A DNA stretch of 64,000 nucleotides from Gracilaria domingensis (Eukaryota > Rhodophyta > Florideophyceae > Gracilariales > Gracilariaceae), in NCBI GenBank assembly GCA_022539475.1, contig VCMS01000306.1, forward strand, positions 1 to 64,000, in the 5' to 3' direction. Shown in pieces: positions 1-64,000 of this stretch (positions are counted from its first letter, which is position 1; every line of letters starts with the position of its first letter). A program made the translations under genes and the position numbers. Under the pieces are notes generated by a model. The model saw only the letters and a program-made list of their open reading frames with translations, did no database searches and was not told the origin of the DNA.

Positions 1-275
1 GCCTGGAACGGTTAAGCCAACTCGGAGGCATTAGCCGGGCCCACTGGTTCATTTCAAACACGTGACGCGATCTCGTCATAGCATGTTCTGTACGGGGTGA
101 CAAGTTGTGCCACAAAAACATATCAAGCTCGCCGTGCGCCGTTCTGATGTTCTTTCCGCGCCGTGCTCGTGGCGACGAGGCGTCTTCCTGTGCGAAGCTT
201 CGGCACAGAGGCCGCGGCGGACGCCGCCCCTGTCGGCCATCGGTCGGGAAGGCTCCATTGCGTCGACGAGGAAAG
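1..275. other. GC-rich flank, no gene seen
   Basis: This stretch lies left of the first gypsy element. It is GC-rich and open in several frames at once, which is what base composition alone would give. Nothing in it resembles a known protein. A 25-base piece near 86-110 resembles a piece near 11502-11526, just beyond the right end of the element, with a few mismatches, so the site may itself be an older repeat. Confidence 0.4.
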
Positions 276-280
276 CAGAT

Positions 281-834
281 TGTCGTATAGTACGATCTGG
301 TTGATCGGCGCGGACGGAGTGGATTGTTAGGAGTGCCGTTTCGTACGTGTAGGGCTTGCCCGAGCAATTACTTGTACGCGTAGTTGCCCCCGCATCGGAC
401 GTTAGACCCAGGTGTACTTGAGAGCGCACGTAGGACACGTGTGCCAGTCGGACGTTGACGGGCGTAGTATAGTACTGTGAGTCACTATCTGGAGGTCGTA
501 CAGAGGCGGGTTTACCTGATATTTAGGCGAACCCTAACCTCGCCATGACCTCACATTGTAAACACCAAGCACCCTTTGCCGTACGTCTTGTTCGTCGCGT
601 GGCGCTACCGACAGGCCGTTAAGCTGAGTACTATAAGGTTTATTAGGCCGTTCGTACCCTTTTGCACGCTCCTGAACGTGCTTGGTGATACCAACCGCCC
701 ACTCTCCGCGCTGACCGCCCGGTGCTTCCTCCTTACTCCCCGTACGGATTCATTACAGTCGCTCCCTCGAGCCACAGCCAACTCCGTCGCCTCAAGACCG
801 CTTCAGGTTTTCTCCCGATACGTACTATATCACA
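281..834 (+). repeat. 5' LTR of element 1
   Basis: A 554 bp long terminal repeat starting TGTCGT and ending ATCACA. It matches 10887-11440 with about 11 differences, which cluster in the first 150 bases. A TATA-like CTATAAGG lies near 631-638. The CAGAT duplication precedes it directly. Confidence 0.95.
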
Positions 835-835
835 C

Positions 836-853
836 TGGTCTCCCGACCTAGAA
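836..853 (+). other. Primer-binding site of element 1
   Basis: TGGTCTCCCGACCTAGAA begins two bases after the 5' LTR. It starts with TGG, the complement of a tRNA CCA end, as expected for a minus-strand primer site. The same 18 bases occur at the matching place in element 3. The tRNA species was not identified. Confidence 0.8.
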
Positions 854-909
854 GTGGAATTCGAGACGGCACGGAGTTTACAGCACCGAATTGGAAAAGA
901 TACTCGAAG

Positions 910-3108
910 ATGAGCTCGAACGTCCCACACGGAGAGCAAGGAGAACGGCAGGTCGCAGAAGACAATGCTGAGTCCACTTTGGCCGCCCCTCGCGCCGCTT
1001 CGGACCATGCCTCGGTAGGCCGCCGGAGCACCCGAAGTACCGCGACGGCCTACGTGACCCCCTCAGAAGAGCCCGAACGGATAATCCGTGAAGGCAATTT
1101 GCAAACCAAATCGGACCGAAGGAAGAAAGAGAGGAGTAAGAACTCCGGGCCCCCTTTGGGAACTGAGATTGTACCACCTGGGACAGCGGCACTCCGGCCT
1201 ACACCTCAGACCGGACGGAGACCACCCCACGAACTATGGGCCGAAATAGCCCCGTACGCCCTGGAGGGACTTCGCACGGAGATCGAGGTTCATGTACCCA
1301 TGGCGGTCGAATTATATCTCAAGGACCGTATCCCGGAATTGATTCGTCGTGACATCACACCGATCATACACCGCATCGTGAACGATGCGCTGGGATCCAG
1401 AAGTACCGAAAGCGGAATGCAAGAGAATCTGAGTAACACCTTGGCCGCTTTGGTAGCTAAGCTACCACCCCAACCCCCAAAGTTTGACACTGACCAAACG
1501 GACAACGCACCTAGTCGCGGTGAGAGACAGGGACCGGAAATGGAGAAGGATCCGCAGAGGGATCCGACCGGTGTCTATCTCCTACCAGTACCCCCTCAGG
1601 GTGATCCGGACGGAAGCCCGAGCGATTCCTCCGACGACGGGAAGAATCACCGCAAACGAGGCGGTAAAGCGGGCAAGCATTCCGACTCGGACAATTCCGT
1701 ACGTAGACGGAAGAATCGTCGCCGCCGCAGAGGGCGACGACATTCAGATACTGACTCCGCGTCCTCGCGTTCATCATCAGAGGATGAGCAGACCGACTCG
1801 GATGATTCTGGGGACTCTCAAAGCCCCCGAAGAAAACGCAAGTCCGAACGGCGACGTTCCCGATCGGACAAGTTGGCGCTTAAGCGCCTCCGACCTCTGA
1901 ACGTCAAGTTCACCAAGGTTGTGGACTACCGTACGTACCGGCTCATTCGGCGCAGCCATAAGTATGACTCGAAGGTAGCGCGCAAGATCGCGCGCTATCA
2001 AAAGAAATTGAACGTCCAGATGAAAGGACATTCATTTTCCGGAACCGATCCCATCTCCGTTCTCAATTTCCTGCAGCGGTTCAAAACCGCTTGCAACCAT
2101 AACGGACTGACAGAAGGAGCGGCACTGTGGTGCTTCCAGTTCTACCTAACCGGGCCCGCACACGCTCTGGTTCAGTCCCGCCTCATCCGTGAGTCGGGAG
2201 CGGTCGACAGGCCTCGCGATGAAGCGCTCCATACGTACGAAGAGGTGGTAAATTTCTTACTGACCACCCACGCCACGGACGAGGTTATCGCCACGGCGTC
2301 CGCCGAGGTGACATTTTACACCCAGTCGTCAGGGATGTCCGAAACGGAATTCGCCCAGAAGCTCTGGACAAAGGCCCTCCGCTGTGGCAACGTATACACC
2401 GATCGGGATTTGAAGGGGTTATTCGTCGAAGGACTTTTGCCCGCTATACGGTCAAAGGTGCGGAATCACCTCACCACCCATCCCAGTATCGGATACGACG
2501 CGCTCGCCCGTTATGCGGAATCGTACGGCGATACTCACCGCGCCTCACGCCGCCAGTCCGTTCGGGTGGACACGCAGACTACGTCTGCTCGGCCTCGTGC
2601 CACTCGTACGATAAGAAAGGTGCACCAGGTCGAGTCCCCCTCGGCCTCGACGTATTCCCTGTCGGACGACAACGGCGAAGATGTCCTCATCGTTTCCCAG
2701 GGGTCTTCCATGCCGTCACCACCCACCACACCAAGTGCAACCACCCCAGCGACTTCCGCACGGTCATTCCCCAGTACGCCCGGCCAAAGGTCGAGCAACC
2801 CCCCTGGCGCAGCGTCAAGGGACCGTCCGTGCAGGATTTGCCTCTCGGGAGAGCCCAACTGCTGTCAACTTCTCCCACCGGACGTTAAGGCTAAACTCCT
2901 CGCAATCCGCGAGCAAAACTACCAACGCCGGCGCGACGAAGGGTACTACGGCACCGGCATGCCCACACGGAGAAACACGCCACCGCCATCCAATATCGGT
3001 TTCCGTAATATTGGCCCGACTCGTACATCTTACGCCCAGCCTCAGCAGGCAGCCATGCTGGTGGAAGAGACCGTTTCGGAACAGGAAAACGAGCCGGAGG
3101 ATGCGTAG
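910..3108 (+). CDS. Gag-like protein of element 1
   Basis: A 732 aa frame starting 76 bases after the LTR. The N-terminal third is low-complexity and charged, with a Ser/Arg/Lys-rich basic block around residues 230-320. A capsid-like retrotransposon gag domain follows at about 375-545 (a GTDP-x-S-V-LNFL-x-RF motif near its start, alpha-helical character). The C-terminal part is Ser/Thr/Pro-rich with a Cys cluster (CRICLSGEPNCC) near residue 643. It should form the particle shell of the element. It lies directly upstream of the protease frame. The gag assignment rests on position and domain style rather than on strong identity. Confidence 0.75.
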   Translation: MSSNVPHGEQGERQVAEDNAESTLAAPRAASDHASVGRRSTRSTATAYVTPSEEPERIIREGNLQTKSDRRKKERSKNSGPPLGTEIVPPGTAALRPTPQTGRRPPHELWAEIAPYALEGLRTEIEVHVPMAVELYLKDRIPELIRRDITPIIHRIVNDALGSRSTESGMQENLSNTLAALVAKLPPQPPKFDTDQTDNAPSRGERQGPEMEKDPQRDPTGVYLLPVPPQGDPDGSPSDSSDDGKNHRKRGGKAGKHSDSDNSVRRRKNRRRRRGRRHSDTDSASSRSSSEDEQTDSDDSGDSQSPRRKRKSERRRSRSDKLALKRLRPLNVKFTKVVDYRTYRLIRRSHKYDSKVARKIARYQKKLNVQMKGHSFSGTDPISVLNFLQRFKTACNHNGLTEGAALWCFQFYLTGPAHALVQSRLIRESGAVDRPRDEALHTYEEVVNFLLTTHATDEVIATASAEVTFYTQSSGMSETEFAQKLWTKALRCGNVYTDRDLKGLFVEGLLPAIRSKVRNHLTTHPSIGYDALARYAESYGDTHRASRRQSVRVDTQTTSARPRATRTIRKVHQVESPSASTYSLSDDNGEDVLIVSQGSSMPSPPTTPSATTPATSARSFPSTPGQRSSNPPGAASRDRPCRICLSGEPNCCQLLPPDVKAKLLAIREQNYQRRRDEGYYGTGMPTRRNTPPPSNIGFRNIGPTRTSYAQPQQAAMLVEETVSEQENEPEDA

Positions 3109-3125
3109 GGGCGTCGTCTCCTCCG

Positions 3126-6100
3126 ATGCCTGATAGCCTCGCCACACCGGGCGATAAGCCCAAACCAACCAGTGCGGACAGAACAGAACTGACTCTCGAC
3201 ACCCCAGAACGTATGGACGACAATGTTTTATTTGCGAGTGCAAATTACAAAGTTCACCTTTCCGTGGGCCTCACATCTACCCTAATGTATCCGCTCACGG
3301 GTGTTCTAGATACCGGAGCCGGTCCTTGTCTGATCCACGAGCGGCATTTTCCACCGCGATGGCAATCTCGTCTCCGCACGGACGTAAAGCCACGCATTAC
3401 GGACGCTTCACGCAACCGTATGGAGGTCGTGGGTTTTCTCCCGCTTGCTGTCCGCATTGGAGATCTTCACGTACGAGTACAATTCCTTGTGGTATCGAAC
3501 CTCGCCACAAGCGTCCTACTCGGCACGTCTTTTATCGATCGATACGTACTGGGAATCTTACCCCCAAAACGGACGATCCTCCTGCGCCATTCACGGCCTG
3601 TCTCGATATTGTTCCACGCGTACGGTCCCCACACGCCCACGTCCGTACGGAAATACCCAGTGCGCCCGGAGCGGAATGTGCCCTCTAACAAGATACACGT
3701 CGCCCGACCTGTTACGCTACCCCCATGTCTGAAACCAGGGTACAAGTAACAACCAAGGCGTCCGGTCTGGTATTTCTACAATCACACCACCGCACGGGCA
3801 GTTCGTTAGAGCTAACACTGCTCGCGAACGGCGTCATGGATCTACGTCCGGACGTTCCCTTCTTCGTTCAAGTTGCTAACGTCTCGGACCGACCGGTGCA
3901 CCTCCACAAACGTACCGTCATTGGTCTCGCCCTCCCGTCCCCTATAGCACTAATCACCCCCCTTCACCTAGATAGGCCGCGGAGCGACGACTCTCAGGAG
4001 GGGGAGGATACCGCTTTAGAGGATACCGCTTTAGACCAACCTCCACGGCGTTCTGACCAGCCCGATTGGCCCCAACGCGTTCAAATCAGCCTCGAGTATG
4101 ATAACGAACGCGACACAGTCATTGAACTCCTCCGACCGTTCAAGGACATGTGGGATGGCCATTTAGGCAAGATCTCCGCCGCAAAGCATCGGATACAGCT
4201 GGAACCCGGCACCAAGCCGATATTCCAGATGCCTTATCGTGCAGGACCCGCCCGACGGGAGCTTGAACGTAAGGAAATAACCCAACAGCTGGCAGCAGGG
4301 GTGATAGAACCATCGTCCGCAGAATGGGCCAGTCCGGTCGTCTTTGCACAGAAGAAAGATGGAAGCCTACGTTTTTGCGTCGACTACCGCCGTTTGAATG
4401 CCGTGACCGTACGGGATACATACCCTCTGCCACGAATGGACGAGTGTATAGACTCGTTAGGAGACGCACGGATATTCTCCACACTGGACGCCAATAGCGG
4501 ATACTGGCAGACCGAAGTGGACGAAGTTGACCGGGAAAAGACAGCCTTCACGTCCTACATGGGCCTCTACCGCTACGTACGGATGCCATTTGGACTCAAG
4601 AACGCCCCGGCTACGTTCCAGAGGGCTCTGGACATCATCCTATCACGTGTTAAGTGGCAGTACGCACTGGTCTACCTGTATGACGTGATCATCTACTCCA
4701 GAACGATAGAAGAACACTACGAACACGTACGGACAATTCTCGACATGCTACGTTCCGCAGGAATTACCCTACGACTGGACAAATGCCATTTCTTTAGTGG
4801 AACGGTCGACTACCTCGGCCATGTCATCCGTCCGGGCAAGCTCCAGGTGTCTACGAAGACGCAGGAGGCCATCAAGCAGGCGAAGCCGCCCACTACGCAA
4901 ACGGAACTCCGTTCGTTCCTGGGTCTTTGCAACGTCTTCCGCCGGTTCGTACAGAACTTCGCACGGATAGCGGCTCCCTGAATCAGAAACTGGAAAAGGG
5001 ACAGCCCACTAGCTTCGAAACCCTGACTGATACGGAATACGAGGCATTCGACGAACTTCGCCAACGCCTGATACGGCCCGCGATACTGGCTATCCCGAAA
5101 CAAGGATACCCATACGTACTGGACACCGACGCGTGTGACCGTCAGGTTGGCTGTGCCCTCCTCCAGAGGCAACCCGATGGGGACCTTCTCCCAATCGGAT
5201 ACTGGAGCCGCTCGCTAACCAAGACCGAGCGGAAGTATTCAACGACCGAACGGGAATGCTTCGATGTAGTGTGGGCTATCCTGCACCTCCAACCGTATTT
5301 GGAAGGACAGAAGTTCACTTTCCGCACGGATCAATACTCGTTAAGGTGGATACTGAACCTAGCGGACGCTTCAGGGCGACTTGCACGATGGCGCCTACGC
5401 CTGATGGAGTACGACTTCGACGTCATTCACCGACCGGGTATCAAACACCGAGCGGCAGATGCACTCTCACGAATCCAAACGGACGGAGAGGACAGTTCGC
5501 CGCTAGATGACGAGATCTCCTGTTTCCTCATCGACGACCGTCCGGACGATGGTCTCGTTATAGCCAACATCACCGTAGACGGACAAGAATATACGAACGT
5601 CTGCATAGATTGGCCAAGACCCGAACGGGAATCACCAGGGATACCGGAAGTGCTGGCACTGCCCGCGGAAGAAACCGAAATCGTACCCATCACGCTCGAG
5701 GAACTCGTACGAGCTCAGGCGCAGGACCCTTTCTGCCAATCCGTACGGAGAGATGTCGGCAACGGGGTTACCCTGTTCGATGTCGACCGAAACGGAGTAC
5801 TCATACGACGCTCACGCTTGGACGGCGCCCTACAGAAGGTGGTCCCCGAGTCCCTGCAGACGCGCGTCCTTTATCTGGCGCACTATCCCCGCTTGGTCGG
5901 ACACCCTGGTGCCACCAGAATGTACGAAACGCTACGGAGGGACTTCTATTGTCCCGACATGGCCAACGACGTCTTCCAGACCGTACGGAATTGTCGGTCA
6001 TGCCCAGCCGTCAAAGGAACCCGTTACCGGTCCCAGAAGCTCCTGAAGCTCTTCCCAGCAGATGGCCCGCTCGAGTTTATCGCCATGGACATAGTGGGAC

Positions 6101-7311
6101 CCTTTACCAGATCCCTTAACGGATGCCAGTATATCCTGGTGATGACCGATCGGTTCAGCAAGCTCTCGCGGGCCATACCACTGCGGTCAACCACCGCCCC
6201 AGTGGTAGCCAAAACGTTCTTGGAACATTGGGTTTACCCGTACGGCATCCCGAACTGCCTACCAACCGATAACGGACCGCAGTTCACGTCGAAGTTCTTC
6301 GAGGCCGTCTGCTCCGCACTGGGCACGAAGCACGTCTCGACCACTTCGTATCACCCCCAGGCAAACGGGCATGCAGAACGGTTCAACAAGACGCTGGTGG
6401 AACGCCTCCGTCACTACGTAGCGGACCACCAAAGGACGTGGCACGCATATGTCCAACCCCTTACGTACGGATATAACCTCCAGGTCCATAGGTCCATCGG
6501 AACCACCCCGTTCGCGGTCGCACTAACGAGAACACCTCCCAGTGTCCTCATTGACGAACCCAGTACGTCCTTGGACCCAGCAACACCGACTCAGCCGTCC
6601 GCAGCCCAGTTGAAGCGATACACGCTCAAACTCTTACAGGCGACGCTTCAGACCGCTCGGACAAAGCTGACACGCGCACAGCAGCGCTACAAGGACGACT
6701 TCGATAAGACCGTCCGGTTTCGCCCTACGTTCGCGGAAGGCGAGGAAGTGTACATTGACCGACCCAATTACAAAAGCACGGAAGAGGACCTAACGGAACA
6801 GGAACGAACTCTTCGGAAACTACTGCCAAAGACCACCGGTCCGTTCAAGGTCAAGGCCACAACGGACACTACCGTTACTATCGATGAAAACGGTATCGAA
6901 CACACCGTCTCCATTGATCGCGTCACACGCGCTCCGTCCGCACGGCCTACGAGTAGCCCCGTTACCACCGAACGTACACGGGAGGAACCCGTCGCTGACC
7001 CGGAGGGACCATTTGCGGAAGACGTCGTCGAACGCGACGATTTACCGCCACCCGATACGGTTCCTTGCGCTGTGGAACGCGTCGTAGCGCACCGCGATAG
7101 GCCGGACGGAGTCCAATACCGCGTACGCTGGTACGGCTACACCGCCGAATCGTACACCTACGAACCCCCTTCGAACATCCCCCAGCACTTTGTCGCCCGA
7201 TACTGGCGTCGCCGAAGTCGTACGACATCGGCAACACCCTTAAGGAGGGGGAGAGAAGCAGACGGAAGTCCGTCGGCTGGACAAAACGCCACCTACTCCC
7301 CAAGCACGTGA
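3126..7311 (+). CDS. Pol region of element 1: protease, RT, RNase H, integrase, chromodomain
   Basis: Overlapping frames cover this region. In order: an aspartic protease with the LDTGAG motif (about 3310); a reverse transcriptase (about 4260-4980) with the LDANSGYWQ and MPFGLKNAP blocks; an RNase H (about 5110-5460); an integrase (about 5890-6530) with a zinc-binding H/C region, a core with DTDNGPQF-type and NGHAERFNK blocks; and a chromodomain (about 7060-7200, RVRWYGY). Chromodomains are known to steer gypsy integration towards particular chromatin. The sense frame is broken in roughly two or three places, or partly depends on the frame changes this family is known to use. Confidence 0.88.
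7241..7252 (+). other. Internal polypurine tract copy, element 1
   Basis: TAAGGAGGGGGA, identical to the 12 bases just before the 3' LTR (10873-10884). It sits at the 3' end of pol, immediately before the antisense module. A one-mismatch version lies at 3994-4005 between protease and RT. Internal polypurine tracts act as extra plus-strand start sites in lentiviruses and Ty1; that role here is inference. Confidence 0.55.
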
Positions 7312-7571
7312 CAGGCTCCAACCGGCACGGATACGGCCACTGACGCGCGACGGTTGGCCAGATATTCGCCCTAACCGTACGCTCATTGGCTCACCCCCTT
7401 TATTTTTCGATGTAGTGAAACGCCGCCTTTTCCGATAGCGGCACCTTACGTCAATGGATTCAACCTGACGTACGCAAAGGAAGAACGCGAACAACAACAC
7501 AAGTTTACTCAAGGAAATGCACGTCATCGGAACCATCTAAGCACCACCCGGTCCCTTCTTCTGGATGCTCT

Positions 7572-9884
7572 TCACCGCTGGCAACGTCTTGGATACGCCA
7601 CGACCACGGCCACGCGGACCACCGCGACCACGGCCCCTCCCACGAGGTGTCGGAATGCCCGAACGCTAGACCGACGCAGACCCACCTCGGGAACTGACCG
7701 GCTGGAACGGACTGGAAGTACCCGGCCAGGGAGCATTGGGTACCACGACCCTCCTGGATGGCTGCGGCTGACTAGGCGTGCTCGCCGCCGGAACTTCACT
7801 AGCCGCCACACCTGACTCACCCGCACCGGTACCTTGCTCGAAGCAGGCACGCTAGGAGCTTCCACACCGGGCAGGACTTCCGTCATTGGGGTACCCTCCG
7901 GCTCCACGTCGTCACCAACTTCTACAGCACCGCTACTGGACGCTTGAGCGCCACCGTCGCCCGTTGCAGCGACACCCTCCATACCGGCGACGGCCTCACC
8001 ATCGCCTCTCCCAGCCCCTCCCGGACTCACCGGAGGTGCTGGAGGGTTCAGAGTGACCCCGTCAAACATGGACGCACGCGCCCGTCTCAGGGTCTGAACG
8101 ATCTGGTTGACCTGATTCTCCACCATGGCCTGGTCGTGCAACCCTTGATAGGACTCACCGACCAACTCGTCCAACGTCGGAGCCTGCGTCTCCATAACCT
8201 GTCCGTCCGGTGCAGTACCCTCCCCGAAACCGGCCAGCATACCCTGCTCGTACGAACCGAGAACGCGCAGGCTGTGTTCGCGAAGATAACCGAGTAGGTC
8301 CAACATGCCCTGAGCCTGCTCACGCAGGCATGCTTCGGAGTTCGCCGCGCGACGCACCCAAGTACGCGCAGCCGTCAGGGCGCCCGGCACGTCAGTCGGC
8401 TCCGGAATCCCACGCGGAACGCATACAGCCCGCAAGGCATTGAGCAACGTCTGGAGGCGCTCGCCAGAGACTTCGACACCCATTGCGTCCAATTGGCGGC
8501 CTGGGAGCCCGACCTGGACCTCACGTTCCGTACGCACAGGTACCTCCACGACCTCCGGATCAGGCTCCGGCTCGGCCGCGGAAGATAACTGAGGCAGACC
8601 GGCTTGGACTCCGCTCTCACGCCTCGGGACGGGAGGAGCGGCTTCGAAGTCTTCCTCCATGTACCCATGCGGGAAGTAGTTCGGTCTATCCGTGAATGGC
8701 CAAGGCGGAAGCTGTCCCGTTGGCAATAGCACTCGGTTGATCGGCATCGCGCCCGTACCGGATGCGGGCATCGTAGGGAACAAGTCCTCAAAGTAGTCGT
8801 ACCAGAGGAACCCCGGCGTCTGCGACCAGTCCGTCTCCAAAGAGTACTGAAGGGGCTTCTCACCGACCGCAGGAGGATAAGAGGTCGCCCGCAGGATGTT
8901 CTGCAGCCCCATTTCGGCCAAGATGCATACCAATTTGTACGGGAGAAGGAACAACCGTCCGTACTGCGGCGAATCGTCTGTGTTGTACAGACGCTGATCG
9001 CCCGCACGGGTGAAGACTTCCACACCGTCGCTGGCCGCCTGGAGGAACGCCATGAAAGCGAAAACTGCCCACTCGGCGTACAGGATCTGCAAGACCGCAC
9101 GGCTCAAGGCTCCTTGGGATAGCAGTTCCCGCGAGTGGTACGCCACCACGGACGGCGTCGGTACGGAAAGGTTGCGTTCGACCTCCACAGACTTCCACGC
9201 CTCGGTCATACTGTAGTACACCGCCGTACGGTCGTTCTTCGCAACGTCGAAGTACTCGACGTTGTGCCAGGAGTAGAAGAAACGGTGTGATCCCCGAATG
9301 CGGGCTTCCGTCGCGGCGTTGCTTCCCCAATGCTCGCGGTCTAACCAGTACAGCTGGTCGTACGGCGGTTCGAACATCATCAACGCGAGAGGATTACCGT
9401 TTTCGGGCGGAAAGTTCGCGTCGGAATTGAGCCGGTGCATCAGGCTCTGGAGTCGGCGTCGATACTCGCGCTCCTCGGGGCACCTTAAGTACGGCATGTC
9501 AGCTATTCCGAACGTCCTTTCTTCCACACGACCGACGATTCCAGGAAGGTGATTCCAGCGTGCCTGCCAAGCTTCCATTCGCGTACGCTTCGGATTACGG
9601 CTCGCCACCTCACGTAATGGGAGCGAGACCGGAATGGCTGCGAAGCGACGCGCATCGAAGTACTCCGCACTGTCCTGAATGTACTCGTTGACCGTTATAG
9701 GGACCTGTTTCGACCGACGTGGAGCCTGGTTCGTACGACGGGTACGATGGTCGAAGTGTTGGCCAGGAAGCGGCATAGACCGAAACGGGCCACCACCACC
9801 AGACGTACTCGGTTGATTCGGATTGCTCGCCATCGCAGGCGGCGGAGCGGACGACTGGCTTGATTGCGAACCCATCGTGGGCAA
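7572..9884 (-). CDS. Long antisense ORF of element 1, unknown function
   Basis: A 770 aa frame on the strand opposite to gag and pol, lying wholly between pol and the 3' LTR. The N-terminal 60 residues are Ser/Pro/Gly-rich. A globular middle (about 65-390) is rich in Trp, Tyr and Phe and carries a W-x2-VEVE block, then a PTPSVVAY block and LYAEWA, then FLLPYKL. A Pro/Glu-rich linker follows, then a second conserved block near 480-515 (ALRAVCVPRGIPEPTDV). The C-terminus is Gly/Ala and Arg-rich. The same blocks recur in the antisense frame of element 3, so this looks like an inherited part of the elements rather than chance. I recognise no known family. Confidence 0.75.
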   Translation of the reverse strand: MPTMGSQSSQSSAPPPAMASNPNQPSTSGGGGPFRSMPLPGQHFDHRTRRTNQAPRRSKQVPITVNEYIQDSAEYFDARRFAAIPVSLPLREVASRNPKRTRMEAWQARWNHLPGIVGRVEERTFGIADMPYLRCPEEREYRRRLQSLMHRLNSDANFPPENGNPLALMMFEPPYDQLYWLDREHWGSNAATEARIRGSHRFFYSWHNVEYFDVAKNDRTAVYYSMTEAWKSVEVERNLSVPTPSVVAYHSRELLSQGALSRAVLQILYAEWAVFAFMAFLQAASDGVEVFTRAGDQRLYNTDDSPQYGRLFLLPYKLVCILAEMGLQNILRATSYPPAVGEKPLQYSLETDWSQTPGFLWYDYFEDLFPTMPASGTGAMPINRVLLPTGQLPPWPFTDRPNYFPHGYMEEDFEAAPPVPRRESGVQAGLPQLSSAAEPEPDPEVVEVPVRTEREVQVGLPGRQLDAMGVEVSGERLQTLLNALRAVCVPRGIPEPTDVPGALTAARTWVRRAANSEACLREQAQGMLDLLGYLREHSLRVLGSYEQGMLAGFGEGTAPDGQVMETQAPTLDELVGESYQGLHDQAMVENQVNQIVQTLRRARASMFDGVTLNPPAPPVSPGGAGRGDGEAVAGMEGVAATGDGGAQASSSGAVEVGDDVEPEGTPMTEVLPGVEAPSVPASSKVPVRVSQVWRLVKFRRRARLVSRSHPGGSWYPMLPGRVLPVRSSRSVPEVGLRRSSVRAFRHLVGGAVVAVVRVAVVVAYPRRCQR

Positions 9885-10872
9885 CGGGTGACGCGCGGAA
9901 AGGAGCTCTTATAGCCGCGAGGCACGACACGGAGGTGCACGGGCTAAGACGGACGACCGTTCTGGGTTTCGCGGAAAGCGATATCGCCCGCGCCGATAAG
10001 TACACTTTGAGGCCTCATACACCTCAATTTATTTCCGAACGGGCATGGCCAATATACACCCCCTCGACACCGAAAGTCGCTGGTGCTCATTCCGCATCGG
10101 GCGCACATCGCACGGCGGCGATCACCGCGCGCGTGCGACCGCATCAGTGGCAAGAGCGCGAGCCCGTTGACGGCCTCACTACCGCAGTCAGCGCCATTGG
10201 AGGTACGACAGGGTGACGCCATGGCCGCCCTTGGGGCACGACCCGTCGAGAACGGACGCCCCGGGCGCAGAAGCACTCCGTTGTTGGAGGAAGCCCGTCA
10301 CGGTGTACGAAGGAGGATTGGTCGCGCCGCCGCGACCAGTGGAACGTACGCGATCGGTCACTGTCGTCGACCCTAACGAGCGTATTGTCTGCATGAAAGC
10401 CGGGACCCCGCGGGCGCGAGCCACGAACTGCATCGGCTGCGCCGCCAATGGACGAGCCATGACGACGCAGAGGGCGTACACCCCGATACGGTAGTGGTAC
10501 TCACAGCTGCGGCGCTGCTGTGTCGCGCATGAGACGTGGAGGTGTCGGCCCTGACGTGAGACTCGGTACGCTACCAGGACGGACGGCGTCGAGGCCATAA
10601 AACGTCAATGTACGCACGGCCTCGAGTGTTCCTCTTCCTAATCCGCGTGGGCAGCTCTGTGAACGGAAATGGCTTCCCGCGCGTCGTATTACCACGCAGC
10701 TGGCGTCTACCAGTCGTACGACCCTCCGCCTCACGCCACGCGCCAGAGTTTTGACATGGCTTCGCCCCGCCCCTGGCGGGCACTTTCTGTGGCAGAAGCG
10801 AACGGTGGCTTCTTCTCAACCGAACGGGCTTGGACGCAGCGCTTGGCTGCACTCCGGGGACGGAGTGCAATC
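9885..10872. other. Non-coding spacer between antisense ORF and 3' LTR
   Basis: About 1 kb of GC-rich sequence with no convincing gene. It lies upstream of the antisense ORF, so the promoter of that ORF, if it has one other than the 3' LTR, should be here. No clear TATA box was seen. Confidence 0.4.
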
Positions 10873-10884
10873 TAAGGAGGGGGA
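10873..10884 (+). other. Terminal polypurine tract of element 1
   Basis: TAAGGAGGGGGA followed by TC and the 3' LTR. This is the expected plus-strand primer position for an LTR element. Confidence 0.85.
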
Positions 10885-10886
10885 TC

Positions 10887-11440
10887 TGTCGTATAATACG
10901 ATCTGGTTGATCGCCGCGGACGGAGTGGATTATTAGGAGTGCCGTGTCGTACGTGTAGGGCTTGCTTGAGCGGTTACTTGTACGCGTAGTTGCCCCCGCA
11001 TCGGACGTTAGACCCAGGTGTACTTGGGAGCGCACGTAGGACACGTGTGCCAGTCGGACGTTGACGGGCGTAGTATAGTACTGTGAGTCACTATCTGGAG
11101 GTCGTACAGAGGCGGGTTTACCTGATATTTAGGCGAACCCTAACCTCGCCATGACCTCACATTGTAAACACCAAGCACCCTTTGCCGTACGTCTTGTTCG
11201 TCGCGTGGCGCTACCGACAGGCCGTTAAGCTGAGTACTATAAGGTTTATTAGGCCGTTCGTACCCTTTTGCACGCTCCTGAACGTGCTTGGTGATACCAA
11301 CCGCCCACTCTCCGCGCTGACCGCCCGGTGCTTCCTCCTTACTCCCCATACGGATTCATTACAGTCGCTCCCTCGAGCCACAGCCAACTCCGTCGCCTCA
11401 AGACCGCTTCGGGTTTTCTCCCGATACGTACTATATCACA
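10887..11440 (+). repeat. 3' LTR of element 1
   Basis: A 554 bp repeat, same length as the 5' LTR and about 98 percent identical by eye. It is followed by CAGAT, the right-hand target duplication. Confidence 0.95.
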
Positions 11441-11523
11441 CAGATGAGAATGGGCGTCAGCAGAGGCGGAACTGGCGTTGACATCTTGACACGCTCGCCT
11501 AGAAGCACGTTCCGTACGGGACG

Positions 11524-11673
11524 ACAAGTATAAGTTATCAACCGGGGCAAGCTCGCAAAAGGCGGACCGAGGGGTTATATCGTGTTCGAGCGAAGCAAGT
11601 ACACGATATGACAGCCGAGAACTGCCTTTTTGGGAGCGAGCCCCCCGTTGATAACTTGCTTGTCATACAGTGC
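11524..11673. repeat. Fold-back (MITE-like) element of about 150 bp
   Basis: The two ends pair imperfectly over about 40 bases: a left arm beginning ACAAGTATAAGTTATCAAC and a right arm ending GTTGATAACTTGCTTGT. A second smaller palindrome (ATATCGTGT and ACACGATAT, near 11578-11609) sits in the loop. It has no coding capacity. It looks like a small terminal-inverted-repeat element; a target duplication was not clear. Confidence 0.5.
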
Positions 11674-11794
11674 GCAATTGTCGTTGAACTGCCTTCTCAT
11701 ACAGCAATGCATCTGTCTCTTTAGGGATAAGTGGGATGCACAGAAATGATCTCAATCAATGTGACGTTCTTTCTGCGCCTCCACGAAACCAACA

Positions 11795-13047
11795 ATGCAC
11801 TCAAGTAAAGCCTTCATCTTTATTTATCTCCCTCCTCTGGCCTCCTCAATGCGCAAAAGACCACCAAACTTGAACAAGCATGAACACGCTCTCACACGGT
11901 CTTGCTCTCATGTGAGTGAAACAGAGCTTCACACTCAATCCGTTTTTGAAGGCCACGCCGTTAATAACTTGGACGTCGAGAACGATGGCCATCAAAGCTT
12001 ACGAGAAGATCAAAACTATACTCAAATTGATGACACCCATTCACCATCACTATCCTTCTTAATTGATGAAGATGCATGCCTCCAAAGGCAAAATCCATTG
12101 ACCCACCCGTCTCCGATATCTGCAGAATACGTAACAGCTCCCAGGCTGTCAGAAGATGATGGTACAGTGGAGCTTGCTGCATTGCAAACCACCGCGCCAA
12201 GAACCATTCATGAAGGAGAACAGCAAGTGATACCCTTTCTTCAACCATCTGAACCAACCCATTCCGAACCCAAAACCATTATCGTGCCAGCACAAACGCC
12301 CCATATTTCTGAGCGGATAGACCCATCACTTTTTGCTGCTGCAAAGCGTCTGATAGGCAAACATATTGCGGAGAACACGGCGCGGGCAACGAACACTTCG
12401 CTGCATCTTCTTTCAGAGTTTGTTGTAGAAGCATTCAACCTCATGACAGCGAAAAACATTGGTCTTCTCAAAGATCGCCGAACATCTGTTAATTTACGCC
12501 GAAGACTGCGAGAGGAATCCGTGACCCTAATGGCTGGCTTCATTTTTCAGGACGACGAACGCAAAAGGTTGCCGCCCCATCACTGCAATTGGACCCACTC
12601 ACAATTGCAGCAAATCAACACAATTTTTGTTGAGTTCATTGCAACAAAGAAGAGCAGCACTGGCGAAGGAGAGCTTGCTCGGTCAACACTGCGTGGCTTT
12701 GTGGCAGGAATTCAGCGTGCGTTGCGACAATGGTGGGGATACGAACTCAATCTTTGAAGTGGCCCTGTTTTCTCTGATCATCATAATGGTCTGGCCACCG
12801 TTCTGGACAACTGTGTTAAAGAGCGGCAACCAGACGATCATGTGCGACAGACCATAACGTTCTGACAGAAGAAGAAATTCAGACTCTTTACGCGTCTGCG
12901 CAGTTGTCGAAAGCATATCCAAAGGGGTTCCTAACGCGTATTGTATTTGATGTGGCTTTTATGACAGCCTTTGGTAAGAGTGAGCTTGCCGAGCTGCCCG
13001 TCGAGGATGTTACTCACGTCACCGAGGGTTGCGAGAAGATCGTCTAA
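11795..13047 (+). pseudogene. Crypton-like tyrosine-recombinase remnant
   Basis: The first 320 residues form one frame (11795-12757). Its first half is low-complexity; from about residue 175 it matches the core-binding part of Crypton/DUF3504 (QRICH1-like) tyrosine recombinases, with ELARSTLRGFVAGIQRALRQ near the end. The similarity then moves to other frames: FSDHHNGLATVLDNCVKE at about 12770-12823, then LTEEEIQTLYASAQLSKAYP from about 12860, then AFMTAFGKSELAELPVEDV up to a stop at 13045. At least two frameshifts and a stop are therefore present. The catalytic Arg and Tyr regions were not recognised. Cryptons are DNA transposons that encode a single recombinase. Family identity is moderate; decay is clear. 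Confidence 0.55.
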
Positions 13048-13178
13048 ATTGTTGGCAGAATCGGAAGCAGAGAAGGTGCTTCGAAGACCCGATCCCGCGG
13101 GTTGAAGTACATTTATACTAAGCCTAAAGAGATCTTCGTCTAAAACCGGACTCAAATGGATAAAAAACTCAATTTGTG

Positions 13179-14387
13179 TCAGGATCTTGCGGATTTGTCC
13201 ACAGCACATACTGATTCCGTCGTACCCCGGCGAGGCCCGCTTCTCCATGCCCGAGGAGCTGTGCTGCTTTCCTTTCGAAAGCTCATGCTTTCTTGAACAC
13301 CCGCAGACGCATAGCGTTCGACTTGGTTCGCATTGAAAGCGCAATCCAAAAACGTTCCGTGCCAAACTCCAAGTTCTGTGTCAGTCCCGTCCAAAGCAGT
13401 TACATTACAGCGCAGTTGAGTAGCAAGCCTTAGACTCTGCACCACGACGTTCCGATGCGTTTCGGGGTCAAACGAGGTCCACACAGAGTTTAGAACTTGC
13501 TCGTTTTCGGTGTTCCACTGCACAAATGACGAGAACGTCTGCAGCGTGCCATTTGATGCAAGCAGTGTTCCCACTTCACCCGTACCTTCAACGTGCATGA
13601 ACGCAATGTAGCCCAGACTTTGACGCTCTTCCATCAGAGAGACGATTTCCTGCTGCGTCGATATTACTCCAAGCCCCACTCGAACAGAGCAATACGATGC
13701 TGAAGATCGAACTGTGCCGAGCCTTGTTTCCAAAGGAATGCGTGAGCAAGGTTGGACAAATTGTTGATCAAGTTCTTGCTCTCCAAGCGTGAGAGGCGTT
13801 TCAGGTAGGCGCTGTACCACGGTATAGTCCCCGCGACTGCAGGCATCGAGCCGCTTCTCAGACGGAAGTGCCAGAGCGATTGAACCTATATTGACCACTA
13901 ATATGAGCACGCGAGCGCAAAGAGGTACAATGAGCAAACTTCGACAAAGCTTGTGCTGCGCGGGAGGGCGGTCAGAGATTTGAAAGTCGTATCGACCACG
14001 CACCCAGGACAAGATTTTCAACACGTCGTCTGAGTTGAGAAACACGTGGGAGCGCGCCAAGGAACGGTAGCTGAGAACATTCTTGTCGGACAAGAAAACT
14101 AAACGGTTGACGATGCTTCCAAAGTTGGCGATGATGAGTGCAAGGATCAAGGAAGTGACGATGGTGTTCAACGCCTCGCTTTGAAACTGGAAGGTGGATA
14201 ATGTATGGTGTGGGGTGAAATCAATCGCGCCGGTCATGGCCATAGTTTGGTGAGGAAGAGCTGAGGGCGGCGATTCCCCTTCCAGAGAATGCCGCTCGGA
14301 AGTATCGCGGAGTGGCGACTGCCAAGTTGGCCAATTAAAATGCACGCTCAGCTTGCAAAATGCTATTGAAGCGCTGTTGAGGAGCAT
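13179..14387 (-). CDS. Unknown two-span membrane protein
   Basis: A 402 aa frame. Two hydrophobic segments, about residues 73-96 and 150-174, look like membrane spans. Between them lies a short basic cytosol-like stretch; after the second is a mixed 200-residue region with several Cys, perhaps extracytoplasmic. Start is uncertain: Met1 gives a long leader, while Met49 (14243) gives MAMTGAIDF and a shorter tail before the first span, and I slightly prefer it. The last 40 residues run into the Crypton-like remnant on the other strand, so the original C-terminus may have been replaced by transposon sequence. No family was recognised. Confidence 0.5.
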   Translation of the reverse strand: MLLNSASIAFCKLSVHFNWPTWQSPLRDTSERHSLEGESPPSALPHQTMAMTGAIDFTPHHTLSTFQFQSEALNTIVTSLILALIIANFGSIVNRLVFLSDKNVLSYRSLARSHVFLNSDDVLKILSWVRGRYDFQISDRPPAQHKLCRSLLIVPLCARVLILVVNIGSIALALPSEKRLDACSRGDYTVVQRLPETPLTLGEQELDQQFVQPCSRIPLETRLGTVRSSASYCSVRVGLGVISTQQEIVSLMEERQSLGYIAFMHVEGTGEVGTLLASNGTLQTFSSFVQWNTENEQVLNSVWTSFDPETHRNVVVQSLRLATQLRCNVTALDGTDTELGVWHGTFLDCAFNANQVERYASAGVQESMSFRKESSTAPRAWRSGPRRGTTESVCAVDKSARS

Positions 14388-15311
14388 GACTGTAATGAAA
14401 GCTTCTGCATTTTAACTCTCTTGAGTGCTACTGATTGGCCAAAGATGCGACAAGCGAGTCTTTGCCAGCAAATCAAAACGTCAAGTGTGTACTCTTTTGG
14501 AAACTGTGCATAATATGCACTTCTGCTCTTACACTGGCCTACTACACTTGGACAAATTCAACACATGGCGTTCCGACGTAGTCACCCAATCATAGCGCGT
14601 TTTGATGTAAATCTCATGTGACACAAAAACAATTCATCAAATGGTAACGACAGCTGCACACGTTGGCTAGCTGGGCAGGTGTGTCACATGAAAGGCTTAG
14701 GCGCTGATCTCCTTCATGCAAAGCGCTCGCCTTGTTGCTTGCGGATGATAGGCAGACCAATTACGACTAAGACAGTTTCGTGGCCACTTGTCAAAGTATA
14801 CCCCGTTGTCCAAGTTGAAGAGATTTGTGTCCACCACCTACACCAGCAGTGAAAGCTCCATTCTCATGTCGTGTCTCTGCTATCAGCTTCGGTCTTCGTC
14901 ATTATGACTTCTTTCACATTTGTAGCTCGGCATTGCGCCCAGTTCACTCTCGCTTGTTTCCCTTTCCGGACAGCTCAACTTTTGCATCCAAATGCACAAC
15001 GTCGAAATATCTGCATGCTCAAGCAGAGTTTGAACATGCTGATAATAACACAAACAAAATCATAACGAAGAACAGCTTTTACTCAAGCCTCACCAAGTCC
15101 ACAGTTGTTTTCTACACTCCATTAAATCCTTGCCCTCTTCAGTGAATAGTCTTCTCTACTATCGTCGTCATTTTCAGCTCGTTACCTAGAGCAATACATT
15201 CTCGTGCAACCTTAATCGCTCGTAAGCTATCACAGTTTACTCGCAAGCATATCAGAATGCCCTAAATGTACGCCCCCGTCCGCCGAAATCCTCGCTGTTT
15301 TTGACCAGGTC
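14388..15311. other. Intergenic region
   Basis: About 920 bases separate the membrane-protein gene from the next ORF. A 106 aa frame at 14825-15145 exists, but it is low-complexity and resembles nothing. This should hold the promoter of the minus-strand membrane protein, near 14400-14550; no clear box was seen. Confidence 0.35.
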
Positions 15312-15803
15312 ATGGCCGAAGTATATTTGAAGCTGTCGGCAGCCCTGGCGAGCTTGGCCGCTAAGCAGCCGGTTCACTTCACTGTCACCCCTGCAACTTG
15401 CCGTAATCACACAGGGACATGCCATTTCGAAGGGAACAAGAATGGCAAGGCGGCCAAAAAAATGCTGTCAGTGAAATCCAACCAAATGGTTTCCGAAAAA
15501 CCTTCGCCCGCCTCACCGAATTCAAGTGCGATTGAAGATGCAAACAAAACAACATCCCCAGGAGATTCAAAGCCCGGTTCATTCTCTCAATTGCGAGGGT
15601 GGTTTTCGGTACTGTGGGGAAGCTGTAAACAAGCCACCGTGCCTGAAACTCAGGAAGCCACGATGCGAGTCAACACGTCCGAAGGGAGCAAGGCGGTCTT
15701 CGGAGAGGTAAAGATCGTTATCTGCGACTCTTTTGACGCCGATTCATTGCTGCTGATCGCACGAAGGGGCGATGATAAGCGCACCGCTGTTGCTCGACGG
15801 TGA
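15312..15803 (+). CDS. Hypothetical protein, 163 aa
   Basis: The frame starts MAEVYLKLSAALASLAA, an amphipathic helix-like leader, and has a Ser/Pro/Lys-rich middle and a short hydrophobic-aromatic stretch (RGWFSVLWGSC, about residues 94-104). It ends 11 bases from the end of the convergent 691 aa gene. No known family was recognised. It could be a real short gene or chance; the tidy convergent arrangement slightly favours a gene. Confidence 0.35.
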   Translation: MAEVYLKLSAALASLAAKQPVHFTVTPATCRNHTGTCHFEGNKNGKAAKKMLSVKSNQMVSEKPSPASPNSSAIEDANKTTSPGDSKPGSFSQLRGWFSVLWGSCKQATVPETQEATMRVNTSEGSKAVFGEVKIVICDSFDADSLLLIARRGDDKRTAVARR

Positions 15804-15813
15804 GAGTGGTTGA

Positions 15814-17889
15814 TCATGAACGTTTGGTTTCATGAAAAAGATGTTTGCTGAGCTTGGAGAAGCTGTGCTTCGATAACGTCCCGCGCAGAGTTAATCTTTT
15901 CAATCGTCGAACAACAGCTTCAAAAGCACCCATGCTGCGCTTGGAAACTCCTTCCCCGGACGACATGGAAGGAAGCTCAGTGGCTGTTTTTCCTTCCTCG
16001 GTTGCTTGTTGTTCAGCTTCTTTTCCGGCTTTTCCAGCGCTGGATGAACACCGCCCCTTCTGCTCCTCCTCATCATCTGAGTATGGCCCGGCGTCGCCAA
16101 TCATTCTCATCCTATAGAAGTATTTGAACCACGGAGCAAATGTGTCAGGTGATAGTCTCATGTTCACAATTCCATTGTCATTCTCATCTTCGTCCCCCTC
16201 TTCGACGTCATCGGAAGCAATTGTCGCCATGTCAGACGTGTCTTCCATATCTTCGGGTGTGTCTATGACAAATTCTTGCCCGTTGTCGCTTAGAATGCAC
16301 TCAAACTTCTCTGAAACGAAGAAATTGGTGAGCTCGGGGCATTCTAAACCGCTATGCTTCAAAAACCGCCTCACCCCTATCAAGCTCAGCGCCTGTCCTT
16401 CCAGCATTCTTAACACATCCCTAAGCATGATCGGCACTCTGCAGTCCCAAAGATCAATCACTCGGTCCACACCGTAAGCTTTCGTGTGCTCACTTCCGCG
16501 AGCGATTTCTTTTGTTTGCAAAATCTTGATATGAAGTCTTCCATCCGAACCGGATTTCTCTGTATCCCAAGGTCTGGGGATGACAACAGCCATCGCAATG
16601 ACGGCAACGATCTTTCCATGGCTCTCAAAATGAATCCAAATGTCGTAAACTCCAGCTGGCTCAGAAGGAGTGCGAAAGTAGCGACAATGCTTTGGTAGCC
16701 ATTGAAGGGCGCAAGTACTGGATTCTGGGTCGACAAATGACGATATGTACGTTGGGTACATCGTATGCACTCCAGGCATCATGCTGTCATAGGTGCGTCC
16801 TGATCTGTGCAGCGGGAGCCAAACGCTCTCTGGATTTCTGCCAGTAGAAAGTGTTTGAAAGAGTTGATCATAGTCTGAGTAGTCGAGATCATAAGCCACT
16901 TTGCCAAAGTCCTCTCCAGATGCAGTGTGAAACATACAGTTAGCCATGCGAATCAGGTCATCCTTGTCCTCATTATACCTCGCAGTCGTGTTGTCATAAG
17001 CCCCTTTAATCGCATTCTGCAGTAAAAACTTAAGCGCTTCATCACAATCCATGGTGTTGCCAGGGCGAAATGCCACTTGCATTTCTCCGTCATTTGCCAC
17101 AATCTGCGCGTACTCAATGGGAATGTCGGATGTACGATCTTCAAATAGCCATGAAGCCACAGCGTTTCTCTTGAGATCAGGGCCAACCATGACCATACCA
17201 GACCCAAGCGTGGCGAGCACGCCCTCGATATTGAGCCAGAAGCTGTTGACATAATCTTCTCGCGCGCGGCCCGAATTGGAATTGTCCAAACACAGTACGA
17301 CGAAAAGCTGGTAGGGAAGCAGGCCGCGTTTCAACCAAGACGCGTCTTGTGGTTGCCTGCGCCTAATTGGACCCCTGGAAGCGACTAGATCTATCCACAG
17401 CACATATCTGCTACCCGGTGGCAGGAAGTAGTCTAAGGCGCAGAGTCCGTCGAAAAGTCTTTGTAGTCCCAGCTGCTCATCCGCTCCATGCTTGTACGAA
17501 ACGGCAATGGGTATAATTTTTTCTCGAGCGAGGTAATCAAAGCTAGGAATAAAGACGCGAGTTCCCTGAAGTGTCTGTGCGGCGATGGTGAGGTTATGTT
17601 GACGATTTCCGGCGATGAAGATATCGGTGAGACCGTCTTTCACTAACGGGTATAAATCGATGCCGTATTGCCGTTTACAGTTTTCAATGTTGTAACGCCA
17701 GTGTACGGTTTCCTTAACGTCCATTCCATGACGGCCAACGTACAGATTCATCTGCTCTTTCCTGGATGGGAACTGCCCCAGGCTGTGTCGCTTCTCATTG
17801 CTTTCGAGAGCCGTCACAAAGTCCTGCGAGCGGCACACGCTCAGAAACTGGTGGCATCGCTTTGATAGCGGTCGTTGCATTGTGTTCAT
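15814..17889 (-). CDS. Unknown 691 aa protein
   Basis: A long uninterrupted frame with ordinary soluble-protein composition up to about residue 540. It then has an acidic tract (about 545-575, rich in Asp and Glu) and a second Asp/Glu cluster near 604-611, and ends in a Lys/Arg/Ser-rich tail. No signal peptide or membrane span is evident. A YVLWIDLVASRG block near 165 loosely recalls the WIDAICI block of HET-type proteins, too weak to assign. The acidic and basic tail suggests a nuclear or scaffold role, as inference only. An A-rich TATA-like CATTAAAAAA lies about 60-70 bases before the start on this strand (near 17949-17958). Three conserved palindromes lie further upstream. Confidence 0.75.
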   Translation of the reverse strand: MNTMQRPLSKRCHQFLSVCRSQDFVTALESNEKRHSLGQFPSRKEQMNLYVGRHGMDVKETVHWRYNIENCKRQYGIDLYPLVKDGLTDIFIAGNRQHNLTIAAQTLQGTRVFIPSFDYLAREKIIPIAVSYKHGADEQLGLQRLFDGLCALDYFLPPGSRYVLWIDLVASRGPIRRRQPQDASWLKRGLLPYQLFVVLCLDNSNSGRAREDYVNSFWLNIEGVLATLGSGMVMVGPDLKRNAVASWLFEDRTSDIPIEYAQIVANDGEMQVAFRPGNTMDCDEALKFLLQNAIKGAYDNTTARYNEDKDDLIRMANCMFHTASGEDFGKVAYDLDYSDYDQLFQTLSTGRNPESVWLPLHRSGRTYDSMMPGVHTMYPTYISSFVDPESSTCALQWLPKHCRYFRTPSEPAGVYDIWIHFESHGKIVAVIAMAVVIPRPWDTEKSGSDGRLHIKILQTKEIARGSEHTKAYGVDRVIDLWDCRVPIMLRDVLRMLEGQALSLIGVRRFLKHSGLECPELTNFFVSEKFECILSDNGQEFVIDTPEDMEDTSDMATIASDDVEEGDEDENDNGIVNMRLSPDTFAPWFKYFYRMRMIGDAGPYSDDEEEQKGRCSSSAGKAGKEAEQQATEEGKTATELPSMSSGEGVSKRSMGAFEAVVRRLKRLTLRGTLSKHSFSKLSKHLFHETKRS

Positions 17890-18098
17890 GGTTTGGGAGG
17901 CGAGGGATGGCTCGTAGGCGGTGGTATGTCAGTGCAGGCCTGTGGTTTTTTAATGTGGAGATGCGCGCAAGAAGCCGGTGCATGGTCGCTTTGTTGCTCC
18001 ATGCAACACCACCTTTTGGATGACGTGGCGCAACAGCAAGGCAAGGACGTACACGTATGTCTTTCGACATAGCACAATTAACCCTTTTGAGACGGTTC

Positions 18099-18126
18099 GC
18101 TTATGTCTAGCTCACTAGACATAAGC
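18099..18126. promoter_or_regulatory. Palindrome 1 of a three-copy set
   Basis: GCTTATGTCTAG, a four-base loop, then CTAGACATAAGC: 12-base perfect arms. It lies about 210 bases upstream of the 691 aa gene. Three copies of the same hairpin within 300 bases suggest either operator-like protein sites or remnants of a small repeat. Confidence 0.5.
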
Positions 18127-18187
18127 GGGCAACATGATTGGGTAGCCACTATAACCAATCGTTGTCAGCGTGCCACTTGTCTGCTTG

Positions 18188-18215
18188 GCTTATGTCTAGC
18201 TCACTAGCCATAAGC
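18188..18215. promoter_or_regulatory. Palindrome 2 of the set
   Basis: The same 12-base arms and CTCA loop as the first copy, with one mismatch in the right arm. It starts 89 bases after copy 1. Confidence 0.5.
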
Positions 18216-18371
18216 GAAAAATCTTTTCAATTGGCTACAAATGCAATCGGTTTGAAATCAAACCAATAACATTCGAACTCGAGTACCACGTGTATTTCAA
18301 TCAACATGGTTTGTTACACCGCTCTCCCTCACCCGCATGATCGAGTTATTTCTTTCCTTCTCATTGGCTCT

Positions 18372-18400
18372 TTCTTATGTCTAGCCAGTAGACATAAGAA
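18372..18400. promoter_or_regulatory. Palindrome 3 of the set
   Basis: TTCTTATGTCTA, a five-base loop, then TAGACATAAGAA. It shares the CTTATGTCTA core with the other two copies but has different outer bases and loop. It lies 66 bases beyond the stop codon of the STEAP-like gene. Confidence 0.5.
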
Positions 18401-18465
18401 CTTTTGGTCCCAAAAGGTAGTAGAATCTTGATGCGGTTTTATTGGAACAATACTGTACCCTCACG

Positions 18466-19998
18466 TCACCCCAAGGTCTCGACCGACTCAAAATTTGAAG
18501 GACGGGCCACCTTCACATCCCCGTCTGTATCTGGCGGCGTGTCAGCTTCCGAGTAGCAAGGCATCCATGTGATCACACGCAGAGTCAATGCCAAAAGAGG
18601 TAAGATTATTCCCAACCAATGTATCGGCATCTGTAACGGAATGTGGACAGGAAACCAGAGTCAGCTTCATTCCTTCTTAACCAGAACGAAGGTTTTACTC
18701 TAACTCACCGGTGATCCCTCACTCACCCAGTACTGTCGTAAGTCAGGCTCAAGATCAGATTCGCGAAGTATAACACCCCAGAGAGCTTGATGGAGCACCC
18801 CTAAAGCCAATGCTGTGGTTCCTAGCCACAAGAATACTGCCCGAAACTCTGCCCAAGAAAGAAAACGAACAAAAATTGTACTGCATACAACTAAAAGGGA
18901 AAACATGACGTAGGAGCTGCACACAATGCATCCGGTTTTAGATTGTCAGTGGGCCGTTGTAAAAGCAGATTAGAAGAAGAGAAAGGAATTGACACCAACG
19001 TACATCACAGCAGGGACAGAATAAAATTGCCCTCTCCAGGTAATCTTGAGGTTGCTCGCTGATAAGCCTCCCGCGAGCGCATGTGCAGTCGCAAATACGA
19101 AGGCCACCAGACCTAGTTGCTTGCGTTGATTCAGCCAATACTTCAACCAGTTAGGTATATCACGTTTGAAGGATTTGTAGATTATAGCAATAGGGCCAGC
19201 TAGAAAGGTAAGTGAGAACAGAGTGGTACTGGTTTCTCCTGTCGTTGCCAGAAAACTAGACAGTGGAAACTTTTCCCATGGACGGGTTGTTGAACTCTTG
19301 TTTAGAATAACCACTGATATGGCAAAGTATAGCATCCACCATGCCCACACGAGAGTAGACACAAAGACAGTTGACCCGTAGGACGGAAAGAATATGTGAG
19401 GGATTGATTCTAAGTCTTTGGCAAACGGTTGTAGATTTCCCATGTAATGCGGTGTGAAATAAAGCTCGGAAACGAATTGGTTCATTCGTTGCAGAATCTT
19501 TTCGTCGTAGTCCAATGCAAATGGGATTGTGATGTTGGTGGGCAACGGGATAAGCTTTTGGTTAAGCTCTGTAAGAAGCGTAGCAGAGATTGTATTGAAT
19601 GCTTTGACGACAGGAATAGTGGGTGGAAGAATCTTGCTCAGGATCGTGGTAGATGGTGGTCGGTCGTTCCTCCGTATGCGGGACAAGAACGACAGCGGGG
19701 CATTAGCTGCGTCGACGACGATAGTGCTCGGGCGAAGAAGTGGGACGACCTCGGAAATGAGCTTCTTATACGCTCGAGACGGAATCGCGAGGAGGAGAAT
19801 ATCGGCCTGTGATACGGCATCATGAATGGTAGGATTGAGGCATCGGCGGTGTGTGTGCAAAAGCTTATATCGCGGAGTCTTTGCAACAGTTTGGGAGATA
19901 TATTGCGCAAGCGCTTGACCAAGATGTCCATTTCCAATTACGACGACGTGCTCCACACGCGTTGAAAGATCATTATCTGCATTGTCGTTAATATCCAT
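18466..19998 (-). CDS. STEAP-like metalloreductase, three exons
   Basis: Model: exon 1 19998-19004, intron 19003-18917 (donor GTACGT, acceptor TGTGCAG), exon 2 18916-18709, intron 18708-18631 (donor GTGAGT, acceptor TTACAG), exon 3 18630-18466; 455 aa. Residues 14-190 form an NADPH-binding F420-oxidoreductase-like domain with G22-x-G24-x2-G27. The rest is a six-span ferric-reductase-type membrane domain; H306 (ATAHALAGG) and H374 (VLHQALWG) are candidate haem ligands, and FLSWAEFRAVFLWLG matches the STEAP block before the second His. The last span is in exon 3 (IHWLGIILPLLALTLRV). STEAP enzymes pass electrons from NADPH through flavin and haem to Fe(III) or Cu(II). The His spacing is 68, against about 93 in animals, because the intervening loop is shorter. 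Confidence 0.85.
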
Positions 19999-20297
19999 TG
20001 TCGCTGGTCAGGAGATTCACTCTGCCTCGAAGCATACGAAGGGGTCTTGACGCGTTGAGTAAAACAGATAGTGAGGCGAATGAACGCCAGTCAGCATTAA
20101 TAACGCCTCAACGTAAAGGAGCGTATCTCCCACATGGCATTGGACACGCAATTCGTAGGCACATGAGATTTTGGGATAGAAGCTTGAGTGCACTCTTTGC
20201 GGGACACGGGATAGTGATGACCCTTATCCATAAAAGTGGAAAATTTTGGGTCATGGCAATACCCCCCTGAAGGGGGATTTGAATGCTTAGGCCCGTG

Positions 20298-20347
20298 GTG
20301 AATTACTTCATTTGGCCCCCAAGTAGGTGCCAAATGAAGTAATTCAC
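20298..20347. repeat. Inverted repeat, 19-base arms
   Basis: Arms GTGAATTACTTCATTTGGC (20298-20316) and its perfect complement (20329-20347), with a 12-base loop. It could form a hairpin in RNA from either strand. No adjacent T-run on either side makes it a simple terminator. Confidence 0.7.
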
Positions 20348-20437
20348 TCAAACCATTAGGATACGGCAGGGCGAGAAGGTATGATTCCAGTATCGATTGA
20401 AAGTCCGTTGATGACCCGAATGAGAGTGAAGAAGGTG

Positions 20438-20515
20438 TGTAGTGTCAGCAAGCTGCAGATCGAAGACACTATCAGTACTGATAGTGTCTTCGATCTGCAG
20501 CTCGCTGACACTACA
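20438..20515. repeat. 78-base palindrome, 39-base arms
   Basis: Arms 20438-20476 and 20477-20515 are complementary with no loop and a single mismatch (20450 against 20503). Palindromes this long and perfect are unstable in most genomes, so this one is recent or maintained. It also makes both strands open across it. Confidence 0.85.
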
Positions 20516-21464
20516 AGGTGTTCGTTTCCATCATTCATGACTGAAGAAGGCATCCTGAGAGGGGGGGTCACAACGACTGCCATGCTCCCGGAGTCCCTCA
20601 GGACGAGCATCATCACGATGCGAGCATCTTCACGATGAATGCTACACGTTCTTTTAGAAACGAGATGTAACTGGGCCCTTTGCGGCCAAACGTACAACGG
20701 GAAGCTAGTTACATGTAAGTTGTCCCGAGGCATCAATTTATTCGGGGACATGCGTTGTCACAAATTTTGTACCAAGGGTACCACGCTTGATCTATTACGA
20801 GCATGAGTTGTAGTTGTTTGGTTTTGGTTGAGCTTCGTGTACGTGTACAGGACATAGCACTGTGCATGACACACACGTGTTCCTAGACGATAGTTTTAGG
20901 TTTTCTGTAGTCCGAAATGCTACACTACACGTGTAGACTTCTGAAACTCGGTCAGGCCATAAATTCTATCCCACGCCTTCGCCGCGACTCAGCACATCTT
21001 TCTACGACACCCCAGCGGCTCCGCCGCCCCCTTAACTCAAAACATCTTCTACGGCATTCTAGTGGCCTCGCCGCAAATCAGCATATCCGTCGATGTCGTT
21101 CGGTGTACATGAAGTCACGTTGAGATCGAGTCTAATTGGCTTTTCGGGGCGGCCGCACCCATACTTCGGATTAAGTATAAGAAACCAATGAGCAGCACGA
21201 CCATCCTGCCTCCGCATCGTGCTTCATGGCATGTATGAGGCAAAACGAAGTTTTCGAGGAAGGAAGGATATAATTTATTCATAGCACTCGATTCAAGGCA
21301 TCTGTGCTGGTGAGTTTGTCGCGGCCGTCGAGCGGTGATGGCGATCGGCACCTTTCTGATCTTACCATCTCAAGGCTTCTTGAAGCCAAGACCGAGCTGC
21401 GATCTCTCACTCGCTTGGTGCTCTTCTGTTGACGATACTTTGAGGTGGACTTTTCTAGTTTCGA

Positions 21465-22043
21465 TTAAGCTGACAAACACAACCTAAGGTTGTACGCCAC
21501 GCCGAGCAGATACGTGATCGGCCCGTCCAGCCAGGCGTTCAGGTATTCCTCCGTGTACAGAAACGGCAAGTACTGCGTGGTGCGGCACTCGTGATCGCGC
21601 AGATATGTAATGCCGTCAATCGTGGCATTCATTCCCGCCACAAATTGATCCCGTGTCGGCCCTGTGGGCCCCGAAGTCATCTGCTGCGCGGCCTGCTCCC
21701 GCTCACAATAGTCGCTCTCACGGTCGATATGTTCCGGGATCACCAAACGCGGCAGCACGACCAACATCGGTGCGTTTCGTCGAATCTTGAAGATGTACTG
21801 CTGCGGACACACGTAGCCCGGGTTCACGCCTCCGTGGTTGAAGTCTTCCTGGAACGGCTGGTAGCGGATTTCCGTGTTGCTCACGGATATTGAGGAGTGC
21901 GCTACGAAGCGCCCCATGCAAGGCGTCGTCATGCCATGTGAGCGGCCTATGATCGAGGACGAGAAAGGGACGTTGACTGGGCAAGTTGAGGCTGAGACAG
22001 CACTCGCCAGAAACAGAAACAAGAAGAACATGGTCGTTATCAT
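21465..22043 (-). CDS. Unknown secreted protein, 192 aa
   Basis: It begins with a classic signal peptide (MITTMFFLFLFLASAVSAS, cleavage near residues 18-20). The mature part has several Cys (TCPV, TPCMGR, YVCPQQ, DYCERE, HECRTT, RLCLSA) that could form disulfides, and one possible N-glycosylation site (NAT, near 138). No transmembrane span follows the leader. Composition and length suggest a compact extracellular protein. No family was recognised. A TATA box lies 68 bases upstream of the start on this strand. Confidence 0.75.
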   Translation of the reverse strand: MITTMFFLFLFLASAVSASTCPVNVPFSSSIIGRSHGMTTPCMGRFVAHSSISVSNTEIRYQPFQEDFNHGGVNPGYVCPQQYIFKIRRNAPMLVVLPRLVIPEHIDRESDYCEREQAAQQMTSGPTGPTRDQFVAGMNATIDGITYLRDHECRTTQYLPFLYTEEYLNAWLDGPITYLLGVAYNLRLCLSA

Positions 22044-22110
22044 CGTTGATTTGGGGACAGGCGGTGCGCTTCTGACTCCAGATCGATGTTCTAACCGAGT
22101 GCAGCTTCTC

Positions 22111-22117
22111 TTTTATA
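22111..22117 (-). promoter_or_regulatory. TATA box of the 192 aa secreted-protein gene
   Basis: TATAAAA on the minus strand, ending 68 bases before the start codon at 22043. Spacing and sequence fit a core promoter; transcription start not shown. Confidence 0.5.
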
Positions 22118-22120
22118 GTC

Positions 22121-23300
22121 AAAGAGGCTTGCAGCAAGCAAACAAGTGGTTCTGGAAATACCCCTCCTCTCACAATGAACATCAACCACTACAAATGGAA
22201 GCAGAATGTTTTACTTTCCTTCATACACCATCACATATCAACGCCATGTTCATTCGTTGTCGAGGACATTTCTATATTTCATGTGGGAAGCGGTGCGGAT
22301 ATGATTATCAACTTTCTTGTTGTGATTGTGAGACACCAATACAGGAAGGATGTAACACAATGGAGGAGCATCTCCCAAAAAGAACGTTTGAACAAAGGCT
22401 TACTCCGGTCAGTGCAGATATGACAACGAAGAACAACAGCGATGATTAAAACCATCCTCAAGGTTTCCAAAGCTAACACGCTTCGTGGAAATACTTCCAA
22501 GTTTCGTGCTCGAAAACAATCGTATGCATGACTCTATCCTTGGTACAAACAATAGAGCTTTGGGTACTCGCCAAGTATTTCACCCACGCGCTGCATGGTC
22601 AGAATGATCGCATAGAGTTGTAATCCTGGAGGCTACGGCTGTCGCGCGTTGGTTGACTGATGCACATGCACGGATGCGCAGCTCTAACGGATTTGTTGCG
22701 CGTTCAGTGAGTGACAAGGCTTTGTCAACCCTTCCATAGCTGCCCAAGCGCGATTGCGAATGGAGCTGCGTGGCAAGAAACCATGAAATCGGGGCTTGTC
22801 CCATCGCTCCTTGAAGGTGCTCTCGTCACGCCGTCGGCCTCTTGCGCGCCTTTTGCCTCGAGCAGGCTCGACAACGCCCGCTTGAACGCTACCGGTCGTC
22901 TGCGTCGCAGCAATTCGATGGCGGCGAGTGCGAGGCAGTGCTTGACCCATGCACATTATCCGCACCACTCGCGGCGGAAGCAGCACGGGCGCGCCCGTAG
23001 CCTTGGATTACGTGCTGCATTCTGTTTCGTCCGCATAGCAGCGTCTGTCTCTCAGGGGCATTATATGAGTGCAGTGCACTGGAACACGTGTCGAAATTGT
23101 TGCCGGCACCGAAAGACAAAAGCTATTATCGTGCTTTTCCAACTTTTTTGTAATAATTTATTGTCTGCTCCTCACAGCTTGCTACGACTCGTAGCCTACG
23201 AGTACACGCACACGGCCACGTGGAATACGTCAGCCAGAACGGATGCGTTCCGCACGGGTTACATCCGCCAGCCGTGCAATACGTGGAAAACGGGTACCAA
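22121..23300. other. Intergenic region with a GC-rich island
   Basis: 22121-22680 is AT-leaning with no gene seen. 22680-23000 is GC-rich and open in several frames on both strands. A long plus-strand frame at 22711-23568 runs into the antisense of the neighbouring secreted-protein gene and is not credible. The island could be a promoter or a decayed gene. Confidence 0.35.
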
Positions 23301-23374
23301 CATTCGAAAATCAAAATTGTTTATTCAAAGCTTCAAAACTAGGAAACTCTCGAAGACTCTTTGCTCAAATCTGT

Positions 23375-24091
23375 TCACGCCTCCACGGTCACCACCAGCG
23401 CCGTCTCGAACGACTCGCCGTCCACGACGATGTTCCTGGACTCTATCGCCACGAGCGAAGCTCCAAGCCGTTGTGCGTGAACCCCAACCTCCAGCCCGCC
23501 CTCCAAAACGTTCACGTCGTTGGAGCTCAGCACGCGGTTCTTCATGTTGTTCACCACATGCGCTGTAGCCTCCACCTGAACCCCGTCCGGTGCGTAGGAA
23601 ATCGCCTGCAGTCGGATCGGCTCCTCCTCATCGTGATTCGCCGCACTCACGACCAGTCCCTTCCCATAATCGCCAGACAAAATCTTCATCTCGTTGTCCT
23701 CGAAACTGACGTACGCGATGCCGTATACCGAGTGCATTTGTTCGGCCACGTTTGCGTACACCGCGCCATCCTCTGACTTCACTACCGCCTTCACTGCGTA
23801 CCTTGCTTCGCCCGGTAGACCATCGAAGAAAAGCGTCACAGTGATGTTGATCTTCTTGTCTGAAACTTCTTGCGCATGGATTTGGTGAGAGGTAATTATG
23901 TGCTCATACACCGTGTGCAAGGAGGTTTCTGCCAATTCTTCGCCGTCATTGAGTTCCAGAAGGAAGCTCTGAGTTGACTCTGCTGACCCGAACTGCTGCA
24001 GAGTTTCGGAGGCTGCCTCGATGTGTGTCAGCGTGCAGCTGACAACACTGAATAGCATTAGAACGATAGCGTAATGAATCATTTGGCTCAT
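23375..24091 (-). CDS. Secreted protein, copy A, 238 aa
   Basis: A signal peptide (MSQMIHYAIVLMLFSVVSC, cleavage somewhere in 19-27) is followed by a Ser/Glu-rich propeptide-like stretch and a region with alternating hydrophobic residues that suggests beta strands (KINITVTLFFDGLPG, AVYANVAEQM, IAYVSFEDNEMKI). There is almost no Cys after the leader. No family was recognised; the fold may be a small beta-rich domain. It differs from copy B (32940-33656) at two residues: Ala/Thr in VYxNVAEQ and Ser/Leu in VVDGExFET. Conservation of both frames and near-identical upstream sequence suggest both are expressed. An ATTTAAAT box lies about 90 bases upstream. Confidence 0.85.
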   Translation of the reverse strand: MSQMIHYAIVLMLFSVVSCTLTHIEAASETLQQFGSAESTQSFLLELNDGEELAETSLHTVYEHIITSHQIHAQEVSDKKINITVTLFFDGLPGEARYAVKAVVKSEDGAVYANVAEQMHSVYGIAYVSFEDNEMKILSGDYGKGLVVSAANHDEEEPIRLQAISYAPDGVQVEATAHVVNNMKNRVLSSNDVNVLEGGLEVGVHAQRLGASLVAIESRNIVVDGESFETALVVTVEA

Positions 24092-24957
24092 TGGTTTTGT
24101 AGCTCTGTTCCTAGTTCTCTGTTACTTCGAAGACTTCTGTAAACTCCGATAAAAAATTCACCAGAGCTCTGTCGACGCATTTAAATGGTGCAACGAACAA
24201 AATCTATAAACAACGAACTGCTGTTTTTCGGACTACTTCATTCCTCATAAAATCATGGATAACATAAATGATAAATAGGCACTTGTTTTTCATAATATGG
24301 AAATACATTCAATACTCTGAATGCGAAAACTTTCGAAAAACAAGTAAATGATGTCAAATTGTCAAATTGCAAAAACTTCTTATTGAAACAATTCATAATC
24401 ATGATAGACAAACTTCGAGAAACTATTCTTTTCTATCAATTGTAGAGAATGACAAAACTTGAGATCGAGCCGATTAAATTTTGATTCTTTCAACAGATAA
24501 AAAATGAAATTCTTCACATATGGCGACATGATTCTTATAATCAGCAAGGAGGCGAATGGTTTTCAATTTCAGTAGATGAATTACACTTCTCAGTCTCTGC
24601 CAGGCCTATTGTGTACAAGTGACAAAAGTAGTTTCTGGAGGTTTTTATCATAATTATGGATTGTCTCCATAAGATGGATTTGCCGGATATGATTCACTTG
24701 TTCCAAAAAAGTCTTATTCATATCAAATTGTAATCTCATACTATGAAAAACAATAGCCAATCTTTATTATGCTCATGCTTTCATGACGAATGAAATAGTC
24801 CAATACAACAAAAATTCATTGCTTGTAGATTTCGTTCGTCGCGTAATTTAAACGTGACTACAAAGCTCTGTTTAATGTTTTATCCGAGTTCAACGCAAAA
24901 AATTTAAAGTAACGGAGAACTAGAAACACTGGAAACAAAAACAAATGTCGAACGATT

Positions 24958-25203
24958 CGTTCCGTTATCATTCTAATGCTATCCAGTGCTGTCAGCAGCA
25001 CGCTGACAAACATCGAAGCAGCCTCCAAAGCTCTGCAGAAGTTGAAATCCGCAGAGTCGACTCAAAACTTCCTTCTCAGAGTGAATGAACCGCAGGAATT
25101 GACAGAACCCTCCTATGTGTTCACTTCTGAATGCAGTGTTCCTGACAATCTTCGGCTGTGTCGTCGAGATGGTAGACGGCGACGTAACGGCGATCAGACC
25201 TAA
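24958..25203 (+). pseudogene. Shortened relative of the 238 aa gene, left arm
   Basis: This frame matches the signal peptide and next 45 residues of the 238 aa protein (LSSAVSSTLTNIEAASKAL, then SAESTQNFLL), then departs into an unrelated Arg-rich tail. Compared with its partner in the right arm (31211-31510), the original start codon position has changed, and the nearest ATG (24945) is out of frame. The next in-frame Met, at 24976, falls inside the leader. It is therefore probably not translated as a secreted protein. It lies head to head with copy A, with related upstream sequence on both sides. Confidence 0.7.
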
Positions 25204-25260
25204 TGAATTAAATTAATTTGGACTAAAATCAGATTTAAAAGTGAGGAACTCCGTAGGTAC

Positions 25261-25700
25261 ACCGGGCCGTATTTGTGACAAGATTTTTGAGCAAGTTGAT
25301 AGGTTACAGGCACTCTCAAAACTTCACAGTAAGTCATATGTACTAACATTTTCCTCGTTACTTGTTCTAAGCGTATTTGTCTACAAATTAAACTGTATTT
25401 CTCTTGGTTTGAGTTAAATCAGCGCTTTGAGAAGCATATTTCTCTAAGTTGGAGACGCTAAGCTCCTATAGAACCTTTCTTCGGTACAGCAAAGTTCAAA
25501 CTATATCTTCCTAGGCGAAAAAAATACCCTTGCTTCATAAAATGTTTTAAAGTTGATATCAAACTTTGATGGTTTTTAAAATGATCAGACGTTGAACACA
25601 ACGGCAGAACTAGCTAAAAAGATGAAGTTTCAAACAACGTTTTAGCTGTGGTTACTAGTTATAGTGAAAATAAAAACTTAAGACTTAATTCGAAAACTAC
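25261..25700 (+). repeat. Degenerate MITE copy
   Basis: It starts ACCGGGCCGTATTTGTGACA and follows the MITE at 37902-38421 through GATTTTTGAGCAAG and a later TATAGTGAAAATAAA block, but the right terminal repeat was not found. About 70-80 percent similar by eye. Fragments of the same family lie near 30880-31190. Confidence 0.5.
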
Positions 25701-26478
25701 TTCACCTTATGAACAATCACAAATGCTGGCATATGCGGGATTGTTAGGTTGCCGGGTGTATTTTGGCGACTTCTACTAGACATACCAGGCAAACACTTTT
25801 TTTGGGTAATAAATGTATCCTCTAGTTTATTACCATTTCTTCCCAAGAAACAGAGTGGTATACAGGAATATAGCACATCACAAAAACGCAGACTACAAAA
25901 AAATAAAAAGCAGACTACCATACAAAAGGCGTGGGATAAAAATGGAAAACACGTAGTAATGCCTAGGGTTTTTAATTTATAGACATATAAATCTTCTAAG
26001 AGATGACTCCGCATATAAGAATAATCTTGATGTCAGTCCTTGATCTACATCCACACACAGCCAAACAGAGCCATTGCTCATCATGCAACCAATTACTCCC
26101 AGCAATGCCACAAAAAGCACAAATTTGGTTGCTGCGCAACGTTTAGAGCGCAAATCAAACTTACCAAAAATTTCAAATGCATTACGATTTTTTTTCGCAT
26201 TTTGTTTGCAATATTTTGCAATAATATTGTCGATAGCCGTGCTGAGCAGATCCAGTTCGCGGATGGCTTCCCGTCGTAAACGACGTGCTAGTCGGTTGTA
26301 GGCTTTTGTGGTGAGAAAGACCTTGGGAGATCGCTTGAATGCGTTTGGCTCATCACCTGTGTGACGGAGAACCTTAGATCCGTCGTTCTACTGTCCCGAG
26401 CTCGCGCTTCGTCTGTCTTAAATCGTATCTTCTACTTACTATAAGGCTGATTGACAAAATAATGAGTTTGGTGCTATT
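25701..26478. other. AT-rich intergenic region
   Basis: Short frames occur on both strands (25697-26014 minus, 25749-25982 plus), but they overlap each other and resemble nothing. Nothing else was recognised. Confidence 0.35.
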
Positions 26479-27230
26479 ATGAAAAGCGCATGTGCAAAAA
26501 GGATCGGCACCATCGAAGGGACAAAACGTTTGAAACGACCACAACTGCAGAAGACAGAATCGCAAACCTTGGCCGCCACTGCGCCGTGGCTCGAAGAAGA
26601 AGCCAAACTGGTAGCGGCGGCAGCGGTGGTGGGCTCTGCCAAGCCACAGCGTGCGGTTGCGTCAGTCGGCAAGCTCCAACTCGAGCGACTGCGTTCACCA
26701 CAACGGCAGCTAGTGCGGCGTGGGGTGCGGCATGCGCAGGTTTTCGCGCAAGCTGCGCAGATGCTGAAGCCTCACAGCGACCGCGACGGCGCGCAGCGAC
26801 AGCAACTGCAGATCACTCGCGAGCGAGAAGCATTGCGTGGCCACGCGCGAAACCGCGTCCCACAGGACGCACACGTGGTCGACGTATGCGCTACCACGCG
26901 CGCACCGTCGTCGGACATGGCCGCGCACTGCACAGGCGCACGTTCGCATATCATAGAGCCACGCTGCACACGCGGCGACCGTGTGACCGCGCAGCGCGTC
27001 GCGCACGGCGGCGCCGGAGCGCACATCACACACGCGCACGCCGTGCGTCCGCGCTCAACGAGAGCGCCTCCTCCGCGCACCACCTTGCGTTCCCCACTCT
27101 CACCACGCGCCTCACAGATCTTCTCGCCGCTTTCTGCATCTCATACGTAAACCGTACCAGAATCGAACCCAAAACAAACCTCTTCACCGTTCTCCACGTT
27201 CCATACTACAACCGCTTCAACGTTTTCTAG
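26479..27230 (+). other. GC-rich open region, coding status unclear
   Basis: Two plus-strand frames (26479-27150 and 26490-27230) and two minus-strand frames are open together. All are rich in Arg, Ala, His and Thr and low in complexity, which is what a GC-rich stretch gives by chance. The sharp GC rise against AT-rich flanks resembles the islands near 22680-23000, 28280-28650 and 35780-36010. It may be a promoter island, a non-coding RNA or a decayed gene. No function is proposed. Confidence 0.3.
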
Positions 27231-28280
27231 CCGACATACCACCCATCTTGAATCTCCGCTCAGACACACACACCGAATCGTCGCTGTCGTCCTTCCAGTA
27301 ACAGTTTCCACATCCCTTGCATCGTCCTACGTCTTCACACTATTTTCCTCGACCACATACAAAACCATTCGTCCATCTCTTGACAACGCCGTCTGTCCAA
27401 CCCTTTTCATTTCTCTTTTGAAACTGCTTCGACTGCCGTAATTTATGTTTCACTTCCCTATTTCTACCTTCTTTTTATGCCAAAACAACATCACCAACTC
27501 ACTTCCATGCTTTCGGATACCCAATACTCTCCCCCCACTTGCATGCTCTCCAAAGCAGCGCCGCCTACAGCTGCAACCATGTTCCTTTTACTGTATCTTC
27601 TCCGCAATCTGTTGTACTATCTCTCCGAACCTTCGCGTCATGTTGCTCTTCTCTGAATACGTTATCAGCCGTCCGTACAGCTGATAACATACCTCGTGCG
27701 AGTTTTGTCCCACTGCATTCTGACTCAATCTCGAAACCTTCGCATCACTCTCAGTGCACTCTTCTTCTCTTCCTTCGTTGCTTTCTTCAAACAACCGTGT
27801 GCCGTCCGCCCATGTAAAACGCTATTCTCAACAGCGAGTATTCAGCTCTGACTCAGAGCCTCTGAGTAAGGTGCTTCATGGATCACTGAGGCTTCAACAA
27901 AAGCCAAACCAGTTTCACATCCTCTCCAGCGTCTTTCAAAAGTCGACACACGTTGAGGTCCAGATATCCGACTTTGTGCTCCACACTCCACCATTCCCTA
28001 CTTTTCGGTTCCGTAGTATGGTTCACAACTGCCCTCGTCACGGTAACATCTCCCCTTTCTTCATTTTCGTTCGACGACCAGCAACAAAATTGCTTACAGC
28101 TCAACCATGGGCCACAGGTTTCATATTCTCTCTTATTAACATTCAGGGAACTCATATTTGTGCGGGCTTCAACAGCATAACCTCCTTCCGGCAGAGCATT
28201 AAATTTTAACATTGCTCTCAAAATAAGAATAAACACGTGCACAGGTGTACATGTAGGACACGATATGCGTTGTGCGTTCT
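27231..28280. other. Pyrimidine-rich region, possible minus-strand ORF
   Basis: 27160-27830 is strongly C/T-rich on the plus strand. A minus-strand frame from 28620 to 27883 (245 aa) overlaps a 151 aa plus-strand frame. The minus frame ends in a plausible helical stretch (YLDLNVCRLLKDAGEDV), but its N-terminal half runs through the GC-rich island and is low-complexity. I cannot call a gene with confidence. Confidence 0.25.
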
Positions 28281-28650
28281 TTGTTTTTGCAATTCCGCGC
28301 GCCTCCTCAGCACTGCTGGGCATGTGCCGTATTTGACAAGTGCGCCACGTTGAATACGCATCTGCGCTGCCAGGTTTCCCATCTGTTCGATACGGTGCAG
28401 CGTTCAGGTGCGAACGATGTGCGCGGGGCCATTGCGTGATGCGGCTGCGCGCGCTCGGCCGGGAACGAAGCGGCTCATATTGCTTGACGTCACTGGAAGC
28501 ATTGGCCAACGGCTTTGCACAGAGCGTCCAAACGCAAGCGGTCGCGCCATACGTCGCGGCGCTTCTGACACGCAATGCCGTGCAATCGGGCCCCACATGA
28601 AGGGCTTGCGTCACTCGCATGGCCGCACCACTGCTGCTTTGGACGCAGCG
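28281..28650. promoter_or_regulatory. GC-rich island with a TGACGTCA site
   Basis: CpG-rich sequence 230-600 bases upstream of the ankyrin gene. It contains a perfect TGACGTCA palindrome (28485-28492), the core recognised by CREB/ATF-type bZIP proteins, and a reverse CCAAT box (ATTGG, 28501-28505). A similar pairing occurs near 35874. A promoter or enhancer role is inference. Confidence 0.35.
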
Positions 28651-28798
28651 CCAAAGGCGCCTCGAAGGACAGGCAAGACACCGCTAAATTGCGCCTGGCG
28701 AAAAAGAACGAGAGGTATTCTGAGAGGCATTCCGGCTGGGACTTGGCACTGAAGGGGCCGGAGGGCGAGAAGGAAAGTAACGGAACTAGTGGTAGCGC

Positions 28799-28806
28799 TT
28801 TATATG
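28799..28806 (+). promoter_or_regulatory. TATA-like box of the ankyrin gene
   Basis: TTTATATG about 70-78 bases before the ankyrin start codon, matching the spacing seen for the 192 aa secreted-protein gene. Confidence 0.4.
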
Positions 28807-28876
28807 GCAGAGGCAGATAGGCGGAGCAACCGAAACTGCTGAACATCTAGAGCAGTGTGTGCATCCGTTGCCAATT

Positions 28877-30403
28877 ATGTCGGCGTCGTCGTCGTCGTCG
28901 TCGTCGTATTTTGCCAATCAACTGGTTGCTGTATGTGAATCTGGAGATGTCGAGCGACTGCGTCAGCTCCTGGACACCGGCTCCGACTTGGACTTTATAA
29001 AGAGGTATGTTCTGATCGCATTCCGTAGATATGCGCAGATCAAACTGTGCCAGAGAGGAATTTATTGATTCACTCGAATGGTAACAATAGTTTTTTCTAC
29101 TGTCGTGGCTAGGTTATGTGGAACTGCGTTGCTTAAAGCTGCGAAAGAGGGACACACAGAAGTGGTGAAGGAGCTGCTGAAACGCGGAGCCGACGTGCAC
29201 ACTGCATACAGAGACGGTGAAAACGCGTTGCATCTAGCTGCTGAAAACGGACACGCAAAAGTGGTGAAGGAGCTTCTTGAACGCGGAGCCGACGTGAGCA
29301 GGACATGCAGCCTCGATCGAAACGCGTTGCATATTGCTGCAGGAAAAGGACACTCAGAAATTGTGAAGGAGCTGCTGCACCGCGGCGCCGACGTACACAG
29401 CACAGGTGTGGTTGGATATACCGCGTTGCATTGGGCTGCTTTAATCGGGACTGCAGAAGTGGCTAAGGTGCTCTTACAACGCGGTGCCGACGTGCACAGC
29501 GCGACCGAAGGCGGTTGGAACGCAATTCATTTTGCTGGTATGAGTGGGAACACAGAAGTGGCGAAGGAGCTCCTGCAGTGTGGGGCTGAGGTTAACGTCG
29601 AAACCAACGACAGTAACAACGCTTTGTATATTGCTTCTCAATATGGGTACACAGAAATGGTGAAGGAGCTGCTACAAAGCGGCGCCGACGTTATCACCGC
29701 AAGCAAATACTCTGGTAAGAACGCGTTACATGGCGCTGCTGGACATGGACGAACGGAAGTCGTAAAGGAGCTGCTACGACGCGGTTTCAACGTAAACAGC
29801 GCAGACAAGGATGGCGAGAACGCATTGCATTTCGCTGCTCGGAACGGAAAGAAAGAAGTTTTGAAGGAGCTGCTGCTACACGGCGCCGACGTAAACAGCG
29901 CGGACGACGATGGTGAGAACGCATTGCATCGCGCTGCAAAGAACGGACACAAAGATGTTTTGAAGGAGCTGCTGCAACACGGCGCCGACGTGAACAGAGC
30001 AAAAAACAATGGTGAGAACGCATTGCATCTCGCAGCAAAGCACGGACACAAAGATGTTTTGAAGGAGCTCCTGCAGCACGACGCCGACATGCACAGCGCA
30101 GAAAACACCGGTTCGAACGCGTTGCATTTCGCTGCTCTAAACGGCCACATAGAAATTGTTAAGGAGCTGCTGAGATCCCACGCCGATGTGCACAGCTTGA
30201 ACAATGCCGGTATGACTGCGTTGCACCTAGCGGCTTTAAAGGGACTCACAGCCGTGGTGCAAGAGCTGCTGCAACACGGCGTCGACGTTCACATCGCCGA
30301 TGTCAATAACATAACTGCGTTAGAATACGCTGCTCACTTCGGACACACAGAAGTGGTAATGTGGCTAGAGAGAGCGGGAATGTCAGACAAGGTAGAAAGG
30401 TAA
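28877..30403 (+). CDS. Ankyrin-repeat protein, two exons
   Basis: Model: exon 1 28877-29004, intron 29005-29112 (donor GTATGT, acceptor GGCTAG), exon 2 29113-30403; 472 aa. Exon 1 gives MSAS, a Ser run coded by TCG triplets, and a first ankyrin-like helix pair (VAVCESGDVERLRQLLDTG). Exon 2 carries about a dozen tandem 33-residue ankyrin repeats with the consensus NALH-x-AA-x2-GH-x-EVVKELL-x2-GADV. Ankyrin stacks bind partner proteins; no second domain is present, so it is probably an adaptor. The repeats are very alike in DNA, which points to recent internal expansion. It sits in the spacer between the two arms of the inverted duplication. The mirror frame on the other strand (29638-30249) is an artefact of the repeats. 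Confidence 0.88.
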
Positions 30404-31100
30404 AAAGCTAAATAGTTCTCTTTAACTCACTAACTGCTGCAACAAGAGAAAAACAACGATTTCTAAAACGGCTGCGTATGCCTACTGCAAGTCATGCTTT
30501 TCCAAAGAGCAGATACAATTTAAAATCAAACGAAGAACTTTCTTTCTCATAAATTTGAACTCTTTGTAGTTCAAAACTTCAATAGTTTTCTCGGCTACCG
30601 ATCATTTTCTACACACAAATACAAATGTGAAAATAAACTGCAACGCATCCAAAACAGGAACATATTTACTTACTAAATTACAGATTGTCTTCTCTTTATT
30701 TGGCAATACATATTCGTATTAAAAATACTGGCTAATTTTCGGATTGTTTACAGCAAAAACAAAAAGAAAATAGTTCTGTGACAGCCATATTAGCTCTAAA
30801 TTTGTCTTCCATTCTGGCATTGAATTAAGAAGTTTGCATGAACCATGTATATATTTAATCTAAAGTGTGGAAAAATAGGAATGGGGTTGCTGCTAAACGA
30901 AGAAAACATAATTCAAACTAAATCTTTTTACGGGAAAAAATCCCCTTGTGTCATAAAATGTTTAAGTTATTTATAGTGAAAATAAAACTTAAACGCTGGT
31001 CTGCCTTTCCTGTTTTATATTTAATGACTTGTTTCCAACATTTTTTGTTGAAAAAGATGAAAGGAAAAAAACTGACACATTAACAGAAAAGCATACACTT
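30404..31100. other. AT-rich intergenic region with MITE fragments
   Basis: No gene seen. 30880-31000 matches an inner part of the MITE family in plus orientation, and 31140-31190 matches its left end in minus orientation, so two fragments meet here. Confidence 0.4.
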
Positions 31101-31210
31101 AGAAACCTTTAAAAGTTTTTAATTGTGAGAGCGCTTGTAACTTATGAACTTGCTCAAAAATCTTTTCTCAAGTACTGCCCTGTGTATCTATGTAGTTCCT
31201 CACTTTAAAT

Positions 31211-31510
31211 CTAATTAAAGCCCAAATTACTCTCTTTCATTAGGTCTGGTCGCCGCATGATGGAGATACGTCGCCGTCTACCAACTCGACGACACAGCCG
31301 AAGATTGGCAGGAGCTCTGCATTCAGAAGTGAACACATAGGAGGTTTCTGTCAATTCCTGGGGTTCATTCACTCCGAGAAGGAAGTATTGAGTCGACTCT
31401 GCCGATTTCATTTTCTGCAGAGCCTTGGAGGCTGCCTCGATGTTTGTCAGCGTGCTGCTGACAACACTGGATAGCATTAGAATAATAACGGAATGAATAG
31501 TTCGCCTCAT
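31211..31510 (-). CDS. Shortened relative of the 238 aa secreted protein, 99 aa
   Basis: It starts MRRTIHSVIILMLSSVVSS, a signal peptide closely related to that of the 238 aa protein, and keeps the next block (TLTNIEAASKAL, SAESTQYFLL, ELTETS). It then turns into an unrelated 45-residue tail with two Cys and an Arg-rich stretch (CRRVGRRRR). The beta-rich body of the long protein is missing. Unlike its left-arm partner it keeps the start codon, so a 99 aa secreted product is possible. It could equally be a truncated gene without function. It is divergently arranged with copy B, sharing related upstream sequence. Confidence 0.55.
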   Translation of the reverse strand: MRRTIHSVIILMLSSVVSSTLTNIEAASKALQKMKSAESTQYFLLGVNEPQELTETSYVFTSECRAPANLRLCRRVGRRRRISIMRRPDLMKESNLGFN

Positions 31511-31747
31511 TTGTTTTTGTTTCCAGTGTTTCTAGTTCTCTGTTTCCTTAAATTTTCTTGCGTTGAACTCGGATAAAACATTAAACAGAGCTTTGTAGAC
31601 GCGTTTAAAGTGCGCGATGAACAAAATCTATAAGCAATGAACTTTTGTTGTTTTGGACTATTCCATTCGTCATGAAAGCATGAGCATAATAAATGAGTAT
31701 TGGCTTTTGTTTTTCATGATATGAGAATAAAATTTGATATGAGTAAG

Positions 31748-32310
31748 TGTAGAGATACACATTATGAAATGTTCCAGATTTGTATCTGGATCTCGTTCGC
31801 TTTGTGGCCCTGGAGGCCAAGGGATTGGTATCCTATTTTGTGGCGGTGCAGCACGTACAGTGCTAGGGATGATACTGAATATCTCTCGAGAGAGATATTC
31901 TGAGATATATTGTATTTGATTTATATCACAGGTGCATATGCGCAGTGATAGAGCTCCTGCAATTAATCTGGCTCGGTGGGGAGATTCGCGGTTTAGCAGG
32001 TTTACGCTATCTCAAGATAGTACTTAAGTAGCTCGTAGTAGTCGGCCAGTGACTTCAACAGAACGAATCGATTATCTATCTTCTACAATAAAGTACATTT
32101 AACTTTACTTCGTCTTGCGACACTACGTGACACAGCCCCTTCGGGGCCGCACGTCCGTCTGCGCATGCAGCCCGTTCGGGGGCCGCCACTATGCCACCCC
32201 GACGCCGTCCGCTCAACCAGCCTCTCTAGAGGCCGCGAGACCGGACATCGTTGGTTCGTGCTCTAGCTCTCTTAAGAGCCAGAAGGCACGCATTGGGACA
32301 GATCTCAACA
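31748..32310. repeat. Solo LTR, copia-like
   Basis: A 563 bp insertion bounded by TGTAGAGAT and ATCTCAACA and flanked by the target duplication GTAAG (31743-31747 and 32311-32315). The left arm of the inverted duplication has the empty site. The ends and size fit a Ty1/copia LTR, though no internal region is present to prove the family. It contains a row of small hairpins near 32136-32285. Confidence 0.8.
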
Positions 32311-32939
32311 GTAAGATATTTTTGAAACATGTGAATCTTATCCGTTTGTAAATCCTTCTTATGGACACAATCCATAATTATGATAAAAACTTCCAGAAAC
32401 TACTTTGGTCACTTGTACACAATAGGCCTGGCAGAGACTGAGAAGTCTAATTCATCTACTGAAATTGAAAACCATTCGCCTCCTTGCTGATTATAAGAAT
32501 CATGTCGCCATATGTGAAGAATTTCATTTTTTATCTGTTGAAAGAATCAAAATTTAATCGGCTCGATCTCAAGTTTTGTCATTCTCTACAATTGATAGAA
32601 AAGAATAGTTTCTCGAAGTTTGTCTATCATGATTATGAATTGTTTCAATAAGAAGTTTTTGCAATTTGACAATTTGACATCATTTACTTGTTTTTCGAAA
32701 GTTTTCGCATTCAGAGTATTGAATGTATTTCCATATTATGAAAAACAAGTGCCTATTTATCATTTATGTTATCCATGATTTTATGAGGAATGAAGTAGTC
32801 CGAAAAACAGCAGTTCGTTGTTTATAGATTTTGTTCGTTGCACCATTTAAATGCGTCGACAGAGCTCTGGTGAATTTTTTATCGGAGTTTACAGAAGTCT
32901 TCGAAGTAACAGAGAACTAGGAACAGAGCTACAAAACCA

Positions 32940-33656
32940 ATGAGCCAAATGATTCATTACGCTATCGTTCTAATGCTATTCAGTGTTGTCAGCTGCACGC
33001 TGACACACATCGAGGCAGCCTCCGAAACTCTGCAGCAGTTCGGGTCAGCAGAGTCAACTCAGAGCTTCCTTCTGGAACTCAATGACGGCGAAGAATTGGC
33101 AGAAACCTCCTTGCACACGGTGTATGAGCACATAATTACCTCTCACCAAATCCATGCGCAAGAAGTTTCAGACAAGAAGATCAACATCACTGTGACGCTT
33201 TTCTTCGATGGTCTACCGGGCGAAGCAAGGTACGCAGTGAAGGCGGTAGTGAAGTCAGAGGATGGCGCGGTGTACACAAACGTGGCCGAACAAATGCACT
33301 CGGTATACGGCATCGCGTACGTCAGTTTCGAGGACAACGAGATGAAGATTTTGTCTGGCGATTATGGGAAGGGACTGGTCGTGAGTGCGGCGAATCACGA
33401 TGAGGAGGAGCCTATCCGACTGCAGGCGATTTCCTACGCACCGGACGGGGTTCAGGTGGAGGCTACAGCGCATGTGGTGAACAACATGAAGAACCGCGTG
33501 CTGAGCTCCAACGACGTGAACGTTTTGGAGGGCGGGCTGGAGGTTGGGGTTCACGCACAGCGGCTTGGAGCTTCGCTCGTGGCGATAGAGTCCAGGAACA
33601 TCGTCGTGGACGGCGAGTTGTTCGAGACAGCGCTGGTGGTGACCGTGGAGGCGTGA
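32940..33656 (+). CDS. Secreted protein, copy B, 238 aa
   Basis: The same product as copy A with two substitutions, one of them (Ser to Leu in VVDGELFETA) near the C-terminus. Signal peptide, Ser/Glu-rich stretch and beta-like body are intact. About 600 bases upstream are also almost identical to copy A, including the ATTTAAAT box, so regulation is probably shared. The 3' flank diverges quickly after the stop. Function is unknown; two nearly identical intact copies suggest either very recent duplication or ongoing gene conversion. Confidence 0.85.
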   Translation: MSQMIHYAIVLMLFSVVSCTLTHIEAASETLQQFGSAESTQSFLLELNDGEELAETSLHTVYEHIITSHQIHAQEVSDKKINITVTLFFDGLPGEARYAVKAVVKSEDGAVYTNVAEQMHSVYGIAYVSFEDNEMKILSGDYGKGLVVSAANHDEEEPIRLQAISYAPDGVQVEATAHVVNNMKNRVLSSNDVNVLEGGLEVGVHAQRLGASLVAIESRNIVVDGELFETALVVTVEA

Positions 33657-33725
33657 ACAGATTGAGTTAAGAGTCTCTGAGAGTTCTCTGCTGGTGTTGA
33701 AGGCTTAAAAAAGCAATATTGATAT

Positions 33726-34367
33726 GGGACGAGGGAGAAGATCTAGAGTAAATATGTAGGTTTTCGATTCATCCTCAAGCGTCGAGACTTGCCTCAGATC
33801 GCCGAAAGCGGAAATGCAGTTCGATGTTTTAGTTATGAAAATGGTCGTAACGTGGTAATAAATTTGTCTTTGTCGTCTGAGAGCAACCATAGCGTTTCTC
33901 GTGACGTGGTCTGCGTCTTTGGAAGTAGCTGTGGCATAGTATGCCTTACGGAGATGCCGACATTCTCTCGAGGAAAATGCACCCAAAAAGACGAACCAGC
34001 AATGAATGGCTTCAATAGAACTCTAGCACAAAAAGTGCAGCTATAAGCAAAAACAAAGAAAAGTACAGCAAAGATATTTTATATACAGCAATGATTATAT
34101 ATGCATGAAATGTACATATGCGCTTTGAGCATTGCCTTTGTGCATGGTAGATACGTCTGCGGACATATGATTTTGTCCATACATAATAAAGTACTATATA
34201 CAGAAACCTAAAGTAGCTCCTACTACAAAGAGGTTGTTGCAATAAAAAAGTATCGTTCTGCAAAAACTGCATCTTCTCACATGTAGACCAACTTCTCCAC
34301 CTCCTTCCTTATTCATTTCTCGAAAATGTAGCCAATTACACCAGAACACGCAGCGGCATCCGTCGAT
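33726..34367. other. Intergenic region
   Basis: Frames of 85-93 aa occur on both strands (33705-33986 minus, 33789-34046 plus) but overlap each other. None is recognisable. No terminal inverted repeat for the downstream transposase was found here. Confidence 0.35.
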
Positions 34368-35612
34368 TTGCTGCATGATCATCTGCTGGAACGAGATTCA
34401 AAACTCTCCTCGTACTTTTCAGAAAAACTCAACGCCGATTCTGACGAAGAAAATGATTCGGAATCACCGATTTATGATTTGTTTTATTTTCAAAATCAGT
34501 CTGACACCATCATGAAAATGACAAACTTTTCCTCTAAAGAATTTGATTTGGTTTATAGCAATGCGTCGAAAATATTTTCGGAGAGTTGGAATCAGGGACG
34601 GGGTCGCAAATATACATTCACAGAGAAGGACGTATTTTTTATGACCCTTACTACTCTGAAGCATGGAGGCAAATGGGATTTTTTAGGACAGATTTTCAAC
34701 ATCAATGGTGGGACATTTGAGAGGTTGATAACGAAATTTATTTCAGCCGTTTCCTTGCAGTTATATAATCGTTACGTGGATATAATCGATGGACGATGGC
34801 CTATGAAAAAAAATTTGCAGCACAATTTAGGGTTTACTAATTATGTGCATTGCCGATACGCTACAGACGTCATTTTCCAGCAGTCGTATCGTCCGCCTGG
34901 TAGTTTGGCTGAAGATAAAAAATATTTTAGTGGAAAGCACAAACTGTATGGTCTTAAGAGTGAATTGTCAGTTCTTTCGAATGGATTTGCCATTAATGTT
35001 TCTGATCATGCACCTGGTTCTACATCTGATCTGAATATTTTTTATTCCAATATTCAAACACATAAGGTGGCATTAGAAAAGCATGCTGAAGAGAGCAGTA
35101 ATTTTATTATTGATGTTGGGAATATGCAAGATAAATACCCAAATCAATGGGGTATTATAATTGATAAAGGCTATCAAGGAGCTGCGGAACATTTCCGAGC
35201 TGTAATTCCGAAGAAAAAACCTATAAGAGGATATTTGTCGCAAGAACAGCTACGAACGAATTGGAAAATTAGTTTTGATCGAGTGATAGTCGAGAATTTT
35301 TTCAGACGCCTGACGCAGTTGTGGAATGTAATTGGTTCCAAGTACAGATGGGGCGAGAAGTTTTATGATGACATTTTTTCTTTCTACGTTTCGATGAAAA
35401 ATGCGCATATCGCATAGCATCCGTTAAGAGCTACAGATGGAGAATTTTATAATCGAGTCAAAAATCGTCTGAATGCAATTGACGAAGATATGGCTAGGAA
35501 ACGTAAATTAACGCAGCAGAAGTATCGTGAGAAACGCAGGCGCCGAATGGAGGCTCCATACAACCGTATTGAGTCGGATGAAGATACCATTCATCCAGCT
35601 GAAAACATTTGA
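34368..35612 (+). pseudogene. DDE transposase (DDE_Tnp_4 / Harbinger-like) with one in-frame stop
   Basis: 349 codons run open to a TAG at 35415-35417. The same frame then continues for 64 residues to TGA at 35610, starting HPLRATDGEFYNRVKNRLNAI and ending after the basic QKYREKRRRRM block. That tail is conserved in transposases of this family, so the TAG is premature. Candidate catalytic residues are D167 (ATDVIFQQ), D266 (IIDKGYQG) and E309 (RVIVENFFRRL). The blocks YFSGKHKLYGLK and GSTSDLNIF are also typical. The N-terminal 80 residues are acidic and variable. A truncated product would keep the DDE triad but lose the basic tail. Terminal inverted repeats were not found, so element borders are unknown. 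Confidence 0.8.
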
Positions 35613-36575
35613 TATGCTCTAAATATAAGTCTTTGTGCAAGAACTGCATCTTTTACAATTAAATTTAAATCTCTGCTTGCGTTCTTTATTACTATTGAAT
35701 ATTTTTTTTATTACTCTAACTCGTTTTTCGACATATGAGAAGCTTTAAATTATAATCACGCTCCTTCAGCATGAACTTAGTATTTCAGAGAAAGATCTAT
35801 TAAGCGACGACGCCAGCGTGGCATGCTGTAACGCGGCACGCGTCGACGAAACGCGCCCTTCACGCGTACGTTCTGACGTCATCCAATAGGCATCAGCGAT
35901 GCTGCGCGCAGCTGCCACTAGCGTTGTGCCGCACGTTTTGCACGACTCGTCTGGCAGCTGTCTTCGCGCCACCTTGTTCTTCCTGCGCGGCACGCCACTG
36001 CCAAGTTGTTGCAACGTAGAGCTAAACCCTTCCATAAAACAAGCACAGCGTCGCTGCTAACGCTGCTTTCGATACAGAATACACAAAAACCAACCATGGC
36101 GCGGCTAAATCAAGCAACACAAGTGGGAAGAAGGAAAACCAGTTTCTACCGAAATATCTGATAGCGGGGCTTGCTACGTCCAGTTGATCGTTTTTGTACG
36201 TATCTCTACATCTTCCGCCCATACTCGCGCTTTCTTGATCATCGTGCTTATCGAAAAACATACGTCTTGAATTTCGCTAGGCATAACTGTCCTAGAGATG
36301 AATATAAGACCTACACGTAGATGGTGCCCGAATGCGGCCCACATTCCTCCAAAAGCCATAGCCTGTCACGTAGAGACGGGCAGACAGCAGAAATTTCCAC
36401 AATCAAAACTTTGTCCCTCGTACAAGCCTGCTTTTTTCCAAGCTTCCGCTGTTTTCCCTGACCGGCTATCGTATAACTGTTTTCCGTCATCAAACCTCTT
36501 TGTCCAACCACACGTCTTCTCTCCCGCATAACTCCGGTCTCCAAACATTTTCTTCTCCTATTCAGATCACGCTTC
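35613..36575. other. Intergenic region with a GC-rich island
   Basis: 35613-35770 is AT-rich. 35780-36010 is a GC-rich island holding TGACGTCA (35874-35881) next to CCAAT (35883-35887), a promoter-like pair. A 89 aa minus-strand frame covers the island but resembles nothing. 36020-36575 precedes the CCCH gene and should contain its promoter and 5' UTR. Confidence 0.4.
35874..35887 (+). promoter_or_regulatory. TGACGTCA next to CCAAT
   Basis: A bZIP-type palindrome followed one base later by a CCAAT box. The combination is common in eukaryotic promoters. It lies about 690 bases before the CCCH gene and could equally serve a minus-strand transcript. Confidence 0.35.
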
Positions 36576-37127
36576 ATGCCTCAGCTTACAATGCATGCCA
36601 CCAAGGACTCACGATTCCTCTCCGTCTCAAAGCACGACATCCGGCCTTTCCAAACTTCCCCGCTTTCAACACCGACAAAACCCTCACCCCAAGCCCGGTT
36701 CCTTTCCCGGAATACGCTTTACAAAACCGAACTTTGTCGCCAGTATGTCGATAATCAACCCTGTAAGTACGGTGCCAAATGTCAGTTTGCCCATGGCAAA
36801 CACGAACTACGTCCTGTTCAGCTGCACCCTCAGTTCAAGACCAAAATATGTCGCAACTACGAAAAGAACGGCAAATGCCCGTATGGCGTACATTGCAACT
36901 TCTTACACGGCTTCAATGACCCATTGAAAAACATCGCCATGTACGAGTCCGTGCGTAAGATCAGCGATGATCGTGATGGAAGTTGGCGAGATTTACATGG
37001 CGGTTTCGACTTCACAGATTGTGACTCTAATTGTTCCAGTGAAACTGCAGTTGATACAATATCTTCTTCTCCTCTGCCTCAGTTTTTGTGGATTTCTCCG
37101 TTCTCAAAGCCGCAAAAGAGCAGATAA
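36576..37127 (+). CDS. Tandem CCCH zinc-finger protein, TIS11/tristetraprolin type
   Basis: 183 aa. Two zinc fingers of the C-x8-C-x5-C-x3-H class: C54, C63, C69, H73 and C92, C101, C107, H111. The spacing between fingers is 18 residues, as in tristetraprolin. The lead-in sequences YKTELC and FKTKIC match the (R/K)YKTELC rule of that family. Such proteins bind AU-rich elements in mRNA 3' ends and recruit deadenylases, so a role in mRNA decay is likely. The N-terminus is Ser/Thr/Pro-rich and the C-terminus short and Ser-rich. The start Met is the first in frame; an upstream non-coding exon cannot be ruled out. Confidence 0.88.
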
Positions 37128-37895
37128 GTCCCCTACGGAGTGAGTTCCGAACCTCTGATCCGAAACACCATTCCGCTCTTTTGTGAAACTATCTTCACCC
37201 TCATGGAACGCCTCTTCTTCCCCATGTCACAAACAAATCTGACGAAGCGCACCAAAATCACTCCTGGATCCAGCAAGCCGTGGAGTTTCCAAAAGCCATG
37301 AGGACTACAGCGTGTCTTGCTTAGCAGTCAGGAGTGTTCCGATTTGTCTTCGAATGTAATATCGAAACATGTTCAAACTGTCGCCCACATCTCTGTGAGC
37401 CGCTGCTTTCAAGACAAGTTCAGCACTCAACCGTTTTTCGTTCTTGGGCTCTTTGAATAAAAGAAAGCACCATGCGAGGTATGTAGTCCAAATCAGGCAA
37501 GTTTGTCACACCTTCTTGATCTCTCATAGTTTCGCTCGCTCAGCATATGTGCCGTATGTGCTATTGCTTATGTTCTAAAGGAACACGAAATGTGAATGCA
37601 AGTACGATTTCAATTGCGTGGGCATCTGTCCTTCTTCTGAGGGCCCGATCGAAAATAAGCGGTAGGGCAGCCCAGGCATCTTGAAGTCTTGTAGGCGTCC
37701 CGGCAAATGAATATACCACTTGATACCGGGTTCTCATTGATCAATCAATTGATTGGGACTGGTGCCTGTAGCAGGCAGCTGCTCTCACTGTCGACCTGGT
37801 ATGCAACGCCGAAAGTTTATGAGCTTTTCCAACTAATAGTGACTTGTCATCGGCACCATTCATTCTATGAGAATAGGAAGTCCTAACGTGAGTTT
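37128..37895. other. 3' flank of the CCCH gene, no gene seen
   Basis: About 770 bases with only short frames. Part must be the 3' UTR of the zinc-finger gene. Nothing else was recognised before the MITE. Confidence 0.35.
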
Positions 37896-37901
37896 TATTG
37901 A

Positions 37902-38421
37902 CCAGGCCCGTATTTGTGACTAGATTTTTGAGCAAGTCCAAAAGTCAAAGTCACTCAAAAAAATCCGTAGTCAGTCAGATTTAGTCACAATTTTCTTGGT
38001 TCTTTCTCTAAGCGCGTTTGCTTAGAAATTAAATTGCGCTGCTCTTAGTCGGAGATATACAAGTATATATGTCAATTTGCTTAGGATCTAACAAGGTATA
38101 TTCGTTCTAAAGAATGTTACTATCGAACTTCAAGTTTTAGAAAAGTTTTTAAAAATGAACAAGACATTGAAAAAAACAGCAAAATTAATCAAACAAAGGG
38201 ATATCTTAACAAATTGATAACTATATTTACTATTTATAGTCAAAAATAAACGTAAGACTTAATGTGAGAACCATTTAGGCTCCTATACATTACACACGTG
38301 TAGGAAAACTAGTGGTTATGAATGTGAAACGTATGTTAGTGGCCACGTGTACTGTAAATGACTAAGTGTGACTAGAATTTTATTGCATTTGCTAGTCAGT
38401 CAGTCACAAATACGGGCCTGG
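37902..38421. repeat. MITE, 520 bp, 20-base terminal inverted repeats
   Basis: Both ends read CCAGGCCCGTATTTGTGACT inward, a perfect 20-base match. The flanks carry TATTGA on both sides (37896-37901 and 38422-38427), a 6-base target duplication. The interior is AT-rich and non-coding. Degenerate relatives lie at 25261-25700 and near 30880-31190. The autonomous partner is not in this window; the terminal sequence does not identify the superfamily for me. Confidence 0.8.
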
Positions 38422-38805
38422 TATTGACGACCAAAGAGTCAAAGAGTGTGATCGATATATTTTTGTCCTTTCTTCTACAACATTCAGAGTTCGCGTGGCA
38501 AAGCAACTGTGCAGAGCTGCGTCCAATGCCAAGAGGCACATCCATAAGATTCTAACATCCTCAGCGCACCAGTCTCAGTATTAACATAAAATGGCCTCTC
38601 AATGAAAGAAGCGATAAACGCTGGCTAAATGGTGTACGTAGCTTCTAGTTTAACGCAGTCAGTCTCCAGAGTTGCTGCTCAGTCGCTGTTATTTGAATAT
38701 CAGGGATGACCATGACGCGTACAGTTTCCCTGAGGCTTTGCTTCCAGCCATGTCACCGTTCCCAAACGTAGCACAAACTGCTTATTAGTTTGTACAGTCT
38801 GTCTG

Positions 38806-39402
38806 TTACCGACCACAATGTAAACAACACTGCCAACCGCCTACAGGCTCCCTCGATCTTAGTTCTGCCCGACGCGTAAGATGGTCCTGTACCATCTGAA
38901 GTGCCCATCTTCTGTAATCCCGTCTGAATACGGCTCGTTGCGACATGCCCACAACAATGGTCACCATAACTGTATTTTCGAGGACACAGACTGCAACCCC
39001 TCCTCTCATTTCATAGTCGGAGAGCGTTGGAAGCCCTCTCATTCTATATCCGTTTTCTATTGCCTCGGACAAACCCATCTTCATCGCGTTGTCCTTTATC
39101 CCATCCGGATCTTCACCTCTTATCATGAAAGAAGTAGCAAAACAATCTTCCTCATTCGTTTCAAGCATGAACTTTCCCTCTCGGAATTGGTGTGCTGATA
39201 TTTCTAGCGCCTTTCCGTTCATGAATGAAGACCACAGGATAGATTCCAACTGCCTTTCATTTCGGAAGGCATTAAGCTGATCGAAAGATGCTTTATCGAG
39301 ATTTAGACTTCTTTCGAAAGCTGTCATATCCCTGAAACGAAATGGAAACTGATCTTCGACACAGTTTTCCTCGAAGCAGTAACTGTTAGCCATTGAACTC
39401 AT
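38806..39402 (-). CDS. Unknown protein, 198 aa
   Basis: An uninterrupted frame with balanced composition. The N-terminal half is charged and helical; a hydrophobic stretch near 137-152 (VAVCVLENTVMVTIVVGM) is more like a buried strand pair than a membrane span. The C-terminal part is Arg-rich and ends CCLHCGR, a Cys/His cluster that might bind metal. No family was recognised. 38428-38805 downstream holds no gene. Confidence 0.5.
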   Translation of the reverse strand: MSSMANSYCFEENCVEDQFPFRFRDMTAFERSLNLDKASFDQLNAFRNERQLESILWSSFMNGKALEISAHQFREGKFMLETNEEDCFATSFMIRGEDPDGIKDNAMKMGLSEAIENGYRMRGLPTLSDYEMRGGVAVCVLENTVMVTIVVGMSQRAVFRRDYRRWALQMVQDHLTRRAELRSREPVGGWQCCLHCGR

Positions 39403-40061
39403 TTTGTTAAATCAAAGTCTTAAGAGGTCAGAAAATGAAAATTTGAGAGCGTATCGTATAGTGCGGCATAATTTTATCAGCGCCTGACGAAGAGGTGCTT
39501 TTGACAGGCGTTCTGCGACATTTCTATGTGTAGAACGTGTGTTTTGTGGAAATTTCAATGAATATATGAGAAAAGTACGGGAGCGTTTAATATTTGAACG
39601 TGTCTTTTTATCCCCTCAAAACATGGTTGATTATATGAATAGAAAACTTCAAACTTCTCCGTATATATTGAGGGATGCACCGAAAATTCAATTAAGACAT
39701 AGAGGTATAGACATAGATAAATTCGAACGACTTCGTCGGGGCTCCCTAGACGATTAAATCAATTATAATTATATTTATTGAGTGGCAATGTGTCGTGGAA
39801 CGTTCCATCGTGGTTTATTGAGATGAAAGGCCTTAATGTTATGAAACACGTGTATGTTCTTGTTTTGTGACAACGGAGATTGTCACTGCGATGAGAAGGA
39901 AGTGAGTACCCTTGGTAGGTATGGACCTATTTTGCACCTGCTCACGAAGATTGTATTGTTGGGTGTGCCTTACTTAGAGTTTACACGTGTATGTTCGGGT
40001 TCGGGTAACACCTAGAACTATCTTCTAGGAATAACGTGCACACGCCGAGAGGAGGAACTCG
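39403..40061. other. Intergenic region
   Basis: A 72 aa plus-strand frame (39539-39757, rich in Arg and Lys) could be the remains of a transposon protein, but it is too short to assign. 39780-40060 is non-coding, and no LTR ends were proven. Confidence 0.3.
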
Positions 40062-40151
40062 TTGTACAAGATTAACACGTGGACCATACACATGTACGTG
40101 CAGACGGAGACGAGAACTGTTCGAGCGTCATCGTCCAGCCGGACACCCGTG

Positions 40152-40460
40152 ATGCAGACACCGCGCGCCGCTCTTGTGGTCACGACGTTGGCATTCGTGC
40201 TCGCCGCCGGCTGCCACGGCTCTCCGGCGCCGTACTCGTTGTTGCTGCCCGGGCTCGGGGGCGGCGGCTGTGCCGTACTCAATTGCTTCCCGTTCTGCGT
40301 GGAGACGGCGGAGGGAGCGCGCTGCAGCGCTGGTGTGCCGTGTGACGACGACGAACTCGAATGTGAGGGCGGCTTTGGGTGTAGAAAGCAGTCTTCGGGC
40401 GGCTCTCCTGTCTGCGTGCCGGTGCTTGTGTTGCCGCCGGATTTGGTGTTGCCGCTGTAG
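40152..40460 (+). CDS. Small cysteine-rich secreted protein
   Basis: From Met at 40152 the frame gives 102 aa: a signal peptide (MQTPRAALVVTTLAFVLAAG, cleavage near 20-24) followed by a compact Cys-rich domain with about nine Cys (GCAVLNCFPFC, ARCSAGVPC, LECEGGFGC, PVCVPV). The frame is open 30 codons further upstream to 40062, but the internal Met makes the better leader. The Cys spacing suggests a disulfide-knotted extracellular peptide. No family was recognised. The region is GC-rich with open frames on the other strand too, so some doubt remains; the leader plus Cys pattern is the argument for this strand. Confidence 0.6.
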   Translation: MQTPRAALVVTTLAFVLAAGCHGSPAPYSLLLPGLGGGGCAVLNCFPFCVETAEGARCSAGVPCDDDELECEGGFGCRKQSSGGSPVCVPVLVLPPDLVLPL

Positions 40461-40801
40461 CGATCGATCCAAGGCCGTTCGAACGGCGGCGCCTGGGCAA
40501 GCTGGGTGGTTTCTTCGGGCAATTTTTGTGATGGAAAGGAATTGCAGTAATTGCTCCGTGTAAGCACCTGAGGAGCGTTTCACTGTCATGGTAAACTTTT
40601 TCCCACATTAAAAAAATATGAAAGTTTTTGTGCTTTTTCGGGCAAAAAGTTGTTCATGAAACCTGTCGACGCCGTTCGTCACGTTAATGGGGTCACGACC
40701 TCACAGCTTTTTACGTCTACGTATGTAATATCGACAATACGTGTCGCTAAGCCCGAAGTAACGGGTAAAGCCAAGTACATAGTAACGCACTGTGCCCAAA
40801 T

Positions 40802-41209
40802 GTGGATAATTCTCACTTTTTATTAAGTTTAATGCACGGTTCAGCTCACAAGGCTCAGAAAAATGTGCTCCTTGCCTTGGACAAAAGCGAAGATGGTAGT
40901 CAAGCCTCGTTTACAAAACTGGAAGTCATGCTTCAATGGTTTTCAACAGAGGCAAAGCAGAAGAACCTTCTGAAACAGGCACAGCATCGAACTTGTGCCA
41001 TGATGTGCTTTAAAATATCTCTAGCACACGTGACAGAAGCCTATAAAAACTACTCGTTTACACTCTATCATCTAATTACGAGCCTCCCTGGTGCACTGAA
41101 AAATGCAGGAAATGCTTATTTTAGCTTCAAAATTTCTGTCTCCTCGTCATCTATTATAAAAAATTTCGGACCGGACCGATCATATCTTAATTGTGAGCGT
41201 CCACCATGA
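40802..41209 (+). CDS. Unknown 135 aa ORF
   Basis: An isolated frame in AT-rich surroundings. The first 100 residues look protein-like and helical (KNVLLALDKSEDGSQASF, FTLYHLITSLPGALKN); the tail is Ser-rich. It may be an exon, a decayed transposon protein or chance. The region 41210-41760 after it is AT-rich with nothing recognised. Confidence 0.3.
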   Translation: MDNSHFLLSLMHGSAHKAQKNVLLALDKSEDGSQASFTKLEVMLQWFSTEAKQKNLLKQAQHRTCAMMCFKISLAHVTEAYKNYSFTLYHLITSLPGALKNAGNAYFSFKISVSSSSIIKNFGPDRSYLNCERPP

Positions 41210-41761
41210 AAAACAAAAAAATTAACTGAATGCAATTTGAAGCATAGTTTTTCTACCTAATACTTTTCTGGGTTAGGCTATTATAAATTTGACAATATGG
41301 TGTTCGTTTATATTTCGGAATAGCTTTTAAAGCAAGTAAACTTGAGAGTCTAAATATTTGGAATTTTGTCATATTTACCAACAATTATCTGCAAAACAAC
41401 TTCTCATGTAAAAATCGAAATGCTAATAGATGTTTCTGTTTAGTGCAGCATGTTGGAACTCACTTAACCAAAAAAAAGCGTCTCTATTTGTTTTGGACTT
41501 GATTCGGAAAATCATTTCTCAAAATGTAAAGTAAAGTAATTTAAAACAATGTAAACAACAGCGTAGGTACTTAGTGGCTATCATTATATATGAGGAACTC
41601 GTACTTTGATATATAATTGGAATACTTCACATTGCATTTAACAAACTTTAAAATCCTTGCTATCATTACTTTTGCAAGACTCGTCTACGTTTCGCTCAGT
41701 AAATTCGACGTAGATAAGACATGTTACGTTATCAATCCATGCTAAATTTTCTTGCATAACT

Positions 41762-41980
41762 ATGTGGGTCTCAACGCAAAAAAGCAAAGAAAGTCGTGTT
41801 ATGGACTTAATCTTATGCTTAGAGTGCTATCGTAAAAACAACAAAGTGTTCCGAAATCCAACAGCTTTAGGATGGTCTGAAAAAGATCCTCGTCATCTTC
41901 AAGAAACGTTTTGTATAAAAGTTTCAACTTATGTAAAAGCTCAGGCCACCAAACGCTTACTTCCAAGTATTCTCCGTTAA
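41762..41980 (+). CDS. Unknown 72 aa ORF fragment
   Basis: A short frame containing ALGWSEKDPRHLQETFCIK. It is protein-like but has no recognised family. The Lys-rich, AT-rich context fits a fragment of a transposon gene. Confidence 0.2.
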   Translation: MWVSTQKSKESRVMDLILCLECYRKNNKVFRNPTALGWSEKDPRHLQETFCIKVSTYVKAQATKRLLPSILR

Positions 41981-42071
41981 ACGTGACGAACACTGCAAAC
42001 TCTCCTTTGCCCACTCCGGATGGAAGAATACCAGCAATAGTTTACTGGCGTTTTAGAGTTTGAGGATGATT

Positions 42072-42501
42072 TCATACTGAAGTAAGATACAACGGTTGGA
42101 AAACCTTAGAGCTTAGAAGTACTTCTTCGACCGTTGCATATACTTCGTCCGTGAATTCATCATCCGGAGCTTCTTCCTCAACCATAGTTGAATATGACCT
42201 CTCCACACCAGTGACACGACCGTCCAACGCAATGAGATCCTCATCTGCACCATATGGTAGAACGAAGATTCCTTCGAAATTTAAATAATTATAATTGCTT
42301 ACCTTTCCTCCTAGCATATTCTCTAGCCATTGCTTTAAAATGGACGCAAAAATTCGTTAACTTGTGTTGCCGAAACAAAATTTTCGAGTCCCATACATCT
42401 TTTGGTATATCACTCCAATCTAGGTAACTGCTTTGAAACTTCTCGCAAAGAAGCTTGATTGCTGCTGAGTCTTTAGTTAGTCGGCGCATGTCTCGAATCA
42501 T
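42072..42501 (-). pseudogene. Unknown minus-strand gene fragment, two frames
   Basis: Two minus frames follow one another: 42501-42289 (a helical stretch with LLCEKFQSSYLDWSDIPKDVW and ending near AREYARRKGK) and 42317-42072 (FEGIFVLPYGADEDLIALDG, then an acidic region). The junction has a donor-like GTAAG and an AG 31 bases on, too short for a normal intron here, so a frameshift is equally likely. It reads like part of a transposon or a decayed host gene. No family was recognised. Confidence 0.35.
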
Positions 42502-43117
42502 TCGAAAGCCTAAAAGGATCCAGACATAGAGGTAAAATTATATGCTTAAATAGAAGATCTAGACCTGATTAAGCTGTGTAGTGCAGTGAGAGGCACTGGC
42601 CTGACGGGTACATAGTATTAGTTTATTTAGTTAGTGTGCACAGGGTGCATCTCGGGGTCTTACACGTGAATGGTTGGGACAGTTGTCGTTTCGCTCTTCG
42701 GGACTTCTGTTCTAGGCAGATAGTTTATTATTCTCGACACGTGGCTTGTGCTCGTGGGAGGTGCACTTAAGCATCTCCCACCGGGCAGAGCTCACCGTGG
42801 TAAATCTCACGCAACTTCTAGCTGATTCTTCCATGGTCTAGTTTCCCACAAGGGTCATCCTACCGTCACTACCGGTGCTGCGCGCCTATCTCGCGCTCCG
42901 TTGTTAGCGTTCGTTGTGTGCTCCTTCGTCCACGCTTGAGTGCTGCTCAATTTGTTCCTCTATCAGGGCATAGTCCGTTGTCACGGCCTGTGGCTGTACT
43001 ACGAGCTGAACTTTGAAAAGTACATTTGAGCAAAATCTCTTTGACCTAGAAGTAAAGGGATTGTGTTCAATCGCAGAACCAGTCTGTGACGTTTTGGATA
43101 CGTAGATAAGTTGTAGG
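42502..43117. other. Region before the solo LTR
   Basis: About 620 bases, mostly mid-GC, with no gene seen. Its texture (several CACGTG-like pieces, stop-rich frames) resembles a retrotransposon LTR, but no ends or target duplication were found. Confidence 0.3.
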
Positions 43118-43122
43118 GTATC

Positions 43123-44182
43123 TGTAAAGTGAGACTGCTGTGATCTGCATTGATGTCGCTTTATGCGTTATTCTACATTGTAATTATGCAATGGCTTTGC
43201 ATTCCTGTTCGCCCAGCAGAGTGCCCAACGTGACTTAGCACACGTGGATTGCTTCGACGCAACCCCACGTGTGCTAAATCAGCCAATGGGCGCTCTCTGC
43301 ACTCAGTTGGTGCCTACTATTCTACATGAAGGAGTAGCACTGCGTTAATATAGTAACTATTATGTTAGTATGCATTTCTGAGCCCACTAGAAGGGTTTAG
43401 AACTCTATATAAAGGGTCACCAAGACGCCTGACGGTGTCTCGACCCAACACAACATTGTGTTCATCAACTTTCTTATTGTATCAACCTTACCCAATATCT
43501 TGGGCGGTGCAGCTAAGTACGTTATTACTGCGTCTAGACCTATGTGCCTTTCTAACATCTTTTGTGTTAGCGCGTTGCGTGCGAGCACTGCTCTTCTCAT
43601 CTATATCCCAGTACCCGTCGAAGTGCCTTAGGCGTGGACGGGAATCGGGTGGTGTGTACCAAAGGCTTCTTTGTCGTCATTGAGCCCCACCGGAGCTTCG
43701 GCTTGGATAACAGTGTCGGTCGAGAGACCTGGTGCTACACGGACCTAGTTGCTGGACGGGAAGCTGTCCGTTGGGATTCTAGTTGAGCGCGGCGTAACGT
43801 CTTCTGCGAGAGACTAGCTTGGGCATAGAGTGAAGACTTATCTTCAGTCAGTAACTCTCCTTGGGACGTCTCGTAAAAAGCCTATAAGCTTGTCTCTGGA
43901 CGCGCAGAGATAAGTTTTGCTGCAGAATTCGCGTGCAGTTTGTTGTTGTCCGTTGTTCGTTTTCTTTTGACTGGTGGTTGTCCAACTACTAGTTTGTCCC
44001 TTTCCTTCTTTGCCGTGGGATCTCCCCCTCGACATACTACGTTTACTTCTTTGGTGGACTCTGGACCCACGTTGGTCTTTTCGAGTGGCTGGTTGTTCTA
44101 CCCTGACTCTCTTTCTGCTACGAGAAGCAAGTTTAAGGGTCTGTAAACACCCGCGTCGTTCGCCACCAAAATGACGTCCAGA
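43123..44182 (+). repeat. Solo LTR of the element 2 gypsy family
   Basis: 1,060 bp, flanked by GTATC on both sides (43118-43122 and 44183-44187). It is about 97 percent identical by eye to the LTR at 46456-47515, in the opposite orientation. It begins TGTAAAGTG and ends GTCCAGA; the exact 3' border rests on the target duplication. Inside are a TATATAAA box (43406-43413) and, upstream of it, a palindrome with 13-base arms containing CACGTG (43235-43277). The internal region was lost, as happens by recombination between LTRs. Confidence 0.85.
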
Positions 44183-44187
44183 GTATC

Positions 44188-45400
44188 AGTTTTGCAATGT
44201 AAATTCCAAGAGACAAGTCTACATTCGAGATTGTTCGAGTGATATCTCAAGTACTTCTTCTTATGGGTTGTAAGTATAGGACCTAAGAAATATCTAACGC
44301 TTAGTAAGCAGATCGATGTTGCGTCTTACAAAACCTCTCTTCTTCATGTTTTACTACTATAGTTTAACACTGACTTTGAATATTCACTATTTAATTTATC
44401 ATTACGGCTAGATCTACGCAACCCCTTAGAAAAAGATTATCATATGATTCATGTTCAATACTACTTGCCTACTACAACCATATGCACGACGGGAAGAAGG
44501 CCAGCGCTATCTGTAGCACTTTATGCAAATTGAAAGAAATTGTTAATAATTCTAAAATGATGTTAATTTTGAGTACTACTGTTAATCAATATCTTGGACA
44601 TAGATGATATTACAAACTTTCCAGAGACATAGATCGTGACATAAGAACTATTTTCATGAAGAACAGCCGTTAAAATCTAATTGGACAACGTCTTCCTTGT
44701 TTTGCGGACAAGATCTGTTTCTTAATAATTGAATATTAACAAATATCAACGAATAGTTTCGATGTTAAATTATGATTATTTGCCTTGTAAGTACACGAAC
44801 TGCCCAAGACTTAGAACGGATCCCACACTGTCACCATGACTTGATAATTTGTGATGTAGGCTGAATATGAATTATTGGCACTGTCCTTGCATCGTCCTAC
44901 AACCCAGAGAAGTATACAGATGCTCGAATGATACCCCGTAGATTTGAAATCCGAATGTCTTTTGAATATCATCTAGATATCTTACGTATATCCATGATAT
45001 CCCTCTGACATCCAGTAGATACAACAGATGATGTACGAAATGATACTCTTTTGATGCCCTTGAGACATGCATCAACTATTTTGAAAGATATAACAGTAGA
45101 TATGACGAATGATTTCGAAAACCAAAGTTGGTTCTCTTGGAACTGCTCAGACATCATTCGGACATCCAGAAATCAGACGAATATCATTGGTATGGATATT
45201 GTGAGCATTGTCGTGTATCCTATGTGCATCAGCCGTATATCCAACTTCGAAAATCAGATGGATATCCGAGAAATCAGTCGGATATCCAAAGCATATCTAA
45301 GGAATATCAAGCAGATATCAAAGTGTTTCTCTGGGCAAATTAACAGACATTCTCGCGCAAGGATGTTCAAATTTTGTAAAAAATTTAAAGTGTGACATAA
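44188..45400. other. AT-rich region with a GATATC-rich tract
   Basis: 44188-44930 is AT-rich with nothing recognised. 44935-45330 is dense in GATATC, ATATCC and GGATAT on both strands and gives mirrored frames. It looks like a degenerate short-unit repeat or a decayed palindromic element. Confidence 0.4.
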
Positions 45401-46434
45401 ATGAGGATTGAAAGAGATTCCCATATTGCGAAGGTGGTCTATACAAAGGTTTACATCAACCAGCACTCTTCCCTACCTGTATTATCCAGTGATTGCCACT
45501 GTTGGGAAGATGAACACGATGTCTACTTCTCGTGCGTTAATAGGCAAACAAAGATCATTCGAAGCTCTTGGGTGTTAATACTTAAATCATGCTCCTGGTT
45601 TGCTTTCGACTACCCTTCGAAGGCGATATCGTTCTCTTTTTGGGCTTTCCGTACTACATCGCAGCTTTGGAATGGAATCCCGCCCATCATTCGTCACAAT
45701 AGCAAAAAACATCACCTTTTATGGACGTTAATGTTTTTGAAGCTTTACCCGACTGAGAGTGTTCTCAAGGCACTTTGCCGCGCCGATGAGAAGACTATAC
45801 ATAAATGGGTAAGAAAATTTATATTTGTAATTGAAAGGTTGGAGCTTGTACGTTTTATTCTAATTTGTCATTCATTTTCTTGAATTGATATGGGCTAACA
45901 TTTATTTTGTTCAAGATTTCTTGGGATGCCCGTAGAAATATCCCACAAACAAAGAATGCAGTTTCGGTTGACTGCATTGATTGCCGCATCAATGATCCAT
46001 ATCCTTTTGATTCAAAGTGGTTTTCAAACAAATTTAATAGTGCTGGTCTGCGATATGAACTTGCTGTTTCACTATTATCTGGAACGCTAATGTAGGTTAA
46101 TGGTTTATACCCATGTGGAAAATACTCTGATTTACGCATATTCAAATCATGTCTGAAGAAAATGCTTGAAACAAATGAGAAAGTGTTAACCGATGGAGGC
46201 TATCAAGATGATCAATTTGTACCGCCTCAAGATCTTCTTTACCATTCCAGTGCAATTGATTCAAGCGCTCTTCGAGCGCGTCATGAAGTCCTTAATGGTT
46301 GTCTTAAACGGTTTTTTGTGCTTTCACATCGATTTAGACATCGACTTTCTTTTCATTAGCACTGTTTTCATGCTGTCTCGCTCTTGGTGCAGCTATAAAT
46401 GAATTGTGGAGAAAAACTTTTTGATATTAATTAA
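45401..46434 (+). pseudogene. IS5-like (DDE_Tnp_4) transposase, decayed
   Basis: Recognisable blocks in order: LWNGIPPII and HHLLWTLMFLKLYPTESVL (45667-45772), DEKTIHKWV, then after a probable 68 bp intron (45848-45915, GT...AG) ISWDARRNIP, AVSVDCIDCRI, KFNSAGLRYELAVSLL, NGLYPCGKYSDLRIF, DGGYQDD, and a C-terminal FVLSHRFRHRLSFH, then CGEKLFDIN. These match a transposase family common in algae and other protists. The frame has in-frame stops after GTLM (46091-46093), after SFH (46357-46359) and before MNCGEK (46396-46398), so it is a pseudogene. It ends 22 bases before an LTR. Terminal repeats were not found. Confidence 0.75.
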
Positions 46435-46455
46435 AGTTCATTTTACTATAAGATT

Positions 46456-47515
46456 TCTGGACGTCATTTTGGTGGCGAACCACGCGGGTGTTTACAGACC
46501 CTTACACTTGCTTCTCGTAGCAGAAAGAGAGTCAGGGTAGAACAACCAGCCACTCAAAAAGACCAACGTGGGTCCAGAGTCCACCAGAGAAATAAACGTA
46601 GTATGTCGAGGGGGAGATCCCAGGGCAAAGAAGGAAAAAGACAAACTAGTAGTTGGACAACCACCAGTCAAAAGAAAACGAACAACGGACAACAACAAAC
46701 TACACGCGAATTCTGCAGCAAAACTTATCTCTGCGCGTCCAGAGACAAGCTTATAGACTTCTTACGAGACGTCCCAAGGAGAGTTACTGACTGAAGATAA
46801 GTCTTCACTCTATGCCCAAGCTAGTCTTTCGCAGAAGACATTACGCCGCGCTCAACTAGAATCCCAACGGACAGCTTCCCGTCCAGCAACTAGGTCCGTG
46901 TAGCACCAGGTCTCTCGACCGACACTGTTATCCAAGCCGAAGCTCCGGTGGGGCTCAATGACGACAAAGAAGCCTTTGGTACACACCACCCGATTCCCGT
47001 CCACGCCTAAGGCACTTCGACGGGTACTGGGATATAGATGAGAAGAGCAGTGCTCGCACGCAACGCGCTAACACAAAAGATGTTAGAAAGGCACATAGGT
47101 CTAGACGCAGTAATAACGTACTTAGCTGCACCGCCCAAGATATTGGGTAAGGTTGATACAATAAGAAAGTTGATGAACGCAATGTTGTGTTGGGTCGAGA
47201 CACCGTCAGGCGTCTTGGTGACCCTTTATATAGAGTTCTAAACCCTTCTAGTGGGCTCAGAAATGCATACTAACATAATAGTTACTATATTAACGCAGTG
47301 CTACTCCTTCATGTAGAATAGTAGGCACCAACTGAGTGCAGAGAGCGCCCATTGGCTGATTTAGCACACGTGGGGTTGCGTCGAAGCAATCCACGTGTGC
47401 TAAGTCACGTTGGTCACTCTGCTGTGCGAACAGGAATGCAAAGCCATTGCATAATTACAATGTAGAATAACGCATAAAGCGACATAAATGCAGATCACAG
47501 CAGTCTCACTTCACA
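46456..47515 (-). repeat. 3' LTR of element 2
   Basis: 1,060 bp on the minus strand, TGTGAAGTG at its 5' end. A purine tract (GTGGGGGAGGA on the minus strand, about 47516-47526) precedes it. It is a close inverted copy of the solo LTR at 43123-44182. The matching open frames inside the two LTRs (82 aa, 67 aa) are not genes. Confidence 0.85.
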
Positions 47516-47565
47516 TCCTCCCCCACTGAAGGTTTGGTACGCCGCGGCACTCGAAACGAAACGAA

Positions 47566-50445
47566 TTACTGAGAATCTCTATTCGTCCTGAGATGGATCG
47601 GACGAGAATGAAACAGCACGAGACGACGGGCATGGATAGCCTTCCTGGTGTAGCGGTTTCCACGAGAGACCAAAGTATAACGGGGATGAGATGCTTTGAC
47701 CACCTGGCACGGTCCATAGAACTTCGATACGAAAGGGGGCCACTTCACCGTACGATTCAGAGCTTTCCCAACAGCGACGAGAACTTCATCCCCAACATTG
47801 AAACGATGAGCATGCTTCGAGTCATCCTGGCGACTAGGCTGCATCGCAACACGCGTGGCACGCTGGGCAAGGACAGCCAATAACTCGAGACGGCGTTCAA
47901 ACAGCATGGCGTCTTCAATCAAGGGGATTGGATCCGTAGGGTGCATGCGAGGAACTGTACCGTACAGTAACTCAAACGGAGCGAATCCACCAACGAGTTT
48001 GCGGCGGCGGTAGCCATAAACGACTTGATCTAAAGCCACGTCCCACTTTGAACCTTCGTCGACGATAATCTTAGCAACTGCGCGCTTGATCGTTCCAACC
48101 ATCCTTTCGGCTCTGCCATTCGACATCGGAGCGTACGCGAGAACCGGCTTCAACTGAATTCCATACTTCTTCATAATTTCTCGAATCGAACTAGCCAGAA
48201 AAGAGGTAGCGTTGTCAGACACAATGACACGAGGCGGACCAAAGGAAAGGATGATCTCTTTCTTCACGAAATTGAGAACAACTTCTGAGGTCGAATCTGG
48301 AGTAGCAATGGCGATGGGCCAACCAGTCAAATGTTCCACCCCAATTAGAAGAAAGCGATTTCTAGAAGTACTAGTAGGAAGAGGTCCGGCGAAGTTCATT
48401 GAGAACGTGTCAAAGATGTTTGTCAGCGGAGCTCTCTGATCGGCTCGGTACGAGATCACTGGGGCCATCAACTGACATCCTACGCAACTCTGAACATACT
48501 TGTGAATTTCTCCCCATATAGTCGGCCACCAGAAGCGATCGACTATGAAATTCATTGTGGCATCCTTATCCCAATGTCCGACTTCATCATGGAACATTCG
48601 AATCAACGGAACACGGTCACGAATCAGGGGAACCAGACGAATTCCATCTGTCCTACGGAACAAGAGGTCATTTCAGACAACAAAGTGCTTTGCTGCACGC
48701 TTCGCAGCAGTGCGCAACTTCGGGTCTTTCTCATCCATCTCCAAGTTGAAAAGGTAGCGGCCGATGTTCGCGTAGTAGGTATGAATGCCTTTAAATTCGG
48801 GGAAGGCAATCGAAGCAACCAGATCACCTTCTTCGACGGAGTTCTCTGCTTCTTCCGGATCGAGTGCATAACGAGAGAGATAATCGGCGGCATGATTCAC
48901 AGCAACAGGACGATAGACGATCTCAAATTCATATTCGGCGAGAAATTCCAACCACCTGGCAAGACGACCGTGAACATCCTTCTTCGAGAACGCATGCTTC
49001 AATGCCTGGTGGTCGGTCATCAACTGGAACGGGATAGAAGAGAGCAAATAGATTCTGAACTTCTTCAAAGCGAAGATAACTGCTAGAGCTTCTTTCTCGC
49101 ACACAGAATATTTCTTCTCGGATGAATTCAAACTCCTGCTCGCATACTGGATGGGGTGGAACATTCTATCTTCTTTCTTCTCAGCAAGAACGGCTCCGAC
49201 TGCTACAGTGGATGCATCGGTTTCAACACGGAACGCACTTGAGAAATGCGGGAAAGCCAACACTGGGGGAGACGTAAGTTTCTCTTGCAACTCTTCGAAT
49301 GCTGAATTCATTTCCTCGGTGAAATCTAACTTCTTGTTCCCAGAGGTCGCGGAATGGAGAACGGAAGAGGATTCAGCAAAGTTCCTGATGAGTCGGCGAT
49401 AGTATCCAGCCAAGCCAGGGAAACTGCGAAGCTCAGATGTCGTAGTGGGAATTGAAGCCTCTTGGATCTTCTTGATTTTCTCCATATCCACAGACACACC
49501 ATCTGAGTCTACGACATGACCCAGAAGGCTTATCTTCGGCTGGGCAAAGAAACACTTAGATATCTTCAACTTCAGTCCATGAGACGAAATCTTCTCTAGA
49601 ACAGCCCTGAGGTGTTCGACGTGTTCAGCCAGAGTCTTCGAAAATATCACCACGTCGTCAATGAAGACTCTTGCGAAAGGGATTTGACGAAGGATGGAGT
49701 CCATCATTCTCTGGAATGTAGCAGGCGTGTTTATGAGACCAAATGGCATAACTTCAAACTGAAATGAGCCTTGACGACAGACAAAGGTGGTTATTTCCTT
49801 GCATTTCTCAGACATGCGGATCTGCCAATGTCCGGAGAATAAGTCAAGAGTGGTAAAGTACTTGGCTGCACGGAGTTCGTCAAAGATCTGTTCCATGTAT
49901 GGCAAAGGACAACGATCTGGCATCATCACGCGGTTCAACGCACGATAATCCACGCAAAAGCGAGGCTTTCCATCTTTCTTCGTAGCAATGATAACTGGAA
50001 AAGACCAAGGAGAGTTGCTCGGCCTGATGATTCCTGCGGAAAGCATCTTGCCCAATTCCTTCTTGACAACGTCCTCATGCTTAGGTTGGAGACGCCGAAC
50101 TCGGGAATGAATCGGGACATCTGTTTTCAACGAGAATTCATGCATAATTGGAACATCTGACCGACGGAGGTCATACAGAGACCAGGCAACAACTTCCAAA
50201 TCAGTCAGAGAAGTCAACAGAACTTTCTGGACATCTTCAGGGAGGTGGGATAGACGTTCCAGAATAATACGATTATGCTCTTGCTCAACCTCATTTTCTT
50301 TTGGCAGCGGTGATGCAGGGTGATCCAACACGAAAACAAAGTTCTCCATCTGCTGAGACTCAGCCAGAGGATCTGAGTCAAACTGGTTATCATCGGCAGG
50401 TGCAACGATTGGCACAGTTGGATTAGCATCATCGGAATCATCCAT
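47566..50445 (-). CDS. Pol region of element 2: RT, RNase H, integrase
   Basis: Reading on the minus strand: a reverse transcriptase with FCVDYRALN, LDLFSGHWQI, MPFGLINTPATFQ and FIDDVVIFS blocks; an RNase H with VETDAST and the LMTDHQAL block; then an integrase with the zinc-binding H/C region (about 48590-48490), core blocks VSDNATSF and SNGRAERMVG, and a C-terminal DNA-binding part. No chromodomain was seen. The order identifies Ty3/gypsy. The region lies left of the element 3 insertion; the protease lies on the other side. Confidence 0.9.
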
Positions 50446-50502
50446 AACTAGTTCAGGGAGCTCTTCATTTTCTTCCGGTGGATGATCTTGACTATGACTA
50501 TC

Positions 50503-51493
50503 TGTAGAGCAAAACCCTGCGCTAGGCGCGATGGGGAATCTCCACTAGGATGTCCGAGTCCTACTCCCTGGATGAGATAGAAACAGCGGCAGAACCCTCT
50601 GTCCGTGCTCGAGTCGCGAGACAAGCCGGGTGTAAGACCGGAGACGGTGACTGGATATACCTACAGAGGTGAGATGCAAAGAACGGTGTAGATCCAGAGG
50701 TGAAGTGTGATCCGAACCTGGAGAGATGGAGAAAAAGGGGACCGTGTCAACGGGGGGGGGGAGCTCACGGTGCAACCCACCGGAGCGAAGCTACGGACCG
50801 TGCCAACCGGCGGAAACAGGTCCGATAGCGGAGCGACGCACAAGGGCGTGCCAAAAATATACCCAATACTGGGGCGGAAGCAATACCTGAACCAGGTGAA
50901 CGGGTGACAACAACAGTCACGAAAATGAACAACAAAATACAATGACAACAACAAGGGACCGATACAACGGTAGATAAAACAAAGGTTCTAGAGATGGCAA
51001 GATGTAAGCTTCTTAAGTGACCCTGAGGGGTAGTAGTGCCGAAACCAATCGTGGTTACTCTCCGAGGGGAGTGGTAAACCTACGTAGGCAGCTGTCTACT
51101 ATAGCCCGATCCTGAACAGGACGCGACTCAGTTGTCCATTTACTCGTCGGCTCCAGGGTGAGATCACCCGAGTATATATACTATTACTACTACGGTATCT
51201 ACAATGCACACCTCCCGAGGATCATACACATGGACGACCCACTGTCAGGGTGTGGGGTATTCCCCAACGGGCGTGGCACAAATATCTAACTAGCCAACTC
51301 CACCACGTGGCCTACTATCACACCCACTAGGCACTTCCCATGCAGGGTCTACCTATTAAGGGTCCAACCAAACCATCCCAACAATACCCAAAATTAAGGG
51401 GAGTTTTCATAACTTAGCCACGTCACCGGCCATCAGTACCATCTCATTATGAGAACCGTGATGCATCCGATAGCGGAAAGCCGTTGCTCCACA
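50503..51493 (-). repeat. 3' LTR of element 3
   Basis: 991 bp, the partner of 61813-62791. On the plus strand it begins TGTAGAGC and ends CTCCACA. Confidence 0.92.
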
Positions 51494-51495
51494 TC

Positions 51496-51507
51496 TCCCC
51501 CTCCTTA
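51496..51507 (-). other. Terminal polypurine tract of element 3
   Basis: TAAGGAGGGGGA on the minus strand, two bases from the 3' LTR. It is the same 12-mer and the same spacing as in element 1. Confidence 0.85.
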
Positions 51508-51556
51508 GGTTCGAGCGCGAGCGCGACGGCGAAGTACCGACATCGGGAGTATAAAT

Positions 51557-53654
51557 ATGACGTCCCCTCAGGGTTCTACCGACCACTTGGTTCTTCCACG
51601 CAAGCGGCTTTCGCCTCCGACTTCGGATATAACTCCTCCTTCTCCTCCGATACCTCGGCGTTCGCTGCCAGTCTCAACTGCTTCTTCTCCTCTCTTAGCA
51701 GGAATGAATCCGAGCCCGTTCCATACCACCCCGCTCCCGGGGAACTCGTCGTCAGCTCCGCAAGCGGCGTCTGAGGTGTCCTCGGGCAGTGCGTCACAAC
51801 AAGGACATCCTCCTCAAGCCCCCTCCCAATACTTTGGTGGGTTTCATTCAGCTCCTCTCCCTCAAGGGAATCCGTACGGTGGTCCGCTCAACCAACCCTA
51901 CGCGGGGTACAACCATCTCGGATTCTTCCCTTCTCAAGCGCAAGCTCCTGTCCCGCAAGCGGTGGCTCCTTTCAGCTTCTACGAGGCGTATCCCCATCCG
52001 AGTGCTCCTCTTCCGATGCCTCCGGCTCCTCCAGTTGCTCCTACTCAGCAGGCTTTCGATCCTAACGCCATTGCTTGGAATGCCGAGCAGGCTGTCCCGT
52101 TGACGGTGAACCCCCGTGGGTGGATTAGTCGTGAGTCCCTCGTGAATCGGGATATACGCCGCGAGGGCCTTATCTTCTCCCGCGCGCCGTGGTTCCACCC
52201 GACAGCGGTTGCCGATGAGGCTCTCATCGATTCTTACGCCGTGAACGGAATGCTCCCAGGTGGGATCCCCCGAGATGCAGTACGCTCCCGCGAGTGGCGA
52301 ACCCGCATTGCGGTAGAACCTCACTTGCTCCGATGTGAACGCGGGGAGTCCCTTGACCTAGGTCGGGAGACCAAAATGTAGAGCAAAACCCTGCGCTAGG
52401 CGCGATGGGGAGATGGCTCGTTTGGCTTACTCCAGGGTTGGAAGGTTGCGATATGATCATCCGATTCCGGCAGAATTCGACTTCGACGTGTCGCACTATC
52501 GTACCTACGGGGAGGTCTCATATGGCAACGCGTTGGCGGAGTTTCCGGAAGCGGAGCATCGGTATCACTTGGGTGAAGTGGATCCTGATATCCTCCTGTG
52601 GAGTCGTCCCTTGCTGAGGGCAGAGTTCCGATACCTGTCACGGAGTAGGCGTCACAACCGTGATCTCTATGATTTCGAGAGGCGGGTCCGGTTTGAGCGG
52701 AATGCGCGCTCCCGTCGGGGACTTCTGATTCCGTATCCAAATTTGGAGGTCGATCGTTTGCGCTTCGATGCCTTACCGTCCCGATACGTGGGCCTTCCAT
52801 CGTGGTGGAGTCGGGTAGAGGTCCCTGCGGGGTGTTTTGCTGAACTCCCGCCGAGCATCTACTATATCGGCTCGCGGTTGATAGACAATCTCGACTCGGG
52901 CTATTGGTCGTTGGTACTCGCCGAGTGGGCTGCCCGCGTCGCGGTTCACCTCCTGTGGGATGTCTATGATCACTTCCGCTTGTGGTATCTTCCTCCAAAT
53001 TTGGGGTGGCTCCTTCGAAGGATTGATCTCGTTACCCCCTTGGGTTCCGAGGCTAACCAGGAAGAGGTTGGGAAGTTGTTGGATGTAATCAACAGGGTCG
53101 ATTGGGACCGAGTTCCGGTAGCTTGGCAGCCTGACAGGCGAGAGCGTTTCCGCGACCGATCACCGGGGCGAATTTCCACCCGTTCCGGGGTCTGGGTGTA
53201 CTACGACCCGTGGGAGCGCCAGCTCATCTCTCAAGAGCAAGCGAACGCGATGGCCGCACTTCCCCGCGCTATGCCGGTAGGTCACCCAGTTGGGTTTGTG
53301 TTCCCTGAGGACTATGCCGTGCCCTCGGATGTCCCTGATCCAATGGTGGATAATGATGAGATCGCCGTCGTTGCCGGAACAGGCCAACTCACTGGCATTC
53401 CGAATACGGACCCGAACGCAACTGCGGTCCCAACGGAGGGCGCTCCTGCCCCTGAGGGATGGTGCTTGATAGCTCCCACCGCACAACCGGCAAATTGGGC
53501 CGGAAGCGTGGCTTCCCTTCGGGCCGATCTCCAGGCTCATGGCGTGCCAATCCCTCCGGGCGTGAACACCATCGCAGGGCTAGCGGCCCTCGCGAGCGAG
53601 TACTTCTCACAGAATCCCAACGCGGGAAGCGGTGCTCCCTCCACTGGCGGTTAG
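51557..53654 (+). CDS. Antisense ORF region of element 3, related to that of element 1
   Basis: Long plus-strand coding sequence, antisense to the element, between its chromodomain and its 3' LTR. The first part is Ser/Pro-rich. The globular part carries W-x2-VEV, PPSIYY, LVLAEWA and LWYLPPNLGW, in the same order and spacing as W-x2-VEVE, PTPSVVAY, LYAEWA and FLLPYKL in element 1. A later block, SLRADLQAHGVPIPPGV, matches ALRAVCVPRGIPEPTDV. The C-terminus is Ala/Gly-rich. Overall identity is low, so conservation over long divergence is implied. It looks lightly broken. Function unknown. Confidence 0.72.
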
Positions 53655-54087
53655 CCCCTCATGAGGTCTTCCTCCAATCTTAGAGTGTCTTGTGATAGTT
53701 TCCAATTAAAGCCAGCTAGTGGCAAGTTTTCCCTTACCCTCGTCGAGGTATGCTTCTCGGCGACGAGCTTCTTCTTCTTACTTCTTCCTCTTCCTTCTTC
53801 AGGACCTTCTCCTTCTTCCTTCCATAGGATTCTCAGCATCCTTCTTCTCTTCCCTTCCATGGCTTCTCGGCGTAGATATCTTCTTTCTCCTTTTTAGGCA
53901 TTTTCTACTTTTCCGCAATGCGGCATTGTCCCGATAATTCGGTGGTTACTACTACTAACACTTCTCTCCTATTATACAGAGGATCTCTTCCTACTTCTTG
54001 ACTTCATCTTCTCTTCTCGAGCGTCACTCTTCTCTTCTTCAAACCGCAGAGCGGGCACGAGAACTGTAAACTGCACCGGTTAACGGG
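53655..54087. other. Pyrimidine-rich spacer in element 3
   Basis: A C/T-rich stretch (plus strand) between the antisense ORF and the chromodomain end. No gene seen. The two genes converge here, so transcript ends for both strands are expected in it. Confidence 0.4.
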
Positions 54088-57000
54088 CTACCCCACCATC
54101 GCATTGTCCAACATTGGAGGCAATGGTGTCCGAGACCGGCGATGATACGACAAGACCTTGGACCTAGGGAGGTGTTCAATTGGCTCCCAAGTGTCCTCCT
54201 CTGGGGAATAGCCGTACCAACGGACTCTATACAGTAGCTTCCCTTCAGGGCTTTTCTCGTGTTCCACGATACGATCTACCACGAATTCCTGTGGGTATAC
54301 GCCATCCTTGGCATCTCCTGGTGCTTCTCCCGACATTGGGCAGTGATGTCCAGTGGTACCCACGCGGGTTAGTGGTCCTTGGAGGCGTTGAACCGATCTT
54401 CGGGGCGGTGGACAGGTGGATTTCGGTCTTCTCAAGCCGTCCTGACGGAGTGCGCTAACTCCCGACACGGGCGTCCAATTGCCTCACAAGTGAGTTCAAC
54501 CGAAAACTCTCGATCTCCGGAGTCCGGCGAGCTCCTTTCTTTCCCAAACGGGCGGCCAACCGACGAACGGTAGCGTCCGTTTTGCGGAACCACTTTCACT
54601 TTGGTCGCAGGAGAGCCGTTGCGACGGAGAAGTAGCCTACAGCACTCCCTGTGCAGGGCGGCGGAACGCTGGGCCACGGCGCATATCCGGCCGTGCACTC
54701 CATTTTCATTGGATGGTGGCGCGCGCGTGTGTGCCACACATCCCGTGAACGGTATCTACAGTGTCAGTTTCCGGCAAGCGGTCGCTAAGCGGCGGGCACC
54801 ACTCTCCAGCAATGGCATGGGATTACAGTATTCAATCTCGAATCTCCCGCCATAGGGCTGCGCATGCGCACTGCGCGCGGTGCCATTTACCGTAATTCCG
54901 GGTCCGACGCACTATAGCGTTCCGTCTGCTAAGCAGCGCCCTTCATGGGACTTCTCCACTTCCTGACCAAGGCTTTCCAGCACAATCCACAAGGATTCTT
55001 GTCTTCTTAACTCTCCCACTGCGGGCCATTCCCAGGTGGGCTATGCGTCACTTTCCATGCCGCTTCGTCCCGCGAAGGGTCAGCGGATACTGCACGTTCG
55101 CGCGAGCGAGTTACAGCGGTTCGGATTGCATCCCAACGGGGCCACTAACATCCTTAGCAGCAGCACTCCCAGCAGGGGATTCTTCACTTCTTCTGACTTC
55201 GTTCCTCGCCGAGGTTTCGGAATCACGCGACGTAGCGCCAGCGCGATCGTTCCCAGTGGGGGATTCCATCTCACTCTGAGACTCAGCACCTCGGGTAGGT
55301 CCAGCGGATGCCGGAGCAACCGGAGCGCGATTTACACTGTCCTCCCCCTCCTTAGGGTGCGATACGGCTTCCGCATTTCGCGCCAATACCGTAGACGAGG
55401 GGTGAATCTCATGTAACTCAGTAGAGGGTGTAGGTGTAACCCGTGAGAGTCCGGGGTTATCCTTGAGCAACTCTGTTGTTTCAGGCAAGTCAGCGAGACC
55501 GCGCTGCGGGTGGGGCAAAACTGATGGACGGTTTGCTGCAGTACCCGTCTGTTCGGTAACTTGATGCGACGATGGACCGTTTCCGGTATCCGGCGCGGCG
55601 ATAACTTCCTGTATAGGGCTCGGTGCGCGATATACTCGATCTCGCGATACCCGCTCGTGCTGATTATCGATATCAAGCACGACGGTAGTCTCCTGTATGG
55701 ATACAACCCGATAGGGGCCACTGGCGATTGGAGAGAGCTTATGGCGCTTCTCCTTCTCAGGATTGTAGTACTCCTTCCTGAGGAACACATAATCATCAAC
55801 CCGAAGCTGCGGTAGCGGCCTACGGATTCGGCTATCGAAATTGCGCTTGTAGGCGAGTTGAGCTTTCTCCATAGAGCGCTTAGCAATAGGCACCATCGTG
55901 GTTAACCATTTCTTCCACGCTTCGCGGTGTAGCCTCGGTGTCGAGTACTCGTCCATGGTTGGCTGTGCCTCAATGGCAAGAGGAGGTGGTCTCCTTGACA
56001 GGACTAACTCGAAAGGGGACAACGACGTTACCCGATGTACCTGGGTGTTGTAAGCGTATGTAATGGCGTCTGTGTACAAATCCCAAGTCTTGGGGTGTTC
56101 CGCAACGTAGGATCTCAATGCACCAAGAATGGTTCGATTAAATCTCTCTGCCTGACCATTAGTTTGGGGGTGATACGTTGTTGTGAACAGGTTCCTAATG
56201 TCGAGGATGCGACAAACGTCTTGGAAGAATTTCGACGTGAACTGGGAGCCGTTGTCGGAGAGCACGTGTACCGGTGGTCCATAGACAAAGACCCAGTGGG
56301 TAACAAACGCCTGAGCCACAGCAGCAGCAGTTATCCGCTTGAGCGGCACAGTCCGTACCAGCTTTGAGAAGCGATCGGTGATCACCAAGAGGTATTGATT
56401 CCCTTGCGAGGTTTTGATCAATTCGCCAAGAATGTCAATGGCGACAGACTCTAGCGGCGCCCTTGCAGGGAATAACTTCAACTTCTTTGAATGCTTCCTC
56501 AGCTTGATGTCGTTTTTGGCACATTCCTGACAGGATCGACGTACTGCATAGCAGTCGAATGCCATTGCAGGCCAGTAAAAATCCTTTCTCAATGTGAGAT
56601 ACAACTTTCTTCCTCCCGGATGGGCTCCCAGCTTCACATAGTGAGAGAGATGAAGAATCCGACTCTGTAAGGAGTGCGGCACCACTATTTGTGGGTTCGG
56701 TGACACCTTTCTTATTAAGTAGCCTTGATTATTCACCTGAAAGGGCAAGTGGTATCCACCGTTCAGACGGGCTCGTACCAGTGTACAGAAGGGGTCCATC
56801 TGCTGTTCCCGTATCATCTCCTCGGGCGTGATGGGTATAAATGACCCGGTACCCGGTTCAGTGGGTCGTGTGACAAGTATATCGTCACAAACGTCATCCG
56901 TCACAATTTCCATACTCCCTTCGAGGTTGCCAACCATAAAACATGGGATGTCGGCGTCCTCGGTAGGCTCGGCTTCAGCTGATGTGCCCAAACGGGATAG

Positions 57001-60000
57001 GGCGTCCGCCTGGAGGTTAAGGGAGCCTTTCTTGTACACTACTTCGAAGTCGAATTCCGACAGTCGGAGTCTCCACCGCATCAGGCGTCCCGATGGTTCG
57101 GTGATTTCCATCAGCCAGCGAAGGCATTTGTGGTCGGTGTGTACACGAAAGTGGGTCCCCATCAAATATGGTCTGAGTGTCGACAATGCCCAGACTATGG
57201 CAAGACATTCCTTCTCGGAAACTGAGTAATTCCGCTCATGAACGTTTAGCGATCTCGACCAGTACCCAATAGGGTGTCGTTCCCCGGTCTCATCGGTTTG
57301 AAACAAAGCGCACCCAACCTGGTTTGCGCTAGCGTCAGTGTCGACCTCATAGGGTAACCCAGGTTTGGGGAGAGCCAGAATTGGCGGAGACGTCACGGCT
57401 TCAACCAATGCCGCGAACGCGGAGGCCTCTTCGCCTCCAAAGGGGTGCAATTCAACAGGTTTTCCTTTCGTAAGGAGCTTGTTCAACGGTGAAGCAATGT
57501 CCGCGAAGTTCGGAACGAAACGTCGGTATACGTTACACAGTCCTAAGAAGGATCGCAGCTCTGTTTGAGTTCTCGGGTGTTTCGCCTCCTTCAAGGATTT
57601 GACCCGCACTTCATCGACTGAAAGCTTTCCGGGACGGATTATGTGACCCAGATACTTGACCGATTCGGTGAAGAACTCGCACTTCTTGAGTTTCAATGTT
57701 ATCCCTGCGTCACGTAGTACTCTCATAACGTCCCGCACATGGGTCAGATGATCATCCAGATTGTTGGAAAAAACGACGATATCGTCCAGATACACCAAAC
57801 ATGTGGTCCACTTAAATCGCGCCAGTAAGATATCGACCGCACGCTGGAATGTAGCGGGTGCATTAGTTAACCCAAAGGGCATTCTCCGGAAACGGTATAG
57901 GCCTTGATGGCATACGAACGCCGTCTTATCCCGGTCTTTCTCCCTAATGGGAACCTGCCAGTATCCCCAGTTAGCGTCAAGGGTGGTGAACACGTTCGCG
58001 CTCCCAAGAGAATCGATATATTCGTCCATCCGGGGTATCGGATATACATCTTTCACTGTCACCGCATTCAACTTTCGGTAATCGATACAAAATCTCCAAG
58101 ATCCATCCGGTTTCGGAACTAGCACTACTGGTGACGCCCAAGGGGATTGAGCGGCCTCAATAACGCCAGCCCGCAACATCTTCTCAACTTGAGACTTCTC
58201 TTCCTCCCGGCCTTCGGTCCGGCCCGATAGGGGTGTTGTGCAATCGGCCGAGTGTTCGGAAGCAAGTCAATGCAATGCTCATTTATTCCAATCGTTCCTA
58301 GAGTTCCGTCCCACATGGGAGTGAATTCCCGCAGCATCTCGCGAAGCTTCTCCCGATGGGATTCCGGTACATGCTCCAAATCAAGCTTCATCAATTCCTC
58401 AACAGGATCCTTCAAATCACTGCCAGGTGGCACAGGACTAACCTCTAGAGGTCTCGGATTGTCTGAACCCGAGTCTTCTTGGGCTTCTTCCGTATTCACG
58501 GCTTCAACAACTTGCGGTTCGGCGCTCTCTTCCCCCTCTTTAGGGTCAGACACTCCGAGAACCTTGGCGATAGGTATTTTCGTCGGAACGACCGCAGTCG
58601 GGTGTGGCAGCACAGTACCAATCACTTGGTTCTTTACCAGCCACTGAGTGGATTTTCCCAAGTTGGCGACCATGACCTTGAAGGGTTGATCTGGTTGGAT
58701 AGTGACCACTCCATTAGCGAGAGCGATTTGGCGCTGTTCATATAAAGCCGGTAACGTTGTATCGTGTGGAGGCCCCATTGTTTGGTGTTGACGTCGACCC
58801 ATACCTGGGATTCTGGGGGCAACTGCACGGACTTCGTGACGTGTAGTTTTGTCGACCCCATGCCATCGTTGGAGGCTTGTTGCGCGGCCGGCAGCGGTAC
58901 GTGCTTCCGCGTAGCGGCTCGCAACGGTTTCCGAACAATCGGCAGTATCGACCCGTCTTCCATTTCCACTTGGCGTTTCCGCGGACGGATGGCTTCCACG
59001 AACCGATCGCAGAAGTCACAACCGAAAATAATCGGTGCAGCCAATGAGTCACAGACGACAAAATCAAGTTGTACCAAACAATTTCCTAATCGTACAAGGA
59101 GTGTAATATAACCAGCCGTTCTCAACGGATTATTGTTCGCATCGGCGAGATTTAGAGCAGGGCCGAAACGGATTGTCTCCCGAAGAGTGGGCGGGATTAG
59201 CTTCTTGTTGATCAAGTTGGGGGCAGCTCCTGTATCCAGGACAGCTAATTGCCTAACCATGAATTGGGTGGACAGGCCAAGGTCGGCATACACCTTGTAG
59301 TTCCTCTTGGCCATTACCAGGATTCTATCCGGAGCACGGAAATTTCGGACCGTACCCACGGGCGACGAAGAACACCACAGTGTTCCGAATCTACGTCAGT
59401 GGCAGCCATCTTCCTTGTTAGGATTCTAACAGCCGGGGAGTGAAGCGGAGGCGCCTCGGGCGTCTTCAGCTTCGGCTCAGAAGACGCCCCTCCCGTTGGG
59501 GAGACTCCCAAGTCTAGTTTTTCGGAGCAGGACCAGCCTGTCGTGGCCGATTCCCGTCCTGGGCACCAACTTGATGACCGTTCGCGGTTCGACTCTTCCT
59601 TCCATATTCTGGCCTACCACAGGAGCGGCTTGAGTCGCCATAGATCCACCACTCAAATGAACTGCCATTGCGTGCTTTGCGCCTTCGTAGGAAGTTCTCG
59701 GCACACGAGCTTGGTTCTCTGGGAGGGAGATTCGAACTGAGCGATGATTTTCGACCTTTCCCGCGAAGGGAGCGTACACTGCGTTGAGATATGCCCATAT
59801 TGTAACATTCATAACAGATAACTGGGGTCGAATAGTCCTGTGGACCTCTATCCACACGACTCTGCGGGGTGTTATCCCTCCATCCTGGGCGAGTAAACCT
59901 CATGCCACGACCTCCATAGGGATTGGCGCTGCCGGAACCCGGTGTCCTTGCGCATAGAATGCGGGATCCGTTTCCGAAGACGGGACAGAGGTGACGGAGG

Positions 60001-61822
60001 TCAGAAGTACCATAGAGTCGGGGTTGCTACCCACGAGGTTAACGTTATCGTGATCCAGATTGGAACCATTCCCATCAACCTGGGCAGAAGAGTAATCCGA
60101 TTCTTCGGCGAAGAGTACCTTACGAGGTTTGGTTCTAGAGGGACGCCTAGCTCGGAGCGTTTCACCTTCGGCTTGGCATACTGTACTAATTCCAGGTAGG
60201 TCATCTTCCTATTATTCTCCCGATGTCGGGCGACAAGTGCCCGTATTTGGAATCCAACCCATCCACGAACAGGGAACATCTCTCTCCCGAGGAATGTACA
60301 TTACCGCAGCGGTGAAAAGCCTTATTCAGGCGCGTTGAATAAGCTGTTTCCGTTTCTCCCGGACGTTGCTTCGTATCCCTTAAGGCGGAAGTCGCCTTTT
60401 GGATGGCATGACCAGTAGCACCTTAGGAGGTAGTGTACCGCTTCGGGCCAACATGTAACTCCCCCTTCCGAGGCTCTTGACGATCCGCGACGGAATTAAA
60501 CTGATCTTCTGCCAAACCTTTGAGGTAATACGGAGGGCTACATACGCCTGGCCCTCGCTCATTCCGAGTATATCAGCTTCTTGCACAAACCTGGCGAGGA
60601 AGTCCAGGACCAGGATAGGGTCCTCTCCTGCAAACTCTCTCTTATTCAGAGTAACGCCGAGTTTTCGGATGTAGTCCCGGACCTTTCCGTTCCCCTTGAG
60701 GTCCGAACTTCGGAGGTATCCTTAAGTCGATAATAGCGATATGAAAGCAACTTCCGATACAGCGGATTAGATGGCTTCAACTCCTTCAAGCCAGGTGCTT
60801 CTTCCCCTTCTCCGGGTGCGGATTGCTCCCTGAGAGGTAAAAGTAGCCTTGGACCGTGACTTCGATGAACGGGGACGCCGACGTCGGCTATCATCCGAAG
60901 AGTCGGACGACGACGACGAGGACGAACTGTCCGAACTACTTCCGGATCGGAGTCAGACACATCCGAGTAATTACGGAATCCTTCATGACCTACGACGGCT
61001 TCTCCTAGTGGATTGGCGAACTGAACTTTCGTCCTCCGAACTATTCCGCCCGGCGGCTTCTGCTTCCTCGTCCATCCGAATGGTGGCTTCGAGGGTGTCC
61101 AAGCGTGCGTGGATCCGTTCCACGGCGGCTTTAGTATCCTCTCGTACGAGGCGGTTTTCCTCCACATAAGCCCTTGGGGAGCCGAAGCACTCCATGAGTG
61201 AATTCATCTCCTGCCTCAGGATACGCACCTCTCCTGAGACGTCCTTATCTAGGAGTTTATAAACCTGTCGACGGAGTTCCTCGACTGACTCAATGAGGAT
61301 ATGTGGCAGCGTTAGCAATACTAAGCGAGTGCCCAGATTACTGTACTCCTGAGAGTCAAGTCTTTCCGGCGGTGCGGCAGAGGGTGTCTCCACGACTGGA
61401 ACTTCCTCTTCAGGTTGTGGTACTGCCTGCGGAGGGAGTTCTATAATCTCCTGTCCATCAACTGATGCATTCCGGTTCTCGGAGTTGTCGCGATTACTTC
61501 CCGATCCAGGGACCGATATTCTCGAGCGGGTACCACCTGACCGCGCAGGGCATTCGAGGTAACCGACCTTCCTTTCGAGGAGGTAGCTCGGCGTGGCATA
61601 CTGCAGCTTGCCAACCGAACTCGGGCTATTACGCGAACAAATGCGAGACTTCCAAACTGCAGCCAAAAAAAGGGGTGAGAGATCTCGTATCACAACCAGG
61701 TGAACGTGGCCGCGACCTTCAATCTCCCAAAAGGGAATTCCAAGTGTCCAGATTCCAAGCGACAAACAAACCCAGTTATGGTCCTCCACCGTTCTAGGTC
61801 GGGAGACCAAAATGTAGAGCAA
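54088..61822 (-). CDS. Gag-pol region of element 3
   Basis: Minus strand, in order from the right: gag-like frames (about 61822-60650, with coiled-coil-like and Glu-rich parts), a zinc-knuckle-like CYECYNMG stretch (about 59810), an aspartic protease with LDTGAAP (about 59240), RT with FCIDYRKLN, LDANWGYWQ, MPFGLTNAP and YLDDIVVFS, RNase H, integrase with LSDNGSQF and NGQAERFNRT (to about 55900), and a chromodomain near 54300-54160 (YRVRWYGYSPEEDTWEP). The RT-to-integrase stretch 58179-55111 is a single open frame of 1022 codons. The rest is in several pieces. Confidence 0.85.
55343..55354 (-). other. Internal polypurine tract copy, element 3
   Basis: TAAGGAGGGGGA on the minus strand near the 3' end of pol, the same 12-mer as at the 3' LTR. 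A one-mismatch copy lies at 58531-58542 between protease and RT. Element 1 has copies at the same two places. Confidence 0.55.
61795..61812 (-). other. Primer-binding site of element 3
   Basis: On the minus strand TGGTCTCCCGACCTAGAA lies within a few bases of the 5' LTR. It is identical to the site in element 1. Exact offset from the LTR is two to four bases. Confidence 0.75.
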
Positions 61823-62791
61823 AACCCTGCGCTAGGCGCGATGGGGAATCTCCACTAGGATGTCCGAGTCCTACTCCCTGGATGAGATAGAAACAGCGGC
61901 AGAACCCTCTGTCCGTGCTCGAGTCGCGAGACAAGCCGGGTGTAAGACCGGAGACGGTGACTGGATATACCTACAGAGTGAGATGCAAAGAACGGTGTAG
62001 ATCCAGAGGTGAAGTGTGATCCGAACCTGGAGAGATGGAGAAAAAGGGAACCGTGTCAAAGTGGGAAAGCTCACGGTGCAACCCACCGAAGCGAAGCTAC
62101 GGACCGTGCCAACCGGCGGGAACAGGTCCGATAGCGGAGCGACGCACAAAGGCATGCCAAAAATATACCCAATACTGGGCGGAAGCAATACCTGAACCAG
62201 GTGAACGCGTGACAACAACAGTCACGAAAGTAAACAACAAATACAATGACAACAACAATGAACCGATAAAACGGTAGATATAACAAAGATTCCAGAGATG
62301 GCAAGATGCAAGCTTCCTAAGTGACCCTGAGGGTAGTAGTGCCGAAACCAATCGTGTTACTCTCCGAGGGAGTGGTAAACCTACGTAGGCAGCTGTCTAC
62401 TATAGCCGATCCTGAACAGGACGCGACTCAGTTGTCTATTTACTCGTCGGCTCCAGGTGAGATCACCCGAGTATATATACTATTACTACTACGGTATCTA
62501 CAATGCACACCTCCCGAGGGTCATACACATGGACGACCCACTGTCAGGGTGTGGGGTATTCCCCAACGGGCGTGGCACAAATATCTAACTAGCCAACTCC
62601 ACCACGTGGCCTACTATCACACCCACTAGCACTTCCCATGCAGGGTCTACCTATTAAGGGTCCAACCAAACCATCCCAACAATACCCAAAATTAAAGGGA
62701 GTTTTCATAACTTAGCCACGTCACCGGCCATCAGTACCATCTCATTATGAGAACCGTGATGCATCCGATAGCGGAAAGCCGTTGCTCCACA
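61813..62791 (-). repeat. 5' LTR of element 3
   Basis: 979 bp, TGTAGAGC to CTCCACA on the plus strand, followed directly by the CTATC duplication. It differs from the 3' copy by a few percent, many changes being single-base differences in runs. Confidence 0.92.
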
Positions 62792-62796
62792 CTATC

Positions 62797-64000
62797 GGAC
62801 GGTGCATCACAAGGACCCGGGCGAGAAAGAAACTGTTCTTGACCTTCGGGTCAAGGAAGAGATATGGTTGCAAATCATTGTCGACGTCGAGTGTGAATCG
62901 CGCACCGACTGGGAGTTCTGATGCCTCTCGGGGTAGTGGATCTGCGTGGCGTAACGGGGGAGAACGACGATGAACTCGAAGATTAAGTGACTCTGCTGGC
63001 TGGTCGGGTCCACTACTGTCGAGAAGTACGACATCATCTCTAATCGGAATAGTCAATATCGGGTCGACAGGCTCCGAGTACGCTGAGTCCCCAGAAGAAG
63101 TATCGTCTTCCTCTGCATCTTCGAATCGTTGATTCTCATCTGTGACAGCATCATCTTCTCCGTCAGCCTCAGCATTACCTTGAAGCTGGGATGCCAACTG
63201 GGCTAATTCCTCGGACGCAACTTCTGTCTCATCTGGTCCGTGGGCGTGCACGTCATTCGTCAATGCGTCGCGAAAGACAATCTCTGCTGCTCGTCTCTCA
63301 GAACGGGCATAACCCGGGACTTCTAAGGCGGAGCAGGAGGGACGACAGGTCCCTTCTGAGGGGTTCCTTCCTCTCCTTCTGAATCAGGCTGGTCTTCTTC
63401 AGACTCAGACTCAGGGGGCTGTTCTGGGGAATCAGTGATCATCACAAGTTCTCTGTACGACTGAAATCCAAAGTGTAATCTTCTGGGAAATAGTCACTCT
63501 CCATGTGGGTTAAGACCAATTCATCCTCGTCATCAGATTCGGAATCAGACGAGAGTGGAACTGCACAGGAGTCAGAAGTGAAGTCTTCACTGTCAGTACC
63601 AGAAAGTGGAGTGTACTGCTCGAGACCTGTTCTGTCGTAGTCAAGTCCAAGAGTGATGGACTTTCCATCAGATATCATCTTCACTTGCTGAGTTCCTAGA
63701 TCCAGACGAGCTTGAAGCATTTCCAAAGAGAGGCAACCAATGATAACTTCAAATGGAGTTCCTTTCACGACAAGGAAGTACAGGGGAACTACGACTGAAG
63801 CAACTTCACTGGGACTTTTTTGAGAATACCCAAAAATTCGGAAGTACTTCCATCAGCCACGGTGATCTTCTTCTCTGTCACCGCTGGTTTGACAGAAAGC
63901 TTCTCTGCAAGACTGGCAGACATAATGTTAGGAACCGCCCCTGAATCGAGCAACGCCTGTGTATCCAAGCCGTACATCTTAACTTGAACGACTTTCAGAC
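62797..64000 (-). CDS. Protease-side part of element 2
   Basis: Minus-strand continuation of element 2 beyond the nested insertion. It encodes an aspartic-protease-like domain (LLDSGAVPNIMS, about 63950-63920) followed by the IIGCLSLEML block and a long acidic Asp/Glu/Ser linker that leads towards RT on the other side of element 3. It looks lightly broken. Gag lies beyond the window. Confidence 0.7.

Follow-up and report, generated by a model that had tools for sequence, protein, structure and literature searches.

Antisense open reading frames located between pol and the 3′ LTR (aORF-3R) have been described in several gypsy elements of plants, namely, Grande of maize (gene23), RIRE2 of rice, Retand of Silene (ORF4) and PvRetro13 (PMC7264820). 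These ORFs are retained in most copies of a family, and the available text of PMC7264820 gives no demonstrated function for them. The gene23 protein of Grande is reported to be nuclear and to be made from its own promoter, and Boty of Botrytis cinerea is named as having an antisense ORF in the same position (PMC7264820). Retand is placed outside the chromoviruses, and its antisense TRP28 proteins contain Transposase_28 (PF04195) and are predicted to bind DNA (PMC11963269). A comparable layout is found in the retrovirus HTLV-1, in which HBZ is an antisense gene at the 3′ end whose antisense promoter is located within the 3′ LTR (PMC7264820) and whose product is nuclear (PMC11963269).

The window analysed here, the whole stretch of 64,000 nucleotides from contig VCMS01000306.1 of the red alga Gracilaria domingensis, contains two Ty3/gypsy LTR retrotransposons with target-site duplications, elements 1 and 3, both of which have antisense coding sequence between pol and the 3′ LTR. 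This is the aORF-3R layout: pol is followed by an additional ORF that runs antisense to gag–pol, precedes the 3′ LTR and is retained in most copies. As far as the available texts of PMC7264820 and PMC11963269 describe the plant elements, the likeness consists of place, strand and retention in most copies, whereas the host differs and the red-algal antisense protein has neither a Transposase_28 nor an SMC domain according to Pfam. The parallel with plant gypsy elements drawn in the preliminary description holds for place and strand but not for Transposase_28 (PF04195), for which elements 1 and 3 and the 22 aligned members gave no hit up to an E of 1. For HBZ, which is a basic leucine-zipper protein, the analogy is one of layout only; the red-algal protein has no basic leucine zipper match in Pfam. 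Retand, in the available text of PMC11963269, has a non-chromovirus pol, in contrast to element 1, which has a chromodomain. Boty, compared by layout alone on the basis of PMC7264820, is an example from outside plants, in a fungal host, of an antisense ORF in this position. Overall, the layout with an antisense extra ORF is already known from plants and Botrytis, and what appears to be new is the protein family. No description of antisense ORFs in red-algal gypsy elements was found among the titles and abstract starts of the open-licence literature.

Structure of elements 1 and 3

Element 1 extends from 281 (LTR start) to 11440 (LTR end) and has the following parts:

276-280 and 11441-11445: 5-bp target duplication CAGAT, borders read from the sequence
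281..834, plus strand: 5′ LTR (TGT...ACA), 98.0% identity over 555 bp to 10887-11441 (BLAST; one base past the border)
836..851, plus strand: primer binding site, 16 bases identical to those of element 3
910..7311, plus strand: gag-like ORF, protease, RT, RNase H, integrase and chromodomain, in four ORFs
7572..9875, minus strand: antisense gene, ATG at 9875, 767 aa; the TTG-started frame reaches 9884
8700..9479, minus strand: confidently predicted part of the antisense protein, residues ~133-392 (AlphaFold2, mostly helical)
8817..9503, minus strand: core block judged homologous to element 3, residues ~125-353 (hhalign, shuffle control)
10874..10884, plus strand: polypurine tract AAGGAGGGGGA, identical in all 11 bases to that of element 3
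10887..11440, plus strand: 3′ LTR, BLAST identity, borders read from the sequence

Pfam identifies RVP, RVT_1, RT_RNaseH, Integrase_H2C2, rve and Chromo in the pol region of element 1. The chromodomain closes the integrase (E 3.6e-9), and no Pfam family exceeds its cut-off in the gag-like ORF (910-3108).

Element 3 is in minus-strand orientation, flanked by LTRs at 61813-62791 and 50503-51493:

50498-50502 and 62792-62796: target duplication GATAG (minus-strand reading), borders read from the sequence
50503..51493, minus strand: 3′ LTR, 96.5% identity to 61813-62791
51496..51506, minus strand: polypurine tract, read from the sequence
51557..53654, plus strand: antisense gene, split by frameshift in the window copy into pieces 51557-52381 and 52413-53654
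52482..53114, plus strand: core block judged homologous to element 1, mapped via L010 from the core profile alignment
55111..61809, minus strand: gag–pol region, with the pol ORF at 55111-58179 and the gag region in several broken frames
61794-61809, minus strand: primer binding site, read from the sequence
61813..62791, minus strand: 5′ LTR, BLAST identity, borders read from the sequence

The pol of element 3 contains RVT_1, RT_RNaseH, Integrase_H2C2 and rve; no chromodomain is reported for this element by Pfam.

The antisense frame and its selection

The 770-codon minus-strand frame proposed for element 1 (7572-9884) is present between pol, which stops at 7311, and the 3′ LTR (10887-11440). 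The longest stop-free run in the antisense region plus 1 kb is 778 codons, compared with a mean of 213 and a maximum of 541 codons in 1000 first-order Markov simulations of the element 1 region. The sense frames opposite the ORF contain 9, 18 and 14 stops, with a longest open run of 156 codons. In element 3, antisense sequence is likewise found at the proposed position (51557-53654), but the window copy is frameshifted into ORFs of 274 and 413 aa; the element-3-type gene is intact as one 685-aa ORF in 8 of 30 fetched loci. The final ~85 residues of the window's element 1 ORF are unlike most copies. Among the matches listed, 21 others align to it with at least 77% identity over more than 600 residues, and their alignments end at 679-686 in 19 cases, at 634 in one and at 765 in one. 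Judging from the alignment, the odd tail looks like the result of a frame change; the same ending is found in a few partial copies (e.g. on C156, 100% identical over 555-770).

Pooled pN/pS of the antisense gene is 0.215 across five element-1-type copies and 0.238 across nine element-3-type copies, and a third, young set of five near-identical copies yields 0.286. Third codon positions vary most in each of the three sets. The young set says little, since ratios range from 0.08 to 1.35 among those of its pairs that differ silently at 1 to 5 sites. For the pair L062/L069, dN is 0.196 and dS is 1.303. When all reading frames were compared in ten element-1-type copies, the true frame gave 0.232, the other same-strand frames 1.781 and 1.649, and the opposite strand 1.383, 0.294 and 1.666; the value of 0.294 belongs to the mirror phase, which is interrupted by stops opposite the element 1 antisense gene. 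For four of the ten copies, the integrase end has a pN/pS of 0.221 (0.538 if L002, with its frame-broken pol stretch, is included). Constraint on the antisense protein is thus about as strong as on the integrase end of the element itself (0.23 versus 0.22). Comparisons between distant subfamilies gave pooled values of 0.63 and 0.53, which carry no weight either way because many of the silent-site estimates are saturated. Overall, purifying selection acts across copies of both families (pooled pN/pS 0.22 and 0.24), the ratios are well below 1 as expected of a gene, in contrast to 1.65-1.78 in the other same-strand frames, and other copies keep the frame in both families. The antisense frame is almost certainly a selected protein-coding gene, and the earlier proposal of an extra antisense gene is borne out.

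Distribution and descent of the antisense gene

The assembly searched comprises 77.9 Mb in 680 contigs. Its phycobilisome linker matches mark the host as a red alga, against a land plant and against an oomycete, the latter a candidate on genome size and gene style. Five single-protein searches for the antisense protein returned at least 77, 105, 63, 73 and 75 matches, in lists that overlap and include fragments. Among the matches listed, at least 79 of 102 pol copies have an antisense-gene match downstream; 79 are in antisense orientation, none in sense, and none lies upstream of pol. For element-1 pol, 57 of the 65 matches listed were kept, leaving out 8 short secondary pieces, and at least 44 of the 57 have an antisense match within 6 kb downstream; for element-3 pol, 45 of the 47 matches listed were kept, leaving out 2 pieces of copies counted before, and the corresponding number is at least 35 of 45. 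Some contigs resemble duplicates of one another (e.g. C41 and C527, with equal scores), and the copies are not all independent. Five of the 23 unplaced pol copies were inspected: C583 has the gene, C484 has it in broken pieces, in C439 and C194 the contig breaks off, and C227 has no antisense gene within 3.5 kb.

Trees of the RNase H–integrase region and of the antisense core were compared for ten elements, and every well-supported clade agrees. The clades (E1,(s45,s41)), (s59,s60), (s61,s63) and (E3,s58) are common to both, with support of at least 96/99 in the pol tree and at least 97/98 in the antisense tree, except for (s59,s60), which has 83/99 in the latter. Two of the ten elements are composites: the s45 rows take the antisense gene from C26 and pol from C113, two contigs with 97% identity between their antisense genes, and the s60 rows combine C37 (antisense) with C48 (pol), whose antisense genes score alike against L059. 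The deeper order differs without support on either side (67/77 and 56/74), s59-s60 being placed by E1 in the pol tree and by s61-s63 in the antisense tree. The long-branched s80, which triggered a program warning, groups with E3 and s58 in the pol tree (95/95) and adjoins them without support in the antisense tree. Judging from these phylogenies, the antisense gene is very probably old and has mostly been inherited together with pol.

Similarity between the two antisense proteins

Several lines of evidence connect the antisense proteins of the two elements. In a BLASTP comparison, element 1 and L049, a member of family B, are 25.5% identical over 94 residues (E 2.4e-5). Profile–profile comparison of families A and B gave P values of 7.3e-6 with the first alignments and 8.4e-10 over 229 columns with wider ones, and hhalign of the family cores reached P = 2.2e-11 over 195 columns, indicating that ~200 core residues are homologous. 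With the profile trimmed to core columns, the match scores 90.5. The highest score among 100 column shuffles is 27.1 (mean 16.8), and the reversed profile scores 20.0. Furthermore, an antisense frame on C583 fits both family profiles (E 8.6e-55 and 2.7e-15). This bridge frame between the families (L080) is located at C583:20400-23900, frame 1177-2664 (+). In a six-frame scan of the window with the profiles, no frame other than those of elements 1 and 3 matched at E up to 1; the family B profile picked up element 1 at E 9.5e-4. The antisense proteins of elements 1 and 3 can, on these alignments, be regarded as homologous with near certainty.

The preliminary description had rested this relationship on five shared blocks in the same order. 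Four of them fall within the one supported core alignment, whose match beats all shuffles, whereas the fifth (ALRA/SLRA...P) is unsupported alone, its score of 11.4 being equalled or exceeded in 4 of 100 column shuffles, which is not significant. The L-x-AEWA block fits element 1 as written, but element 3 has L-V-L-AEWA. The window also contains pol ORFs of another gypsy element (47566-50445, minus strand; RT, RNase H and integrase), near which the same six-frame profile scan found no relative of the antisense gene.

Domains, predicted fold and relatives

No Pfam family matches the antisense protein of element 1, of element 3 or of the 22 aligned members, and sequence-based searches of solved structures gave no match either. 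The AlphaFold2 model of the core, based on 22 sequences, has a mean pLDDT of 71 and a pTM of 0.75, whereas the full-length family B model (10 sequences) has a pLDDT of only 33. In the predicted models, low-confidence, presumably disordered ends flank a helical core. The predicted core fold had no match in BFVD or PDB (Foldseek), or with VIA-align over 14 chains. In agreement with the earlier statement that no known family could be recognised, the protein family looks new on these Pfam, solved-structure and fold searches.

Relatives among ~5.8 billion proteins are P0001 (family A) and P0002 (family B), with the best 7999 or 8000 candidates scored per search; among IMG/VR viral contigs, no relative was confirmed with either family profile. 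Glycine/arginine-rich tails often bind RNA. Such a tail is present in L002, L004, L007, L042 and P0001 and partly in L005, and is missing from L045, L059, L060, L061 and family B. It cannot represent the common function, since these last members and family B lack it.

Possible function of the antisense product

Our main reading, to which we assign a probability of roughly 0.4 taken as a whole, is that these elements have a selected, old and antisense-transcribed third gene with a shared core, whose product is a nucleic-acid-associated or nuclear accessory regulator. In several element subfamilies the third gene lies opposite to gag–pol in the stretch from pol to the 3′ LTR; its transcription would start at an antisense promoter that is part of this LTR or situated immediately internal to it. 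The distance from the LTR to the first ATG of the antisense gene is ~1 kb in element 1 and 63 bases in element 3, and in the latter the promoter would most likely lie within the LTR, given how short this distance is. The product may be a soluble accessory protein that works with the nucleic acid of the element itself, and its likeliest role would be to regulate element expression or integration in the nucleus or as part of a ribonucleoprotein. A soluble, nucleic-acid-associated protein is suggested by the low-confidence ends around the core, the glycine/arginine-rich tail in some A members and the apparent lack, on a simple hydropathy scale, of a common membrane segment. No fold or domain match in Pfam, BFVD or PDB points to nucleic-acid binding. 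A regulatory role is supported by the parallel with Grande gene23, described in the available text of PMC7264820 as nuclear and as having its own promoter. The nucleic-acid-associated or nuclear regulatory role is put forward tentatively.

A structural or particle-associated protein, such as a second capsid-like, assembly or packaging protein, rather than a regulator, would fit the pN/pS of 0.23, close to the 0.22 of the integrase end, the helical core with its disordered flanks and the basic glycine/arginine-rich tail of some members. We consider this unlikely, given that the element 1 protein has no similarity to its own gag-like ORF (BLASTP, best E 2.0), that being made from the antisense strand it is not fused to Gag–Pol, and that no capsid-like fold was matched in BFVD or PDB. 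An envelope-like product, one of the possibilities raised in the preliminary description, or a protein for cell-to-cell spread, would explain the location, between pol and the 3′ LTR, where env also lies. L002 moreover has a hydrophobic core helix (best 19-residue Kyte–Doolittle mean 1.81). However, all 79 placed copies among the matches listed are antisense and none is sense, the corresponding helix of L010 is less hydrophobic (1.15), and L045 has its highest value (1.44) in another part of the protein; the value of 2.14 in element 1 falls in its odd tail. On this simple scale, L002, L045 and L010 reveal no evident membrane segment common to both families. The envelope suggestion thus gained no positive evidence, and such a role is very improbable.

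It is also highly improbable that the gene is a recently captured host gene carried as cargo. LTR elements are known to capture host genes (PMC7264820), but this gene occurs in subfamilies whose RNase H–integrase is 43-56% identical to that of element 1, its orientation is fixed and it matches no known domain in Pfam. Least probable is an antisense RNA that regulates the element by pairing, a mode considered for other elements too, with the ORF being incidental: non-coding antisense transcripts do exist in other elements (PMC7264820), yet pN/pS is 0.22-0.24 in the true frame only, third positions are the most variable and the frame exceeds all 1000 simulations. Roles at the RNA and protein levels are nevertheless compatible and could exist together. 

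If the red-algal family has no recognisable relationship in sequence to those of other hosts, separate gypsy lineages would have come to use an antisense third gene in one and the same position, and such convergence would argue for a general need, e.g. timing or dosage separate from gag–pol. The intact frames in several subfamilies make the question of function testable. Naming the family would also aid the annotation of red-algal genomes, in which such ORFs could pass for host genes.

Possible mosaic elements

The pol regions of the C204 and C48 elements (L083/L084) are 99.75% identical over 1.2 kb, while their integrase ends (L091/L092) are 79% identical and the antisense genes of C204 and C37, the latter of the C48 type (L059/L060), share 53% of protein and ~66% of DNA positions. 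Next to the gene, the spacer contains a 147-base patch of 92% identity; towards the LTR, identity is 87% over 262 bases. In C16/C132, silent differences amount to 80 of 291 sites in pol and 187 of 256 in the antisense core; the third comparison gives 84 of 302 for pol (C113/C123) and 186 of 243 for the antisense core (C26/C123). The antisense gene is thus more diverged than pol in all three pairs compared, including at silent sites where these were counted. Collectively, the three pairs suggest that the RNase H–integrase core and the 3′ part may have recombined between elements.

The near-identical pol of C204 and C48, set against their diverged antisense genes and integrase ends, prompts a further, decidedly doubtful reading. 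The family, possibly of a new fold, might be a third core gene common to a large clade of gypsy elements in red algae and might form, together with the integrase end, a 3′ module that passes between elements independently of the RNase H–integrase core, acting as a self-recognition or targeting factor forced to differ between co-resident elements.

Other reading frames

Several further ORFs were noted in the window. Two near-identical 238-aa ORFs, at 23375-24091 (minus strand) and 32940-33656 (plus strand), lie in opposite orientation ~9 kb apart, differ at two residues and have a weak DUF2844 match below the Pfam cut-off. The 691-aa ORF at 15814-17889 (minus strand) has no Pfam match at E up to 0.01, the 441-aa ORF at 29078-30403 (plus strand) consists of ankyrin repeats, and the 349-aa ORF at 34368-35417 (plus strand) contains a DDE_Tnp_4 transposase domain (E 4e-16). 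In the assembly as a whole, the phycobilisome linker family has 14 matches, three of them inside one 878-codon frame on contig C680.
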